From NCBI RefSeq assembly GCF_008757455.1, contig NZ_VCMV01000004.1, positions 62,001-126,000 on the forward strand: a stretch of 64,000 nucleotides of DNA, in the 5' to 3' direction. Positions 1 to 64,000 of this stretch are shown one piece after another. The DNA comes from Microvirga brassicacearum (lineage in GTDB: Bacteria > Pseudomonadota > Alphaproteobacteria > Rhizobiales > Beijerinckiaceae). The position numbers and the translations under genes are program-made. Each line of letters begins with the position of its first letter. Position 1 is the first letter of the stretch. The notes below the pieces were generated by a model. The model had not been told where the DNA came from. It made no database searches and saw only the letters and a program-made list of their open reading frames with translations.

Positions 1-130
1 GCGCCGGCGGCTTCATATTCGCGAAGAAGTCCTTGATCATCCGCTCTTTGAAGAAGTTGAACCAGATCAGCCCGGCGCAAAGTCCAATCGCGAGGACGAA
101 CACGAGGGTAACTACGAGGCGCCGTTTCAT
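1..130 (-). CDS. RND efflux periplasmic adaptor (membrane fusion protein), N-terminus only
   Basis: The first 43 codons of a gene that runs off the left edge. The ATG lies at 130 on the minus strand. The peptide starts MKRRLVVTLVFVLAIGLCAG, a basic N-terminus followed by one hydrophobic segment, and continues FFKERMIKDFFANMKPP. That second stretch is typical of HlyD/AcrA-family adaptors of RND multidrug pumps, which link an inner-membrane pump to an outer-membrane channel. It is divergent from a TetR regulator, the usual arrangement for a regulated efflux operon. The identification rests on a short N-terminus plus context; the rest of the gene and the pump are outside the window. Confidence 0.6.
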   Translation of the reverse strand, partial: MKRRLVVTLVFVLAIGLCAGLIWFNFFKERMIKDFFANMKPPA

Positions 131-151
131 TGTGGCTTATCCGTGTTCCGA

Positions 152-169
152 CGTCTGGTGCACCAGACG
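152..169. promoter_or_regulatory. 18-bp perfect palindrome, candidate TetR operator
   Basis: The bases read CGTCTGGTG followed by its exact reverse complement CACCAGACG. The site lies 22 nt upstream of the efflux adaptor start codon, in the divergent space shared with the TetR gene. It shares the core GTCTGG with the second palindrome at 239-252. TetR dimers bind palindromes of this size, so an autoregulatory operator is the likely role; this is inference. Confidence 0.5.
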
Positions 170-238
170 ATTGAATGTTTTGGAGCGCTGCCTTACCTCA
201 GGTTCCTCTTGACGCCAAGGCAGCGGCACCGTTTATAT

Positions 239-252
239 ACCGTCTGGACGGT
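239..252. promoter_or_regulatory. 14-bp palindrome ACCGTC-N2-GACGGT, candidate TetR operator
   Basis: A perfect 6+2+6 inverted repeat located 29 nt upstream of the chosen TetR start codon, where a repressor would cover the promoter or the transcript start. It carries the same GTCTGG core as the 152-169 palindrome. Two related sites in one divergent space suggest that the regulator controls both transcripts. Confidence 0.45.
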
Positions 253-280
253 TCAGTGCAAGAGTGCACGAGAGGTGCGA

Positions 281-847
281 ATGTTCAATTGTATCCGCGG
301 GCGCAAAAGCTCCCGGGAGAAGATTCTCGACGCTGCGGCGGAACTTGTCGGCTCCATCGGCGCCGGTCGACTGACGCTTGAGGCCGTGGCCGAGCGAGCC
401 GGGCTCAGCAAAGGCGGCCTTCTCTACAATTTCCCCAGCAAGGATGCGTTGCTGCAGGGGATGATCCAGCGCCTCGTTGACGAAGTGTCTGCTGAGAAAG
501 AGACCCTTCGGGGGCATACGCCTCCCGGACGGAACCTTGAGGCTCGCCTCTGTACTGCCGCGCTTCTCAAAATGCACGCCGGCAAGATGAAAGACATCGC
601 CAACGGGATGCTTGCCGCCTCATCGGAAAATCCGGCGCTTCTTGAACCGGTTCGTCAGGTGATTCGAAAAACCCTGACGGAAATGAGGGAGACGTCAGAC
701 GATCTCGACGCGTGTCTTCTCGCCTGGCTGGCAGTCGAGGGCCTCAACAGCTTCGAGATGCACGATCTCAGCCCGTTTTCTGAAGAGGACCGCGACAGGA
801 TCGCGGCGTCTGTCACGAAGCTCCTCGAAAACGGGATCGCGGAATAG
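281..847 (+). CDS. TetR/AcrR-family transcriptional regulator
   Basis: A 188-residue regulator. The N-terminal helix-turn-helix spans roughly residues 8-55, with REKILDAAAELV, the recognition stretch VAERAGLSKGGLLYNF and SKDALLQGMI, all standard TetR_N features. The C-terminal ligand-binding half is family-typical in length and helical, and resembles TetR_C proteins that control efflux. An upstream in-frame start at 143 exists, but it would add 46 unrelated residues and translate through the 152-169 and 239-252 palindromes. The ATG at 281 follows a GAGAGGTG ribosome binding site and was preferred. The gene is divergent from an RND adaptor, so it probably represses that efflux operon in response to a toxic compound. 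It converges with the CoA-transferase gene, 7 nt apart. Confidence 0.85.
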   Translation: MFNCIRGRKSSREKILDAAAELVGSIGAGRLTLEAVAERAGLSKGGLLYNFPSKDALLQGMIQRLVDEVSAEKETLRGHTPPGRNLEARLCTAALLKMHAGKMKDIANGMLAASSENPALLEPVRQVIRKTLTEMRETSDDLDACLLAWLAVEGLNSFEMHDLSPFSEEDRDRIAASVTKLLENGIAE

Positions 848-854
848 CCCTGCA

Positions 855-2030
855 TCACCCCATCCATGACGGATCGTTCAAGATCTCGTCCGTGTGCTCC
901 CCAAGGCGCGGCGACGGGCGTCTGGATGTCATCGGCTGACCATCCATGACGATGGGCGAGCGAACCGAGGGTATCGTCCCTGCCTTGGCGGCTGTTGAAG
1001 GCAGGTCGATCTTCATGCCTCGCGCGACAACCTGCGGATCGGCAAAGACATCGGCCACGGTGTTGATCGGCCCCGCGGGCACCCCTTGAGCCTCCAGCGC
1101 CGAGAGCAAAGCGTCGCGGGTGACCTTGACGGTTAGCGCAGTCAGAAGCGGAACCAGCTCCGGACGGTGGCTGACGCGCCCGACATTGGTTCGGAAGCGC
1201 TCATCCTGTGCTAATTCAGCCTGACCCAGCACAGCGACAAAGCGCGCGAACTGGCCGTCATTTCCTACGGCGACGATGACGTGTCCGTCCGCCACCGGGA
1301 AAACCTGGTAGGGCACGATGTTCGGATGGGCATTGCCCATCCGGCGCGGTGTTTTCCCGGAGGCCAGGTAGTTCAACGCCTGGTTTGCCAACACGCTGGT
1401 CTGGACGTCGAGCAGTGCCATGTCGAGATGTGCGCCCTGCCCCGATTCGTCGCGACGGCGCAGGGCTGCGAGCACCCCGACCACCGAGTACACGCCGGTA
1501 AAAATGTCCGCGAACGCCACGCCGATCTTCTGCGGCTCCCCATCAGGGTCGCCCGTCAGATCCATGACTCCACCCATGCCCTGGATCATGAAGTCGTAGC
1601 CCGCTCTCGCAGCGTAAGGCCCGTTCTGTCCGAAGCCGGTGATGGAGCAATAAATGAGACGCGGATTGACCGCCTTGAGGCTGTCGTAGTCGAGGCCATA
1701 TTTCTTGAGGCCGCCGACTTTGAAATTCTCCACCACCACATCGGCGTGGCTGGCCAGGCCTCGAATGAGCGCCTGACCCTCGGGTGTCTCGAAGTCGACG
1801 GCGATGGAGCGCTTGCCGCGGTTGCAGGCGTGAAAATACGCGGCCGACAGGTCACCGCCATCGGCACCCTCGATGAACGGAGGGCCCCATCCACGTGTGT
1901 CGTCGCCGGCGCCGGGGCGCTCGACCTTGACTACATCCGCGCCGAGATCGGCCAAAAGCTGCCCGACCCAAGGCCCGGCGAGAATGCGCGCGAGTTCGAG
2001 GACCTTCAGGCCCGCAAGAGGCTGTTCCAT
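855..2030 (-). CDS. gcdG: CaiB/BaiF family CoA-transferase, likely succinyl-CoA:glutarate CoA-transferase
   Basis: A 391-residue family III CoA-transferase. The N-terminus PLAGLKVLELARILAGPW and the segments VVKVERPG and VVVENFKVGGLKKYGLDY are family hallmarks. Asp175, in VAFADIFTG, aligns with the acyl-carrying catalytic Asp of this family. It lies 17 nt downstream of glutaryl-CoA dehydrogenase on the same strand, with a LysR regulator divergent from that gene. This is the gcdH-gcdG-gcdR arrangement known from Pseudomonas, where the enzyme makes glutaryl-CoA from glutarate. Function is inferred from family plus context. Family III enzymes are hard to separate by substrate, so another dicarboxylate acceptor is possible. 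Confidence 0.8.
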   Translation of the reverse strand: MEQPLAGLKVLELARILAGPWVGQLLADLGADVVKVERPGAGDDTRGWGPPFIEGADGGDLSAAYFHACNRGKRSIAVDFETPEGQALIRGLASHADVVVENFKVGGLKKYGLDYDSLKAVNPRLIYCSITGFGQNGPYAARAGYDFMIQGMGGVMDLTGDPDGEPQKIGVAFADIFTGVYSVVGVLAALRRRDESGQGAHLDMALLDVQTSVLANQALNYLASGKTPRRMGNAHPNIVPYQVFPVADGHVIVAVGNDGQFARFVAVLGQAELAQDERFRTNVGRVSHRPELVPLLTALTVKVTRDALLSALEAQGVPAGPINTVADVFADPQVVARGMKIDLPSTAAKAGTIPSVRSPIVMDGQPMTSRRPSPRLGEHTDEILNDPSWMG

Positions 2031-2047
2031 TGATGTGCTCGTCTGGC

Positions 2048-3253
2048 TTAAAAGAACGCCTGCAGGCCCGTCTGCGCACGCCCGAGGATGAGGGCGTGCA
2101 CATCGTGCGTGCCCTCATAGGTGTTCACGGTTTCAAGATTCTGCGCGTGACGCATGACGTGATATTCCTCCTGGATGCCGTTGCCGCCATGCATGTCGCG
2201 GGCGACCCTCGCGATCTCGAGCGCCTTGCCGCAATTGTTGCGCTTGACGAGGGAGATCATCTCAGGCGCGACCCGGCCCTCATCAAACAGACGTCCCACG
2301 CGCAAACTCGCATGCAAACCGAGAGTAATTTCGGTCATCATGTCGGCCAGCTTTTTCTGCACCAGCTGAGTCGCAGCGAGCGGACGGTTGAATTGTTTGC
2401 GATCGAGCGTGTATTGCCGGGCACGGTGCCAGCAATCCTCTGCTGCGCCCAACGAGCCCCATGAAATGCCGTAACGGGCACGGTTGAGGCAGCCGAATGG
2501 CCCTTTCAGCCCGGACACGTTCGGAAGCAGGGCCTCCTCCGGCACTTCGACGCCCTCCATGACGATCTCGCCGGTGATGGAGGCGCGAAGAGAGAGCTTG
2601 CCGCCGATCTTGGGAGCGGACAGGCCCTTCATTCCTTTTTCGAGCACGAAGCCGCGGATCTCGTTGTTGTGCGCGGCCGACTTGGCCCACACGACGAACA
2701 CATCGGCGATGGGGGCGTTCGAGATCCAGGTCTTGTTTCCGGTCAGCCGATAGCCGCCGTCAATCTTCTCAGCGCGAGTTTGCATGCCGCCGGGATCGGA
2801 GCCTGCGTCGGGCTCCGTCAGGCCAAAGCATCCGACGAATTCCCCGGTGGCGAGCTTGGGCAGATATTTCTTCCGTTGTTCCTCGGTGCCGTAAGCGTAG
2901 ATGGGATACATCACGAGGGACGATTGGACGCTCATCATCGAGCGATAGCCCGAATCGACGCGCTCGACCTCGCGGGCGACGAGGCCGTAGCTCACGTACG
3001 ATGCGCCGGCGCAGCCGTAATCCTCAGGCAAGGTCAGCCCGAGAAGGCCGAGCTCGCCCATCTCGTTGAAGATGGATCGATCCGTCTTCTCGTCCCGGTA
3101 GGCCTCGATAATGCGAGGCTGGAGCTTCTCCTGGGCGTAGGCGCGGGCCGTATCGCGGATCATCCGCTCGTCGTCTGTCAGGAGATCCTCGATCAGAAGC
3201 GGGTCCTGCCACTCAAGCTTCGCGACTTCCTTGTGTGCAGCAGACATCATCAT
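2048..3253 (-). CDS. gcdH: Glutaryl-CoA dehydrogenase
   Basis: An acyl-CoA dehydrogenase of 401 residues that oxidises and decarboxylates glutaryl-CoA to crotonyl-CoA, the last specific step of lysine, tryptophan and glutarate breakdown. GCDH-specific signatures are present: [18 protein letters not shown] with the substrate-binding Arg, and [16 protein letters not shown] with the catalytic Glu near the C-terminus. FAD-binding [15 protein letters not shown] is also present. Three consecutive ATGs occur at 3253, 3250 and 3247 behind an AGGAAAAAGG ribosome binding site, so the true start may be a codon or two later. The reading frame extends upstream to 3352, but that extension has no family similarity. 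It is co-transcribed with the CoA-transferase and divergent from the LysR gene. Confidence 0.93.
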
Positions 3254-3387
3254 GATCCTTTTTCCTGACGGTTCCGAGGCCGCGGTCACCGTCGTGAGAC
3301 ATTGAAATTGGCCCGCAAAATGGCCCTGGACAGGGCTGGTGTAAATCGACATCTTCGAAGCAGGTTATTCGTAAATGGAATGAACGC

Positions 3388-4287
3388 GTGCTTCGTCGAG
3401 GTTTTCTCCCCAACGTTGGCAACCTCCTGGCCTTTGAGGCAACGGCACGTCACGGCTCCGTCTCAAGAGCCGCCGAAGAGCTCAACCTGACCCAAAGCGC
3501 CGTCTCTCGCCAGATCCAGCAACTGGAGGAGACGCTTGGCCTCTCCTTATTCCGCCGCACCCGGCAACGCGTGGTGCTGAGCGATGTAGGTCGCCTCTAC
3601 GCGTCCCAGGTACGCCACACCCTCACAGAATTGTCGGATGCGACGCGTCAGGCAATCGCCTTGTCGGGGACGAGCGGCGTTCTCAATCTCGCCGTGCTGC
3701 CCACTTTTGGAACACGCTGGCTCATTCCGCGCATGCCGGAATTCTTCGCTCGACACCCCGATGTCACGGTCAATTTTGGCGTCAGGCTTGTGCCGTTCGA
3801 TTTTGCAGCCGAACCTTTCGATGCCGCCATCCATTTCGGGCAGCCCCATTGGCCGGGCGCCGTGTGCGAATTGCTGATGAAGGAGGAATGCGTCCCCGTC
3901 TGCAGTCCCGCTTACCGGGACTGCGAGCGAATCAAGGAGCCGGCGGACCTCGGCCGCGCGACCCTCCTGCAGCAAAGCACCCGTTCGACGGGTTGGGCCG
4001 AGTGGTTCGCGAGCGCCGGTGTGGAGGCTGGCAACGCCCTGCGAGGTCCGCGTTTCGAACAATTCGCCATGGTGGCTCAGGGGGCCGTCGCAGGCCTCGG
4101 CGTGGCGCTGATTCCTCAATTCCTCATTGCGGAGGAGTTGGAATCGGGGCGGCTGGAGATCCTCTTTCCGCACAGCCTCATGAGCAGCGGCGCCTATTAT
4201 CTGGTGTACCCGGACTCGAAGGCCGAGGCCCCTCTCGTGCGGTCATTCCGCGACTGGATCAGCGAGCGGACCGGTTCTCAAGGGTAG
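3388..4287 (+). CDS. LysR-family regulator, GcvA/GcdR type
   Basis: A 299-residue LysR regulator starting at GTG. The winged helix-turn-helix is in residues ~5-65 (LLAFEATARHGSVSRAAEEL, LTQSAVSRQIQQLE). It is followed by a substrate-binding effector domain of the GcvA subgroup (LPTFGTRWLIPRMPEFFARHP). It is divergent from gcdH, 134 nt apart, which is the position of GcdR, the glutarate-responsive activator in pseudomonads. The inference is that it controls the gcdH-gcdG pair. Its last 10 nt overlap the end of the convergent MFS transporter gene. A ligand cannot be read from sequence. Confidence 0.85.
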   Translation: MLRRGFLPNVGNLLAFEATARHGSVSRAAEELNLTQSAVSRQIQQLEETLGLSLFRRTRQRVVLSDVGRLYASQVRHTLTELSDATRQAIALSGTSGVLNLAVLPTFGTRWLIPRMPEFFARHPDVTVNFGVRLVPFDFAAEPFDAAIHFGQPHWPGAVCELLMKEECVPVCSPAYRDCERIKEPADLGRATLLQQSTRSTGWAEWFASAGVEAGNALRGPRFEQFAMVAQGAVAGLGVALIPQFLIAEELESGRLEILFPHSLMSSGAYYLVYPDSKAEAPLVRSFRDWISERTGSQG

Positions 4288-5480
4288 GAGCGCCGCCGCT
4301 TCAACAACGTCCAGCTCAACGTGACGGCGGTCAACCCGCAGCCCGCGATGGCTGCCACCATCGACATGGGCGTGCCGTCGAAGAACGCAATGACCAGGAC
4401 GATGACGGTCGCGCCTGTACAAAGCTGCAATGTACCCATGAGCGCCGAGGCGGTTCCAGCGTTCGCGCCGTGGGCCTCCAGCGCCAGCACAGCGGTGGAC
4501 GGAATCACCAAACCTAGGCAACCGAACGCCCCGAACAGCATCCCCCAGAGCACGAACCCATTGTCCACACCAGCGAGCGTCATGATGAGAAGCAGGGTCG
4601 TCAGAACGGCGAAAATGGTGATCGCCGTGCGCACTACCCGTTCGGCGCCAAAGCGACGCATCAGAAAACTGTTGAACTGGGCGCCGCCGATAAACGCGAT
4701 GGCGTTGGTCGCGAAGACAAGGCTGTACGCGGAAGGGCTCAAGCCGAAATGCTCGATGAACACTACCGAAGATCCGGCGAGATAAGCAAAGAAACTCGCT
4801 TGGCCAAGACCGCCGACAAATACGAGCCCAAGAAACCGCCAATCTTTCAGCAGGCTGAAATAGGTACGAGCCACCTGCCCGACGCCACGTTGCCCCATGC
4901 TCGCTTGGCGCGCTTCCACTGTCCGCGTCTCGGGCAAAAGAAACGCCGCCACCGCGAGGCCGCCGAGGCCAATCAGCGCGAGCGCCCAGAAAATGACGCG
5001 CCAGCTGAAGAATTCCGTCAGAAGGCTCCCGGCGAGCGGCGCCAGAAGTGGCGAGATACTGAACACCAGCATCGTCGTTGCCATCAATCGCGCGGCTTCA
5101 TGGCCGGTGTGCAGGTCGCGGATGATCGCGCGTGTGATCACCATGCTGGCGCACGCTCCGATACCCTGAACGAACCGCAGGACAACCAATGCCTCGGCGC
5201 TCGTGGCGAAACTGCAGCCGATGCCGCCGATGATGAAGAGTGTCAGACCGAAATAAATCGGCGGCTTGCGTCCGACACGATCCGAAATGGGCCCGTAGAG
5301 GATCTGGCACATGGCGACCGCGAGGAAGAAGCTCATCAGGCTCATCTGCACGGCGCCGATATCTGCGCCGAGGTCCCGCGCGATCGTCGGAAAAGCGGGC
5401 AGATACATATCGATCGCAAACGGCCCAATGGCCGAAAGGATCCCGAGAACAATAGCATTACGCAAAAAGACGGATTTCAT
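4278..5480 (-). CDS. Bcr/CflA-family MFS drug:H+ antiporter
   Basis: A 400-residue inner-membrane transporter with about 12 hydrophobic segments. The motif ISDRVGRKPPIYFGL after helix 2 is the major-facilitator motif A, and GPFAIDMYLPAFPTIARDL near residue 20 is characteristic of the Bcr/CflA (DHA1) subfamily of bicyclomycin/chloramphenicol exporters. The reading frame is open to 5612, but the family alignment begins at MKSVFLRNAIVLG, so the ATG at 5480 was used; no strong ribosome binding site is visible. It stands alone, convergent with the LysR gene. Substrate is unknown; export of small hydrophobic drugs is the family role. Confidence 0.85.
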   Translation of the reverse strand: MKSVFLRNAIVLGILSAIGPFAIDMYLPAFPTIARDLGADIGAVQMSLMSFFLAVAMCQILYGPISDRVGRKPPIYFGLTLFIIGGIGCSFATSAEALVVLRFVQGIGACASMVITRAIIRDLHTGHEAARLMATTMLVFSISPLLAPLAGSLLTEFFSWRVIFWALALIGLGGLAVAAFLLPETRTVEARQASMGQRGVGQVARTYFSLLKDWRFLGLVFVGGLGQASFFAYLAGSSVVFIEHFGLSPSAYSLVFATNAIAFIGGAQFNSFLMRRFGAERVVRTAITIFAVLTTLLLIMTLAGVDNGFVLWGMLFGAFGCLGLVIPSTAVLALEAHGANAGTASALMGTLQLCTGATVIVLVIAFFDGTPMSMVAAIAGCGLTAVTLSWTLLKRRRSYP

Positions 5481-5706
5481 GAGAGGCAACTCTATCGGCC
5501 GATCATCTCGACCGATCAAAATGCATGCGCAACCCGTGAGGCCGCGAAAGCGCCTACCGGCAACTGCAAGGGGAATATGAGGAGGGCTGCGAACGTGGTT
5601 TCGCAACCACATATCCTGTTTCTATGCCGCGAAGCACGCAGGTCAAGTCAAAGAATGTGATAGGCGTCGTGGAGAGAGCTTATGAGCGGCGACCGGCCGA
5701 CTGCCG

Positions 5707-7359
5707 TTACAGCAGCGCGCTCTCCTTCCGACCCGATAAATGAAAGGCGGCGTAAACCGCAACCGCCGTCATGCTCAGGAGAATCGTCGAGAGCGCTGAG
5801 GCCGTGCCGTATTCACCATCCATGACTGAAAGGTAGATGCGGACCGGCATCGTGATCGTGCTGCCGACATACAGCACCAGCGACGACGAGAGCTCGTTCA
5901 TGGCCGTCACGAAGCTCATGAGCGCACCCGCCATGATGCCGGGTAGGATCAACGGCACCGTCACCTTCATGAATGCCTTGCCGGGCGCATAGCCGAGGCT
6001 GACTGCTGCGTCCTCCAGGTTGGGGCCGACCTGTTTCAGAGCCGCAGCCACCGAACGCGCCGAATAAGGCAGACGGCGGATATAGACGACCAGGATGATT
6101 ATGAGACCCGTGCCGGTGAGCGCGAGCGGCGGGTCGTTGAAGCGCGTGATGAAGGCAATGCCCATGACGATCCCCGGCACAATGTAGGGCACCATGAGAA
6201 GCGCATCGAGCGCGCCGGTGACTACGCCGGGCCGTCGCGAAATCAAGTAACCGACGAGGGTGCCGGTGATGACGATCGCAACAACCGCGACCGAGGAGAA
6301 AGTCAGGGTGTTCCAGATCGGCTCCGACACCGTGGCGATCACCTTTTCGTAGCTTTGCAGGCTCACACCCGGCTGGAACACCGGGCCGCTCGTGCGTCGA
6401 AACGAAAATATCACCACGATGAAAGCCGGCAATGCGCCGATCAGCACGATTCCGTAGGCGAGCAGGTGGAGACCGGCCGATCGGAGGCCCGTGACGTGCT
6501 GGCGTTCGGGCTTCTTGATCATATTGCTGTGATAGACATTGCGCCGCAAGACCCACCGCTGGGCGAAGACGACCGTCATCGACAGGAAGATCAGCACCAT
6601 GCTGAGCGCCGAGGCCATTCCGGGATTGCCGCCCACCTCGCCGCCGAAGAGATTGAAGGCTTCCGTCGCGAGCACGTTGAAGTCGCGCCCAATGATGCGA
6701 GGCGTGCCGAAATCGGCAATCGACAACACGAAGGTGAGCAGCGCGCTCGCGGAGATTGCGGGCAGGATAAGCGGAAATGTGATCTTGAAGAGGCGTTTCG
6801 CCGGCGGCACGCCCAAGCTCTCGGCAGCTTCTTCGACCGAGCGGTTGATGGCAGCCAACGCTCCGGACGTGATCAGGAACACGTGCGGAAAAAATTTCAG
6901 GCTGAACACCATGATGACGCCGGCAACCCCGTAGATGGGCGGGATCGAGACGCCAATGCTGTCGAGCCCTTTGCGGACAACGCCGCTGGCGCCGAAGAGC
7001 ACGATCCACGCATAGGCGCCGATAAAGGGCGGCGAGACGAGCGCGATGACGGCGAGCGTCTGGATCAATGCGCGGCCATAGATATGAAACCGCGTCGTCA
7101 CGAATGCCAGCGCCACACCGAGCACGAGCGCACCCATCATGCCGCCGAAGCCTGCGATGAGGGTGTTGCCGATGGCACGTTGATAGACCCTCGTGGTGAA
7201 GATTTCCATGTAATGGACGAGGGATAGCGCACCGGTCTCGTTGTCGATCAGGCTGGCGCGCACGATGGATGAAAGCGGCCAGACCAGAAGGATCAGAAGG
7301 ATGGTCCAGGCGCCGATGAGCACAAAGGTCCAGAGATCGAACCGGAAGCGTCTGCTCAT
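5707..7359 (-). CDS. ABC importer permease, two fused permease domains (ferric/phosphonate type)
   Basis: A 550-residue protein with two consecutive BPD_transp_1 domains. Each carries an EAA loop that contacts the ATPase: EEAAESLGVPPAKRLFKITF in the first half and EDAAVSLGYAPGKAFMKVTV in the second. This fused FbpB-like form serves iron(III), 2-aminoethylphosphonate and hexose-phosphate importers. It overlaps the upstream ATPase gene by 4 nt (ATGA). The binding protein is encoded divergently at 8545. The substrate is not fixed by the sequence. Confidence 0.88.
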   Translation of the reverse strand: MSRRFRFDLWTFVLIGAWTILLILLVWPLSSIVRASLIDNETGALSLVHYMEIFTTRVYQRAIGNTLIAGFGGMMGALVLGVALAFVTTRFHIYGRALIQTLAVIALVSPPFIGAYAWIVLFGASGVVRKGLDSIGVSIPPIYGVAGVIMVFSLKFFPHVFLITSGALAAINRSVEEAAESLGVPPAKRLFKITFPLILPAISASALLTFVLSIADFGTPRIIGRDFNVLATEAFNLFGGEVGGNPGMASALSMVLIFLSMTVVFAQRWVLRRNVYHSNMIKKPERQHVTGLRSAGLHLLAYGIVLIGALPAFIVVIFSFRRTSGPVFQPGVSLQSYEKVIATVSEPIWNTLTFSSVAVVAIVITGTLVGYLISRRPGVVTGALDALLMVPYIVPGIVMGIAFITRFNDPPLALTGTGLIIILVVYIRRLPYSARSVAAALKQVGPNLEDAAVSLGYAPGKAFMKVTVPLILPGIMAGALMSFVTAMNELSSSLVLYVGSTITMPVRIYLSVMDGEYGTASALSTILLSMTAVAVYAAFHLSGRKESALL

Positions 7360-8435
7360 CGCGCCGCCCCGGTCATCACCAGATCGCCGTTTCGGTCGAA
7401 CAGGACGATTTTTGCCAGCGGCAGGCAGATATCGACCGGTTTTCCTTCCATGTCGATGAAATCTGAACTCGGATCGGCGACCTGCGCGACAATCTCTCCG
7501 GCCTCAGTCGTCAGCATGTAATGCGCTTCGCGGCCGAGGAAGGTCACCTTGCGGACTTCCGCTCTTAGATGGAGCACTTCTTCATCGAGAGGTCGGTTCG
7601 CAAGGATCACATTCTCGGGCCGGAAAGCTATCTCGATCGCGCGCTCCGCTTGTAAGCCGGCGAACGGGAAAGACTGGCTGCCAACCATCAGGCGGCCATT
7701 CTCAGCCCGTGCCGGTAGAAAATTCATGGTTCCGACAAAGCCCGCCGCGAATCGGCGCACCGGCTTGCGATAAATCTCGAACGGCGTGCCGATCTGCTCG
7801 ACGTTCCCTTTATTCATGACGCAGATGCGGTCGGAGACCGCCAAAGCTTCTTCCTGGTCGTGAGTGACATAGATCGTTGTGATGCCAAGCCGGCGCTGGA
7901 TGTCGCGGATGTCCTCACGTAACTCGATGCGGAGTTTGGCGTCGAGATTCGACAATGGCTCGTCCATGAGCAGCAAAGTCGGACGGATCGCCATCGCGCG
8001 GGCAAGACCGATGCGCTGCTGCTGACCGCCGGACATCTCAGCCGGGTAGCGCGCATGATAGCCTTCGAGGCGCACCATCTTGAGACTCTCGTCGACCCGC
8101 TGGTCCATCGCGGCCTTCGGAAGCGAGCGCGCCTTCAGACCGAAGGCAACATTCTCGGCCACCGTCAGGTGCGGAAAGATCGCATAATCCTGGAAGACCA
8201 TCCCGATGTCGCGCTTGTGAGCAGGCTTGTTGTCAATCCGTTCGCCCTTGACGATGATTTCGCCGCGATCCTGATGCTGAAAGCCGGCAATGGTCCGCAG
8301 CAATGTCGTCTTGCCGCAACCACTGGGGCCCAAAAGCGTGAAGAACTCTCCCGAGGCAATATGGAGATCGATGCCCTCAAGGACACGAACATCCCTGTAA
8401 CTCTTGGCCAGCCCCTGGATCTTCAAGTCCGCCAC
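7356..8435 (-). CDS. ABC importer ATP-binding protein with TOBE-type C-terminus (FbpC-like)
   Basis: A 359-residue ATPase. The Walker A GPSGCGKTT is at residues ~36-44; the signature MSGGQQQR and the Walker B LLLMDEP followed by the D-loop SNLDAKL are intact, and THDQEEA is the switch region. The last ~120 residues form the regulatory TOBE-like domain seen in FbpC, PotA and PhnT. It is first gene of a two-gene unit with the fused permease and is divergent from the binding protein, with ~110 nt between the starts. Confidence 0.9.
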   Translation of the reverse strand: MADLKIQGLAKSYRDVRVLEGIDLHIASGEFFTLLGPSGCGKTTLLRTIAGFQHQDRGEIIVKGERIDNKPAHKRDIGMVFQDYAIFPHLTVAENVAFGLKARSLPKAAMDQRVDESLKMVRLEGYHARYPAEMSGGQQQRIGLARAMAIRPTLLLMDEPLSNLDAKLRIELREDIRDIQRRLGITTIYVTHDQEEALAVSDRICVMNKGNVEQIGTPFEIYRKPVRRFAAGFVGTMNFLPARAENGRLMVGSQSFPFAGLQAERAIEIAFRPENVILANRPLDEEVLHLRAEVRKVTFLGREAHYMLTTEAGEIVAQVADPSSDFIDMEGKPVDICLPLAKIVLFDRNGDLVMTGAAR

Positions 8436-8544
8436 GCCCCGCTCCTGTTTTTGTCATTATGCTTTCTGCGGCCGCGACTTTACAAAACTTATGGCTTTCA
8501 GCAACATGCCGTAGCTTTGTTACTTAATCCAGGGAGGATGAAAA

Positions 8545-9516
8545 ATGTTAAAAGCTGGCCTGACCGCAGGCGTATTGCTTGCCTCGATGAGCGTCGCCGC
8601 CATGGCGCAGGACAAGTCTGTCGTCGTCTACACCGCCCACAAAGCGTCCATCGTTGACGCCCTGGTCCCCAAATTTGAGAAGGAGACCGGCATCAAGGTC
8701 GATGTCGTCAAGGCTGGCTCAGGCGATATCATCAAGCGCGTCAAGGCTGAGTCGTCGGCGCCGAAAGCGGACGTCATCTGGAGCATCGGCGGCGAGCAGC
8801 TTGAGGATAACAAGGACCTCCTGGCCACTTACAAGCCGAAGGACGACGCGGCCCTCCTGCCCGCTTACAAGGTCAGCCCCGAATGGATTCCCTATACGGG
8901 CATTCTGCTGGTGATGGCCGTCAACAAGAAAGACTTGAAGCCCGCCGAGTATCCCAAGACCTGGGCCGAACTCGGCGACGCCAAATGGAAGGGCAAGATC
9001 TCTGCCGCCCGTGCCGATACCTCCGGCTCGTCCTTTCAGCAACTCGCCACCGTGCTGATCGCGCATGGCGACAAGGGCTGGGAGGTGAACAACAAAATTC
9101 TCGCCAACACCAACCTGTCCGACAGCTCGGGAGCGGTCCCCCGCTACGTGAACGACGGCGAGGCTCTTGTCGGCCTGACGCTTGAAGACAATGCGTTGGA
9201 TTACGTGAAGGGTGGCGGCAACGTCGCTATCGTCTATCCGGCCGATGGTTCCTCCACCGTGGCGGACGGCGTCGCGCTTGTGAAGGGAGCGCCCCATGCG
9301 GACAACGCCAAGATCTTCATCGATTGGCTTCTCTCCAAGCCTGTCCAGGAGCAGCTGGTATCGGATATTGGCAGACGCTCTGTTCGCAATGACGTTACGG
9401 GCGCTGGTTTGAAGCCGCTCAGCGAGGTCAAGCTCGTCGAGTATGACATCAAGAAGGTCGCGCAGAACCGCGCCGACTGGATCGCCAAGTGGAAGGCCGC
9501 GCTGCAGAGCCGCTAA
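8545..9516 (+). CDS. ABC importer periplasmic substrate-binding protein (FbpA/AfuA/PhnS superfamily)
   Basis: A 323-residue secreted binding protein. Residues 1-21 are a signal peptide ending in AMA, followed by QDKSVVVYTAHKASIVDALV, the opening strand-helix of this superfamily. The ATG at 8545 follows GGGAGG at a good spacing. It lacks the paired C-terminal Tyr residues expected of a ferric-binding FbpA, and ADTSGSSFQQ is a small-residue, Ser-rich loop of the kind that holds phosphate groups in AfuA-like proteins. A phosphorylated organic ligand is therefore at least as likely as iron. It is divergent from its ATPase and permease and is followed 20 nt later by a PP2C-like phosphatase gene. 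Confidence 0.8.
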   Translation: MLKAGLTAGVLLASMSVAAMAQDKSVVVYTAHKASIVDALVPKFEKETGIKVDVVKAGSGDIIKRVKAESSAPKADVIWSIGGEQLEDNKDLLATYKPKDDAALLPAYKVSPEWIPYTGILLVMAVNKKDLKPAEYPKTWAELGDAKWKGKISAARADTSGSSFQQLATVLIAHGDKGWEVNNKILANTNLSDSSGAVPRYVNDGEALVGLTLEDNALDYVKGGGNVAIVYPADGSSTVADGVALVKGAPHADNAKIFIDWLLSKPVQEQLVSDIGRRSVRNDVTGAGLKPLSEVKLVEYDIKKVAQNRADWIAKWKAALQSR

Positions 9517-9536
9517 GCGACCTCCGGTCGAATCCC

Positions 9537-10529
9537 ATGCTGATCGAGGCCTTTTCCGAGGCGAAGGATCCGTCCACGCCTCAATCGAACGAGGACCGTC
9601 TCGTGATCCTGCCGGGTCGCGCTTACGCAGTGATCGACGGCGTTACGGACCGCGGCGGAAGCCGATATGGCGGGGTCTCGTCGGGTCAGTATGCGGCCAT
9701 GATCGTCCAGGGCGCGCTCGAGCATATGCTGAGCGCGCCCGACCATCCCGCAGACGGATTTGTCATCGTCAGACGACTGACGGCGGAAATGTCTCGCGCC
9801 TACGAGGCACACGGCACGTTCGAGAGGGCACAATCCGATCCCAACTCACGTCTCGCCGCTGCGCTCGCACTTGTGCTTGTCAAGGAGACGTCACTCGACA
9901 TTATCCTGGTCGGCGACAGCGGCGTGCGCATCAATGGCACGAAGATCCTTCGGATGGAGAAGGACCTCGATCTCATTACCTCGGCGTTGCGTCGAGAGGC
10001 ATGGCCGGTCATCGGCCAGCGGACTGGCGATCGCGCGTTACAAGAGCAAACCTCTCGCCGCATCACATGGCATGGCACCCGCCAACCTGTGGAAGATTTG
10101 GTTGGCGTGCTCGATGCGAGCGACATGGCGTTGATCGAGCAACGTGCCATTGATGCCAATCTCCGGGCACTTCCTCATATATCGCCGGGCGATATTCACA
10201 ATCTGGTCACCGGCGGCATCGTGAATGCGCAGAGCGGCTACCAAAATGACGCCTCCACGCTTCTCGGCTATCCATGCCTTGACGGCTTCCCAGTACCGGA
10301 GAGCCTGATCCGCATTGAAAGCATCCCGCGCGGTGACGTTCGGACCATCGAGATTTTCTCGGACGGATACTTCAAACCCGGCGACAGCTTCGGGGCCGAG
10401 GCGTGGGAGAAGGCCTTTGCCGAAGTGGAGCGCGACGATCCGTCCAAAGTCGTGCTGTATCCTTCGCCGAAAGGATCGATTGGCTCGTTCTGGGCCGACG
10501 ACAGAACGTATCTGGGCGTCAGGTTCTAA
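9537..10529 (+). CDS. PP2C-like (PPM family) protein phosphatase domain protein
   Basis: A 330-residue soluble protein with the spaced acidic motifs of metal-dependent PPM phosphatases: SNEDR (Glu19-Asp20), AVIDGVTDRGG (Asp34-Gly35, in place of the usual DGHGG), ILVGDSGVRI in mid-protein, and WADDRTYLGVRF at the extreme C-terminus (equivalent to the DDxT motif). No signal peptide or membrane segment is present. It begins 20 nt after the binding-protein stop and is likely co-transcribed with it. The family dephosphorylates Ser/Thr proteins, but here the target could also be a small molecule brought in by the transporter. Function of the pair is not known to me. Confidence 0.7.
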   Translation: MLIEAFSEAKDPSTPQSNEDRLVILPGRAYAVIDGVTDRGGSRYGGVSSGQYAAMIVQGALEHMLSAPDHPADGFVIVRRLTAEMSRAYEAHGTFERAQSDPNSRLAAALALVLVKETSLDIILVGDSGVRINGTKILRMEKDLDLITSALRREAWPVIGQRTGDRALQEQTSRRITWHGTRQPVEDLVGVLDASDMALIEQRAIDANLRALPHISPGDIHNLVTGGIVNAQSGYQNDASTLLGYPCLDGFPVPESLIRIESIPRGDVRTIEIFSDGYFKPGDSFGAEAWEKAFAEVERDDPSKVVLYPSPKGSIGSFWADDRTYLGVRF

Positions 10530-10615
10530 CCGAGACGGCGCATGCGAGCAGGCGGAGCGGTCGCCAGTGACTCAGGTATGTCAACGCTGAACACGACCGG
10601 CGCCAATCCGGGCGA

Positions 10616-11392
10616 TCAGATTTCGGCGCCGCAGAACTCGCGAGCCATAGTGGTGGAGCCTGCGGAGAGGCCACCATCGACGGGAAGGACGGCTCCGGTG
10701 ATCATCCGGGCATCCGGACCGACCAGAAAGGCCGCCACTCCGGCGATGTCCTCGGGCACGCAGATGTCGCCCAACGGGTACCATTTCTTAAGGCGTTCGA
10801 AGATCTCGGGATTGGCTTCGACCCGCGCCTTCCAGGCCTGCGTCTTGACGCTTCCGGGCGCGATGGCGTTGGCGCGGATGCCATGCCGACCCAACTCGAC
10901 GGCGAGAAAACGGGTGAGATGCTCCAGACCTGCCTTGGCGGCGCTATAAGCCGGGTAGCCGTAAATTCCCGAACCATTGGCGGATGAAATGTTCACGATG
11001 ACTCCCTCGCGGCGCTCGATCATGCTCTCTTGAACCGCCCGGGTGCAACGCCACGCGCCGTTGAGATTGAGATCCACATCGGCAAGCCAGGCGGCCTCGT
11101 CTGTGGAAGCAAGCGTGGGACTGACGACCGCTCCGGCATTGTTGACCAGAACATCGATAGGGCCGAAGCGTGCCTGCACTTCGGCAATGGCCATCTGAAC
11201 TGACGATAGGTCAGTCACGTCCGCCACGGCACTCACCAGGGCCTCGCCTGACCTGAGCTCCTCGGTCGCTTTTTGCAGCGCCGCCTCGTCGCGATCGAGC
11301 ATGACGACACGGTTGCGGTCGGCCAGAAACCGGGCGCAGAGTGCACGGCCGATGTCACCAGCCGCGCCGGTCACCAAAATGGTCTTTGACAT
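10616..11392 (-). CDS. Short-chain dehydrogenase/reductase
   Basis: A 258-residue classical SDR oxidoreductase. The cofactor motif TGAAGDIG is at residues 8-15 and NNAG at ~84-87. The catalytic set is Ser136/137 (NISS) with Tyr149 and Lys153 (YSAAK). The C-terminal PVDGGLSAG is the usual end of an FabG-like fold. Asp32 or Asp34 after the second strand suggests NAD(H) preference. The ATG at 11392 has a GGGGATCGGG ribosome binding site; the longer frame from 11446 adds an unconserved tail. It is divergent from a SnoaL-like gene. Substrate is unknown. Confidence 0.85.
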   Translation of the reverse strand: MSKTILVTGAAGDIGRALCARFLADRNRVVMLDRDEAALQKATEELRSGEALVSAVADVTDLSSVQMAIAEVQARFGPIDVLVNNAGAVVSPTLASTDEAAWLADVDLNLNGAWRCTRAVQESMIERREGVIVNISSANGSGIYGYPAYSAAKAGLEHLTRFLAVELGRHGIRANAIAPGSVKTQAWKARVEANPEIFERLKKWYPLGDICVPEDIAGVAAFLVGPDARMITGAVLPVDGGLSAGSTTMAREFCGAEI

Positions 11393-11540
11393 CCCGATCC
11401 CCACTCTTGTGCCCGGACTATGCCAAAAATGCAGGGCGATGAACATCCGGGCGGAGGCACCACCTCGCGCGACGCAAATGCGCGTTGTTTAACAACGTCA
11501 TTGGTTCTAGTCTCCCGCATGCGCATACATTGGTGCCTGC

Positions 11541-12089
11541 ATGTCGGACGTAAACCCTTTCCCCGCAACTGACGAGGCACGCCATGCGATCTGGGAAATG
11601 CTGGTCCGCCGCGACATCAACGCCTATGTGGCGCGCGACTGGGATGCGCATTTCAGGGATTTCGCACCCGATAACTTCTTCGGCATCGATGCAGGCTTTT
11701 CCGACAATCCCGACAGCTGGCGCGTCACCTACACGGATATCGGGCGCTATCGCGAGGCTTGGCTCAGCGGCGCCCGTGACCTGGAGGGCCGAATTCCCGA
11801 TGCGGATTTGCGTCGAGCGATCTTTGCGCTCACTCACCTACGCGACATCGACATCATGGGGAATTTCGCCCTTGCGCGAAAAAAATTTGACGGCGCCATT
11901 CGGCTGAGTGACGGCGACAGCATCACCTTGCGTTGGCAAACGCAATATTTCTGCCGTCATGCGGCTGGCCGCTGGCGCATCGTCGGTTTCCTGGGCTACC
12001 TGCCGAACCCGATGGGAAGCGCGCGCCGGATGCCGGACCCGGTCGAACGCACGCCGGAAGCCATGCAAGCCCCTGGTTCCGGCCCCTGA
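11541..12089 (+). CDS. SnoaL/NTF2-like fold protein, function unknown
   Basis: A 182-residue soluble protein. The pattern ARHAIWEMLVRRDINAYVARD, a central acidic/aromatic strand region and ITLRWQTQYFCRHAAGRWRI near residues 130-150 fit the NTF2-like/SnoaL cone fold, which includes ketosteroid isomerases, small hydratases and non-enzymatic ligand binders. No signal peptide is seen. It is divergent from an SDR gene about 150 nt away, so the two may act on the same small molecule. The fold is a moderately sure call; the activity is open. Confidence 0.55.
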   Translation: MSDVNPFPATDEARHAIWEMLVRRDINAYVARDWDAHFRDFAPDNFFGIDAGFSDNPDSWRVTYTDIGRYREAWLSGARDLEGRIPDADLRRAIFALTHLRDIDIMGNFALARKKFDGAIRLSDGDSITLRWQTQYFCRHAAGRWRIVGFLGYLPNPMGSARRMPDPVERTPEAMQAPGSGP

Positions 12090-12283
12090 TTCCGGTGCAC
12101 GAAATCACATCGGCAATATTGTTGCTGTTTTTTGCCAAACTCTGAAACAATCCGATGAACTCCAATCGTCGAGCTTTCTGGGTTCGATCGGTTGCCGGTG
12201 GTTGTGCTCTGCCCAATATAAGAGGCTTCCCAGGAAGGCGGCAGCGTAGACCTCGTTCCCGTCAAGACCGATAATTGAGTACG

Positions 12284-12787
12284 ATGGCGAGCCTGCAGAT
12301 CCTTCTGTTCGATGTACGCGGAACCCGTTGCGCCATCCGGCAAGGTGCCATCCGGGAAATCTTGCCGCTTCCGCGCCTGTGGCGGCCACCCTCACTGCCG
12401 CGTCCTCTCGCCGGCTTCTTCAACCTTGGTGGAAGTCCCATCGCGGTGGTCCGCCTGGATATCCTGTTCGGTTTGGACGAAAGCAAACCTACGGAAGACG
12501 ACCTTTACTCGCACATGATGCTGGTGCAGCGGTCAGGGACCGAGCGGATGATGGCATTTCTCGTCGATCGGGTTGTTGACCTGACGCATGTGGATGACCG
12601 CCACCTTTCCCCGGTAGGCGAGGCCGGGGCTCACAATGGCTGCGTCGAGGCCGAAATTGATGTGGCGGGACAGCTTGTCCACCTCCTGTCTCTCGAAAAG
12701 ATTCTTTTTGCCGAAGAACGACAGACGATCGCAGCTCTCGAGCGACAGGCGCAGGTGCGGTTGAGCGAGTGGGCGGTCGCGACTTGA
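12284..12787 (+). CDS. CheW-type coupling protein (first of two)
   Basis: A 167-residue CheW-domain protein that would link the chemoreceptor at 14827 to the CheA at 16533. Recognisable pieces are ILLFDVRGTRCAIRQGAIRE at the N-terminus, GFFNLGGSPIAVVRLDILFG (the CheW core) and MMAFLVDRVVDLTHVDDRHL. It opens the chemosensory operon. The ATG at 12284 was chosen; an in-frame TTG lies at 12275. Its stop overlaps the CheR start by one base (TGATG), indicating translational coupling. In layout it corresponds to WspB. Confidence 0.85.
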   Translation: MASLQILLFDVRGTRCAIRQGAIREILPLPRLWRPPSLPRPLAGFFNLGGSPIAVVRLDILFGLDESKPTEDDLYSHMMLVQRSGTERMMAFLVDRVVDLTHVDDRHLSPVGEAGAHNGCVEAEIDVAGQLVHLLSLEKILFAEERQTIAALERQAQVRLSEWAVAT

Positions 12788-14223
12788 TGGCAGCCGAACT
12801 CGCCCCAGGCTTTGCGTTCGACCGGGCTTTTCCGAAGCTCAAGAGTCTCATTGTCGAGCGGACAGGCCATTTCTATTATGCCGACAAGGACGATCTACTC
12901 TGGGAGCGGATCGGAAAGCGGATCCGCGCGACAGGCAACCAGGATTGTTCCGCCTACCTTGAAAGATTAGACGACCCCTCCCTCGGCCCCGCGGAGTGGG
13001 CGCGTCTGGAAGCCGAGATCACGATCGGCGAGACGTTTTTCTTCCGCTATGTGGAGCAGTTCGCGGCGCTGCGCGATGTCATCCTGCCGGAACTGATCGA
13101 GCGCAAAGCAACTGAGAAACGCTTGCGGATTTGGAGCGCGGGCTGCTCGACGGGTGCTGAACCCTATTCGGTCGCAATTCTCGTGACCGAGCTTCTCGGG
13201 GAGGAGCTCAAGGACTGGCGCGTCAGCATTGTCGGCACCGACATCAACGAGAACTTTCTCGACGTCGCCCGCCGCGCACGCTTCGGGCGATGGGCTTTGC
13301 GGTCGCTGACACTTGAGCAGAAGGCGGATTACTTCCTCCCCGCAACTGAATACGACCAATGGCAGCTTCGGCCCGAATTCCGCTCGCTTGTCCGGTTCGA
13401 GCGCCACAATCTTCTGAGCCTGCTCGACCGGACATCTCCCCTTCAGTTCACCGAGTTCGACCTGATCCTCTGCCGGAATGTGCTGATCTATTTCCATCCC
13501 GATATCGTCAACCGCATTGTCGAGGCCTTGCGCGACACGCTCGTGGAGGCTGGATGGATGCTTCTCGGCCATGCTGAACCGAACCCCGGCTTCGCAACGA
13601 TGATGCAGGCACTCAACCTACCGGGTACCACGGCCTACCGGCGTTTACCGGGCAGCCCCATATGGCAACCGGAAGGCGATGTGAAGCCGGCATGGGCAGA
13701 CGTCTTAGCTCCTGTCCGGCCGCCGTCAGCGATCAAGCCGCAAAAGCCCACACCACCAAGATCGCGGCAGCCGGTACCCATCCCGCCTCCGCCGGCGACC
13801 GGCGGCGGCACGGAAACGCTCGTGACCGAGGTCCGGCGGCTCGCCGACGCGGGAGAGCTGGCAAGGGCCGATGCCGCGTGCAAGCTTGGCTTGCGCGAGC
13901 GCGCGGTCGATCCGGTCCTCCATTATTATCTCGGCCTCGTCGCACAAGCGATGAAACGTCCTTCGGAGGCCGAGAAGGCCTTCCGCGACAGCATCTATCT
14001 CGATAAGAACTTTGTCATGGCGCATTACCATCTTGGCCTGCACCTGATCGCCAACGGGCAATCTCGACGCGGACAGCGTTCGATCGCAAACGCCGCGCGT
14101 ATCGCCGCCACCTTGCCGCCGGATTGTCCTCTCGCCGAGGCGGACGGGCTCACCGGCAAAGAATTCAGGTCGCTCACGCGGGCCCACCTGCCAGCCGGCC
14201 CGCGCAACCGTGGCAAGCCCTGA
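12787..14223 (+). CDS. CheR-type receptor methyltransferase with C-terminal TPR domain
   Basis: A 478-residue protein. The N-terminal ~275 residues are a CheR methyltransferase, with GETFFFRYVEQFAALRD, the SAM site IWSAGCSTGAEPYSVAI at ~115-131, GTDINENFLDVARRARF and LILCRNVLIYFHP at ~226-238. It would methylate glutamates of the adjacent receptor. A Pro-rich linker at ~300-340 leads to tetratricopeptide-like repeats at ~345-445 (YYLGLVAQAMKRPSEAEKAF, MAHYHLGLHLIANGQSRRGQ). CheR-TPR fusions mark FrzF/WspC-type systems with alternative functions rather than flagellar chemotaxis. It overlaps the upstream CheW by 1 nt and is followed 2 nt later by the second CheW. Confidence 0.92.
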   Translation: MAAELAPGFAFDRAFPKLKSLIVERTGHFYYADKDDLLWERIGKRIRATGNQDCSAYLERLDDPSLGPAEWARLEAEITIGETFFFRYVEQFAALRDVILPELIERKATEKRLRIWSAGCSTGAEPYSVAILVTELLGEELKDWRVSIVGTDINENFLDVARRARFGRWALRSLTLEQKADYFLPATEYDQWQLRPEFRSLVRFERHNLLSLLDRTSPLQFTEFDLILCRNVLIYFHPDIVNRIVEALRDTLVEAGWMLLGHAEPNPGFATMMQALNLPGTTAYRRLPGSPIWQPEGDVKPAWADVLAPVRPPSAIKPQKPTPPRSRQPVPIPPPPATGGGTETLVTEVRRLADAGELARADAACKLGLRERAVDPVLHYYLGLVAQAMKRPSEAEKAFRDSIYLDKNFVMAHYHLGLHLIANGQSRRGQRSIANAARIAATLPPDCPLAEADGLTGKEFRSLTRAHLPAGPRNRGKP

Positions 14224-14225
14224 CG

Positions 14226-14825
14226 ATGGCGAAGTCTCTGAGGCGCAAATTACGAGAAATCACTCTGGAGGGCGCTTACTCGGTCGAGGAAAACGCCCGT
14301 TTGATCCTGGAGGAGCGGACGCGGCATCTGGCGGCAAGACGTCTGGTCAACGCAGCGCCCGAGGTCGCAGCGAGGCCGGTTCTCGTCTGTAGCACCGGCG
14401 GGGAGAGATACGGAATTGCGCTCGACGAAATCGCCGAAGTGCTACCGGTGCAAACCTGTGTTCCCGTCCCCGAAGGTCCGCCCGCCCTCGTGGGTTTTTT
14501 CGGCCGCAGAGGCCATCTCGTAAGCGTGATCGATCTTGGCGCCGCCCTCGGAACGTCCACTGCGTCGTCCGACGCCGTCTTCCACCATCTGGTCCTCCTT
14601 CGACGGGAACACCTCCGCGTCGCTTTGCGCGTAGAGCGCGCCCACAGCGTGACGCCCGCAATACCGTTGGCGGCAGAAGACGGCCAGACTTTTCGCAGCG
14701 AAGCCGTCATCGGCTACGCAGAAGCAGAATCCGGGGCTTCGGACAGAGGGCGCGTTCTGTCGCTCCTGGACGTCGAGCGCCTGATCCGCCCGTTCCTGCC
14801 CCCGTCCCCCGTTTCCGGAGTTTAA
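14226..14825 (+). CDS. CheW-domain coupling protein (second, WspD-like)
   Basis: A 199-residue protein in which a basic, helical N-terminal ~55 residues precede a CheW domain (VLVCSTGGERYGIALDEIAE, PALVGFFGRRGHLVSVIDLG, LRVALRVERAHSVTP). Having two CheW proteins either side of a CheR-TPR is the Wsp arrangement, where this position is WspD. The start at 14226 was preferred over an in-frame start at 14124 that lies inside cheR. The stop is separated from the receptor GTG by a single base, so the genes are coupled. Confidence 0.85.
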   Translation: MAKSLRRKLREITLEGAYSVEENARLILEERTRHLAARRLVNAAPEVAARPVLVCSTGGERYGIALDEIAEVLPVQTCVPVPEGPPALVGFFGRRGHLVSVIDLGAALGTSTASSDAVFHHLVLLRREHLRVALRVERAHSVTPAIPLAAEDGQTFRSEAVIGYAEAESGASDRGRVLSLLDVERLIRPFLPPSPVSGV

Positions 14826-14826
14826 G

Positions 14827-16503
14827 GTGACAATCTCGATAGCGAATCGCATCCTCCTCGGCTTCGCGTTCATCGTTGCGTTGATGATCGGACTTGGCGC
14901 CTACACGATCAACCAGCTTGACGAGGTGACCCGGACAACTGAGACGATCGTCACACGGGACTTGGCACTGCAGCGTCAACTCGATGCGTTGGCGCGCAGC
15001 CAGAACGACATGCGCGGCGCGCGCGAGGAAGCGCTCACCCGCTCCCTCCTCCGTTCCCTCGGCCAGCAGCAGGCGTCGCCCGAGGAATTGATCGCCGATT
15101 GGGGGCGGCGGGCGGCCACAACCGAAACGGCGTTGGCGCAAGCCGTCACCACAACAAACAATTATCTGTCGGCGTCGGTGACGAGCCAACGGGCGGAGGC
15201 ATGGCGCCGGACCGCCGAGATCCTGAATGCCGCGAGTGGACAATTGCGGCAGCTCCGCGTTGCCTCCGAGCGGCAGTTCAGCGCGATCGAGGCCAACGAT
15301 CTTCCGACCATTTTGTCCACGGAAAACGCCCTGAGAGCCAGCCGCGAATCGTGGAACAAATCTCTCGAAGAGATCAACAAGGTGCTGAGCGAGGCCATCT
15401 CGATCGGGCAGCGCCGCGTCAACGACGTGTACGAGCGGAGCCGCACATCGATCATTCTCGCGCTTGCGGTGGTGGGACTTCTGAGCATCCTTATCACCTA
15501 CATGCTGCGCGCTTCCATCGCCAAGCCGCTCGACGCCTTCATGGAATTTGTGGAACGTGTTGGCCGGGGTGATCTTTCAGGCCAGGCGGCATCCGCCGGA
15601 GTAGACGAGCTGGGGCGGCTGGGTGGTACCCTCAACGGCATGGTGGACGGGCTTCGGCAATTAGCGAAACAGAGTCGCGAGGCGACCGAAAACCTCAACG
15701 CCGCCGCGGCTGAAATCCGCGCTTCGACACAGGAGCAGGCAGCCAGCGTCGAAGAACAACTTGCCGCGGTCCAGGAAACTGCCGCGACCGTCGACGAAAT
15801 CACACATTCAGGGACTCAGATCGGAAAACGCGCGCAGGAGGTCATCGCATCGGCGCAAGCGACGGCGCAGACCAGCATGGCGGGTCTTCAGGCGGTGGAA
15901 GAAACGGCGCGCGCGATGGATGCCATTCGCGAACAAGGCGAAGCGGTGGCCGAGAACATTGTCGCCCTCAGCGAAAAGACCCAGGCGGTCGGGGAAATCA
16001 TCTCAACCGTCAACGATATCTCCGAGCGAACCCATCTTCTGGCGCTCAATGCAGCGATCGAAGCCGCGGCCGCCGGTGAGAATGGCCGCAGCTTTGCGGT
16101 CGTGGCTTCCGAGATGAAGGTGCTGGCCGATCAGGCGAAGGACGCAACGTCGCAGGTGCGCTCAATCCTCGGCGACATCCAGCGCGGTATCAATTCCTCC
16201 GTCATGTTGACCGAGGAAGCGGTCAAACGCGTGACGGCCGGCAAGGAGCGCACGGATACGACCCAGGCAACCATCACCGAAATCTCGAGCCGCGTTCAGG
16301 AAAGCGTGCAGACCTTCCAGCAGATTGTTGCATCCACCAATCAGCAGCAACTTGGCATCGAGCAGGTGACGGGTGCGCTTCAGAACATCCGGCAGGCAAG
16401 CCAGCAGACGGCGGCGGGAACACGCCAGCTTGAAACGGCGGCCGCCAATCTGTCGGGCCTGTCGCAGCAACTCCTCAGCCTCGTCGAGCGCTATCGCTTG
16501 TGA
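14827..16503 (+). CDS. Methyl-accepting chemoreceptor with four-helix-bundle sensor and HAMP
   Basis: A 558-residue inner-membrane receptor starting at GTG. TM1 lies at ~8-28 and TM2 at ~208-227. The ~180 periplasmic residues between them are almost all helical with no PAS or Cache signature, so a four-helix-bundle sensor is likely. HAMP covers ~229-281. The cytoplasmic coiled-coil hairpin has its tip at ~398-425 (ERTHLLALNAAIEAAAAGEN), the CheA/CheW contact site. No C-terminal NWETF-type tether for CheR is present, matching a CheR that carries its own TPR domain. It is the only receptor in the operon, so it probably sets the input; ligand unknown. Confidence 0.92.
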   Translation: MTISIANRILLGFAFIVALMIGLGAYTINQLDEVTRTTETIVTRDLALQRQLDALARSQNDMRGAREEALTRSLLRSLGQQQASPEELIADWGRRAATTETALAQAVTTTNNYLSASVTSQRAEAWRRTAEILNAASGQLRQLRVASERQFSAIEANDLPTILSTENALRASRESWNKSLEEINKVLSEAISIGQRRVNDVYERSRTSIILALAVVGLLSILITYMLRASIAKPLDAFMEFVERVGRGDLSGQAASAGVDELGRLGGTLNGMVDGLRQLAKQSREATENLNAAAAEIRASTQEQAASVEEQLAAVQETAATVDEITHSGTQIGKRAQEVIASAQATAQTSMAGLQAVEETARAMDAIREQGEAVAENIVALSEKTQAVGEIISTVNDISERTHLLALNAAIEAAAAGENGRSFAVVASEMKVLADQAKDATSQVRSILGDIQRGINSSVMLTEEAVKRVTAGKERTDTTQATITEISSRVQESVQTFQQIVASTNQQQLGIEQVTGALQNIRQASQQTAAGTRQLETAAANLSGLSQQLLSLVERYRL

Positions 16504-16532
16504 GCTGAGACGCGTTGGGAGCGCCGTTCATC

Positions 16533-18791
16533 GTGAAGGACATCCGCAAACAATTGCTCGCAGCGTTCGATGTTGAACATCGGGAGCACTTGCACGCAAT
16601 TCGCGGCGCGCTTGATGCTGCGGAAACGGGTGACGTTGATCTGACAGACGTGTTTCGCCGGGCGCATTCGCTCAAAGGTGCAGCACGCGCGGTCGAACTC
16701 CCCGCTGTCGAGGAGATCGCCCATCAGTTGGAGGCGCTGTTCTCTCAACTGATCGACGACAAGCGGGACCTCGACCCGCGCACCATTGCGGCCGTCCGCC
16801 TGAGCCTCGACGCTATCGAGGATCTGACGGCCGAAATCGACGCCCCGTCGGGCTCAGCGTCGTCGGGACCCGCACTTCAGGCACTCAATGACTTGCTCGG
16901 GCAGCCGACGCCGCCCACATCGATTGCTCCATTGGAGAAACAAGGATCGCCGCCCCCGCCGAGACCGGAGCCTCCCGGCATGCCCGAACAAGGCGTCGGG
17001 TCCTACCTGCGCGTGGCGGCCGACCAGATGGAGCAATTGTCGAGTTCCATGCACCAGTTGCTGGCGGAAATTCAGGCGGACGATGCGATCTCCGAGGATC
17101 TGCAGCAGGTCGAACTCGACGTCCGTGGATTGCGACGAAGCTGGGACCTGCTGCAGCCGCAGATGAAAATTATGGGCGCGGGCTCGCAATTCGCGGATTC
17201 AGGATCGCGAAGCACCGGTGCTTTCACGTCTCGCCTCCGCGCGTTCGATCAGGATCTCAGAGGCCTGTTTCGTACACTTTCGACCCTCGCGCGGACCCGG
17301 AAAAAGTCTGCCTGGACGGTGGAACAGGCCGCCCGACGCGTCCGCGACGATATCGACCGGGTCTCCCTCGTCTCTGCCGAAACGGTATTCGGAAACTTCG
17401 GACCGATGGTCCGGGACATCGCCCGCGAGGAAGAACGTGATGTCCATGTCCGCACCATCGGCCTCGACATTCAGGTCGATCGGCAGGTCCTCCAGGCTCT
17501 GAAGGACCCGGTTATGCACCTGCTGCGGAATGCGGTCAGCCACGGCCTCGAGCCGATTGCCGAGCGGGCTGCGAAGGGAAAACCCGAACGCGGCGAGATC
17601 ACGCTGGAGCTCGCCTCCCGCGGCGGACGACTTGCGGTGTCCGTCCGCGACGATGGTCGCGGACCCGACCTGTTGCGCATCGAGAATGTGGCTGTCGAAC
17701 GCGGCTTATTGCCCAAACGTCCGGCTGGCGGACGCATGCCCAGGATGGACCAGCTTCTGTCCCTGGTTTTCACGCCCGGCTTTTCCACCGCCGCCGCGGT
17801 GGACCGCCTGTCCGGACGGGGCATGGGTCTCTCGGTCGTTGCCGAAGCCGCGCGCAAGCTGCATGGCTCCGTTCTGCTGCGGCCACGCTTTCCCTGGGGT
17901 ACCGAGGCGCTGCTGAGCGTGCCGTTCGCAGCCGCCCGGCAGCCTCTGCTGCTCGCGGAGGCGGAGGGGCGGACCTTTGGGTTTCCCACTTACGGCATCG
18001 AACGCCTCCTTCGCCTGAGATCCGAATCACTGGAGAGCGTGGAGGGACGTCCTGCCGCACGGATCGAGATCGGGGGCCGCGACGTTGTTGTTCCGGTAGT
18101 CGCTCTGGCCGCTCTCACAGGATCGCCGAATGCGCAAATTCCCATCGAGAATAAGAATATTAAAGCCGTGCTGGTCAGTCATGGCGCCCGTTACTGCGCG
18201 TTTGCGGTGAACGCCTTCGATGATGTGCGGACGATGCTGGTCAGCGATATCGATGTTGTCGGGGTCAGCGAGATTGCGTCAGGAACCGTGATGCTCGAGG
18301 GTGAGCTTCCCGCGCTCGTGCTCAGCCCAGAGCGACTGGTCGAGCATTGGATCCGTCACGAGAGCTACCTCGCGGCGAGCGGGCTTGGGCTTGCCGAATG
18401 GTCCGACGACGCGCAGAAGCACACGACGACGATCTTGGTCGTGGACGATTCAATCACCACACGAACGCTCGAAAAAAGCATTCTGGAAGCCCAAGGCTAC
18501 CGCGTCCTGCTGAGCGTTGACGGAATCGATGCACTCAATGTCCTCCGCGCCGGAGAGACGATCGTCGATGTTGTGATTGCGGATGTGGAAATGCCGCGAA
18601 TGGACGGATTTGGACTTCTCCAGGCTGTCAAAGCCGACGCGCGCTTGGCCACGACCCCCGTGATCCTGATGACGTCGCGCGCTGCTCCCGGCGATATTCG
18701 CCGCGGGCTGGATCTCGGTGCGAGCGCTTACATCACCAAGCAAAACTTCGACCAGCGCGAATTGCTGGCGACGATCGGGCAACTCCTATGA
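16533..18791 (+). CDS. CheA histidine kinase with C-terminal receiver (WspE/FrzE-like)
   Basis: A hybrid CheA of about 752 residues. Hpt domain first, with the phosphorylated His in FRRAHSLKGAARAVELPAVE (~residue 45). A Pro-rich linker follows, then a dimerisation segment, then the HATPase with N-box HLLRNAVSHGLEPIAER, G1 VRDDGRGPD and G2 LSGRGMGLSVV. A CheW-like regulatory domain comes next, and finally a receiver with DDS and phospho-acceptor Asp ~684 in IADVEMPRMDGFG. GTG at 16533 has a GGGAG upstream; TTG at 16515 in the same frame is the alternative. It overlaps cheB by 4 nt. The attached receiver could act as a phosphate sink or relay to the later proteins of the operon. Confidence 0.92.
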   Translation: MKDIRKQLLAAFDVEHREHLHAIRGALDAAETGDVDLTDVFRRAHSLKGAARAVELPAVEEIAHQLEALFSQLIDDKRDLDPRTIAAVRLSLDAIEDLTAEIDAPSGSASSGPALQALNDLLGQPTPPTSIAPLEKQGSPPPPRPEPPGMPEQGVGSYLRVAADQMEQLSSSMHQLLAEIQADDAISEDLQQVELDVRGLRRSWDLLQPQMKIMGAGSQFADSGSRSTGAFTSRLRAFDQDLRGLFRTLSTLARTRKKSAWTVEQAARRVRDDIDRVSLVSAETVFGNFGPMVRDIAREEERDVHVRTIGLDIQVDRQVLQALKDPVMHLLRNAVSHGLEPIAERAAKGKPERGEITLELASRGGRLAVSVRDDGRGPDLLRIENVAVERGLLPKRPAGGRMPRMDQLLSLVFTPGFSTAAAVDRLSGRGMGLSVVAEAARKLHGSVLLRPRFPWGTEALLSVPFAAARQPLLLAEAEGRTFGFPTYGIERLLRLRSESLESVEGRPAARIEIGGRDVVVPVVALAALTGSPNAQIPIENKNIKAVLVSHGARYCAFAVNAFDDVRTMLVSDIDVVGVSEIASGTVMLEGELPALVLSPERLVEHWIRHESYLAASGLGLAEWSDDAQKHTTTILVVDDSITTRTLEKSILEAQGYRVLLSVDGIDALNVLRAGETIVDVVIADVEMPRMDGFGLLQAVKADARLATTPVILMTSRAAPGDIRRGLDLGASAYITKQNFDQRELLATIGQLL

Positions 18792-19864
18792 AAGCCGCGC
18801 TGCACTCCCCTGTGCGCGTGATGATCGTGGAGGATTCGCTCGTCATCCGCCAGCTCCTCGCGCATATCATCACCCGCGACCCTCGTCTAATCTTGGCCGC
18901 CGCCGTCAGCTCTGCCGAGGAGGCCTTGCGGGAAATCCCCCGTATCCAGCCCGATGTCATCTCGATGGATATTCGCCTTCCGGGCATGGACGGCCTTGAA
19001 GCCACACGCCGGATTATGTCGGAGCACCCGACGCCGATTGTCGTGATTGCGGGCAGCATCGAAGATGCTGCTTTGAAAATCTCCATGAACGCGCTCCGCG
19101 CCGGCGCGCTTACGGTCGTCGAGAAGCCGGTCGGCGTGACGAACGCCGGGTACGATGGTATCGCCGATACGATCTGCACCCAGCTTTACATCATGAGCCA
19201 GGTGCCGGTTGTCAGACAGCGCTCATTCGCCTGGCGTCCACCGGCTCAACGCACGACGTCGGCTTGGCACGATGATTCGACCGGATCGCAAGCCCCGAGC
19301 CTCCTCGGCATCGCCGCCTCGACCGGTGGTCCACCCGCGCTTGCGAAGGTACTGAGCGGCTTGCCGGCCGATTTTCCCATCCCGATCCTGCTCGTGCAGC
19401 ATATCGGCGCGCCCTTCATGGAGGGCTTTGCATCGTGGCTGGACGGGATCATGCCGCTCAATGTCGGCGTCGCGCGCGATCAGGAAACGCCTGTCGCCGG
19501 ACGGGTTTATGTCGCCCCGGGAGATCGCCACCTTCTGTTGTCGCCATCAGGCACGCTGCGGATCAGCGCGACTGCTCCGCTCGCCGGTCAGAGACCGTCG
19601 GCGACGCTGCTGTTTCGATCGATGGCTGATGCGCTCGGGTCCAAGGGACTTGGCGTCATCCTGACCGGCATGGGAGAGGACGGCGCCCCGGGGCTGGTGG
19701 AGATGCGTCAGGCCGGCGCCTACACCATCGCCGAGGACGAGAGTACGGCAGTTGTCTATGGCATGCCCGCAGCTGCACTCCGCATGGGCGGCGTGCGTGC
19801 CAGTCTGCCGCTCGATCTGATCGCCCCGCGCATTGCCCGGCTCGTGAAGGATGCTCGCCAATGA
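18788..19864 (+). CDS. CheB protein-glutamate methylesterase response regulator
   Basis: A 358-residue protein. The N-terminal receiver has phospho-acceptor Asp61 (SMDIRLPGMDGL) and Lys113 in VEKP. The C-terminal methylesterase has the catalytic triad Ser178 (AASTGGPPAL), His205 (LVQHI) and Asp298 (GMGEDGAPGL). It would remove methyl groups added by the CheR-TPR to reset the receptor. ATGA overlaps at both ends (with cheA and with the next kinase) show tight translational coupling. In Wsp systems this is WspF. All catalytic positions are intact. Confidence 0.94.
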   Translation: MKAALHSPVRVMIVEDSLVIRQLLAHIITRDPRLILAAAVSSAEEALREIPRIQPDVISMDIRLPGMDGLEATRRIMSEHPTPIVVIAGSIEDAALKISMNALRAGALTVVEKPVGVTNAGYDGIADTICTQLYIMSQVPVVRQRSFAWRPPAQRTTSAWHDDSTGSQAPSLLGIAASTGGPPALAKVLSGLPADFPIPILLVQHIGAPFMEGFASWLDGIMPLNVGVARDQETPVAGRVYVAPGDRHLLLSPSGTLRISATAPLAGQRPSATLLFRSMADALGSKGLGVILTGMGEDGAPGLVEMRQAGAYTIAEDESTAVVYGMPAAALRMGGVRASLPLDLIAPRIARLVKDARQ

Positions 19865-21606
19865 GCGCAGGAACCGGCACGCAAGGTGCACGCATTCTTC
19901 TGGTCGAGGATTCCGAGACGCAGGCGTTGCAGCTTCGCCATGTGCTGGAAAGCAACGGACTTCATGTCACCTGGCGCTCGACTGCCGAAGCGGCGCTCGA
20001 CAGCCTGAACGAGAAGCTTCCGGATCTCGTCATCGCGGATTTTCATTTGCCCGGCATGAACGGGGACGAGTTGTCGCGGCAGATGCGGCTGAACGTCCGC
20101 ACACGCGCGATCCCCGTGATCATGCTCACGGAGGCCCGTGAGCGTGGAGTCGAACGGCAGGGGCTCGAAAGCGGCGCCGACGCATATGTGTCCAAATCCG
20201 CCGAGCAGGCCCTCATCATTCTGCGAATCCGGGCGCTGTTGCGACGACGCGCGGCGCCCGCGGCGACAGTCGAGGAACACCGGAATGCACCGAGTTTCAG
20301 TGCTTTCCGGCGAGCCCGTCTCCTTGTCGTTGACAGCGATAACGCGCAGAGAACCTATCTTGAGGAGATTCTGGCGCGGGAAGGGTATTCGGTGACATGC
20401 GTCGCAAGCCCCGACGAGGCGCTGGACCTCGTCAGCGTACAGGGAGCGAATCTGGACTGCGTCCTGGTGAACATTCTGAGTCCCGCCTCCGACGGCGTGG
20501 AGCTTTGTCGCCGGCTCAACGTCTATCGCGGCGTCGCCCCCGTGCCCGGCACCGAGGTTGCCACCTATTACATCGTGGGACTCGGCAACGAAGACAGCGG
20601 TGATATTCTGGCTCGCGCCTTCGCAGCCGGGGCCGACGATATCGTGCCGGCTGCCGCAGATGCTGATGTGATGCGCGTCCGCATCCGTGCGCTCGTGCGC
20701 CGAAAGCTTCTGCAGGACGAGAACTGGCGCATCGAGACTGAACTTCAGGAGCGGGATCTGGCATTGGAACGCGCTCGCACCGAAGCCGCCGCGGCCGAAG
20801 CCCGTGCTGCTCTCGCCGGTGCGCTCGAGAAAGCCAACCATGAGCTCGAAGAAAGCAATCAGCGCCTGAAGGACACGCAGGCGAAACTCGTTCAGGCGGC
20901 CAAGATGGCATCTCTCGGCGAACTGGTCGCGGGCATCGCACACGAGATCAATAATCCGCTTGCTTTCATTCTTGCGCATCAGGGCACGGTTGAGCGGCTT
21001 CTGGCCGACGTGGCCAAGAAGCTGCCCGGAAGCGCCGCTATCGAGAAGCCTGTCGCTAAATCCAGGGAGCGTGTTGCGGCGATGAAGCTCGGCCTCGGTC
21101 GGATTCAGGAACTTGTCCTGAACCTTAGGCGGTTTTCTCGTTTGGACGAGGGCGACTTCCAGACGGTGAATGTGCGCGAATCGATTGACACGGTGCTGGC
21201 GCTGCTCGGCCACCGGCTCGGTGCGCGCATCGATGTGCGGCGACGTTTCGACGCCGTACCGGACCTATATTGTTCGCCGGCGCTTCTGAATCAGGTGGTG
21301 ATGAATATTATCGGCAATGCGGCTGACGCGATTTCCGGCTCCGGTGCCATCGACATTGAAACCTGGAGCGACGACACAACCTATACGATCAGAATCAGCG
21401 ATACGGGGCCTGGCATCCCGCCGGATCTGCGTGAAAGGATTTTCGAACCGTTTTTCACCACGAAACCGGTCGGCGCCGGAACTGGACTCGGACTGGCCAT
21501 AGCCTATAGCGTTGTCCAAGCTCACAAGGGAACAATCACGGTGGATTCGGGCCCGTCAGGTGGCACAAGCTTCACCATTACAATCCCGAGGCAAACCCAC
21601 CAATGA
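19861..21606 (+). CDS. Hybrid histidine kinase: receiver, degenerate receiver, coiled coil, HisKA-HATPase
   Basis: A 581-residue soluble protein. Receiver 1 (~10-120) is intact: Glu16-Asp17, phospho-acceptor Asp60 ([11 protein letters not shown]), Thr90 and Lys112. Receiver 2 (~152-270) has lost key residues: the acceptor is Asn204 ([12 protein letters not shown]), the acidic pair is broken (VVDSD) and the Lys is Ala264. A coiled coil at ~283-350 leads to HisKA with His361 ([12 protein letters not shown]), then an HATPase with [18 protein letters not shown] and GTGLGLAIA. It overlaps genes on both sides by 4 nt. CheA is the probable donor to receiver 1, which would then tune the kinase module; this is inference. 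There is no DNA-binding or GGDEF output. Confidence 0.88.
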
Positions 21607-23516
21607 CCTCGATGATTCCGGAAAACCAGAGACAGGGCACGATCCTCGTCGTCGATGACGAACCGGATATCTTGATTGCCATCAAGGACCTCTTCGAGGA
21701 CGAGTATCGCGTCGTTTCGACAACCTCGCCGCTGGAGGCTCTCGATATTCTCGCGAGCGAGCCGGACATTGCCGTGATCCTCTCGGATCAGCGGATGCCT
21801 GAGATGTCGGGAGACGAGTTTCTGGCCCAGGCGCGCGAACACAGCGACGCTGAAGCCATTCTCCTGACCGGCTACGCCGATCTCAAGGCGGTCATCGGAG
21901 CGGTCAACAAGGGCCGCATCATGGCCTATATGCCCAAGCCATGGGATCCGTCGCTGCTGGCCGTCATGGTGCGGTCTGCCTATGAGCGTCGTGTCCTGGC
22001 GCGCGAGTTCGATATGGAGCGCGCTCTGCTGCGCGGCTTGATGGAAAGCACGACGGACCAGATCTCTTTTAAGGATCTCGACGGGCGATTTATGCGGCTG
22101 AATGCCAGCAAGGCCAAAAGTTTCGATGTCTCACCCACATTGTGCCTTGGCCGCCGAGAAAGTGAATTCGTCACCCCCGAGCGCGCTGCGTCGATTCTCG
22201 AGGCAGAACGAGCGGCCATTGCGGCTCGCGCACCGGCCGAACGGCTCGAAGAACGCACCACGGCCGACGGCGCGACCCAATGGTATCTCGTTCATCGCAT
22301 TCCCATTCTGGACGAGACCGGCACTGTGGCGACGATCGCCACCATCGAGCGCGACGTCACCGAACGCAAGTTGATGGAATTGCGTCTGCGCCAAGCAGAC
22401 AAGATGCAGGCTCTCGGGACTCTTGCGGGCGGCATCGCGCATGATTTCAACAATCTGCTGATGGCGGTGCTCGGCAGTCTCGACCTCGCCTCTCGCCGCG
22501 CGCCTGACGATCCGCGCCTCAATCGGCTTCTTCAGAACGCCACCTATGCGGCCGAGCGCGGCGCATCGCTCACTCAACGGCTCCTGAGCTTCAGCCGGCA
22601 GCGCGACTTGAGCTTGCGCGCCGTCGACGTGAACGAAGTCATCCATGACATGAACGATCTTTTGATGCGTACGCTCGGAGGCGTCGTGCGCATCGAGAAA
22701 AATCTGTCGCATGCTTTGTGGCCGGCCATGGTTGACCCCGATCAACTCGAACTCGCTATCCTGAATCTTTGCATCAACGCCCGGGACGCCATGGCTGAAG
22801 GCGGACAGATCCTCCTGTCGACCCGCAACGCGAGCGTTGCCGAGGGCGAAATCGCGGATCTCCCTGGCGGCGATTACGTCGTGATCGCGGTGAGAGACGA
22901 AGGCGCAGGCATCCCGCCCGACATTCTCAGCCGTGTGATCGAACCTTTCTTTACCACCAAGGAGGTCGGCAAGGGCACCGGACTGGGACTGCCGATGGTC
23001 TACGGTCTGGCACAACAATCCGGCGGAACGGTCACGATCGAGAGCAACGTGGGCAGGGGTACGGTCGTGGAATTGTACCTTGCACGCACGATGACGAACG
23101 ACGCCGCCGCAGAACGCGAGGAACGGGCTGTCTCGCCGAGCGCCCCCAAGATTCGCATTCTCCTCGTCGACGACGATGCCGAAGTACGAGCCGTCACATC
23201 CGCGTATCTCGTTGAAATGGGCCACCGCGTGATCGAGGCGCCTGATGGGGCCTCGGCGATTGATATCCTGCGTACGGATCGGCAAATCGACCTGTTGGTG
23301 GCGGACTTCGCGATGCCCGGGATGACCGGGTTCGACCTCGCGGTCAAAGCGCGGGAGCACCGGGAGGGGATCGGCATCCTGCTCGTCACCGGATATGCGG
23401 ATCCCGGCAAGATGGCGCAGGGCTTCCCGCTCCTGCACAAACCCTTCGGACGGGAGGATCTTGCCGCAAAGGTTAATGAGGTGGCGGTGACGGGGCTTTC
23501 TTCGCCGGAGGCTTAG
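21603..23516 (+). CDS. Hybrid histidine kinase: receiver, PAS, HisKA-HATPase, receiver
   Basis: A 637-residue soluble protein ending the chemosensory operon. Receiver 1 (~12-125) has acceptor Asp62 (LSDQRMPEMSG) and Lys112 (MPKPW). A PAS/PAC sensor lies at ~140-255 (DQISFKDLDGRFMRLNASKA, IATIERDVTERK). HisKA has His280 (GGIAHDFNN), the subclass of hybrid kinases that dephosphorylate as well as phosphorylate. The HATPase has ILNLCINARDAM and DEGAGIPPD, and the C-terminal receiver (~515-630) has Asp568 (VADFAMPGMTG). Start and upstream stop overlap by 4 nt. The only output modules are phosphotransfer domains, so the signal must leave the operon through a partner encoded elsewhere. Confidence 0.9.
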   Translation: MTSMIPENQRQGTILVVDDEPDILIAIKDLFEDEYRVVSTTSPLEALDILASEPDIAVILSDQRMPEMSGDEFLAQAREHSDAEAILLTGYADLKAVIGAVNKGRIMAYMPKPWDPSLLAVMVRSAYERRVLAREFDMERALLRGLMESTTDQISFKDLDGRFMRLNASKAKSFDVSPTLCLGRRESEFVTPERAASILEAERAAIAARAPAERLEERTTADGATQWYLVHRIPILDETGTVATIATIERDVTERKLMELRLRQADKMQALGTLAGGIAHDFNNLLMAVLGSLDLASRRAPDDPRLNRLLQNATYAAERGASLTQRLLSFSRQRDLSLRAVDVNEVIHDMNDLLMRTLGGVVRIEKNLSHALWPAMVDPDQLELAILNLCINARDAMAEGGQILLSTRNASVAEGEIADLPGGDYVVIAVRDEGAGIPPDILSRVIEPFFTTKEVGKGTGLGLPMVYGLAQQSGGTVTIESNVGRGTVVELYLARTMTNDAAAEREERAVSPSAPKIRILLVDDDAEVRAVTSAYLVEMGHRVIEAPDGASAIDILRTDRQIDLLVADFAMPGMTGFDLAVKAREHREGIGILLVTGYADPGKMAQGFPLLHKPFGREDLAAKVNEVAVTGLSSPEA

Positions 23517-23718
23517 GCGGGCCGGTCAAGTGGCAAAGCGCCGCGACGGTGCGGCCTCAGTTGCCGTTGGGGAACCTTGGGTCTCAGACCAAGGACGAAA
23601 AATAGCCATATGGCCCAGCTAGTTACGATGGCCCCACTCGCGATCACGTGATGGGGCGGTGGACCGAAGGGCTGCGCGTCGTAACCATGAAATGCTATAG
23701 TTTTTCCTGTTTTGGTCC

Positions 23719-23766
23719 GTCCCCCATGGGGACAGATTGACAAGAACGAACCTTCGCACCTTAACT
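23719..23766 (+). promoter_or_regulatory. Candidate sigma70 promoter with adjoining palindrome upstream of dppA
   Basis: TTGACA at 23737-23742 is followed after 18 nt by TTAACT at 23761-23766, a reasonable -35/-10 pair. A perfect inverted repeat, GTCCCC-CAT-GGGGAC at 23719-23733, abuts the -35 box on its upstream side, a position suited to a regulator site. The rest of the 298-nt gap between the chemosensory operon and dppA holds only a weak CCTTGG/CCAAGG hairpin at 23575-23594, with no T-run, and no convincing gene. Confidence 0.4.
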
Positions 23767-23814
23767 CTGTCGCAGAACGGCCATAATCCAGAGCCGTCTC
23801 AGAGGACTGTCAGA

Positions 23815-25416
23815 ATGAAGAAATCAGCTCTTCTTGCTGCTGTTTGCGTCCCGGCCTTTTTGGCCGCGGCACCGCTCGCAGCCAAAACCCTTGTCTATTG
23901 CTCAGAGGGCAGCCCGGAGAACTTCTACCCCGGCGTCAACACCACCGGCACCTCATTTGATGCCAGCGAACAGATCTACAACCGCATCGTCGAGTTCGAG
24001 CGCGGCGGTACCAAGGTCGTCCCGAGCCTCGCCGAGCGCTGGGAGGTGTCGCCCGACGGCACCGTCTACACCTTCTATCTTCGCAAGAACGCCAAGTGGC
24101 ATTCGAACAAGAACTTCACACCCACGCGCGCGGCGAATGCCGATGACGTGATGTTCATGGTCGAGCGGCAGTGGAAGGAAGACAACCCGTACTTCAAGGT
24201 CACGAGCCCCAACCACTCGTATTTCAGCGACATGGGCATGCCCAAGCTGCTGAAATCGGTCGAGAAAGTGGATGACTACACGGTCCGTTTCACGCTCAAC
24301 CAGCCGGAAGCACCGTTCCTCGCCAACCTGGCGATGATGTTTGCCAGCGTGCAGTCCAAGGAATACGCCGACGCGATGCTGAAGGCCGGCACGCCTGAGA
24401 AGATCGACCAGGAGCCGATCGGAACAGGTCCCTTCTCGCTCGTGCAATATCAGAAAGACGCCATCATCCGCTACAAGGCGTTCCCTGATTACTGGGGCGG
24501 CAAGGCCAAGATCGACGATCTCGTCTTCTCGATCACGCCCGACGCATCGGTTCGCTGGGCGAAGCTCCAGAAGGGCGAATGCCATGTGATGCCGTATCCG
24601 AACCCGGCCGATCTCGAAGCCATGAAGAAGGACACGAACGTCCAGATTCTGGAGCAGCCCGGCCTGAATATCGGCTATCTTGCCTATCAGACCACGAAGA
24701 AGCCCTTCGACGACGTCCGCGTCCGCAAGGCCTTCAACATGGCGATGAACAAGAAGGCGATCGTCGACGCCGTGTTCCTCGGCAGCGGCATCCCCGCCAA
24801 GAACCCGATCCCGCCGTCGATGTGGTCCTATAACGACGCCGTGAAGGAAGATGCGTACAACCCGGAAGCCGCCAAGAAACTGCTTGCGGAAGCGGGCTAT
24901 CCCAATGGTCTTGAAACCGACCTTTGGGCGATGCCGGTTCAGCGTCCCTACAACCCGAATGCCCGCCGTATCGCCGAACTGATGCAGGCCGACCTCGCCA
25001 AGATCGGCGTGAAGGCCGAGATCAAGAGCTTCGAGTGGGGCGAGTATCGCAAGCGCGCTCAGGCGGGCGAGCATCAGATGGCTCAGCTCGGCTGGACGGG
25101 TGACAACGGTGATCCGGACAACTTCCTGCACACCCTGCTCGGCTGCGCCTCGGCTCAGTCGGCGTCGGGCTCGAACATTGCGAAGTTCTGCTACAAGCCG
25201 TTCGACGATCTGGTTCTGAAAGCCAAGGTCACGACCGACATTGCGGAGCGCACGAAGCTCTATGAGCAGGCTCAGGTGATCTTCAAGGAACAGGCTCCGT
25301 GGTTCACCGTGGCTCACGCGGTGCAGCTCAAGCCGGTTCGCAAGGAAGTCGTCGACTTCAAGCTTTCTCCTTTTGGTCGCCACACCTTTTACGGCGTGGA
25401 TATCAAGGGTAAGTAA
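23815..25416 (+). CDS. dppA: Dipeptide ABC importer periplasmic binding protein DppA
   Basis: A 533-residue secreted protein. The signal peptide is MKKSALLAAVCVPAFLAAAP through AAA. The mature start KTLVYCSEGSPENFYPG and long stretches such as FSITPDASVRWAKLQKGEC, DLWAMPVQRPYNPNARR and GWTGDNGDPDNF closely match E. coli DppA from memory, including the two Cys pairs. It binds di- and tripeptides, and possibly haem or aminolevulinate as in enterics, for the DppBCDF transporter downstream. An in-frame start at 23737 adds 26 residues with no signal character, so the ATG at 23815 with GAGG upstream was used. A strong hairpin follows before dppB. Confidence 0.95.
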   Translation: MKKSALLAAVCVPAFLAAAPLAAKTLVYCSEGSPENFYPGVNTTGTSFDASEQIYNRIVEFERGGTKVVPSLAERWEVSPDGTVYTFYLRKNAKWHSNKNFTPTRAANADDVMFMVERQWKEDNPYFKVTSPNHSYFSDMGMPKLLKSVEKVDDYTVRFTLNQPEAPFLANLAMMFASVQSKEYADAMLKAGTPEKIDQEPIGTGPFSLVQYQKDAIIRYKAFPDYWGGKAKIDDLVFSITPDASVRWAKLQKGECHVMPYPNPADLEAMKKDTNVQILEQPGLNIGYLAYQTTKKPFDDVRVRKAFNMAMNKKAIVDAVFLGSGIPAKNPIPPSMWSYNDAVKEDAYNPEAAKKLLAEAGYPNGLETDLWAMPVQRPYNPNARRIAELMQADLAKIGVKAEIKSFEWGEYRKRAQAGEHQMAQLGWTGDNGDPDNFLHTLLGCASAQSASGSNIAKFCYKPFDDLVLKAKVTTDIAERTKLYEQAQVIFKEQAPWFTVAHAVQLKPVRKEVVDFKLSPFGRHTFYGVDIKGK

Positions 25417-25435
25417 GCCTTCGTTCGCAACCTTC

Positions 25436-25472
25436 GGCGGAGCGGCTGATTCCACGCCGCTCCGCCTTTTTT
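25436..25472 (+). terminator. Intrinsic terminator/attenuator between dppA and dppB
   Basis: An 11-bp perfect GC-rich stem (GGCGGAGCGGC with GCCGCTCCGCC) and 9-nt loop is followed at once by six T residues. It lies 20 nt after the dppA stop and 10 nt before the dppB ATG. Because dppBCDF has no room for a separate promoter here, partial termination would give much more DppA than membrane components. Confidence 0.8.
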
Positions 25473-25482
25473 AGTTCAAAAG

Positions 25483-26493
25483 ATGCTCCGATTCATCCTG
25501 ACACGCGTCAGCCTCGTCATCCCGACATTCCTCGGGATCACAATGCTGGCCTTTTTCCTCATCCGACTGGTTCCGGGCGACCCCATCGAGACCCTGGCCG
25601 GCGAGCGCGGGATCGACCCCCAGCGCCTGGAGCAGCTGCGCATCGAGTTCGGTTTCGACAAGCCGATCATCGTCCAGTACGGCATCTATCTGGCCCGTGT
25701 GCTGCAAGGCGATCTCGGCAAGTCGATGATCACGCAAGAATCGGTCCTGACGGAATTCACGGCGCTGTTTCCCGCCACCATCGAGCTCGCTTTCTGCGCC
25801 ATCATCTTCGCCCTCGCCCTCGGGCTGCCGGCCGGAATGCTGGCGGCGATCAAGCGAAACTCGATCTTCGATCACGGCGTGATGGGCGTTTCCCTCGCGG
25901 GCTATTCGATGCCGATCTTCTGGTGGGGCCTGATCCTCATTTTGCTCTTCTCGGTGCAGTTTGACCTCACTCCGGTATCCGGCCGCATCGACGTCCTCTA
26001 CTATATCGAGCCGACAACCGGCTTCCTGCTGATCGACACGCTATTGTCCGACGAGGAAGGCGCGTTCTGGTCGGCCGTCCGCCACCTGATCTTGCCGACC
26101 ATCGTGCTTGGCACCGTACCGCTCGCGGTCATTGCCAGGATGACACGGTCCGCCATGCTCGAGGTGCTGGGGGAGGACTACATCCGCACCGCGAAGGCAA
26201 AGGGATTGTCGCAGTTCCGGATCATCGCCCTTCACGCACTTCGCAACGCGCTCATCCCGGTCGTCACCGTCATCGGCTTGCAGGTCGGCGTATTGTTCAC
26301 CGGCGCAATCCTGACCGAGACGATCTTCTCGTGGCCAGGCGTGGGCAAATGGCTTATCGACGCCATCTTCCGGCGCGATTATCCCGTCTTGCAGGGAGGA
26401 GCGCTTCTTCTCGGCGTCGTCGTGATGGCTGTGAACCTCCTCGTCGATCTCACTTACGGCCTCATCAATCCGCGCATCAGGCATAACCGATGA
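25483..26493 (+). CDS. dppB: Dipeptide ABC importer permease DppB
   Basis: A 336-residue inner-membrane permease with about six hydrophobic helices. The N-terminus [20 protein letters not shown] and the segment [17 protein letters not shown] are typical of DppB/OppB, and [20 protein letters not shown] is the EAA loop that docks to the ATPases. It pairs with DppC (overlap 4 nt) to form the translocation channel. Confidence 0.93.
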
Positions 26494-27401
26494 CCGCAGA
26501 AACTCTCGACACTCCGGCCGTTGCGGTTCCAACGGCCACGCCGCCGCATCCGCTTCGCGAATTCTGGGGTTATTTCAGCGCCAACCATGGCGCCGTCGCC
26601 GGCCTGATGGTCATTGTCGGGGTGGTGCTGGTGGCGATTTTTGCCGACGTCATTGCGCCGCATTCGCCGTATCTCACGGATACGACCGTCGCCCTGAAAC
26701 CGCCATTCTGGCAGACGGGCGGAACCCTCACCTATCCGCTCGGAACCGACCCGATCGGGCGCGATATTCTCTCGCGCCTCATCTACGGCTCGCGCCTCTC
26801 GCTGATGATCGGCATCGCCGTGGTGTCGATCTCGATCATTATCGGCACTGTCCTTGGACTCGTGGCGGGCTTCGTTCGTGGGATCGTCGAAATCTTCATC
26901 ATGCGGCTGATGGATATCATCCTGACCTTGCCGAGCCTTTTGCTCGCCATCGTCATCGTGGCCGTCCTTGGTCCCGGATTGATGAATTCGATGCTCGCCG
27001 TCGCGCTCGTCATCCTGCCGCATTATGTGCGCCTGGCACGCGCCGCGGTGATCACCGAGACCTCGAAGGATTATGTGACAGCTGCCCGTGTGAGCGGCGC
27101 TGGTCCGATCCGCCTGATGTTCAAGGAGGTGCTGCCCAACTGCACCGCTCCATTGATCGTCCAGGCCTCGCTCGGCATTTCAACCGCGATCCTCGACGCT
27201 GCCGCCCTAGGCTTCCTCGGCCTCGGCGCGCAGCCGCCATCGCCCGAATGGGGCACCATGCTGGCAGATGCGCGCGAGTTCGTGCTGCGGGCCTGGTGGG
27301 TGGTGACCTTCCCCGGTCTCGCCATTCTCATAACGGTGCTGGCCTTCAACCTCCTGGGCGACGGTTTGCGCGACGCCCTCGATCCCAAATTGAAGCGCTG
27401 A
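26490..27401 (+). CDS. dppC: Dipeptide ABC importer permease DppC
   Basis: A 303-residue permease with an N-terminal OppC_N helix region, the periplasmic segment [20 protein letters not shown] that is nearly invariant in DppC/OppC, and the EAA loop [20 protein letters not shown]. It has about six membrane helices. The start overlaps dppB by 4 nt and the stop is 2 nt before dppD, so the four transporter genes are coupled. Confidence 0.93.
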
Positions 27402-27403
27402 TC

Positions 27404-28423
27404 ATGGCTCTGCTTGAAATCGAAAATCTGTCCGTCGAATTTCCCACCCAGGGCGGCATCATGCGCGCCGTCGACGGCGTCAGCCTGACGCTTGAAAAGG
27501 GCGAAGTTCTCGGCGTCGTGGGGGAATCAGGCTCGGGCAAGAGCGTGACGATGCTCGCGCTGATGGGTCTTGTGCCTTTTCCCGGAAGAGTGACCGCCGA
27601 CAAGCTGTCGTTCAACGGGCGCGATCTTCTGACCATTTCCGACAAGGAGCGCCGCAAGCTCACGGGCAAGGACGTGGCGATGATCTTCCAGGAGCCGACC
27701 ACGAGCCTCAATCCCTGCTTCACGATCGGCTTCCAGCTCACCGAAACGTTGCGGTTGCACGAGGGAATGGATCGCAAGACGGCACGACGGCGCGCCATTG
27801 AATTGCTCGAGCAGGTCGGCATCCCATCTCCGGAAGGCCGCCTGTCGTCGTTTCCACATCAAATGTCCGGCGGCATGAACCAGCGCGTGATGATCGCCAT
27901 GGCGATTGCCTGCAATCCCAAACTGCTGATTGCGGACGAGCCGACGACGGCCCTCGACGTGACCATTCAGGCACAGATTCTCGACCTGCTGGTGACGCTG
28001 CAAAAAGAACGCAACATGGCGCTCGTCATGATCACGCATGACATGGGCGTCATTGCCGAAACAGCCAAGCGCATCATGGTGATGTATGCCGGACAGGTGA
28101 TGGAGGAACGGGCGGCAGACGACCTTTTCCGTTCGCCGCAGCACCCCTATACGGCGGCCTTGTTGGCAGCCTTGCCGGAACATAGCCACGATGGCCGGCT
28201 CGCAACGATTCCGGGCGTCGTTCCAGGTCTCTATGATCGCCCGCGCGGTTGTCTCTTCAGCCCACGGTGCGCGTATGCGACCGAGCATTCGCGCGAGGTC
28301 CGGCCGGAGCTGCGCTCATGGGCAGGAGGGCAAATCCGCTGCCATTATCCGCTCGGCGATCCGACACGGGAGGCGCGGCTGAACGCAGATCGTCCCGTCC
28401 CCGCCAAGGAGATTGCGTCGTGA
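27404..28423 (+). CDS. dppD: Dipeptide ABC importer ATPase DppD
   Basis: A 339-residue ATPase. Walker A GESGSGKS lies at ~38-45, the signature is [20 protein letters not shown], and Walker B is [14 protein letters not shown]. The C-terminal oligopeptide-transporter extension with Cys residues ([12 protein letters not shown]) is present, as in DppD/OppD enzymes that bind an Fe-S cluster there. An upstream in-frame start at 27248 lies within dppC and was rejected. It works as a heterodimer with DppF. Confidence 0.93.
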
Positions 28424-29403
28424 GCACTCCGGTCATCGAAGCCAAGAACCTCAAACGCGTCTACGAAGTTCGGCGTGGGCTATTCAAGGAGCCGGGGCGG
28501 CTGCAGGCGGTCGGCGGCGTGTCGTTCACCCTGCAGCCGGGAAAGACCCTCGCCGTGGTGGGCGAATCCGGCTGCGGCAAGTCGACCCTCGCGCGCATGG
28601 CGACGCTGATCGAGAAGCCCACGGAGGGTGCCCTCAATCTCGACGGCATCGATGCCGTAAACCCGCCGCACGGCAAGGCGAAGGACCTGCGCCGCACGGT
28701 TCAGCTGGTTTTCCAGAATCCCTACGGCTCGCTCAACCCGCGCAAGAAAGTGGGCGCGATTCTGGAAGAGCCGCTGGCGATCAACACCAAGCTGTCGGGC
28801 GCCGAGCGCACGGAACGGGCCCGCGCCATGATGACCAAGGTCGGTCTGCGGCCGGAGCACTATAATCGCTACCCGCACATGTTCTCCGGCGGACAGCGCC
28901 AGCGCATCGCCATCGCGCGCGCACTGATGCTGTCACCCAAGCTCGTGGTGGCGGATGAGCCGGTCTCCGCGCTTGACGTCTCGATCCAGGCACAAGTCCT
29001 GAATTTGCTGGCGGATTTGCAGAGCGAACTCGGCCTTGCGTATCTGTTCATCTCCCACGACCTCAGCGTCGTGAGGCACATCGCCGACGACGTGCTCGTC
29101 ATGTATCTCGGGCACACGGTCGAGCAGGGGCCGAAGGAGCGGATCTACGCACGTCCGCTGCATCCCTACACGCAGGCGCTTCTCTCCTCGACGCCGAGCG
29201 CATCCGGCGAGAGGCGAAAGCGGATTGTCCTGAAAGGCGAACTGCCCTCACCGCTCAATCCACCGACCGGATGCGTTTTCTCGACCCGTTGTCCGTATGT
29301 GACTGACCGCTGTCGCGTCGAGCGGCCGCCACTGCGCATGGTCGATGGTCGGCAAGTCGCCTGCCATTACGCTGAGGACTTTCTCGCAAATCCGCCGATC
29401 TGA
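28420..29403 (+). CDS. dppF: Dipeptide ABC importer ATPase DppF
   Basis: A 327-residue ATPase starting at a GTG that overlaps the dppD stop by 4 nt (GTGA). Walker A is GESGCGKS, the signature [20 protein letters not shown], Walker [14 protein letters not shown] and the switch FISHDLSVV. The C-terminal Cys-containing segment [15 protein letters not shown] is the OppF/DppF extension. A longer frame from 28249 lies inside dppD. It completes the dipeptide importer; the next gene is convergent, with a weak TTCCGG/CCGGAA hairpin at 29415-29438 between. Confidence 0.93.
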
Positions 29404-29445
29404 CGCACGCGAACTTCCGGTGACGCCAGTCTCCGGAACAATCTT

Positions 29446-31458
29446 TTAGGCCGGCAGACGCATGCGCTTCGCGGCACCCGCGCGCTGCTCCGGCACGAGC
29501 GTCACGACGCTGGCTTCGGCCGACGCTGCGTGCTCCTCGCCGGTCGCGATCTGCAGGCTGCGGACAACGCCCTCGCGCAACGACGCCACATAGTGATCGG
29601 CGCCAATCGCCGCGCGGATGCTTTCGTCACGGAACACCACGTGATCGGGCGGCCATGTCCCGACCATGATCTTCGCATCGGGCGCATGCTTGCGCAGGCG
29701 TCGCACGAGATAGCGCAGATGCGCAGGCGTGCCGGCAATCTCCACGTAACACAGGACAATCATCTCGACGCCCGTCACATCCAGGTTTGCGATAGTCGAG
29801 CGTCCAGCGGCGCCGTGCGGGACAATCCGCGCGCCGAGACCATGCTTTGAGAGAAGCTGCGCGAACATATCGGCGGCGGCGTCATCGAGAGGGTCACGGC
29901 CCGCAAGGCACATGACGGCCCCTTCGCTCCTCCATTCCTGCGGCACGCGATCCTCAAGCGGGGAGATGTCGGGCAGGGCCGGATCGCGAATGAGCGGCTT
30001 CTCGCTTTCCGGAGGAGCGACGGGATCGTCTTCGGTGTCGGTCGCGTCCGGCTCTTCGTCATCGTGACTGCCGAGATCCTGAACGAGCGAGCGTGCCACA
30101 TCCTTGACCTGTTCGATCTGCACGCTCGTCATAACCCCCCGCTTGGCGTCCTTCGCGGCCAATTGAACGGCGCGCAACGCGACCTCGTCGTAATACGACG
30201 TGAGGGAGCGCTCCTTCAGCAGCAGCTCGGCCGATTCGAGCGCCTCGTCGGGATCGCCGGCAAGCATGCGTTGATAGAGATTTTCGGCAGGAGTCAGTGC
30301 GGGCCGGTCACCGAGCAGAACGTCGAGAAATTCGAGCCTATCCACGTGTCGACCAAGGACCACGAGGCAAAGCGTCAGCGGCGTCGCAATCAGAAGCCCG
30401 ACGGGTCCCCAGAGCCAAGTCCAGAAGATCGCCGAAATCACGACCGCGAAAGGCGACAGACCTGTGCTCTTGCCATAGACCAGAGGCTCGATCACGTGCC
30501 CCATGAGCGGCTCGGTGATGAGAAACAGCGCCGCCGTCATCAGCACCATCGACCAACCTGGATCAACGGCCGCGGCGAGCACGATCGGAAACGCCGCCGC
30601 CACGAACGAACCGATATACGGAACGAACCGCATCACGGCCGCAAAGACACCCCACAGAGCCGGACTGGGCACGCCGATTGCCCAGAGACCGATCCCTATC
30701 ATGACGCCGAATGCCGCATTGAGACCGAGCTGGAAAAGAAAATAGCGGCTCAGGCGGCGGGCGGCATCGTCCATCGCGCCGGTGGTGCGGTGAAGATCGC
30801 TCGATCCGAACAGCCGTATCATCCGGTCGCGGAGATCCTCCCGCTGAAGCAGGATGAAGATCAGCACCACGAAGACGATCCCGGTCGTCGTCAGCGGCTT
30901 CAGCAACGGCACGGCGATGCTCTGGGCGATCTGGAGCGGAGTCGCCTCGCGCTCGTGAACTTCCACCGGCAGAGGGTTAGGCTCCGGTGGTGCCGGCTCC
31001 GCTGCCGAGCTGGCGTTTTCCGGCTCCTTCGGGGGTGCCTGCTCCACCGCCTTGTTGAACTCTTTCAGCATCGCTGGCAGACGGCCGATCGTCCCCGCGC
31101 GGATGGACCCGACCTTTTCCTTGATGGTCGCCTGATAGCGCGGCAGGTCGGTTGCGAGCCCCGCAACCTGAAAGCCGATGATACCGCCAAGGGCTACGAT
31201 AATTCCCAAAGCGACGAGAACCGCGATGACCACGGAGGGCACCCGTCCGAGATGCCACCGACGCATCCAGTCCACGAACGGCGCCAGCACGAATGCGAGC
31301 AGAATGGCGAGAACGACCGGCAGGAATACGTCCTGGCCGATATAGAGCGCGGCCAGGACCACGATCCCGACGATCAGCGTCATGAGGCCCGAAATCCCCG
31401 GAACGCCCGGTGGCTGGATTTCTGTCTCCCCTGGAGATGGCGTGGGCGGCGCTCGCAT
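29446..31458 (-). CDS. AI-2E family transporter with long cytoplasmic C-terminal extension
   Basis: A 670-residue protein. Residues ~20-400 form the AI-2E/TqsA/PerM membrane domain, with about eight helices and the family segments VLAILLAFVLAPFVDWMRRW, FVPYIGSFVAAAFPIVLAAA and ITEPLMGHVIEPLVYGKSTG. A Pro/Glu-rich loop interrupts it at ~140-175. Residues ~400-670 are soluble, with an acidic linker (~470-510) and then an alternating strand-helix region from ~530 (AVMCLAGRDPLDDAAADMFA, VEMIVLCYVEIAG) that resembles a Rossmann-like domain of B12-binding shape without the cobalamin DxHxxG motif. Members export signals or small ions; this one's cargo is unknown. It is divergent from the peptidase. 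Confidence 0.82.
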   Translation of the reverse strand: MRAPPTPSPGETEIQPPGVPGISGLMTLIVGIVVLAALYIGQDVFLPVVLAILLAFVLAPFVDWMRRWHLGRVPSVVIAVLVALGIIVALGGIIGFQVAGLATDLPRYQATIKEKVGSIRAGTIGRLPAMLKEFNKAVEQAPPKEPENASSAAEPAPPEPNPLPVEVHEREATPLQIAQSIAVPLLKPLTTTGIVFVVLIFILLQREDLRDRMIRLFGSSDLHRTTGAMDDAARRLSRYFLFQLGLNAAFGVMIGIGLWAIGVPSPALWGVFAAVMRFVPYIGSFVAAAFPIVLAAAVDPGWSMVLMTAALFLITEPLMGHVIEPLVYGKSTGLSPFAVVISAIFWTWLWGPVGLLIATPLTLCLVVLGRHVDRLEFLDVLLGDRPALTPAENLYQRMLAGDPDEALESAELLLKERSLTSYYDEVALRAVQLAAKDAKRGVMTSVQIEQVKDVARSLVQDLGSHDDEEPDATDTEDDPVAPPESEKPLIRDPALPDISPLEDRVPQEWRSEGAVMCLAGRDPLDDAAADMFAQLLSKHGLGARIVPHGAAGRSTIANLDVTGVEMIVLCYVEIAGTPAHLRYLVRRLRKHAPDAKIMVGTWPPDHVVFRDESIRAAIGADHYVASLREGVVRSLQIATGEEHAASAEASVVTLVPEQRAGAAKRMRLPA

Positions 31459-31633
31459 GGGCGGGTCTCTGTCAATCTGCGAGGGGATCTCGCCTGCTCA
31501 CATCAACTCCAATCGAAACCGATCGATCCTTGGCGGAACACATTGCCGGGGTGGCTTTTGGCCAGTGCCCCTTCCGGTGCGAGGGTGGGGCGGATATGAG
31601 TCTTCGTCCCGCCGGCCAACAGCGAGCCCTGCC

Positions 31634-33712
31634 ATGACTTCGACCCTCTCGTCCCAACTTGAGCGCAATCCTCTCCTTGCCGAGTGGACGGACCCCCAGG
31701 GCATTCCGCCATTCGAGACAATCGCCCCAGAGGATTACCGCCCGGCCTTCGACACGGCTTTGGAGCGGCAGAAAGCCGAGATTGCCGCCCTCATAGAGCA
31801 GCCCGCCTCGCCCACCTTCGCCAATACCATCGAGGGACTTGAACGGAGCGGCGCCGCGCTCAAGCGCGTTGGAGGCGTGTTCTTCAATCTCGCCGGCTCG
31901 CACACGAATGACGCGATGCAGGCCGTCGAGCGCGAGATGGCGCCAGTGCTGGCCAAGCATCGCAATGCCATCTTCATGAACGACGCCCTGTTTCGCCGGG
32001 TCGACGAATTATATGCCGCACGGCAGGATCTGGGCCTGAACGCCGAGCAATCGCGCGTTCTCGACCGCTATCACACCATCTTCGTCCGCGCCGGCGCGAG
32101 GCTGGATTCCAGTGGGAAAAAACGGCTCGCCGCGATCACCGAACGTCTCGCGAGCCTTGGCACGCAGTTTTCCCAGAACGTGCTGGCGGACGAAAAATCC
32201 TACCGCCTCGTTCTGGATGGCGAACCCGACCTTACGGGATTGCCGCCGTTCCTGCGCGAATCCGCCGCCCGGGCTGCCGCCGACGCGGGCATGCCTGGCA
32301 AATACGTGATCACCCTGTCGCGTTCGAGCATCGAGCCGTTCCTTCAATTCTCGCAGAGGCGCGATCTGCGCGAACAGGCCTTTAAAGCCTGGACCGCCCG
32401 AGGGGATTCAGGGGGCGCGACCGACAACAAGGCCATCATTGCCGAGATGATCGCGCTTCGGGCCGAACGGGCGAGGCTTCTCGGCTACGGCACATTTGCC
32501 GATTTCAAGCTCGCCGACACCATGGCGAAAACGCCCGATGCGGTCTTGGCGCTCCTCAATGAAGTTTGGGCGCCCGCCCGAGCCCGCGCCATGGTCGAGC
32601 GCGACGATCTTCAGCGTTACGCTGAGCGCAAGGGTGAGGCCATCACCATCGAACCCTGGGACTGGCGCTACTACGCCGAGCACGTGCGGCTGGAGCGCCA
32701 TGATCTCGACGAGTCTGTCATCAAGACCTACTTCCAGCTCGACCGGATCATCGACGCGGCCTTCGAGACGGCGGGCCGTCTGTTCGGGCTCCGCTTCGAA
32801 GAACTGAAAGACTTCCCGCGCTATCATCCCGACATTCGCGCGTGGCGCGTGATGGATGCGGGCGGCGCCGTGGTGGGAACGTTCATCGGCGACTATTTTG
32901 CCCGCAGCTCGAAGCGAAGCGGCGCGTGGATGAGCGCCTTCCGCTCACAGGAGAAACTCGCGGGCGACATCCGTCCGATCATCGTCAACGTGATGAACTT
33001 CGCCAAAGGTGGAGAGGGCGAGCCCGCGCTGCTGAGTTTCGACGACGCGCGCACCTTGTTCCACGAGTTCGGCCACGCCCTGCATGGATTGCTGTCGAAC
33101 GTAACTTACCCCTTGCTCGCCGGAACGAGCGTCTCGACGGACTTTGTGGAGTTGCCGTCGCAGCTCTTCGAGCACTGGCTCTCGCAGCCCGATATCCTGC
33201 GCCGTTACGCGACCCATTACCGGACCGGCGAACCCATCCCCGAGCCGCTTCTCCAGCGTTTGATGGCCGCGCGCAATTTCAACCAGGGATTCGCGACGGT
33301 CGAGTATCTCTCGTCGGCTCTGGTCGACATCGCGTTGCATCAGCGCAAGGATCCGACCTCTCTTGATGTGGCGGCTTTCGAGAAAGATGCTCTCGCGTCC
33401 ATCGGCATGCCTCGCGAGATCGTCATGCGCCACCGCACGCCGCATTTCACGCATGTGTTTTCCGGCGACGGCTATTCGTCCGGCTATTACAGCTATCTCT
33501 GGTCGGAGGTGCTCGACGCGGACGCCTTTACGGCGTTCGAGGAAACCGGGGACGCTTTCGACCCGGCGACTGCCAGCAAACTGAAGCAGTTTATCTATTC
33601 GGCCGGAAACCTGCGCGATCCCGCCGAGGCTTACACCGCCTTCCGCGGCAAGCTTCCGACGCCCGATGCGCTGTTGGCAAAACGTGGGTTGCTGGCGCCG
33701 GTCACGGAATAG
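31634..33712 (+). CDS. dcp: M3-family peptidyl-dipeptidase
   Basis: A 692-residue cytoplasmic zinc metallopeptidase. The active-site HEFGH is at residues 477-481 (LFHEFGHALHGLLSN), with the downstream zinc-ligand Glu and the Dcp-type sequence GTSVSTDFVELPSQLFEHWL; Tyr-rich GDGYSSGYYSYLWSEVLDAD closes the site. It releases dipeptides from oligopeptide C-termini, which fits its place near the dipeptide importer. The ATG at 31634 matches the family N-terminus; the frame open from 31382 includes a run of non-homologous residues antisense to the AI-2E gene. The 175-nt gap before it holds no clear site. Confidence 0.92.
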   Translation: MTSTLSSQLERNPLLAEWTDPQGIPPFETIAPEDYRPAFDTALERQKAEIAALIEQPASPTFANTIEGLERSGAALKRVGGVFFNLAGSHTNDAMQAVEREMAPVLAKHRNAIFMNDALFRRVDELYAARQDLGLNAEQSRVLDRYHTIFVRAGARLDSSGKKRLAAITERLASLGTQFSQNVLADEKSYRLVLDGEPDLTGLPPFLRESAARAAADAGMPGKYVITLSRSSIEPFLQFSQRRDLREQAFKAWTARGDSGGATDNKAIIAEMIALRAERARLLGYGTFADFKLADTMAKTPDAVLALLNEVWAPARARAMVERDDLQRYAERKGEAITIEPWDWRYYAEHVRLERHDLDESVIKTYFQLDRIIDAAFETAGRLFGLRFEELKDFPRYHPDIRAWRVMDAGGAVVGTFIGDYFARSSKRSGAWMSAFRSQEKLAGDIRPIIVNVMNFAKGGEGEPALLSFDDARTLFHEFGHALHGLLSNVTYPLLAGTSVSTDFVELPSQLFEHWLSQPDILRRYATHYRTGEPIPEPLLQRLMAARNFNQGFATVEYLSSALVDIALHQRKDPTSLDVAAFEKDALASIGMPREIVMRHRTPHFTHVFSGDGYSSGYYSYLWSEVLDADAFTAFEETGDAFDPATASKLKQFIYSAGNLRDPAEAYTAFRGKLPTPDALLAKRGLLAPVTE

Positions 33713-33713
33713 A

Positions 33714-33896
33714 TCAGGCGAGGGTTACGACACGCTCGGCGTTGACGTCAGGCGCATCGTCGACCGGCAGCTCTCGGGGTTTGTCCGACGAGGGGGAAAC
33801 CTTGGCGCGACGGGACGACTTCTGCCGGAGCACGGCCCGTAAAAAGGCCGCACCCTTCGGGTCTCGTTCAAGCGCCTTGGCATCCAGTACCGGCAT
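33714..33896 (-). CDS. Small hypothetical protein
   Basis: A 60-residue, charged, soluble ORF convergent with the peptidase gene and starting just one base beyond its stop. GAGGAA sits at a good spacing before the ATG at 33896. The first half (LDAKALERDPKGAAFLRAVL) reads like a real helix-rich protein and the second half is Pro/Asp-rich. I do not recognise the family. Translation is plausible but not proven. Confidence 0.4.
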   Translation of the reverse strand: MPVLDAKALERDPKGAAFLRAVLRQKSSRRAKVSPSSDKPRELPVDDAPDVNAERVVTLA

Positions 33897-33960
33897 CCGA
33901 CCGCTTCCTCGACTCAGCCGTAACAGCGAAGGTTAACGTCCGTCCTGCGTCGCCGTTCCC

Positions 33961-34971
33961 TCAAGCAGGGCCGAATCGGTATTCGCTGGCCTGACAGGAC
34001 GTTCGCCCTGGCTCGAGAATAGTGTGGGGAAAGTGGGCCTTATTGGGGCCGTCGGGAAAACGCTGGGGCTCGAGGCACAGTCCCGCATGGGGGCCGTAGC
34101 GCGCGCCACCCAATCCCGCCACTGGAATGTGAATCATATGTCCGTCATAGAATTGGAGACCCGGCTCCGTCGTCCAGAGCGCCATCGCAATGCCGCTCCT
34201 CATCGAGGCCAGCGTCGCCGCATGAGACAAAGCGCCCGAACCGCGAAGCACATAATTGATGTCGTAGGAGGTCCGTCCCTGAAGCAGCTGGGCGGCACCG
34301 ATCGGCCGTTGCGCCCTGAAATCGTAAGCCGTGTCCGCAATGCTTTTGATCGCACCGGTTGGAATGAGATCGGAGTGGGTCGGCGTCACGAAATCTGCCG
34401 CGATCATCAGTTGATGCCACCCGATGTCGGTGCTGCCGTCGAGGTTGAAATAGGCATGGTTGGTGAGATTGACCGGCGTCTTCTTGTCGGCGACCGCCAC
34501 CAGCTCCACGCGCAATGTGGCGGGCGCCAGGAGCGCATAGGTGCAGGTGGCAACGAGCCTTCCCGGATAGCCCATGTCGCCATCCGCCGACACCAATGCC
34601 AGGGTGACGCTCGACGGCTGCAAATCGATGATCGTCCACGGACGTGTGCCGAAGCCTCGCGACCCGCCATGGAGCTGGTTTCGTCCCTCGTTGGCGTCGA
34701 GACGATAGGTTTCGCCATCGAGCGTGAAGCGCGCACGGCCGATGCGATTGGCGTACCGACCCACGACCGCCCCGAAATAGGGTGAGTACCTGACATAATC
34801 CTCGATCGTGTCGAGGCCGAGCAGCACATGCCGCGGACCATCCACGGACGGCACCACGAGGTCGCGAATGACGGCCCCCCAGGTGAGGACCCGCATCTCC
34901 ATTCCGTCTGAATTGGCGAGCGTAACCTCTGAGATATCCACCCCGTCAAGGGAACCGAAGGGTGCAAGCAT
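33961..34971 (-). CDS. galM: Aldose 1-epimerase (mutarotase)
   Basis: A 336-residue galactose mutarotase-fold enzyme that interconverts alpha and beta anomers of aldoses. Motifs are VVGRYANRIGRARF, LHGGSRGFGTRPW, the catalytic-His segment NLTNHAYFNLDG (His in TNHAYFN) and CLEPQRFPDGPN near the C-terminus with the second acidic catalytic residue. It starts 6 nt after the stop of the SMP-30 lactonase gene, so the two probably form an operon for sugar acid or aldose use. Length and motifs fit the family. Confidence 0.9.
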   Translation of the reverse strand: MLAPFGSLDGVDISEVTLANSDGMEMRVLTWGAVIRDLVVPSVDGPRHVLLGLDTIEDYVRYSPYFGAVVGRYANRIGRARFTLDGETYRLDANEGRNQLHGGSRGFGTRPWTIIDLQPSSVTLALVSADGDMGYPGRLVATCTYALLAPATLRVELVAVADKKTPVNLTNHAYFNLDGSTDIGWHQLMIAADFVTPTHSDLIPTGAIKSIADTAYDFRAQRPIGAAQLLQGRTSYDINYVLRGSGALSHAATLASMRSGIAMALWTTEPGLQFYDGHMIHIPVAGLGGARYGPHAGLCLEPQRFPDGPNKAHFPHTILEPGRTSCQASEYRFGPA

Positions 34972-34977
34972 CCTCGC

Positions 34978-35856
34978 CTATCCCTCGAAGATGTTGGACC
35001 GTAACCCGCGAATGCCGCTCTCCATGGTGTAAAGCTGGCCCGCCATGGGATCAATGTGGGGATCACGGCCGATGGCGGCGCTGGTGATGTACAGGGTCGT
35101 CAAATTCGGTCCGCCGAAGGCGCATTTTGTGACCTGTGCGGTGTGCATCGGAACGATTCGCTCGACGGTTCCGTCCGGCGTCAGACGGGTCACGCGCGAC
35201 CCGCCCCAATGACACACCCATATGTGGCCTTCCGCGTCGACACAGATTCCGTCCGGATAGCCGGACGCGTCGTCGAATCGCTTGAAGAGGCGGGCTTCGC
35301 CCGGGCTGTGTTCGCCGAGCGTATGGGCGTGGATCGTGCGGTTGCGCGTGTCGATCGTGTAGATTGTCTGGCCATCCGGGCTGAAAGCCGGACCGTTGGT
35401 GACGACGATGCCGTCGCGGAAGCGCAGAAGGTCCTTGCCGTCCCAGCGCCAGAAGGCGCCGGTCGGGTCCGCCTCATCGTCATCCATGGTGCCGAAATAC
35501 AGGTGGCCATCCGGCCCCACATGCCCGTCATTGATGCGGTTGTTCGGACGGTCGGGCTCCGGTGACACGAGCGGCTGGATTTCACCGCCCCAGAGATTGA
35601 ACCGCACGAGACCCGATTTGAACCCGGCAATCACGATATCCGGATCTGGGGTCAGGGCGACAAATCCGACGCGCTCGGGGACTTCGACGCGGGAATGTTT
35701 GTCGGTTGCCGGATGATAGCGCCAGATCGCCGGGTTCTTGATGTCGACCCACAGGAGCGTGTCGTTGCGATGGTCCCACAGGGGACCCTCGCCGACCACG
35801 CAGCAGCTTGCGACCGCAACGCGTGGGGTCTCCATATCGACCACTGGATTCGCCAT
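34978..35856 (-). CDS. SMP-30/gluconolactonase family hydrolase
   Basis: A 292-residue six-bladed beta-propeller lactonase. Signature segments are GEGPLWDHRNDTLLWVDI near the start with the metal-binding Glu, NRINDGHVGPDGHLYFGTMD, TNGPAFSPDGQTIYTIDT with the metal-binding Asn, and SGYPDGICVDAEGHIWVCHW with the catalytic Asp. It opens aldonolactones. The ATG at 35856 has AAGGGG upstream; a longer frame from 35985 covers the amidase end and was rejected. Paired with a mutarotase, it suggests a sugar oxidation route whose dehydrogenase lies elsewhere. Confidence 0.88.
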   Translation of the reverse strand: MANPVVDMETPRVAVASCCVVGEGPLWDHRNDTLLWVDIKNPAIWRYHPATDKHSRVEVPERVGFVALTPDPDIVIAGFKSGLVRFNLWGGEIQPLVSPEPDRPNNRINDGHVGPDGHLYFGTMDDDEADPTGAFWRWDGKDLLRFRDGIVVTNGPAFSPDGQTIYTIDTRNRTIHAHTLGEHSPGEARLFKRFDDASGYPDGICVDAEGHIWVCHWGGSRVTRLTPDGTVERIVPMHTAQVTKCAFGGPNLTTLYITSAAIGRDPHIDPMAGQLYTMESGIRGLRSNIFEG

Positions 35857-35911
35857 GCCTGTTCCCCTTGACGCTCGTGCTTGCGGGTAACGCCGCGATG
35901 TCTCGCCTTGT

Positions 35912-37108
35912 TCAGCCTCTTTGCGGCGCCTGCGCGATCCGCGCCGCAAGGTGGACGAGGCTGAGATCCGACCCGGCCGGCCCAAGGAGGGACAGGCCCA
36001 GCGGCGCGCCTTCGCGCGACGCCAGCGGAATCGAAACCTGCGGCAGGCCCGACAGAACGGACAGGCACTGAAGGTTCAGCGCCTTGTTGCGGTAGTCGTT
36101 GAGAGCCTCATCGCTGTCGGTCAGAAGCGGAGCGATATCCGGCATGCTTGGGAGGATCAGCACGCCATCGTTGCCAAGGAGGGCGGCGAGCCGCTCCCGA
36201 AAGCGGCTGCGGATGGTCTGGGATTCCATCACCTGTTGGTCGGTGACGTTGCGTGAAAACTCGAACCTGTCCGCCACACCAGGGCCCATCGGCGGCTTGA
36301 GGCGTTCGATCATCGGTCCGTCGACCGTCCAGGCCTCACGCCCCTGGATGTAGCGCATGGTCCAGTAAAGCACTGTAAACCCTTCGGTCGCCACGTCCGT
36401 CTCGTCCGCTTTGCCGAGGATCGCTTCGATCTGCCGGACAGCCGGCGCGAGGCTGTCGCGGACCGGCCGGTCGAGTAACGCGAAGGCGTCGCTGGCACGA
36501 AGAAGCCTTGGCTTCTCCGGCAGGGCATTGCCGTCGGCGCCCAGCAGCACCTTTCCGACCTGCGTGAAGGTCTCGCCATCGCGCGCGAAGTAGCCACAGG
36601 TGTCGAAGGACGGCGCGAGATCGTGACAATCCTCGAGGCTCACTCCCCCATGCGTCGGGCGAAGGCCGAAGAGGCCGCAATGGCTTGCCGGCGCGCGAAC
36701 CGAACCGCCCGTATCCGTGCCGAGCGCGAAGTCGCAGAGATTGTTGGAGACCGCGGAAGCGGAGCCGCACGAGGACCCCCCGGGGATGCGATCCGGCGCG
36801 GCGCCGTTCACGGGCGTGCCGAAATGGGCGTTCTTGCCGCTCATGGAGAACGCCAGTTCGTCGGTGATGGTCTTGCCGACGAACCGGGCGCCGGCATCGA
36901 GAAGCCGTTGAACGGTGGGTGCGGTGCCGGTCTTGATCCCCGACATGGCGAGAATCTGCGGTGACCCAGCGCTGGTCGGATATCCCGCCACGTCGAAGAG
37001 ATCCTTCGCGGCGAAGGTGAGCCCGGCAAGCGGCCCTGACGGCGCGTTCGGAACGCTGACCGGAGGATAGGGCATGAACGCGTGGGCGGGATCATTGTCG
37101 AGCAGCAT
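35912..37108 (-). CDS. Amidase-signature family amidohydrolase
   Basis: An amidase-signature enzyme of 398 residues with the Ser-cisSer-Lys triad: Lys in TFAAKDLFDVAG, cis-Ser in GGSSCGSASAV, and nucleophile Ser in GTDTGGSVRAPASHCGLFGL. It hydrolyses amides to acids and ammonia; substrate is unknown. The family alignment begins just before FMPYPPVSVP, so ATG 37108 was chosen. An in-frame ATG at 37180 would add 24 residues with no family match, and neither start has a strong ribosome binding site. It is divergent from a branched-chain amino acid/amide importer, so transport and hydrolysis of the same compound is plausible. Confidence 0.88.
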   Translation of the reverse strand: MLLDNDPAHAFMPYPPVSVPNAPSGPLAGLTFAAKDLFDVAGYPTSAGSPQILAMSGIKTGTAPTVQRLLDAGARFVGKTITDELAFSMSGKNAHFGTPVNGAAPDRIPGGSSCGSASAVSNNLCDFALGTDTGGSVRAPASHCGLFGLRPTHGGVSLEDCHDLAPSFDTCGYFARDGETFTQVGKVLLGADGNALPEKPRLLRASDAFALLDRPVRDSLAPAVRQIEAILGKADETDVATEGFTVLYWTMRYIQGREAWTVDGPMIERLKPPMGPGVADRFEFSRNVTDQQVMESQTIRSRFRERLAALLGNDGVLILPSMPDIAPLLTDSDEALNDYRNKALNLQCLSVLSGLPQVSIPLASREGAPLGLSLLGPAGSDLSLVHLAARIAQAPQRG

Positions 37109-37317
37109 GAGGGCATCACCGTGGAACTGGGTAAGGGCGCTGGCCGCCCGGGGAAACGTCGAGAGGGCTAGGTGCACCATTGTGGTCGGGATTCTTCCCC
37201 AGGCAAGGTAAAGAAGTGCGCTGTCGCGAGAATTCGCCCATGCCGATCATTCAGGCTTTCTTCCCGGCTCGATTGGCCCTACACCCTCGCATGTCCTGCA
37301 AACGCAAGGGATGCGAG

Positions 37318-38523
37318 ATGGCAAAGACGTCGATGACCGGTTGGCTGGCTTTAGGGGTGGCGCTCGCGCTCGGAGCATCGGCCGCACAGGCGCAGACGGC
37401 CCCGATCAAGATCGGAGAGCTGAACTCGTATGCCAAGCAGGCGGCCTTCACGGTTCCCTATCGTGACGGATGGCGTCTGGCCGTCGAGGAAATCAACGCC
37501 AAGGGGGGTGTTCTGGGGCGCCCGATCGAAGTGATCTCGCGCGATGACGGCGGAACCACAGGCGACGCCACACGGGTCGCCGATGAGCTGGTCACCCGCG
37601 AGGGCGTGTCCCTGCTCTTCGGCTCCTTCCTGTCGAATGTCGGCGTCGCCATGGCGGATTACGCCAACCAGAAGAAGATCGTCTACATCGCCGCCGAACC
37701 CCTTACCGACGCCATCACGATGGCGCAGGGCAACCGCTACACCTTCCGCATCCGCCCCAACAACTTCATGCAGGTCGGCATGCTGGTCGAGCAGGCGAAG
37801 GCCTCCGGCGCGAAGCGTTGGGCCATCGTCGCCCCCAATTACGAATATGGCCAGTCGGCCGCCGCGGTGTTCAAGCGCCTCATCAAGGAGAGCGTGCCCG
37901 GCGCCGAGATCGTTGCCGAGCAATATCCGGCGCTCGGCAAGATCGAGGCGGGAGCGACGGTCTCGGCGCTTGAACAGGCCAAGCCGGACGGCATCTTCAA
38001 CGTCACCTTCGGACCCGATCTCACCCAGTTTGTCCGCGAGGGGAACACACGCGGGCTGTTCGAGGGCAAGACGGTCCTGTCGCTCCTGACCGGCGAGCCC
38101 GAATGGCTCCTGCCGCTGAAGGACGAGGTTCCGGAAGGCTGGATTGTGACCGGCTATCCCTGGGACGAGATCACCGAGCCGAAGCACAAGGCGTTCGTTG
38201 ATGCGTATCGGGCCAAATACAACGATACGCCTCGGCTCGGCTCGCTGCTGGGCTACATGGTCCTGTACATGATCCGCGACACGATCGAGCGCGCGGGTTC
38301 CACCGATACGGATGCGATCATCAAGGCTCTCGAGGACGCCAAATTCGACACCGTCGCAGGTACGGTCACGATGCGCGGTATCGATAATCAATCCAGCATG
38401 GGCGCGTGGGTTGGAAAGCTCGTCCTGAAGGGAAAATCCGGCGGCATGTCTGACTGGAAATACAATGACGGGACTTCCTACATGCCGTCCGAGGCCGAAG
38501 TGAAGGCCGCCCGGAAGGACTGA
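37318..38523 (+). CDS. Branched-chain amino acid/amide ABC importer binding protein (LivJ/UrtA-like)
   Basis: A 401-residue periplasmic binding protein of the Peripla_BP_6 type. The signal peptide runs to AAQAQ. The mature protein opens with PIKIGELNSYAKQAAFTVPY and contains INAKGGVLGRPIEVISRDDG, a family hallmark. The start at 37318 gives a proper signal peptide; the frame open from 37180 does not. It leads the import operon and is divergent from an amidase. The ligand is probably an amino acid or amide. Confidence 0.9.
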   Translation: MAKTSMTGWLALGVALALGASAAQAQTAPIKIGELNSYAKQAAFTVPYRDGWRLAVEEINAKGGVLGRPIEVISRDDGGTTGDATRVADELVTREGVSLLFGSFLSNVGVAMADYANQKKIVYIAAEPLTDAITMAQGNRYTFRIRPNNFMQVGMLVEQAKASGAKRWAIVAPNYEYGQSAAAVFKRLIKESVPGAEIVAEQYPALGKIEAGATVSALEQAKPDGIFNVTFGPDLTQFVREGNTRGLFEGKTVLSLLTGEPEWLLPLKDEVPEGWIVTGYPWDEITEPKHKAFVDAYRAKYNDTPRLGSLLGYMVLYMIRDTIERAGSTDTDAIIKALEDAKFDTVAGTVTMRGIDNQSSMGAWVGKLVLKGKSGGMSDWKYNDGTSYMPSEAEVKAARKD

Positions 38524-38573
38524 CCTATTGAAAGCTGCGGTCCGTTTTTCCCTGATCCGCGGGTAGAGGCGAA

Positions 38574-40421
38574 ATGGATCTCTCCTTCGTCGCGATCCAG
38601 GCCTTGAACGGGTTGGCCAGCGCGTCCTCGCTGTTTATCACCGCATGCGGTCTGACGCTTGTGTTCGGCGTCACGCGAATCGTGAACTTCGCCCACGGGT
38701 CGCTCTACATGGTGGGAGCGTTCACCGCCGCGACGTTGGTGCCGTGGATGCTCGAACTCTGGTTCGGCCCAGTATCGTTCTGGCTCGGCATCGTGATCTC
38801 AGCGCTGATCGTCGGCCTGCTCGGCGTCGTCATCGAGGTGCTGCTGCTCCGACGCATCTACGGCGCGCCGGAGCTGTTCCAGCTTCTGGCGACTTTCGGA
38901 ATCGTGCTGGTCCTGCAGGATCTCGTCGTCCAGATCTTCGGTCCGCAGGACATCCTGGGACCGCGGGCGCCCGGTTTGCGGGCGCCGGTGGAGATCCTCG
39001 GGCGGCGGTTTCCATCCTACGAACTGGTGCTCATCGCGGCCGGCCCTGCCGTCCTTGCGGCGGTGTGGTTTGTCTTGCGCAAGACCCGCTTTGGCACTTT
39101 GATTCGAGCTGCGACGCAGGATCGCGAGATGGTCGCGGCGCTTGGCGTCAATCAGGCTCTGCTGTTTACCGGGACGCTCTTTCTTGGCGCGTTCCTGGCG
39201 GGACTTGGCGGCGCCTTGCAGATCCCCCGCGTCGCCGCCAATACGGGGATGGACCTGTCGATCATCGCCGAATGCTTCGTCGTCACGGTCGTCGGCGGCA
39301 TGGGCAGCGTGCCGGGAGCGTTTCTGGCAGCCCTGATCATCGGCCAGTTGCAGGCCTTCGGCATTCTCATCTTTCCCAAGAGCACGCTCGTCGTCGTGTT
39401 CCTGCTCATGGCGGTGGTGCTCGCCATCCGTCCTTACGGCTTCTTCGGGCGGCCTGAAATTCTCGGGGGCACCCATGCGGTAGGCATCGCCAGCCGCAAG
39501 CCGATGGCTCGCGGCACACTTCTCGCAACGATCGGCATCGTGCTGCTGGCTTGTCTTCCCTTGATCGGCGATCCCTACCTGCTCAAGGTCGCAACGGAGA
39601 TTCTCGTCTTCGCGTTGTTTGCCTTCAGTCTTCAGCTCCTGATCGGCGTGGGCGGTCTCGTCAGTTTCGGTCACGCCGCCTTCTTCGGCCTTGGCGCCTA
39701 TGGGTCAGCGCTCACCGTTAAATGGCTTGGCGCGCCGATGGAGGCTGCCTTTCCGGCCGGCCTGCTGCTCGCAGCACTGGGTGCCGCTCTCATCGGCGCC
39801 TTCGTGGTGCGTCTGTCGGGCATCTACCTCGCCATGATGACGTTGGCGGCCGCGCAAATCCTTTATGCGATCGCGTTTCAGTGGGTCGAGGTGACGGGCG
39901 GCGACAACGGCATCGTCGGCGTCTGGCCGTCGAACTGGGTTGCTGGCCGCAGCGCGTATTATCTCCTCACCCTGGCGCTCACGGTCATCACCGTCCTGTT
40001 CCTGAAGAAGATCATCGAATCGCCGTTCGGCTATGCCTTGCGGGCTGCGCGGGATTCCGAACCACGCGCCGAGGCCATCGGCATCGCCGTTCGCCAGCAG
40101 CGCTGGCTGGCGTTCATTCTGGCGGGCGCGGGCGCCGGGATCGCGGGCAGTCTCTACGCGTTTTCCAGAGGCTCGGTGGACCCGAGCCTTCTCGGCATTC
40201 CGACCTCCGTCGACGCGCTGACGATGCTGTTGCTGGGAGGCATCCAGACCATTGCCGGGCCGCTCGCCGGGTCCGCCGTGCTGCATATCCTGCGCGACCA
40301 GATCATGCCGTTGACGTCGCTGTGGCGGCTATTTCTCGGATTGAGCATCATCGGCATGGTGCTGGTTTTCCCCCGCGGTCTCGTCGGCACCATTCGGCAA
40401 TGGGGCGAGGATCGGGCATGA
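38574..40421 (+). CDS. Fused LivH-LivM permease of a branched-chain amino acid-type ABC importer
   Basis: A 615-residue membrane protein that combines the two normally separate permeases of the family. Residues ~1-290 are LivH-like (VFGVTRIVNFAHGSLYMVGA, FLAGLGGALQIPR, VVTVVGGMGSVPGAFLAALI). Residues ~310-615 are LivM-like (LLIGVGGLVSFGHAAFFGLG, GDNGIVGVWPSNW, ALRAARDSEPRAEAIGIAVR). About 16 hydrophobic helices are expected. It sits 50 nt after the binding protein and overlaps the LivG gene by 4 nt. Confidence 0.92.
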   Translation: MDLSFVAIQALNGLASASSLFITACGLTLVFGVTRIVNFAHGSLYMVGAFTAATLVPWMLELWFGPVSFWLGIVISALIVGLLGVVIEVLLLRRIYGAPELFQLLATFGIVLVLQDLVVQIFGPQDILGPRAPGLRAPVEILGRRFPSYELVLIAAGPAVLAAVWFVLRKTRFGTLIRAATQDREMVAALGVNQALLFTGTLFLGAFLAGLGGALQIPRVAANTGMDLSIIAECFVVTVVGGMGSVPGAFLAALIIGQLQAFGILIFPKSTLVVVFLLMAVVLAIRPYGFFGRPEILGGTHAVGIASRKPMARGTLLATIGIVLLACLPLIGDPYLLKVATEILVFALFAFSLQLLIGVGGLVSFGHAAFFGLGAYGSALTVKWLGAPMEAAFPAGLLLAALGAALIGAFVVRLSGIYLAMMTLAAAQILYAIAFQWVEVTGGDNGIVGVWPSNWVAGRSAYYLLTLALTVITVLFLKKIIESPFGYALRAARDSEPRAEAIGIAVRQQRWLAFILAGAGAGIAGSLYAFSRGSVDPSLLGIPTSVDALTMLLLGGIQTIAGPLAGSAVLHILRDQIMPLTSLWRLFLGLSIIGMVLVFPRGLVGTIRQWGEDRA

Positions 40422-41179
40422 GTCTTCTCGCGGTCGAACGCCTGAACAAAGCCTTCGGCGGCGTGGTGGCGGCACATGACGTAAGCTTTGCGGTCGAGCG
40501 GGGCGAGATGCTGGCCCTGATCGGCCCCAACGGCGCCGGCAAATCGACCGTCTTCAACATGATCGGGGGTCAGCTGCCGCCGGATCGGGGAGCCGTCCTG
40601 CTTGAAGACAAGGCGATCACGCTTGCGTCGCCGCAGGAGCGTTTCCGCCAGGGGATCGGCCGCACCTTCCAGATCGCACAGGCGTTTCACTCCATGACCG
40701 TCTGCGAAAACGTCCAGATGGCGTTGATCAGCCACCACCGCGAGAGCCGGGCGATCTGGACCGAGGCACGGCAGCACCATCGGCGAGACGCCTTGGACTT
40801 GCTGAGCCAGGTCGGAATGGCGGAGGCGGCGGATCGGTCCTGCTCGGTGCTTGCCTACGGCGACGTGAAGCGGGTCGAGCTCGCCATTGCGCTTGCGGGC
40901 GAGCCAAAGCTGCTCCTGATGGATGAGCCGACGGCCGGAATGGCGTTCCGGGAGCGGGCGGCGTTGATGGATCTCACCCACTCGATCGCCCGGACGCGCC
41001 GCATCGGCATTCTGTTCACCGAGCACGACATGGACGTGGTGTTTGGGCACGCATCCCGAATTCTGGTTCTCCTGCGCGGCGAGATCATCGCGGCGGGGAG
41101 CCCCGCGGAGATCCGCGAAAACGCTCAGGTGCGGCAAGCCTATCTCGGCAATGCGCCGGCTTTGACGGGCGCCCCATGA
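40418..41179 (+). CDS. LivG-like ABC ATPase
   Basis: A 253-residue ATPase of the branched-chain amino acid group: Walker A GPNGAGKST at ~34-42, Q-loop IGRTFQIAQAFHSMTV, Walker B LLLMDEPTAGMA and switch FTEHDMDVVFGHA. The C-terminus ends with the BCA_ABC_TP_C-type RENAQVRQAYLG. The usual LSGG signature reads VLAYGDVKRVELAIAL, the relaxed LxYGxxR form normal for LivG. It is flanked by 4-nt overlaps on both sides. Confidence 0.92.
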   Translation: MSLLAVERLNKAFGGVVAAHDVSFAVERGEMLALIGPNGAGKSTVFNMIGGQLPPDRGAVLLEDKAITLASPQERFRQGIGRTFQIAQAFHSMTVCENVQMALISHHRESRAIWTEARQHHRRDALDLLSQVGMAEAADRSCSVLAYGDVKRVELAIALAGEPKLLLMDEPTAGMAFRERAALMDLTHSIARTRRIGILFTEHDMDVVFGHASRILVLLRGEIIAAGSPAEIRENAQVRQAYLGNAPALTGAP

Positions 41180-41886
41180 CGCCGCTTCTCGACATCCAGG
41201 GTCTCTCCGCCAGCTATGGCCGAGCGCAGGTCCTGTTCGATATCTCGCTTCAACTCCATCCCGGCGAGGTGGTCGCCCTGATCGGCCGGAACGGGGCTGG
41301 CAAGACGACCACACTCAAGGCTATCCTGGGGCTGGTCATTGCCCGTGCGGAACGCCTCGCCTTCAAGGGTCAGTCGATCGCCGGACTCCCCACCTACCGC
41401 ATCGCCCGTCTCGGCCTCGGCTACGTGGCCGAAGACCGGCGCATCTTCACCGACCTGACGGTGGAGGAGAATCTCGAGGTTGGTCGCCAGGCGCAACGGG
41501 CCGGGCGCTCGCCGTGGAGTCGGGAGCGGTTGTTCGGCCTGTTTCCCAACCTGGCCGAGATGCGCGGACGGCGCGGCAGCCAGATGTCCGGCGGGGAGCA
41601 GCAGATGCTTGCCATTGCCAGAACCCTGATGGGCAATCCGGATGCCATCCTGCTGGACGAACCCTCGGAGGGCATCGCGCCGGTCATCGTCCAGGCCATG
41701 GCAGAGGTCATCCGCGCCATGAAGGCCGAGGGGGTGGCGGTTCTCCTATCGGAGCAGAACTGGGCTTTTGCAGCTGCCATCGGCGACCGCGCCTGCGTGA
41801 TCGAGCGCGGCACCATTCGATTCGCCGGGCCGATGGCGGATTTTCTCGCCGACGAGGCGCTGCGGGCGGAGACGCTGGGGGTCTGA
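41176..41886 (+). CDS. LivF-like ABC ATPase
   Basis: A 236-residue ATPase: Walker A GRNGAGKTT, signature MSGGEQQMLAIARTLMGNPD, Walker B ILLDEPSEGIAP and switch LSEQNWAFA, where a Gln-Asn replaces the usual His-Asp as is typical of LivF. It completes the five-domain importer as the second ATPase. The start overlaps livG by 4 nt. Confidence 0.92.
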   Translation: MTPLLDIQGLSASYGRAQVLFDISLQLHPGEVVALIGRNGAGKTTTLKAILGLVIARAERLAFKGQSIAGLPTYRIARLGLGYVAEDRRIFTDLTVEENLEVGRQAQRAGRSPWSRERLFGLFPNLAEMRGRRGSQMSGGEQQMLAIARTLMGNPDAILLDEPSEGIAPVIVQAMAEVIRAMKAEGVAVLLSEQNWAFAAAIGDRACVIERGTIRFAGPMADFLADEALRAETLGV

Positions 41887-41993
41887 TCCCCGCGCCAAAC
41901 CATTGACGGATCAGCCCGAAAGCCCGATATCAGCCCGTTCGCGGCCCTGTGCCACTCTCCAGAACCTTGTTAAGCTTGAGGAATTCCCGTTTC

Positions 41994-42308
41994 ATGGGCG
42001 TCATCCATGTGACCGACCGCACAGGAAAGCGTCACACTCTCGAATGCATCGAGGGGTGGCGCGTGATGGAGATCATCCGGGATTGGGGCCTGCCGATCGA
42101 GGGGCTCTGCGGGGGCGCCTGCGAATGCGCCACCTGTCACGTTTTCGTCAATGAGGACTGGCTCGGCCGGCTCTATCCTGCGACCGACGAGGAAGAGGAC
42201 CAGCTCGACACCGTCGTGACCCGACCCACTTCGCGCCTGTCCTGCCAGATCATCTGGACGCCCGAACTCGACGGGCTCGAACTCACGCTTGCGCCCGCGA
42301 GCGGCTGA
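41994..42308 (+). CDS. Adrenodoxin-type [2Fe-2S] ferredoxin
   Basis: A 104-residue ferredoxin. Cluster ligands are in CGGACECATCH (C-x5-C-x2-C) and the fourth Cys in SRLSCQIIW. The acidic patch EDWLGRLYPATDEEEDQLD fits interaction with a reductase. ATG 41994 has GAGGAA ~10 nt upstream; a GTG at 41949 in frame is the alternative. It is followed 70 nt later by a ferredoxin reductase gene, so the two likely make an NADPH to ferredoxin electron chain for an oxygenase or Fe-S system elsewhere. Confidence 0.9.
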   Translation: MGVIHVTDRTGKRHTLECIEGWRVMEIIRDWGLPIEGLCGGACECATCHVFVNEDWLGRLYPATDEEEDQLDTVVTRPTSRLSCQIIWTPELDGLELTLAPASG

Positions 42309-42321
42309 TCGCCAAGCCTGA

Positions 42322-43422
<1,101 letters not shown>

Positions 43423-43480
43423 GGACGCCAAACGCGGCTTCCTCTTGCGAAGCTCGTGGGTTCCTGAAACTGTTTCAACC

Positions 43481-44728
43481 ATGACGCAATCACCTGTCTC
43501 CACCGACCTCGCTTTGGGCCGCCGCGCGATGGCGCTGTTGGATCAACTGGCGCAGTACAGCGACGAGCCTTCGTGCCTGACGCGGCTCTATCTGTCGAAG
43601 GCCCACCGCAGAGCCGCGGAGGCAACGCTCGGCTTCATGCAGAATGCGGGGCTCGACAGCCACATCGATCCGCTCGGTTCGGTTGTCGGACGTCTCGATG
43701 GCGCCAATCCGGACGCGCCGGCGCTCTTGATCGGTTCGCATATCGACACTGTCGTCGATGCGGGGCGCTATGACGGCACGCTTGGCGTCGTTCTCGGAAT
43801 CGTCACGATAGAAGCCCTGCGTCAACAGGGCGTCGTGCCAGCCTGTCCGATCGAAATCGTCGCTTTCGGCGATGAGGAAAACGCGCGTTTTCCGACCAAT
43901 CTTTCCACCTCCGCCGCGCTCTCGGGTCGCTACGATCCCGCGTGGCTCGACGGAATAGACCAGGACGGCATCACCTTGCGCGACGCTCTTGCGGCGTTCG
44001 GCGGCGATCCCTCGCGGATCGGGACGATTGCCCGTGATCGGGCGCGCTACCGGGGATATCTCGAAGTTCATATCGAGCAGGGACCGCAGCTCGAGGCGGC
44101 AGGTTTTGCCGTCGGGATCGTCTCCGCCATCAGCGGGATTTCCCGGGCCCGCGCGGCGGTGACCGGCGAGGCCGGCCACGCCGGAACCGTGCCGATGCCG
44201 ATGCGGCGCGATGCGCTGGCGGCGGCCGCCGAGATGATCGTTGCGGTCGAACGCACCGGCGCGATCCGGCTCGACACCGTTGCGACCGTCGGCGCGACTC
44301 AGGTTCGACCCGGCGCTATCAATGTCATCCCCGCACGCGTCGACTTCACCCTCGATGCCCGGTCCCCCGACGACGTCGTACGCCACGCCATGGTGCGGGA
44401 TATCATGACCGAGTGCGAGGCGATCGCACAGAAGCGCGGCGTCGGCCTCGCGATCGAGCCGTTCATGGATTCTCCGGCGACACCCATGGACTCCGCCCTG
44501 ATCGCGGTTTTCGAACACACACTGCGATCCCTCGGGATTTCGCCGATGTCCGTCGCGTCCGGTGCGGGGCACGATGCCGTTGCAATGGCGGGCTTGTGCC
44601 CGTCGGCGATGCTTTTCGTGCGGTGCAAAGGCGGGATCAGTCACAACCCGGCCGAATCGATCACCGTCGAGGATGCCGACATCGCCGCGCGTGTCCTGAT
44701 TGAATCGGTCAAGAAGCTCGTGACATGA
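43481..44728 (+). CDS. M20-family Zn-dependent amidohydrolase (allantoate/N-carbamoyl-amino-acid hydrolase type)
   Basis: A 415-residue peptidase-M20 fold enzyme. Metal-site motifs are IGSHIDTVVDAGRYDG (His and bridging Asp), FGDEENARF (Glu pair) and LEVHIEQGPQLE (His and Glu), with the last His in GGISHNPAES. This set matches AllC/HyuC-type hydrolases of N-carbamoyl amino acids, beta-ureidopropionate or allantoate. The ATG at 43481 matches the family; GTG at 43445 would add 12 residues. It overlaps a GNAT gene by 4 nt. Substrate cannot be settled from sequence. Confidence 0.88.
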   Translation: MTQSPVSTDLALGRRAMALLDQLAQYSDEPSCLTRLYLSKAHRRAAEATLGFMQNAGLDSHIDPLGSVVGRLDGANPDAPALLIGSHIDTVVDAGRYDGTLGVVLGIVTIEALRQQGVVPACPIEIVAFGDEENARFPTNLSTSAALSGRYDPAWLDGIDQDGITLRDALAAFGGDPSRIGTIARDRARYRGYLEVHIEQGPQLEAAGFAVGIVSAISGISRARAAVTGEAGHAGTVPMPMRRDALAAAAEMIVAVERTGAIRLDTVATVGATQVRPGAINVIPARVDFTLDARSPDDVVRHAMVRDIMTECEAIAQKRGVGLAIEPFMDSPATPMDSALIAVFEHTLRSLGISPMSVASGAGHDAVAMAGLCPSAMLFVRCKGGISHNPAESITVEDADIAARVLIESVKKLVT

Positions 44729-45159
44729 GCCATGAGTTGGCGCTGGTCGAGGAACCGGGCGACGAGATCCGCGCCGTCATTCTCGACGGTTTGCGTGACT
44801 TCAACTCCGCGGAAATCGCACCTGGGCACCAGATCCAGACACTTGCAGTCGCGATTCGCGGCCGCGTCGATGGCTCGATCATCGGCGGGTTGTGGGGTCG
44901 CACCGGAATGGGTTGGTTGACGATCGAATTGATTTTCGTTCCCGAACGATTGCGCGGCCAACGGATTGCCAGTCGCCTGATCACCATCGCCGAGGAAGAG
45001 GCCGTGCGACGCGGCTGTCATTCGGCCTGGCTCGACACGATGAACGCCAACGCGCTCGCGCTCTATGAACGCCTTGGATTCGTGCGGTTCGGTGAATTGC
45101 GGGATTTCCCGATCGGCAATTCTCGCGTCTTCCTGCACAAGAGACTGATGGGCAGCTAG
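44725..45159 (+). CDS. GNAT-family N-acetyltransferase
   Basis: A 144-residue acetyltransferase. The acetyl-CoA site is ELIFVPERLRGQRIASRLIT (R-x-x-G-x-x-A form), and the C-terminal substrate part carries ANALALYERLGFVRFGEL. The start overlaps the M20 hydrolase stop by 4 nt, so co-translation suggests a shared substrate such as an amino compound. It converges with another GNAT gene with 4 nt overlap. Confidence 0.85.
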   Translation: MSHELALVEEPGDEIRAVILDGLRDFNSAEIAPGHQIQTLAVAIRGRVDGSIIGGLWGRTGMGWLTIELIFVPERLRGQRIASRLITIAEEEAVRRGCHSAWLDTMNANALALYERLGFVRFGELRDFPIGNSRVFLHKRLMGS

Positions 45160-45689
45160 CTTCCGTCAGCGCGCCCGCTATTCCACTCATCGCTGAGAAT
45201 GGCCCAGCGCTCGTGATCGCGCCATTCGCCGCCGATCCGGAGGTATCGTGGCGAATAGCCTTCGCGCCGGAACCCAAGGCTTTCGACGAGTCTCACCGAT
45301 CGGCTGTTGGCCGGCTGTATATTCGCCTCGATGCGGTGCAGGTCCATTTGTGTAAAAGCGTGGGTCAGGACAAGCCCGACAGCCTCGCGCATGAGCCCGC
45401 GGCCGTTGAGACCGGATACGCCATAATACCCCAGATAGGCGCTCTGAAATAATCCCCGAACAATGTCGTTGAGGTTGACCACGCCGGCGATCTGACCGGT
45501 TGTCCATTCGCGGACGACAAATCCTACCGACCTCTCGCCGTCGCACCGCGCCAGATAGGTCAGGAAGCCGGTCTCGTCGCGAAAGGGTTGTACCCAAGGC
45601 TCGTGCAACGATAAGCTTGCCAGATTCGCAGCAATCAACTCAGCGCGGTCGTCGGCGCACACCTTGGTGATCGTAACGCGAGTCCGCAT
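45156..45689 (-). CDS. RimJ/RimL-type GNAT acetyltransferase
   Basis: A 177-residue acetyltransferase of the RimJ/RimL group, which acetylates ribosomal protein N-termini or amino-sugar and peptide targets. Typical pieces are VGFVVREWTTGQIAGVVNLN, AYLGYYGVSGLNGRGLMREA (acetyl-CoA loop) and DLHRIEANIQPANSRSVRLV followed by LGFRREGYSPRYLRI. It stands alone on the minus strand, converging with the GNAT at 44725; the role is not evident from neighbours. Confidence 0.87.
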   Translation of the reverse strand: MRTRVTITKVCADDRAELIAANLASLSLHEPWVQPFRDETGFLTYLARCDGERSVGFVVREWTTGQIAGVVNLNDIVRGLFQSAYLGYYGVSGLNGRGLMREAVGLVLTHAFTQMDLHRIEANIQPANSRSVRLVESLGFRREGYSPRYLRIGGEWRDHERWAILSDEWNSGRADGS

Positions 45690-45774
45690 GGCGGTGCTCT
45701 TTCTCGTACGGGAACCTTGGCAAAAAACGGCGGTTATCGTCCGTCACATATCATAACTACCGAAGGATTGGATT

Positions 45775-46074
45775 ATGCGCGCCGTCATCTTGCCTGCATT
45801 CGCATTTGCTCTCGCAATCGGGTTTTTCTCAAGCCCGGAGGCTCAAGCGCGATTCAATCCTGGCCAGCTGGAAGCGCCGTCCCTGATCGAGGATGTGGCT
45901 TGCGTGACGCGCCGGGTCCGAACGATTCAACCGAACGGCCGCGTTGTCTATCGCACCGTTCGCCGTTGCGGCGTGAACGCCGGGCCGCGTTGCCGTTGGG
46001 TGCGGGAGCGCGTTCGTCTCCCCAATGGCCGGGTTGTAGTAAGGGACGTCCAGCGTTGCCGGCGCCGTTGGTAG
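45775..46074 (+). CDS. Small secreted basic protein with two Cys-bounded repeats
   Basis: A 99-residue protein with a signal peptide (~1-25, ending EAQA). After a short linker it has two 23-residue repeats, residues 43-65 and 73-95, each starting and ending with Cys and sharing the core LPNGRVVVR/QPNGRVVYR. The four Cys residues suggest two disulfide-closed hairpins in the periplasm. The C-terminus is very Arg-rich. I do not recognise a characterised family; small secreted proteins of this kind are common in Hyphomicrobiales. It has its own intergenic space on both sides. Confidence 0.65.
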   Translation: MRAVILPAFAFALAIGFFSSPEAQARFNPGQLEAPSLIEDVACVTRRVRTIQPNGRVVYRTVRRCGVNAGPRCRWVRERVRLPNGRVVVRDVQRCRRRW

Positions 46075-46113
46075 CCGGCACAGACAGGCGTCGGTAAACC
46101 GGCCCGTCGTGGC

Positions 46114-47745
46114 TCATTCAAGCGTGCCGATCGCGCCCTCCACGGAAGCGATGATCGCGCCCGACCGGACCAGGTCGAGCGCCTGGGCCATCTCCGCGGC
46201 GTACCAGCGGTCGCCGTCCAGAGCGGGCGGAATGGCAACCCTGATCGCGTCCATGGCGGCCCGCGACCCCTTGCCCAGCGGATGATCCTTCGCGACCGGC
46301 TCGACAAGGGTCAGGGCCTGCGCTGCCATCAGCAATTCGACTGCGACGATCTGTTCCACATTCTCCACGATGGTGCGCGCCTTGCGTCCGCACCAGGTCG
46401 AATTCGACACATGGTCTTCGGCGTTCGATTTGCCGGGGACCGAATCGACCGAACCCGGCATCGAAAGCCCGCGATTCTCCATCACCAGCGCCGACATCGA
46501 ACATTGCACGGTGGCATAGCCGGTGTTCAGTCCGCGCTTCCCGGCCAGCAGGTTGCGCGGCAGGCCATACGACATGGTCGGATCGATGAGGCGCGCCAGA
46601 CGGCGCTCCGAGATCGAACCGAGATCCGTCATGGCAATTGCCAGAACATCCATCGCCTGGGCCACGTACTGCCCGTGAAAATGCCCGCCTGAGATCGATT
46701 CATACCCGCTCTTGCCATCATCGAAGATAAGCGGATTGTCGGTGGCCGAATTGATTTCGGTGCCGATGATGCGCTCGACGTATTCGAGGGCTTCAACGGC
46801 CGGGCCGTGAACTTGCGGCGTGCACCGCAGCGAATAGACATCCTGCACGCGTGGTGCCGCGGATGCGCCGGGCTGGCGTGCCTCGTCGGGGAAGACCACG
46901 TCGCGCGCTGCTTGCGAGCAGCGCCTGCTCCCCTCGAGGATCCGCAACAGGTTGCGTGCGACCCGGAGCTGCCCCGGATGCGGGCGCGCCTTCTGCAGCC
47001 TCGGATCGAACGCGGCCAGTTCGCCGCGCATGGCTTCGAGCGAGAGACACATGGCGACGTCGGCATGTTTCATGAGGCGCCGCGCATCGGACGCCGCGAG
47101 TGCGCCAAGTGCCAGAGAGGTGGTCGAGCCGTTGATGAGCGCCGACGCATCCTTCGCCCCGAGGACGAAATCGGGATCGAACCCCGCCTTTGCGATGGCC
47201 TCACGGGCCGGCATTCGGCGGCCCTTATAGATCATCTCCGCTTCCGCGAAGCCGCACACGGCCCCCGCCATATGCGCGAGCGGTGCGAGATCGCCCGACG
47301 CGCCCACCGAGCCCTTCTGCGGGATGACCGGGTGAAGACCCGCATTCAGGAAAGCGATCAGCCGCTCGACCAGTTCGACGGAGGGGCCGGAATAGTTCGA
47401 CGCGAAGGCGTTGGCGCGCAGCAGCATCATGGCGCGCGTCACATCCTCGCTGAACGGCTCGCCGATGCCGGTGGCATGGGCGTAGACGGTCTTCTGCTGA
47501 TAGGCCGCCATATCGGCGATCAGGACCCGTTGATCCTTGAATAATCCGACGCCGGTATTGAACGCGTACATCAGCGGCGCGTCGTCATGCATCCAGTTCT
47601 GGTCGATATAGGCGCGGGTGGCGGCGATCCGCTCCCGTGCCTGCGGGTCGAGGACCGCTTTCTCGAATCGCCCATCGGGATTGGGCCGCGCTACGCGCAC
47701 CACGTCCTGGACCTTGAGTTTCGCCCCGTCGACCTTGACCGTCAT
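46114..47745 (-). CDS. Aromatic amino acid ammonia-lyase family, histidine ammonia-lyase-like
   Basis: A 543-residue MIO-dependent lyase. The self-cyclising Ala149-Ser150-Gly151 is present (GSVGASGDLAPLAHM). Residues matching the HutH active site are Tyr60 (MYAFNTGVG), His90 (AHATGIGEP), QDVYSLRCTPQVHG, GGHFHGQYV and the Glu of AEDHVSNSTW. His at position 90 favours histidine over phenylalanine. It removes ammonia from L-His to give urocanate. No other hut gene lies nearby and it is ~30 residues longer than typical HutH, so a related aryl-amino-acid role cannot be excluded. The ATG at 47745 has GAGGG upstream; a start at 47802 is unlikely. Confidence 0.82.
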   Translation of the reverse strand: MTVKVDGAKLKVQDVVRVARPNPDGRFEKAVLDPQARERIAATRAYIDQNWMHDDAPLMYAFNTGVGLFKDQRVLIADMAAYQQKTVYAHATGIGEPFSEDVTRAMMLLRANAFASNYSGPSVELVERLIAFLNAGLHPVIPQKGSVGASGDLAPLAHMAGAVCGFAEAEMIYKGRRMPAREAIAKAGFDPDFVLGAKDASALINGSTTSLALGALAASDARRLMKHADVAMCLSLEAMRGELAAFDPRLQKARPHPGQLRVARNLLRILEGSRRCSQAARDVVFPDEARQPGASAAPRVQDVYSLRCTPQVHGPAVEALEYVERIIGTEINSATDNPLIFDDGKSGYESISGGHFHGQYVAQAMDVLAIAMTDLGSISERRLARLIDPTMSYGLPRNLLAGKRGLNTGYATVQCSMSALVMENRGLSMPGSVDSVPGKSNAEDHVSNSTWCGRKARTIVENVEQIVAVELLMAAQALTLVEPVAKDHPLGKGSRAAMDAIRVAIPPALDGDRWYAAEMAQALDLVRSGAIIASVEGAIGTLE

Positions 47746-47878
47746 CGCCAATCCCTCACACCAAGAGGAGGGATAAAGGGGCTGAGGGCCGGAGGCAACC
47801 ACGAGGCGGCCGTTGCAGGTTTCCGCGCCAATCTCTCCAAGTCATTCCGGGGCGCGAAGTCGCAACCCTCACCCCGCG

Positions 47879-47969
47879 GGCCACGAAGCGGCGTCTCGTA
47901 CGACGAGGCGTCTCCAGAGAGCACTGGAGGCTCCCTCGAGACGCGGCTGCGCCGCTCCTCAGGATGAGG
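47879..47969. repeat. REP/RIME-like intergenic repeat
   Basis: Between the ammonia-lyase and ugpC lies a stretch in which GAAGCGGCGTCTCGTACGA is echoed by CTCGAGACGCGGCTGCGCC and ends CTCCTCAGGATGAGG. Phrases of this kind (GCGTCTCGA, CCTCAGGATGAGG) are familiar from dispersed intergenic palindromic elements of Hyphomicrobiales genomes. Copy number cannot be checked here. The remaining 254-nt gap shows no gene. Confidence 0.45.
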
Positions 47970-47999
47970 TGGGAGGAGAACGAGCAGCCCTCAGAACAG

Positions 48000-49076
48000 C
48001 TACGCGACCCCCAACCGTTTCGTTGTTTGAGGATCGAAGAGGTGCACGTTGTCGGCGTCGATCGACAGCGTGAGATCGCGCGTATCGGACGGCAATTGGC
48101 CGGTCGAGGCCTGGACGACGAATTCGGCGCCCGCGACCTTGCCGTGGAAGAGCTGGGTTGCGCCGAGTTCCTCGACGAAATCCACGTCCAGCGTCAGCGT
48201 GCTGGTCCCGGTCGTCCCCGCCTGAACGTCCTCTGGGCGAAGCCCGACTTCGATTGCCGAGCCGGGCGTCAGCCCCTCGCGCATATCGGTCACCTTGATC
48301 ATTTGACCACCGACCGACACCAGTCCCGGCCCTTCGACCCGCCCGGGCAGGATGTTCATCGGCGGTGAACCGATGAAGGTCGCGACGAAGCGCGTCTCAG
48401 GACGGCGATACACCTCCGAGGGCGTGCCGACCTGTTCGATCTGGCCGCCGCTCATGACCACGAGCTTGTCGGACAGCGTCATCGCTTCCACCTGGTCGTG
48501 GGTCACGTAAATCGACGTGACGCCGAGCGCGCGTTGAAGGCGCTTGATCTCCACGCGCATCTGCACGCGAAGCTTCGCGTCAAGATTCGACAACGGCTCG
48601 TCGAACAGGAAGACCTGCGGCTTGCGCACAATGGCGCGACCCATGGCGACGCGCTGGCGCTGACCGCCCGAAAGCTGACGCGGCTTACGCGTGAGATAGG
48701 GTTCGATGGCCAGGATGCGGGCCGCTTCGTTCACGCGTTTCTCGATCTCGGCCTTCGGCGTCTTCCGGTTCTTCAGGCCATAGGCCATGTTGTCGTAGAC
48801 GCTCATATGCGGATAGAGCGCGTAGTTCTGAAACACCATGGCGATATCGCGCTCGGCGGGTTCGATCTCGTTGACCACGCGGTCGCTGATCTTGACCTCG
48901 CCCCCCGAAATGGTCTCCAGCCCGGCGATCATCCGCAGCAGCGTGGACTTGCCGCAGCCCGAGGGCCCGACCAGGACGCAAAACGAGCCGTCCTCGATGC
49001 CGAGCGACACCCCCTTCACGGCTTCTACATTGCCCGCATAAACCTTCCGCACCGTATCGAGCGTCACGCCTGCCAT
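48000..49076 (-). CDS. ugpC: sn-Glycerol-3-phosphate ABC importer ATPase UgpC
   Basis: A 358-residue ATPase of the MalK/UgpC type. Walker [10 protein letters not shown] at ~37-45, Q-loop [20 protein letters not shown], signature [20 protein letters not shown], Walker [16 protein letters not shown] and switch THDQVEAM. The ~120-residue C-terminal TOBE/MalK-like domain (GLRPEDVQ) is intact. It is last gene of the ugpBAEC operon. Confidence 0.9.
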
Positions 49077-49189
49077 TGTCTTGTCCCCTTGACGTCAGCT
49101 CGTGCACGAAGGGCACGAGGCGAGATGGATTGCATCATTGTTGTTGGCGCTCCCCCCACGAGGGAGCGGGAGACGCGCAAAACCGCGCG

Positions 49190-50035
49190 TCACTTCTCGG
49201 TTTCGACGAGGCCCTTCACGAAGAGCCTCTGCATGAAGATGACGACCATGACCGGCGGCACCATGGCGAGCACGGCGGTCGTCATGGCAATCTGCCACTC
49301 GGTCAACGCGTCCTGCGTGGTGATCATTTTCTTGATGCCGATGACGATGGTCTGCATCGAGCTTTGCGTCGTGATCAGGAGCGGCCAGAGATACTGGTTC
49401 CACCCATAGATGAACTGAATGACGAAGAGCGCCGCGATCGTCGTGATCGACAGCGGCAGCAGCGTGTCCTTGAAGAAACGGAACGGCCCCGCCCCGTCGA
49501 TCTTGGAGGCTTCAAGCAACTCGTCCGGCACCGTCATGAAAAACTGCCGGAACAGCAACGTGCCGGTGGCCGACGCGATCAGCGGCAGGATCAATCCCGA
49601 ATAGGTGTCGAGCAATCCGAGATCGGCGACAATCTTGTAGGTCGGATAGATGCGCACCTCGACCGGCAGCATGAGGGTGATGAAGATCACCCAGAAGGCA
49701 GTCCTGCGGAACGGGAAGCTGAAATAGACGACCGCGAAGGCGGACAGGATCGAGATGATGATTTTGCCGATCGCGATGCCCATCGCCATGATGAACGAGT
49801 TCATCATCATCATGCCGACCGGCTCGCGCGCGAGGCGTCCGCCCGTAAACAGCGCGCGCTCGTAGTTGATCCCTGCCTGGTCGCCCGGCACCAGCGGCAT
49901 GTTGCCGTTGGCGATCGTTCCCGCGTCGAAGGTCGACGCGATGATCGCCAGATATACCGGGAACGCCACAATGGCGACACCCATTCCGAGAACCAGGTAG
50001 GCGACGAGGTTCCGATAGCGCCTGTTCTCGACCAT
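49190..50035 (-). CDS. ugpE: sn-Glycerol-3-phosphate ABC importer permease UgpE
   Basis: A 281-residue permease with six hydrophobic helices. The EAA loop is LLEASKIDGAGPFRFFKDTL and the C-terminal half carries QFIYGWNQYLWPLLITTQSS, highly typical of UgpE. It overlaps ugpA by 1 nt (TGATG) and is followed ~110 nt later by ugpC. Confidence 0.92.
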   Translation of the reverse strand: MVENRRYRNLVAYLVLGMGVAIVAFPVYLAIIASTFDAGTIANGNMPLVPGDQAGINYERALFTGGRLAREPVGMMMMNSFIMAMGIAIGKIIISILSAFAVVYFSFPFRRTAFWVIFITLMLPVEVRIYPTYKIVADLGLLDTYSGLILPLIASATGTLLFRQFFMTVPDELLEASKIDGAGPFRFFKDTLLPLSITTIAALFVIQFIYGWNQYLWPLLITTQSSMQTIVIGIKKMITTQDALTEWQIAMTTAVLAMVPPVMVVIFMQRLFVKGLVETEK

Positions 50036-50916
50036 CAGTATTGCACCTTACGCTCGACGAATCTGAATTGAACAGCGGTGAGCGCGATCACGATGATCAT
50101 CAGGATCACCGATTGCGCCGCCGACCCGCCGAGGTCGCCGCCGAGGCGACCATCCGCATAAACCTTGTAGACAAGCGTCGTCGTCCGACCCGCGGGGCCG
50201 CCGCCCGTCACCGCATCGATGATGCCGAAGGTATCGAAGAACACGTAGACGATGTTGACGACGATGAGGAAGAAGGTCGTGGGCGAAAGCAGCGGGAAGA
50301 TGATCGTCCAGAAGCGGCGGATCGGACCCGAGCCATCGATGGCCGCCGCCTCGATCACGCTCTTGGGGATCGCCTGCAGGCCGGCGAGGAAGAACAGGAA
50401 ATTGTAGCTGATCTGCTTCCAGGTTGCGGAGAGGATCAGCAGCAGCATCGCGTGGTTGGCATTCAGCATCGGGTTCCAATCGACCCCGGCGCCTTTGATC
50501 GGCCGCGCCAGAGTGCCCAGGGTCGGGTGGAACATGAAGATCCACAGGACGCCCGCAATGGCGGGAGCGACCGCGTAGGGCCAGATCAGCAGCGTCTTGA
50601 TGGCATGCCCCGCCTTCAGGTTCTTGTCGGCCTGAGACGCGAGCAGAAGCGCGCAGGACAGCGACAGGATCGCGACCGCACTGGAGAAGACGGCTGTCGT
50701 CACCATGGCGCGGTAATATTCGGGCTGCTGGAACAGAAGGCGATAATTCTCGAAGCCGACGAATTCGGACGACAGGCCGAACGCGTCCTCGAGCAGGAAG
50801 GATTGCCACACCGCCTGCGAAGCGGGCCAGTAAAAGAAGATAAGCGTGATCGCAAGCTGCGGAAAAATCAAAAGATAAGGCAGCAGCTTGTTCGAGAAGA
50901 GGGCTCGTTTTTCCAT
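50035..50916 (-). CDS. ugpA: sn-Glycerol-3-phosphate ABC importer permease UgpA
   Basis: A 293-residue permease. [20 protein letters not shown] forms the first helix, [20 protein letters not shown] is the usual UgpA periplasmic segment, and [20 protein letters not shown] is the EAA loop. The ATG at 50916 was preferred over an in-frame start at 50946. A strong stem-loop lies between this gene and ugpB upstream. Confidence 0.92.
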
Positions 50917-50984
50917 CGCGTCGGGGCACCTGAATGTGGCGGCCAACGGGAACGAGGTCCCGATCCGCAGGCTCTTTCATAAGA

Positions 50985-51016
50985 TCATCCCGGGTGGCTT
51001 GGACCACCCGGGATGA
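50985..51016. repeat. 13-bp perfect palindrome (REP-like stem-loop) between ugpB and ugpA
   Basis: TCATCCCGGGTGG and its exact complement are separated by a 6-nt loop. There is no T-run on either side, so a terminator is less likely than a REP-type element or an mRNA-stabilising hairpin at the 3' end of ugpB. Related half-sites (GTCATCC/GGATGAC) flank the ugpB leader at 52367-52423. Confidence 0.65.
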
Positions 51017-51039
51017 CATGTCGCTCGAACGAGAGGCGG

Positions 51040-52350
51040 TTACTTCGTGACCGTGCGCTCGAACTGGCGCAGGATCGTGTTGCTGCGTGCAACGGCGGAA
51101 TCGAGCGCGTCCTTAGCGGGCTTCTGGCCTGCAAGAGCGGCTTCGATTTCCTCCGACACCACGTCGCGGATCTGGACCATGTTGCCGAAGCGCAGACCGC
51201 GGGAATTCTCGGTCGGCTCCTTGTTGGTCAGCTCGAGCAATGGGGTCTGCAGCACCGGGTTCTTCTCGTAGAAGCCCGAAGCCTTGGTCTTCTCGTAGGC
51301 GGCCTTGGTGATCGGCAGGTAGCCCGATTCCTGGTGCAGCTTTGCCTGACGATCGGTGTCCGACAGGAACGCGAAGAACTTGGCAACGCCCTTGTATTCG
51401 TCAGGCTTTTTGCCGCCCATCACCCACAGCGACGCGCCGCCGATGATCGAGTTCTGCGGTGCGCCCTTGACGTCCGGGTAGTAGGGCATCGGCACCGATG
51501 TGAAGTCGAATTTCGCATTGGCCTTCACGTTGCCGTAGAAGCCCGACGAGGTCAGGAAGATCGCGCATTCGCCGGAGGTGAAGCGGCCTTCCGAGCGGCT
51601 GTCGCGGCCCGAATAGTCGTAGGTCTTGTCCTTCTGGAGATCGACCAGCGTCTGCAGGTGCTTCACATGCAGCGGCGAGTTGAACTTCATTTCGGTGTCG
51701 AAACCGTCAAGACCGTTCGCCTTGGTGGCCATCGGCACGTTGTGCCAGGCCGAGAACTGCTCGATCAGCGCCCAGGGAGCCCAGGCATTGCTGAAGCCGC
51801 AGGTGTTCTGGCCCGAAGCTTTCAGCTTCTTGCCGGCCTCGAAGACCTCCGGCCAGGTTTTCGGGATCTCGGTGATGCCAGCCTTCTTCAGCGCATCCTT
51901 GTTGATCCACATCACCATGGACGAGGAGTTGAAAGGGAACGACAGCATCTCGCCCTTGGCGGTCGAGTAATAGCCGGTGATCGCCGGGAGATAAGCCTTC
52001 GGGTCGAATTTCTCGCCCGCTTCCTTCATCATCTCGCCGACCGGCTTGATGGCGCCCTTGGCGCCCATCATGGTGGCGGTGCCGACTTCGAAGACCTGCA
52101 GGATGTGCGGGGCGTTACCGGCGCGGAATGCGGCGATGCCGGCATTCATGTTGTCAGCGTACTGGCCCTTGTAGCTGGTGACGACCTTGTAGTCTTTCTG
52201 GGAGGCATTGAATTCCTCGGCCAACCGGTTGACGACGTCGTTGTTGGCGCCCGTCATCGCGTGCCACCATTGAATTTCCGTCTGAGCAAATGCCGATGTG
52301 CTCGTCGCGAGGCCCAGGGCCAAGGCGGCGAGGAAGGACTTATTCATCAT
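51040..52350 (-). CDS. ugpB: sn-Glycerol-3-phosphate ABC importer binding protein UgpB
   Basis: A 436-residue secreted binding protein. The signal peptide is MMNKSFLAALALGLATSTSA FAQ. The mature region closely follows E. coli UgpB from memory: WWHAMTGANNDVVNRLAEEF, AAFRAGNAPHILQVFEVGTA, IIGGASLWVMGGKKPDEYKG and SGYLPITKAAYEKTKASGFY. It binds glycerol-3-phosphate and glycerophosphodiesters. Two adjacent ATGs (52350 and 52347) follow GGGAGA; the frame is open to 52614 but without signal character. It leads the ugpBAEC operon; no ugpQ phosphodiesterase is present here. Confidence 0.94.
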   Translation of the reverse strand: MMNKSFLAALALGLATSTSAFAQTEIQWWHAMTGANNDVVNRLAEEFNASQKDYKVVTSYKGQYADNMNAGIAAFRAGNAPHILQVFEVGTATMMGAKGAIKPVGEMMKEAGEKFDPKAYLPAITGYYSTAKGEMLSFPFNSSSMVMWINKDALKKAGITEIPKTWPEVFEAGKKLKASGQNTCGFSNAWAPWALIEQFSAWHNVPMATKANGLDGFDTEMKFNSPLHVKHLQTLVDLQKDKTYDYSGRDSRSEGRFTSGECAIFLTSSGFYGNVKANAKFDFTSVPMPYYPDVKGAPQNSIIGGASLWVMGGKKPDEYKGVAKFFAFLSDTDRQAKLHQESGYLPITKAAYEKTKASGFYEKNPVLQTPLLELTNKEPTENSRGLRFGNMVQIRDVVSEEIEAALAGQKPAKDALDSAVARSNTILRQFERTVTK

Positions 52351-52366
52351 AACTGGTCTCTCCCTT

Positions 52367-52423
52367 GTCATCCCGTCGAGGATGTTCTTGTCGTTCATCA
52401 TCCTCGCAAGAAGCCCGGATGAC
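52367..52423. repeat. Nested palindrome in the ugpB leader
   Basis: Outer arms GTCATCC (52367-52373) and GGATGAC (52417-52423) enclose inner arms CGAGGATG (52377-52384) and CATCCTCG (52399-52406). In the transcript this folds as a two-tier hairpin directly upstream of the ugpB ribosome binding site. Outer arms match those of the 50985-51016 element, pointing to a dispersed repeat family; a regulatory role is possible. Confidence 0.5.
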
Positions 52424-52543
52424 GTTTCAATGACGGAATAATGACAATCATAGCCGGCTCCAAAATGGAAGCCCTTTCCTCCCACAGACTTAACGCCCGA
52501 AGACGGAATCGCCTCTGCGCGCTTTGTCCTGTGGAAACATTGT

Positions 52544-53749
52544 TCAGATGACGTTGCGTTCGAGCAGCGGACGGTTCGCCAGCACCCGCTCGTAGCCGAG
52601 ATCCGAGAGATCAAGCGTGCGGTATCGGCCGTGCACGATCAACTCCGACAGGCCGCGCCCGATGGCCGGCGCCTGCTGCAATCCGTGGCCGGAAAAACCG
52701 TTGCAGAGGTAGAAGTTGGTCAACCGCCCCGCCCGACCGATGATCGCATTGTGGTCAAGCAGCGACATGTCGTACGGGCCGGCCCAGGCCCGGCCCGGCT
52801 TGATCGCCTCGAAGGCCGGCACCCGATGGGCGAGAGACGGCCAGATGAATTCCTCGAAGAACGAAAAGTCGATCTCCTGGCTCGCCGCATCGAAATCGTG
52901 CCAGTCCGGGTCTCCATCCGCGTCCGGAGATGCGCCGCAGATGAACCCTTCGCCCTCCGGCCGCACATAGGCGCCCGAGGTATCGATCAGGAGCGGGCAA
53001 TTCTCCACCTTGTCGCGGCAGGTAAAGGTGAACACGTATCGGCGCTTGGCCTGAACCGGAATCGGAAGATCGGCCAAGGCTGCGATCTCCCGTCCGCCGG
53101 ACCCGGCGCAATTGACGAGCGCGCCGCAGGCGATTCGTGTGCCGTCCTTGAGGCGGACGGCCAGGACGGTGTCGCCCTCCCGTTCGATCTCCGCGACCTC
53201 TCCCTTGACGTATTCCGCACCGAGCGACCGCGCCTTCCGGCGGAACGCCTGGAGCAGGCCCCAGCCATCGAACCAGCCCTCTCCCGAGCGGCCCCAGGTT
53301 CCGGCCTCGAGATCCTCGGTGTTCAACCACGGGAACCGGGCTTTCAATCCGGCCGGATCCATCAGGAGAATATCCGCACCTTCGGCCGCCTGCAGCGCCT
53401 GGTTCTCCCGCAGCACCTGCGCGCCCGCCGACGTGGCGCAATAGAGATAGCCGCCCTCCTTCAGGTCGATTTCCGGTCTTTCGTCATCGACCGCCAGATG
53501 CTCGCCGATGTGGCGCAAGAATCCGATGCCATAGAGGGAAATCCGGATATTCACGGCGGTTGAATATTGCTGCCTGATCGATGCCGCCGACAGGGCGGAT
53601 GCCGAGAGCTGATAGGTCGGGTCCTTCTCGACGACGATGACCCGCCCCTGGAAATCCGGGTCGGCCAGCAAGTGATAGGCGGTCGAGGAGCCCATGACGG
53701 CGCCGCCGACAATCACGACATCGGCCGCATTGGTGTTTGTGAGGGTCAT
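52544..53749 (-). CDS. FAD-dependent amine/amino acid oxidase (DadA/sarcosine oxidase-like)
   Basis: A 401-residue DAO-fold flavoprotein. FAD-binding VVIVGGAVMGSSTAYHLL near residue 11, VIVVEKDPTYQLSASALSAA, a mid-domain VNCAGSGGREIAAL, and the C-terminal FYLCNGFSGHGLQQAPAIGR. The family oxidises secondary or D-amino acids such as sarcosine, glycine and pipecolate. It overlaps an Lrp-type regulator by 4 nt and sits beside lysine-catabolic dehydrogenases, so oxidation of L-pipecolate to piperideine-6-carboxylate (AmaA-like) is a reasonable guess. Substrate is not proven. Confidence 0.82.
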   Translation of the reverse strand: MTLTNTNAADVVIVGGAVMGSSTAYHLLADPDFQGRVIVVEKDPTYQLSASALSAASIRQQYSTAVNIRISLYGIGFLRHIGEHLAVDDERPEIDLKEGGYLYCATSAGAQVLRENQALQAAEGADILLMDPAGLKARFPWLNTEDLEAGTWGRSGEGWFDGWGLLQAFRRKARSLGAEYVKGEVAEIEREGDTVLAVRLKDGTRIACGALVNCAGSGGREIAALADLPIPVQAKRRYVFTFTCRDKVENCPLLIDTSGAYVRPEGEGFICGASPDADGDPDWHDFDAASQEIDFSFFEEFIWPSLAHRVPAFEAIKPGRAWAGPYDMSLLDHNAIIGRAGRLTNFYLCNGFSGHGLQQAPAIGRGLSELIVHGRYRTLDLSDLGYERVLANRPLLERNVI

Positions 53750-54174
53750 CGTTCGAATTTCGTTGAGAGGATGATGGAGGATTGCGTGCGTTCGACGCCT
53801 TCGATCGCGCCGATCCGGTCGATCGCCGCATCGAGTGAGGGAACGTCCTCAGCCTCTACCACCGCCAGCAGGTCGAAAACACCGGCGACAGAATGAAGCG
53901 CACGCAATTCCGGCAGTTTTTGCAATGCGGTGACGACGCCAGCCGATGCCTTGGGCGCCACCACGATGGTCACGTGCGCCCGCACCATGCGGCGGCTGAT
54001 CTCTTCGGAAAGCCGGGCGGTGTAGCCGACGATCACGCCGCGCCGTTCAAGGCTCTCGACCCGGGCCTGAACGGTCGTGCGGGAAAGGTTGAGGCGCCGC
54101 GCGGCCTGGGCGTGGCCGATGCGGGCGTTCTCCCGGAGAAGCGCGATCAGGGCGCGATCCGTCGCATCAAGCAT
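53746..54174 (-). CDS. Lrp/AsnC-family transcriptional regulator
   Basis: A 142-residue regulator. The helix-turn-helix is at ~1-55 (LDATDRALIALLRENARIGH, LSRTTVQARVESLERRGVIV) and the ligand-sensing RAM domain follows (LHSVAGVFDLLAVVEAEDVP). ATG 54174 gives the normal family N-terminus; a GTG one codon earlier and a long frame from 54345 are alternatives. It overlaps the FAD oxidase start by 4 nt and is divergent from the saccharopine/lysine dehydrogenase gene, so it most likely senses lysine or a related amino acid and controls both units. Confidence 0.88.
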   Translation of the reverse strand: MLDATDRALIALLRENARIGHAQAARRLNLSRTTVQARVESLERRGVIVGYTARLSEEISRRMVRAHVTIVVAPKASAGVVTALQKLPELRALHSVAGVFDLLAVVEAEDVPSLDAAIDRIGAIEGVERTQSSIILSTKFER

Positions 54175-54187
54175 CACTTCGTCCAAT

Positions 54188-54217
54188 CCGGATGGCAATA
54201 CGCCGAAACCTATCCGG
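54188..54217. promoter_or_regulatory. Inverted repeat in the Lrp-dehydrogenase divergent space
   Basis: CCGGAT and ATCCGG are separated by 18 nt within the ~115-nt intergenic region. Lrp-family proteins bind such spaced dyads, so this is a candidate operator for the regulator at 53746. Arm length is only 6 bp and chance occurrence is possible. Confidence 0.3.
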
Positions 54218-54289
54218 CTTTCCGTCAACCTGTCTATGGCGTTCTGCAAGCGCTCGGCGTTTTCTCCTCTGATCATTTGGGAGCCACAC

Positions 54290-55417
54290 ATGCATTCAAT
54301 TCTCGTCATCGGCGCCGGCAAGATCGGCTCCACCATCGCCGACATGCTTCATGAGACCGGCGATTACGCGGTCACGGTTGCGGACAGTTCGGCGGCGGCG
54401 CTGAAGGCGGTCGGCACGCCGGGCATCAAGACGGTTCAGCTCGATTTCGCCGATGCGGTCGCGCTCCAGGCGGCGCTCAAGGGCCATTACGCGGTGCTCA
54501 GCGCCGCTCCGTTCCACCTGACCGGCCACGTGGCCAAGGCCGCCCGCCTCAACGGGGTGAACTATTTCGATCTCACCGAGGATGTGGCGACCACCCGCAT
54601 GGTCAAGGAACTGGCGGAGGACGCCACGACGGCCCTCATTCCGCAATGCGGCCTCGCCCCCGGTTTCATTTCCATCGCGGCGCACGACATTGCGAGCCGG
54701 TTCGACAAGCTCGATACCGTTCGCCTGCGCGTCGGCGCACTCCCGCAATATCCCTCCAACGCCCTGTCATATAACCTCACGTGGAGCACGGACGGGGTGA
54801 TCAACGAGTATATCGAGCGTTGCGAGGCCGTGGTCGAAGGCAAGCTCCGCGAAGTTCCCGCCATGGAAGAGCTCGAGGAATTTTCTCTCGACGGCACACG
54901 CTTCGAGGCCTTCAACACGTCGGGCGGCCTCGGCACCCTCTGCGAGACCCTCGACGGCAAGGTCCGCAGCCTGAACTACAAGACGATTCGCTATCCGGGC
55001 CATTGCGCGCTCATGCGCGTTCTCCTGAACGATCTCCAGCTCAGCCACCGCCGTGAGGTGCTCAAGGACATCCTCGAGCACGCCGTGCCGGCGACGATGC
55101 AGGACATGGTGATCGTGTTTGTGACCGTCACGGGCGAGCGCGAGGGCCGCCACGTTCAGGAAACCTACGCCCGCAAGATCTACGGCCAGAAGGTCGCCGG
55201 CACTTTGCGCACCGCCATTCAGGTCACCACCGCGGCCGGAATCTGCGCCATGCTCGACCTGCTGGTGGCGGGCAAATTGCCCCAGAAGGGCTTCGTTCGC
55301 CAGGAAGAGGTCGGGCTCGAGACGTTCCTCGCCAACCGGTTCGGCCGGGTTTATGCGGGCGAGCTTCTCGAAGATGTTGACGTTGCGGGAAAGAAGCGTC
55401 TCGACGCGGTCGCCTGA
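54290..55417 (+). CDS. Saccharopine dehydrogenase family enzyme (saccharopine or lysine 6-dehydrogenase)
   Basis: A 375-residue NAD(P)-dependent oxidoreductase. The Rossmann start SILVIGAGKIGSTIADML is at residues 3-20, and GLAPGFISIAAHDIASRFD plus FNTSGGLGTLCETL and LNYKTIRYPGHCALM are shared by saccharopine dehydrogenases and bacterial lysine 6-dehydrogenases. Either reaction yields aminoadipate semialdehyde/piperideine-6-carboxylate, the substrate of the enzyme encoded next. Length near 375-385 and the lack of a lysine-ketoglutarate reductase gene here lean toward lysine 6-dehydrogenase, but the two cannot be told apart by eye. GGGAG precedes ATG 54290. A terminator-like hairpin follows. 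Confidence 0.82.
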   Translation: MHSILVIGAGKIGSTIADMLHETGDYAVTVADSSAAALKAVGTPGIKTVQLDFADAVALQAALKGHYAVLSAAPFHLTGHVAKAARLNGVNYFDLTEDVATTRMVKELAEDATTALIPQCGLAPGFISIAAHDIASRFDKLDTVRLRVGALPQYPSNALSYNLTWSTDGVINEYIERCEAVVEGKLREVPAMEELEEFSLDGTRFEAFNTSGGLGTLCETLDGKVRSLNYKTIRYPGHCALMRVLLNDLQLSHRREVLKDILEHAVPATMQDMVIVFVTVTGEREGRHVQETYARKIYGQKVAGTLRTAIQVTTAAGICAMLDLLVAGKLPQKGFVRQEEVGLETFLANRFGRVYAGELLEDVDVAGKKRLDAVA

Positions 55418-55429
55418 TATCATTTAAAG

Positions 55430-55460
55430 ACGGCGGCACAACATCGTGCCGCCGTTTTGC
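55430..55460 (+). terminator. Intrinsic terminator after the saccharopine/lysine dehydrogenase gene
   Basis: A 10-bp perfect stem (ACGGCGGCAC/GTGCCGCCGT) with a 6-nt loop, extended by A-T pairs, begins 13 nt after the stop and runs into TTTTGCTGTT. The T-tract is short, so read-through into the aldehyde dehydrogenase gene may occur. Confidence 0.65.
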
Positions 55461-55531
55461 TGTTCTAGCTTTGGCGAACGGCGGATGGCTCCGCCTTGAG
55501 CCTAAAACGCCATTGATGACCGGGAGTTTCC

Positions 55532-57097
<1,566 letters not shown>

Positions 57098-57101
57098 GAG
57101 C

Positions 57102-57229
57102 GAGTGGTGAGTGGTGAGTGGTGAAGTGCTGACGCGATCAGCAGCTTGCCCCTCACCACTCACTCTTCACCACCCGCTCGCCGCTCGCCACTCGCCACTC
57201 ACCATTCGCCATTCGCCATTCGCCATTCG
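57102..57229. repeat. Heptanucleotide tandem repeats in inverted orientation
   Basis: Three copies of GAGTGGT (57102-57122) are followed by a small hairpin (TGCTGA-CGCGA-TCAGCA, 57127-57143). About eleven heptamers of the complementary type then run in one register from 57152 to 57229, ending in four perfect CCATTCG copies at 57202-57229. The first arm can pair with the CTCACCA units, giving a large composite stem-loop between the aldehyde dehydrogenase and TPP enzyme genes. Such short tandem heptamers are non-coding, recombination-prone elements. Confidence 0.8.
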
Positions 57230-57256
57230 CCCCTCTCCCAAACCACGAGCGTCCCC

Positions 57257-58945
57257 ATGACAGCGCCCTCCCGCACCGGCGGCCAGATTCTTGTCGATCA
57301 ACTTCTCGTTCACGGGGTCGATCACATCTTCTGCGTGCCGGGCGAGAGTTATCTGGCGGCGCTGGACGCGCTGCATGACGCGTCGATCACCGTCACCGTC
57401 TGCCGCCAGGAAGGCGGCGCGGCGATGATGGCCGAGGCTCACGGCAAGCTCACGGGCCGTCCCGGCATCTGTTTCGTCACCCGCGGTCCGGGCGCCACCA
57501 ACGCCTCTCCGGGCCTGCACATCGCCAAGCAGGATTCGACGCCGATGATCCTGTTCGTAGGACAGATCGAGCGTGGCATGCGCGAGCGCGAAGCGTTTCA
57601 GGAACTGGATTACCGCGCGGCGTTCGGCGCCATCGTCAAATGGGCGACCGAAGTCGACGACCCGGCGCGGTTTCCCGAAATCGTCTCCCGCGCCTTCCAT
57701 GTGGCCACATCCGGCCGGCCCGGCCCGGTGGTGATCGCGCTTCCCGAAGACGTCCTGACCGAAATGGCGGCCGTCGCCGACGCGCCGCGCTACAAGGTCG
57801 TCGAGAGCTTCCCCTCCGCGCAGCAGATGGACGACCTGCAAAAACTCCTGAGCGGCGCCAAAAATCCCATCGTCCTGCTTGGCGGCAGCCGCTGGTCGGA
57901 AGCGGCGGTAAAGGACTTCGCGCAATTTGCCGAAACATTCCAGCTTCCGGTTGCCTGCACGTTCCGGCGCCAGATGCTCTTCGCGGCGGATCATGCCTCC
58001 TACGCTGGAGATCTCGGCCTCGGCGTCAACCCGAAGCTGCTGGCGCGGATCAAGGACGCCGATCTGATTCTCGCTTTCGGCACCCGCATGTCCGAGATTG
58101 CGAGCCAATCCTATACGCTTCTCGGGATTCCGGCGCCGCAGCAGACGCTCGTCCATATCCACGCCGATCCGAGCGAACTCGGCCGCGTCTACAGCCCGCA
58201 TCTCGCCATCAACGCATCGCCGGTACCCTTTGCTGCCGCATTGGGGACCCTGAAGCCGTCGGGGACGCCCGCCTGGAGCGAAGCCACCAAGGCGGCGCAC
58301 GCCGAATATCTTGCCTGGAGCGAACCATCGAAGATCCGCCACCCGGGCGATTTTCAGATGGGCGAGGTGATGGCGCATCTGCGCAAGACGCTGTCGCCCG
58401 AGACCATCTTCTGCAACGGTGCCGGCAATTTCGCCACCTGGGTGCACCGGTTCTGGCCCTTCACCCGCTACGGCACCCAACTCGCCCCGACCTGCGGCTC
58501 GATGGGCTACGGCGTGCCCGCGGCGGTGGGCGCCAAGCGCGTGCAGCCCGAGAGCCCCGTGGTGGTGTTTGCCGGCGACGGCGATTTCCTCATGAACGGG
58601 CAGGAATTCGCCACTGCCGTCCAATACGACCTGCCGATTCTCGTCATCCTCCTCGATAACGGCATGTACGGCACGATCCGCATGCATCAGGAGCGCGATT
58701 ATCCCGGCCGGGTCTCTTCGACCCTCTTGAAAAACCCTGATTTCGCCGCTTATGCCAAAGCCTTCGGCGGCTACGGTGAGCGTGTCGAGCGCACCGCGGA
58801 CTTCGCGCCGGCACTCGAACGCGCGCTGGCGTCAGGCAAGCCCGCGATCCTCCATTGCATGCTCGATCCGGAGGCGATCACGCCGAGCATGTCGCTGACG
58901 CAGATTCGCGAGAAGGCGCTGGCGAACCAAAGCTTGATGGGCTGA
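57257..58945 (+). CDS. Thiamine-pyrophosphate-dependent enzyme, acetolactate synthase-like
   Basis: A 562-residue protein with the three-domain layout of the AHAS/2-oxo-acid decarboxylase family. The TPP-activating Glu52 is in CRQEGGAAMMAEAHGKLTG, the middle domain has NPIVLLGGSRW, and the C-terminal TPP/Mg site is FAGDGDFLMNGQEF with LLDNGMYGTI. No regulatory (IlvN-like) gene is adjacent, so it is probably not the biosynthetic AHAS. Position after the P6C dehydrogenase suggests action on a 2-oxo acid from amino acid breakdown, such as 2-oxoadipate; this is inference. The in-frame start at 57146 lies in heptamer repeats and was rejected in favour of ATG 57257. Confidence 0.85.
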   Translation: MTAPSRTGGQILVDQLLVHGVDHIFCVPGESYLAALDALHDASITVTVCRQEGGAAMMAEAHGKLTGRPGICFVTRGPGATNASPGLHIAKQDSTPMILFVGQIERGMREREAFQELDYRAAFGAIVKWATEVDDPARFPEIVSRAFHVATSGRPGPVVIALPEDVLTEMAAVADAPRYKVVESFPSAQQMDDLQKLLSGAKNPIVLLGGSRWSEAAVKDFAQFAETFQLPVACTFRRQMLFAADHASYAGDLGLGVNPKLLARIKDADLILAFGTRMSEIASQSYTLLGIPAPQQTLVHIHADPSELGRVYSPHLAINASPVPFAAALGTLKPSGTPAWSEATKAAHAEYLAWSEPSKIRHPGDFQMGEVMAHLRKTLSPETIFCNGAGNFATWVHRFWPFTRYGTQLAPTCGSMGYGVPAAVGAKRVQPESPVVVFAGDGDFLMNGQEFATAVQYDLPILVILLDNGMYGTIRMHQERDYPGRVSSTLLKNPDFAAYAKAFGGYGERVERTADFAPALERALASGKPAILHCMLDPEAITPSMSLTQIREKALANQSLMG

Positions 58946-58962
58946 TCGCGCCGAGCGCAGCG

Positions 58963-58992
58963 TTGACGATTGCAAGGGACTGCCCGTATAAG
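58963..58992 (+). promoter_or_regulatory. Candidate promoter for the YjhX-family gene
   Basis: TTGACG (58963-58968) and TATAAG (58987-58992) are 18 nt apart, a good vegetative promoter match. Transcription from about 59000 would leave a ~140-nt untranslated leader. That leader holds the hairpin GCCCGCC/GGCGGGC at 59047-59068, which competes with a smaller AAAGC/GCTTT pairing. Confidence 0.5.
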
Positions 58993-59140
58993 ACGGCGTT
59001 CGACGCCTTGGAGTTTTTATGCGCAGAGAAACCGAGTCCCGGTAAAGCCCGCCAGCTTTCAGGCGGGCAACGGCTGACGACCGCCGAACGCGCATGCGCG
59101 CGTCACTCTCTGACACACCGCATAATCTCAGGTTTTTCCC

Positions 59141-59398
59141 GTGAACGTTTCCCGCGACGGGCAGCGCGTGCTCCACGTGCTGGCCCAAGGCGGTTGCATT
59201 CGTCATTACAAGGATGACGATGGCCGCATCTTCGAAATCGAATGCCTCACCCGGGAAGGTTGGCTTCTCTCTGTTTGCACGATGGAATTGTTCAAGTCGC
59301 TGCGTCAGCGCAGCCTGATCGCTTCGAGCAATTCCGGGCCCTATCGCATCACGCGGCTGGGGCTGCAGGCTGTAAGGAGCAGGCCGGATAATCGGTAG
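59141..59398 (+). CDS. YjhX/UPF0386-family small protein
   Basis: An 85-residue protein starting at GTG. The pattern VSRDGQRVLHVLAQGGCIRH, EIECLTREGWLLSVCTMELF and GPYRITRLGLQAVRSRPDNR matches the UPF0386/YjhX family, whose E. coli member has been listed as a toxin-like protein. The winged-helix-like length and conserved C-terminal LDNR-type end agree. No antitoxin partner is visible next to it, so toxin action should not be assumed. It has its own promoter-like site and terminator, so it is a single-gene unit. Confidence 0.8.
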   Translation: MNVSRDGQRVLHVLAQGGCIRHYKDDDGRIFEIECLTREGWLLSVCTMELFKSLRQRSLIASSNSGPYRITRLGLQAVRSRPDNR

Positions 59399-59403
59399 AT
59401 GAA

Positions 59404-59443
59404 CGAAGCCCCGGAATGCGACCTCCGGGGCTTCGACTTTTTT
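59404..59443 (+). terminator. Intrinsic terminator after the YjhX-family gene
   Basis: A 12-bp perfect stem (CGAAGCCCCGGA/TCCGGGGCTTCG) with an 8-nt loop starts 6 nt after the stop; GAC then six T residues follow. There is no T-run in the opposite direction, so it acts on the plus strand only. The convergent transaldolase gene ends 10 nt further on. Confidence 0.85.
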
Positions 59444-59452
59444 GGACGACGG

Positions 59453-60424
59453 TTAGGCTGCCTTTGCCGTCTCGAGCCTCTTGGCGACGAGCGCGCGCAG
59501 CGAGCGCAGATCCTTCACGAAGGCGCGGATGCCTTCCGAGAGCTTTTCGGTCGCCATCGCGTCCTCGTTCAGGGCGAAGCGGAAGGCCTTTTCGTCAAGG
59601 ACTGGGGCGGCGGGTGCCCGCGCGACATTCTCGTTCGTGAGCTTGCGCGGCAGCTCGCCCTCGGCCTTCGCCAATTCGTCCAGCAACACGGGCGAAATGG
59701 TCAGCCGATCGCAACCCGCCAGCGCCTCGATTTCACCGATATTGCGGAACGACGCCCCCATGACCACCGTCTTGACGCCTTGCGCCTTGTAGGCCGCGTA
59801 GATCTTGCGCACCGACACGACGCCGGGATCGGTCTCGCCCGTATAGGGGCCACCGCCGGCCTTCACGTGCCAGTCGAGGATGCGCCCGACGAAGGGCGAA
59901 ATGAGAAAGACGCCCGCTTCCGCGCAGGCCTGGGCCTGGGCCTGACAAAACAGGAGGGTGAGATTGCAGTCGATCCCCTCTCGCTGGAGCACCTCCGCGG
60001 CGCGGATGCCCTCCCAGGTGGAGGCGATCTTGATGAGGATGCGCTCGCGCCCGATGCCGCGCTCTTCGTAGGCGCGGATCAGGGCGCGGGCCTTGGCGAG
60101 CGTCGCCTCGGTGTCGAAGGAGAGATCGGCATCAACTTCGGTAGAGACGCGTCCCGGCACGATCCCGGCCAGTTCGCCGCCGAAGGCCACCGCCAGCCGG
60201 TCGCAGATGGCAGCGGTCACGTGGTCTGCCGCGCCGCTCTGGCCACGGCCCCAATTCAGAGCCTCGTCGATCAAGTGGGAGTAGGCGGGGTTCTCGACCG
60301 CTTTCAGCAGCAGCGTCGGGTTCGTGGTGCAATCCTGCGGCTTCAGGCGGCGCACCGCATCGAGGTCACCCGTATCGGCGACGACAACCGTCATGGCGCG
60401 CAATTGGTCGAGTTTGGAGGGCAT
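59453..60424 (-). CDS. tal: Transaldolase
   Basis: A 323-residue classical TalB-type transaldolase of the pentose phosphate pathway. Schiff-base Lys132 is in [12 protein letters not shown], at the same number as in E. coli Tal[11 protein letters not shown] at 31-40, [14 protein letters not shown] and [17 protein letters not shown] are family signatures. It transfers a dihydroxyacetone unit from fructose-6-phosphate or sedoheptulose-7-phosphate. It is on the same strand as the LysR gene upstream but about 100 nt away, and probably independent. Confidence 0.95.
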
Positions 60425-60523
60425 CGAGAGCTCCGTTCGCTGGTGCGGCCAGCCTTAGCCCCTCTCGCCGTCTCCGTGAAGCCCGAACAACGGCAGACGT
60501 CGTCGCACCGAGCCGGGAAGCTC

Positions 60524-61414
60524 TTAAAAAAACAAGCCCCGGTTGGCTTTCACCCGGCTGAGAATGAACGCGTGAACCTCCTCGACGCGCCGGAGGGAGC
60601 GGACATCGCTGTGCGTCACCAGCCAATAGGTCCGCATGAACGACGTCTCGGGCAGGACGACCCGCAATTCCGGGAACGGCCGGAGGGCGTAGTCGTGCAG
60701 CACCCCGAGACCCGCGCCCGCCCGCACGGCCTCCACCTGCGCCACCACGCTGGCGCATTCGTAGCGCCGAGAGGTGTATTTCTCGAAGCTCGAGAAATAA
60801 TCCAGCACCGGGCTGTAGAGCAGATCGGGCACATAAGTCACAAGCGTCTTGTCCGCGAGGTCCGCCGGCTCGTTTATGGGCCCATGTCGCTCCAGATAGG
60901 CCTGCGACGCGTAAAGCCGAAGTCGGTAATCGGTGAGTTTGCGTGACACCAGACGCGCTTCGGTCGGCTGCTCGAGGGTGATGGCGATATCGGCCTCACG
61001 CTTGGTTAGCGAGAACGTCCGCGGCAAAGCGACGAGTTGCAGGGTGAGGCCGGGATGGCGTTCCGCCAATGCTCCAAGCTCCGGGGCGAGGAAATAGCTC
61101 CCGAAGCCATCCGGGGCGCCGACACGGACGGTCCCGGACAACGCCAGATCGGAGCCGCCGATTTCGCTCGCCACCGCGAGCGCCTGGCTTTCCATGGTTT
61201 CCGCCTTGGCGAGAAGCCGCTCGCCTTCCTCGGTCAATGAATATCCTTGGGGCCTGCGCTCGAAGAGCTTGGTTTTCAAGGCGTGCTCCAGGGCGGCAAT
61301 CCGGCGCGACACAGTGGTGTGATCGGCCTCCAGCTGCCGCGCGGCCACGGTCAGCCGCCCGGCGCGCGCGACGGCGAGAAAGAAGCGGAGATCGTTCCAA
61401 TCGAAAGCGCTCAA
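60524..61414 (-). CDS. LysR-family transcriptional regulator
   Basis: A 296-residue LysR regulator. The N-terminal helix-turn-helix is FDWNDLRFFLAVARAGRLTV with HTTVSRRIAALEHALKTKLF, and an effector domain follows from ~90. A TTG at 61414 behind AGAGGTGG gives the family-standard N-terminus SAFDWNDLRF. ATGs at 61438 and 61477 in frame lack a ribosome binding site and would extend into the palindromes upstream. It is divergent from mmsA, 130 nt apart, and is the likely regulator of valine/3-hydroxyisobutyrate catabolism. Confidence 0.85.
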   Translation of the reverse strand: MSAFDWNDLRFFLAVARAGRLTVAARQLEADHTTVSRRIAALEHALKTKLFERRPQGYSLTEEGERLLAKAETMESQALAVASEIGGSDLALSGTVRVGAPDGFGSYFLAPELGALAERHPGLTLQLVALPRTFSLTKREADIAITLEQPTEARLVSRKLTDYRLRLYASQAYLERHGPINEPADLADKTLVTYVPDLLYSPVLDYFSSFEKYTSRRYECASVVAQVEAVRAGAGLGVLHDYALRPFPELRVVLPETSFMRTYWLVTHSDVRSLRRVEEVHAFILSRVKANRGLFF

Positions 61415-61442
61415 GGGACCACCTCTGGGCGAAATCATATTG

Positions 61443-61471
61443 GTGTTTTCGCACAACACTGAAATCATTTC
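61443..61471. promoter_or_regulatory. Two inverted repeats in the LysR-mmsA divergent space
   Basis: GTGTT-N7-AACAC (61443-61459) fits the LysR T-N11-A box form, and GAAAT-C-ATTTC (61461-61471) is a perfect 11-bp palindrome directly next to it. Both lie between the divergent starts of the LysR gene and mmsA, where a LysR activator would bind. Confidence 0.5.
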
Positions 61472-61543
61472 ACCCATAGTGCTGCGATTTTAACAATGAT
61501 AGCCTTTGGCGAAATCCAGCATCTCCAAGGGAAGGAAAACGCC

Positions 61544-63040
61544 ATGCGCGACGTCGGACATTTCATCGGCGGCAAACACGTTGCCGGAACATCTGGCCGC
61601 TCGGCCGACATCTTCCAACCCATGACCGGCGAGGTCATCGGCAGGGTGGCCCTCGCCTCGCGCGACGAGCTGCGCAAAGCGGTGGAGAACGCCAAGGCGG
61701 CGCAGCCGGCCTGGGCCGCCACCAACCCGCAGCGCCGCGCCCGCGTGATGATGCGGTTTCTCGAACTCATCGCCAAGGAAACCGACTCTCTGGCGGAATT
61801 GCTCGCCCGCGAGCATGGCAAGACGATCCCGGACGCCAAGGGTGACATCCAGCGCGGCGTCGAGGTGGTGGAATTCTGCACCGGCATTCCGCATTTGATG
61901 AAGGGCGATTTCTCGGAAGGCGCCGGCCCCGGCATCGACATGTACTCTATCCGCCAGCCGCTGGGCGTCGTCGCGGGCATCACGCCGTTCAACTTTCCGG
62001 CCATGATCCCGCTCTGGAAGCTCGCGCCCGCGATCTCTTGCGGCAATGCCTACATCCTGAAACCGTCCGAGCGCGATCCCGGCGTGCCGATGCGGTTGGC
62101 CGAACTGATGATGGAAGCGGGCCTGCCGGCCGGCATTCTCAACGTGGTCAACGGCGACAAGGAAGCGGTCGACGGCATCCTCGACGATCCCGACATCATG
62201 GCGGTGGGTTTCGTCGGCTCCACGGCCATCGCCGAATACGTCTATACCCGCGCCACTGCCCACGGGAAGCGCGCCCAGTGCTTCGGCGGCGCCAAGAACC
62301 ACATGATCATCATGCCGGACGCCGATCTCGATCAGGCCGCCGACGCCCTCATCGGCGCCGGCTTCGGCTCGGCGGGCGAGCGCTGCATGGCGATCTCCGT
62401 CGCGGTGCCGGTGGGCAAGGCCACGGCGGATGCGTTGATGGACCGGCTGATCCCCCGCGTGGAGAGCCTGAAGGTCGGTCCTTCGACCGATCCTTCGGCG
62501 GATTTCGGGCCGATGGTCACCAAGGCGCATCTGGAAAAGGTTCGCTCCTATGTCGATCTCGGCGTCAACGAAGGCGCGAAACTCGTGGTCGATGGCCGCA
62601 ATTTCAAAATGCAGGGCTACGAGAACGGTTTCTACATGGGCGGATGCCTGTTCGACGACGTGAAGCCGGACATGCGCATCTACAAGGAAGAGATCTTCGG
62701 CCCGGTGCTCTCTGTGGTCCGCGCCAAGGATTACGAAGACGCGCTTCGCCTTCCGAGCGAGCATGAATACGGCAACGGCGTCGCGATCTACACCCGCGAC
62801 GGCGATGCGGCGCGCGATTTCGCCTCGCGCGTGAATGTCGGCATGGTCGGCATCAACATTCCGATCCCGGTTCCGCTGGCCTATTACACCTTCGGCGGCT
62901 GGAAGCGCTCGGGCTTCGGCGACCTCAACCAGCACGGTCCCGACGCGATCCGCTTCTACACCAAGACCAAGACCGTCACCTCCCGCTGGCCCTCGGGCAC
63001 CAAGGAAGGCGCGGAGTTCTCGATCCCGACGATGAAGTAG
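61544..63040 (+). CDS. mmsA: Methylmalonate-semialdehyde dehydrogenase (CoA-acylating)
   Basis: A 498-residue aldehyde dehydrogenase that converts methylmalonate semialdehyde to propionyl-CoA in valine (and inositol) breakdown. IRQPLGVVAGITPFNFPAMI, GFVGSTAIAEYVYTRATAHG and FGGAKNHMIIMPDADLDQAA are MmsA-specific; catalytic Cys is in GSAGERCMAISVAV. The usual ALDH catalytic Glu is replaced in the GGAKNH region, as expected for the CoA-dependent type. ATG 61544 has AAGGGAAGG upstream; the frame from 61496 is unlikely. An acyl-CoA dehydrogenase gene follows. Confidence 0.93.
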   Translation: MRDVGHFIGGKHVAGTSGRSADIFQPMTGEVIGRVALASRDELRKAVENAKAAQPAWAATNPQRRARVMMRFLELIAKETDSLAELLAREHGKTIPDAKGDIQRGVEVVEFCTGIPHLMKGDFSEGAGPGIDMYSIRQPLGVVAGITPFNFPAMIPLWKLAPAISCGNAYILKPSERDPGVPMRLAELMMEAGLPAGILNVVNGDKEAVDGILDDPDIMAVGFVGSTAIAEYVYTRATAHGKRAQCFGGAKNHMIIMPDADLDQAADALIGAGFGSAGERCMAISVAVPVGKATADALMDRLIPRVESLKVGPSTDPSADFGPMVTKAHLEKVRSYVDLGVNEGAKLVVDGRNFKMQGYENGFYMGGCLFDDVKPDMRIYKEEIFGPVLSVVRAKDYEDALRLPSEHEYGNGVAIYTRDGDAARDFASRVNVGMVGINIPIPVPLAYYTFGGWKRSGFGDLNQHGPDAIRFYTKTKTVTSRWPSGTKEGAEFSIPTMK

Positions 63041-63053
63041 GGTCGAATGTGAT

Positions 63054-63073
63054 GGCCGGGCTTGGTCCCGGCC
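63054..63073. repeat. REP-like palindrome after mmsA
   Basis: GGCCGGG and CCCGGCC surround a CTTGGT loop, 14 nt after the mmsA stop. The GATGGCCGGGCTTGG wording is typical of short dispersed palindromes of alphaproteobacteria and resembles the loop of the 50985-51016 element (CTTGGA). There is no T-run. Confidence 0.5.
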
Positions 63074-63132
63074 CTCGCCGCCCTAGGTCGTTTGCCAAGC
63101 AGACCAAGTATCCGGGAGCACGATCGGACGCC

Positions 63133-64000
63133 ATGAACCAGTTCTCGCTCACCGACGATCAGATCGCCATCCGCGACATGGCGCTTGCCTTTGCGGCGGA
63201 AAACCTTGCTCCGCATGCGCTTGAATGGGACGAGAAGCGGCATTTCCCCGTCGATGTGATGCGCGAGGCGGCGGCGCTCGGGATGGCGGCGATCTATACG
63301 CGGGACGATGTGGGCGGGTCCGGCATGACGCGCCTCGACGCGGCGCTGATTTTTGAGGCGCTGGCGACAGGCTGCCCGACGATTTCAGCCTATCTGTCGA
63401 TCCACAACATGGTGGCGTGGATGATCGACCGTTACGGGTCCGACGAACAGCGCCAGCGCTTCCTGCCTAAACTCTGCACCATGGAATACATCGGCAGCTA
63501 TTGCCTGACCGAACCGGGTTCCGGTTCCGACGCAGCGGCGCTGAAGACACGCGCGGTACGCGACGGCGATCATTACGTGCTCAATGGCGTCAAGCAGTTC
63601 ATCTCGGGCGCCGGCGTGTCCGACATTTACGTGACGATGGTCCGCACCGGTGAGAGCGGCCCATCCGGAATTTCAACTCTGGTTGTCGAGAAAGACGCGC
63701 CCGGCCTTTCGTTCGGCGCGATCGAGAAGAAGATGGGCTGGAACGCGCAACCGACCCGCGCGGTCATCTTCGAGGATGTGCGGGTCCCGGTCGCCAACCG
63801 GCTTTCCGACGAGGGCATGGGATTCAAGATTGCCATGTCGGGCCTCGATGGCGGGCGGCTCAATATCGGCGCCTGCTCCCTCGGCGGTGCGCAATCGGCT
63901 CTCGACAAGACGCTGACTTATGCCGGCGACCGCAAGGCGTTCGGCAGGCGCATCGCGGATTTCCAGGCCCTGCAATTCAGGCTTGCCGACATGGCGACCG
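63133..64000 (+). CDS. Acyl-CoA dehydrogenase, probably isobutyryl-CoA dehydrogenase (3' end missing)
   Basis: The first 289 residues of an acyl-CoA dehydrogenase that runs past the window end. The N-terminal helical domain starts FSLTDDQIAIRDMALAFAAE; the FAD/substrate segment IGSYCLTEPGSGSDAAALKT and the beta-domain MGWNAQPTRAVIFEDVRVPV are clear, with SGLDGGRLNIGACSLGGAQ beginning the C-terminal domain. The catalytic Glu lies beyond the edge. Being next to mmsA it probably acts on isobutyryl-CoA in valine breakdown. The upstream gap of 92 nt contains a REP-like hairpin. Confidence 0.85.
   Translation, partial: MNQFSLTDDQIAIRDMALAFAAENLAPHALEWDEKRHFPVDVMREAAALGMAAIYTRDDVGGSGMTRLDAALIFEALATGCPTISAYLSIHNMVAWMIDRYGSDEQRQRFLPKLCTMEYIGSYCLTEPGSGSDAAALKTRAVRDGDHYVLNGVKQFISGAGVSDIYVTMVRTGESGPSGISTLVVEKDAPGLSFGAIEKKMGWNAQPTRAVIFEDVRVPVANRLSDEGMGFKIAMSGLDGGRLNIGACSLGGAQSALDKTLTYAGDRKAFGRRIADFQALQFRLADMAT

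Follow-up and report, generated by a model that had tools for sequence, protein, structure and literature searches.

The soil bacterium Microvirga brassicacearum harbors a conserved eight-gene sensing operon (positions 12284–23516 of the window, the 64,000-nt stretch of DNA analyzed here), in which all genes are open and co-oriented on the forward strand. It is most likely a variant of the CheA-to-kinase wiring known from earlier work on a relative that forms cysts, and its sensory array most likely switches sensor kinases, not the flagellar motor. Taken as a whole, we consider it probable that the operon is a chemosensory system for alternative cellular function (ACF) belonging to the CheA clade of Rhodospirillum centenum Che3, in which signals pass from the array to CheA, then to the first receiver (REC1) of the kinase S1, on to the pair S1/S2 and finally to an unlinked output. 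This reading builds on the anatomy of the operon, its conservation, the CheA clade and the homology of REC1.

Pfam searches confirmed the gene order and domains that an earlier note had read from the sequence. The operon opens with a CheW gene (12284..12787, +, 72.6 bits), whose ATG at 12284 is common to aligned relatives (an in-frame TTG lies further upstream at 12275). It continues with a CheR methyltransferase carrying a C-terminal TPR-like region (12787..14223, +; CheR 154 bits, CheR_N 32 bits), a second CheW (14226..14825, +, 63 bits; start at ATG 14226, not 14220), a methyl-accepting receptor with a four-helix periplasmic sensor, HAMP and signalling (MCPsignal) domains (14827..16503, +), CheA with Hpt, HATPase, CheW and C-terminal REC domains (16515..18791, +; the TTG start at 16515 is uncertain), and CheB with REC and methylesterase domains (18788..19864, +), a member of NCBIfam CheB subfamily NF001965 (318 bits, cut-off 293). 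Two kinases close the operon: S1 (19861..21606, +) comprises REC1, REC2, a long helix and HisKA-HATPase, and S2 (21603..23516, +) comprises REC1, PAS (PAS_4), a CckA-like HisKA-HATPase and a C-terminal REC. The CheR domains of the proposed CheR-TPR protein were recovered, but its TPR_2 match was sub-threshold (19.9 bits, cut-off 27). The operon is as compact as described, yet six of its seven junctions (-1, +2, +1, +11, -4, -4 and -4 nt in gene order), not five, overlap or are separated by at most 2 nt, the exception being MCP/CheA (+11 nt). No CheY or GGDEF gene was present within the operon, in line with the reported lack of CheY and of a WspR diguanylate cyclase. In the AF2 model of the receptor, which is modest for the whole protein (pLDDT 61, pTM 0.37), the sensor was predicted to be helical (pLDDT about 80–92 at residues 41–200, low elsewhere). 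We assigned no ligand, because all Foldseek matches of the sensor domain (e.g. PcaY) had E-values above 0.01. Across 11 loci of other genera, the sensor was 23–39% identical and the signalling domain 75–89%.

Among 38 loci encoding S1 at ≥400 bits (window left out of the count), 33 kept all eight genes in the same order, which argues against a chance arrangement and identifies the two kinases as a conserved part of the operon. Carriers included Microvirga, Methylobacterium, Alsobacter, Chthonobacter, Pseudoroseomonas, and others; one locus (L099) duplicates another (L031), and the tree puts almost no distance between L098 and L068. Three loci were incomplete, ending at the contig edge (L022) or at the edge of the sequence stretch taken (L097), or having no detected second CheW (L088), and in two (L090, L140) the kinases lay upstream of the che genes.

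The CheA tree, a quick one without bootstraps and with two long branches, placed the window CheA and R. centenum CheA3 in a shared 31-row clade (SH-aLRT 100), apart from a 14-row group (support 90) holding the Wsp-type rows. These were three, each with a REC-GGDEF protein after it; the tree held no bona fide Pseudomonas Wsp row and no Frz row. A Wsp placement, as the earlier note had suggested, was rejected on this tree, and the GGDEF labels of the Wsp-type rows were confirmed afterwards. The Wsp-type clusters of Azoarcus (L087) and Mesorhizobium pMLb (L159) share an MCP, two CheW, CheR, CheA-REC, and CheB with the window operon, but begin with the MCP and end with a receiver-GGDEF protein, whereas the window has cheB followed by S1 and S2.

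Encystment in R. centenum is under the control of CheA3, which phosphorylates the kinase CheS3 on its REC1; the discussion of the paper reporting this treats Che3 as ACF (PMC3868531). Transfer to CheS3-REC1 was shown with a CheA3 variant whose receiver Asp had been removed, and epistasis was also demonstrated (He et al. 2013, PMC3868531); the kinase-of-kinases design, which the earlier note took to be undescribed, therefore had a precedent. We recognized the Che3 locus by its published residues (CheA3 H49/D663; CheS3 D54/A191/H453). It shares with the window the core order W-R-W-MCP-A-B with a REC-REC kinase behind it, a CheA of the same clade with Hpt and terminal REC, and a REC1 with and a REC2 without the acceptor Asp (D60/N204 in the window); signaling from CheA to a kinase, proven there, would by analogy be a further likeness. 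By contrast, CheS3 has an HWE kinase (by domain search; its PAS, given in PMC3868531, fell below the cut-off of that search), whereas the window S1 is a HisKA kinase with no PAS match in Pfam, which could give control a different sign. HWE_HK was found in L085, L132, L137, and L138. Further differences are the linked single-domain CheY3 of R. centenum, which has no counterpart in the window operon, and the second, CckA-like hybrid kinase S2 that the window adds.

Within the CheA3 clade, the REC-REC module is followed by any of four different outputs. Azospirillum clusters (L083, L084, and L086 on plasmid records; L134, L141, and L142 of the same family) have a CheA of this clade and, where annotated (L083, L084), the same core order, but carry a stand-alone REC-REC protein (five of them 255 or 266 aa long; the L141 frame is longer) and then a separate hybrid kinase, HisKA-REC by Pfam in L084. 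Their REC2 has the Asp, and five of the six REC1 carry Glu. The wiring proven in the cyst-forming bacterium thus belongs to a CheA clade with a recurring REC-REC adaptor and an exchanged kinase. Titles and abstract openings of the literature searched (full texts under open licences only) contained no description of the S1/S2 arrangement.

The receivers of S1 point to a likely site of CheA input. REC1 of the window S1 has an intact acceptor (Asp60) and REC2 has Asn204 where Asp is expected. The REC1 Asp/Thr/Lys set was intact in 37/37 S1 rows, and the REC2 acceptor was lost in 31; CheS3-type rows kept the REC1 Asp (5/5) and had no REC2 Asp (5/5). A division into active REC1 and adaptor REC2 is nevertheless not universal, since six of the 37 S1 rows keep the REC2 Asp and in Azospirillum REC2, not REC1, has it. 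S1-REC1 and CheS3-REC1 were 50% identical, against 25–39% for the remaining 27 pairs of receivers compared, and by this analogy to a proven target CheA most likely signals to the N-terminal receiver of a kinase, as the earlier note had proposed. The AF2 model of S1, modest as a whole (pLDDT 77, pTM 0.47), has a single helix (268–387) running from REC2 into the kinase, and with an N-terminal REC, a long helix and DHp-CA the modeled protein has the makeup of a REC-controlled histidine kinase. Its first Foldseek matches were LvrB (a REC-kinase) and PleD. PleD has a tandem of REC and second REC like that of S1, and its output is GGDEF, unlike that of S1. LvrB of Leptospira is likewise a kinase under REC control in which a helix extends from the REC domain to the kinase, but it contains a single REC and lies behind no chemosensory array (PMC13269768).

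We hypothesize that CheA is controlled by the four-helix-bundle receptor, with CheR and CheB tuning the latter, and that CheA would pass phosphate to CheB, S1-REC1 and the REC at its own C-terminus, the last probably acting as a sink. REC2 of S1, having lost its acceptor in the window protein, may act as a PleD-like adaptor, and phosphorylation of REC1 would switch the kinase/phosphatase balance of S1, as the predicted run of the last REC2 helix straight into the kinase suggests. S2 may be the working partner of S1 in place of CheY3, a partnership suggested by adjacency, which is no proof of phosphotransfer. It would integrate a PAS signal under control of S1 or CheA through its N-terminal REC, with its C-terminal receiver passing on or draining phosphate. 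The output would run through proteins encoded outside the operon; the most plausible candidates are a phosphotransferase of the ChpT type and a receiver-bearing c-di-GMP enzyme.

It is rather doubtful that CheA instead acts on S2-REC1, as on the WspR receiver, in which case S1 would work in parallel on an input of its own and the operon would have two separate outputs. All catalytic residues of S2-REC1 were kept in 37/37 rows (as was the S2 acceptor His; the REC2 Asp was kept in 36, L088 being without the domain), and in L140 a GGDEF-EAL protein after cheB has a REC-PAS module 41% identical to the S2 N-terminus, so that such a module can follow CheB alone. However, it is S1-REC1 that is homologous to the proven target of CheA3, and S1-REC1 is also more conserved than S2-REC1 across eight loci of other genera (69–74% vs 61–65%), a comparison that is suggestive only, since S2-REC1 is no more conserved than the kinase of S2 itself. 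We regard it as unlikely that S2 drives the CtrA pathway via ChpT, like CckA. S2 matches the NCBIfam CckA equivalog, but at 390 bits stays far under the cut-off of 1000 and scores higher against a non-CckA model (NF010076, 416 bits). Over the kinase-REC part it is 40–47% identical to two other kinases of its own genome. In that genome one ChpT-type protein passes the cut-off, and a single PF01627 Hpt match lies outside the CheAs; the resemblance in the receiver helix was judged by eye.

An accessory role in ordinary flagellar chemotaxis, with the kinases feeding an unlinked flagellar CheY, is already strained and very improbable. The genome does encode FlhA, FliG and CheZ (contig C9), but that same contig carries a distinct cluster encoding two CheAs, and these CheAs branch far from the window CheA. 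Furthermore, three of five same-genus genomes without detected FliG or FlhA keep full-length S1 (G002, G010, and G018), and its che neighbours were seen for two of them (G010 and G018, loci L056 and L062). Overall, 35 genomes of the genus encode full-length S1 and 13 do not. The operon thus shows neither a CheY gene of its own nor dependence on flagella, and the idea that its output is not motility probably holds.

A linked c-di-GMP output was rejected: the REC-EAL protein of L089 had no single match in the window's own genome covering both halves, and nothing tied a REC-PAS-GGDEF-EAL protein on contig C17, or its 866-aa neighbor, to the operon. That 866-aa ORF, which the C17 protein adjoins, is the site of the only Hpt match outside the CheAs.

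S1/S2-type pairs also occurred with a second CheA clade. That the two kinases are tied to che genes stood insofar as no full-length S1 and S2 pair was found apart from them among the loci inspected, but not throughout: one genome (locus L170) has an RsbU_N-HisKA kinase, 54% identical to the kinase part of S1, and a full-length S2 homologue behind a stressosome, and a Niveispirillum replicon (G274) has two CheS-type proteins far from che genes. Stressosome loci with two-component outputs have been described (PMC9237108, PMC10014275); the likeness to the window lies in this L170 pairing, the difference in an RsbR/S/T/X-like set as input in place of a chemosensory array. Tentatively, S1 and S2 might form a portable two-kinase output cassette behind unrelated sensory arrays, with the N-terminal adaptor of S1 exchanged (RsbU_N for the stressosome, REC-REC for chemosensory arrays from two CheA clades); the array would set one kinase, which sets the second, a kinase-of-kinase-of-kinase chain without a linked transcription factor. 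Judging by the stressosome relative, one kinase pair may serve two different kinds of bacterial sensory array, and if so, the adaptor by itself could be enough to guess the output logic of other CheY-less chemosensory operons. The conserved pairs CheA/S1-REC1 and S1/S2 offer material for testing phosphotransfer specificity.

Upstream of the operon lie a 182-aa ORF with no Pfam match and a candidate sigma70-like promoter judged by eye (TTGCCG, 17 nt, AATATA; 12192..12220, +). TTGC followed by a TA-rich stretch was present in all eight aligned upstream regions (the window and seven of the 22 Microvirga loci scanned). General-stress (EcfG) control was rejected, as the GGAAC/GTT pair was absent upstream in the window and these 22 loci; outside Microvirga, L031 and L032 had an EcfG-type pair upstream, among seven loci scanned.

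The eight co-oriented genes at window positions 12284-23516 of this 5.2-Mb genome were borne out by the gene and domain check. They encode CheW, CheR, CheW, a receptor, CheA-REC, CheB and two kinases, S1 (REC1-REC2-HisKA-HATPase) and S2 (REC1-PAS-CckA-like HisKA-HATPase-REC2). The tight packing described in the earlier note also held, with spacings between -4 and +2 nt at six of the seven junctions and four-base overlaps at all of the last three (cheA/cheB, cheB/S1 and S1/S2). One genome-collection scan, plasmid records and further genomes yielded 38 loci with S1 at or above 400 bits (short loci excluded). The search for the gene order that the note had proposed recovered all eight genes in identical order in 33/38 loci, a set gathered mostly with S1 as query, which measures co-occurrence of S1 with che genes rather than operon frequency and includes one repeat (L099 of L031) and one near-repeat (L098 of L068). 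Three loci were incomplete (L022 and L097 truncated; L088 with the second CheW undetected), and two carried S1-S2 upstream of the che genes. Full-length S1 (E ≤ 2.3e-185) was present in 38/101 related genomes, among them, counting the window's own, 35 of the 48 Microvirga genomes. By a route independent of S1, CheA matches at 1e-60 were found in 10/385 genomes spread over the class: S1-S2 followed CheA in four (G000, the window's own genome, G055, G139 and G432), the pair lay upstream of CheA in G453, and the remaining five had other neighbours beside CheA. The operon is real, conserved and biologically interesting. A Pseudoroseomonas cervicalis plasmid of 195 kb carries one copy (L067); there, cheB matches occur in two pieces at 9929-10962 and no CDS is annotated; this cheB may be broken or unannotated.

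A CheA phylogeny (48 rows, quick method, SH-aLRT support only; long branches for L088 and L160) placed the window CheA in a 31-row clade (support 100) together with CheA3 of Rhodospirillum centenum. Wsp-type rows fell outside this clade, contradicting the Wsp-type placement first proposed. Nor is the design in which CheA phosphorylates a kinase new, as the earlier note had supposed: according to a 2013 paper (PMC3868531), the kinase CheS3 receives phosphate from CheA3 on its REC1, which unblocks cyst formation. Transfer is described there only for a CheA3 whose own receiver had lost its Asp, and the explanation given is that this receiver acts as a sink. We located the Che3 locus in genome G555, where all published residues match (CheA3 H49 and D663; CheS3 D54, A191 and H453), CheS3 matches HWE_HK (Pfam), and the order is CheW, CheR, CheW, MCP, CheA, CheB, CheS3. 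In L137, a relative of this locus, a 125-aa receiver protein comes first. Compared with Che3, the window operon has neither an HWE kinase nor a CheY3. Since it also occupies a separate branch of the CheA clade, its arrangement is a sister variant of the CheS3 type, not an ortholog of CheS3.

The element behind cheB takes four forms within the clade, each corresponding to one side of a branch: S1 plus S2 (18 rows), a stand-alone REC-REC protein with a separate hybrid kinase (6 rows, assigned by Pfam in L084 and by annotation or BLAST in the others), a REC-REC-HWE kinase (5 rows, of which Pfam identified four and BLAST the fifth, L135) and a single REC-REC-HisKA-REC-Hpt protein (2 rows). Among openly licensed full texts, titles and abstract beginnings, we found neither the S1/S2 variant and its spread nor kinase exchange behind a recurring REC-REC adaptor, nor the stressosome relative described below. 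Within the S1/S2 clade kinase and che genes are strongly associated, but the wider family has exceptions: in genome G274 (Niveispirillum plasmid) two CheS-type proteins are encoded apart from che genes, one on the cheA replicon at a distance of ~100 kb and the other on a different contig. A Niveispirillum REC-REC-HisKA-REC-Hpt protein (L069, 11995-14886) is likewise distant from che genes; its relative in L139 adjoins cheB. A further kind of output, a REC-SpoIIE phosphatase protein, lies near a distant CheA-REC gene in G266 (L092, 10388-11959).

The two receivers of S1 differ in their acceptor positions. Across 37 rows, which include near-duplicates (L099/L031, L098/L068), REC1 kept Asp, Thr and Lys throughout, and REC2 carried Asn in 28, Asp in 6, Gly in 2 and Ser in 1. 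CheS3-type rows had Asp in REC1 (5/5) and Ala in REC2 (5/5); Azospirillum-type REC-REC proteins were reversed (REC1 Glu 5/6, REC2 Asp 6/6), and REC-REC-kinase-REC-Hpt proteins had Asp in both (4/4). S1-REC1 shares 50% identity with CheS3-REC1 over 118 positions. With the window as reference, eight loci of other genera showed identities of 69-74% for S1-REC1, 35-49% for S1-REC2, 61-65% for S2-REC1, 41-52% for S2-REC2, 68-85% for CheA-REC and 70-88% for CheB-REC (the last excluding L067, where the gene is in two pieces). This conservation would fit docking of S1-REC1 on CheA, without proving it. An AF2 model of S1 (18 sequences, pLDDT 77, pTM 0.47) predicts two receivers followed by a single helix (residues 268-387) that extends into the kinase. 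Its first Foldseek matches were LvrB, a REC-controlled kinase, and PleD (~300 aligned columns, no ranges given). In LvrB, as PMC13269768 states, a helix extending the last receiver helix couples REC phosphorylation with kinase activity. The modelled helix and this coupling suggest that REC1 may serve as the switch and REC2 as the adaptor.

The kinase-REC half of S2 is CckA-like (390 bits against a cut-off of 1000). Its acceptor His and REC1 Asp were present in 37/37 rows and the REC2 Asp in 36/37, the exception (L088) lacking the domain. S2 matches at 1e-100 occurred in 19/385 alphaproteobacterial genomes; in five of these the N-terminal REC was covered, four adjoining che genes and one (G345) a stressosome. 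The latter operon (L170, contig C224, positions 1-9000) encodes the S2 homologue (43%), a protoglobin-STAS protein, STAS, HATPase_c_2, a SpoIIE phosphatase and an RsbU_N-HisKA kinase with 54% identity to the kinase part of S1. G476 encodes an S1-type kinase (45%) that carries a REC of its own and precedes a multi-PAS hybrid kinase, whose kinase-REC part is S2-like (41% identity), and a REC-EAL protein. These two genomes held the only kinase-only S1 matches at 1e-45, a small sample (n = 2), both with an S2-like partner. In L090 and L140 the pair accompanies a different CheA clade, and the S2-like kinase has only 32% identity and a different His motif. RsbU_N signalling proteins as such are already known, since the eleven downstream types of globin-type stressosomes in the accessible part of PMC9237108 include some with RsbU_N; a tie to a chemosensory kinase pair was not found in that part.

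The window's own genome has flagellar genes, located on contig C9 together with a separate cluster containing two CheAs and CheZ. Full-length S1 is present in three of five same-genus genomes without detected FliG and FlhA (G002, G010 and G018; these FliG/FlhA-negative assemblies comprise several contigs each at 99-100% estimated completeness), which makes a flagellar output unlikely. Control of c-di-GMP would be a fair guess by analogy, because related clusters contain REC-EAL (L089, L171) or REC-PAS-GAF-GGDEF-EAL proteins (L140).

The protein in L140 (G544, C1, 1931000-1950000) follows cheB, its REC-PAS part is 41% identical to that of S2, and an S1 plus S2-like pair also lies upstream. In the window's genome, PF01627 had four matches, three in CheAs and one in another frame, and one ChpT-type protein scored above the cut-off, with a second match below it. 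An 866-aa ORF beside a REC-PAS-GGDEF-EAL protein (L185, C17, 201500-210000) coincides in position with the genome's only Hpt match outside the CheAs. The two similar CheAs of the C9 chemotaxis cluster (L101, 46000-65000; 908 and 913 aa) each have two PF01584 places.

Downstream of S2, on the same strand, lie a family-5 solute-binding protein gene and two further genes (window 23737-27401), the latter permease-like in appearance. A substrate-binding protein gene directly follows S2 in 23/23 Microvirga loci of one neighbourhood comparison. It is a neighbour of the operon and not part of it, because it does not follow S2 in L100, of the same genus, or in any of the seven Pseudoroseomonas, Alsobacter, Chthonobacter and Methylobacterium loci of that comparison. 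The sensor part of the receptor is predicted by AF2 to be helical, with four helices; in 11 loci of other genera it is 23-39% identical to the window, and the signalling part 75-89%.
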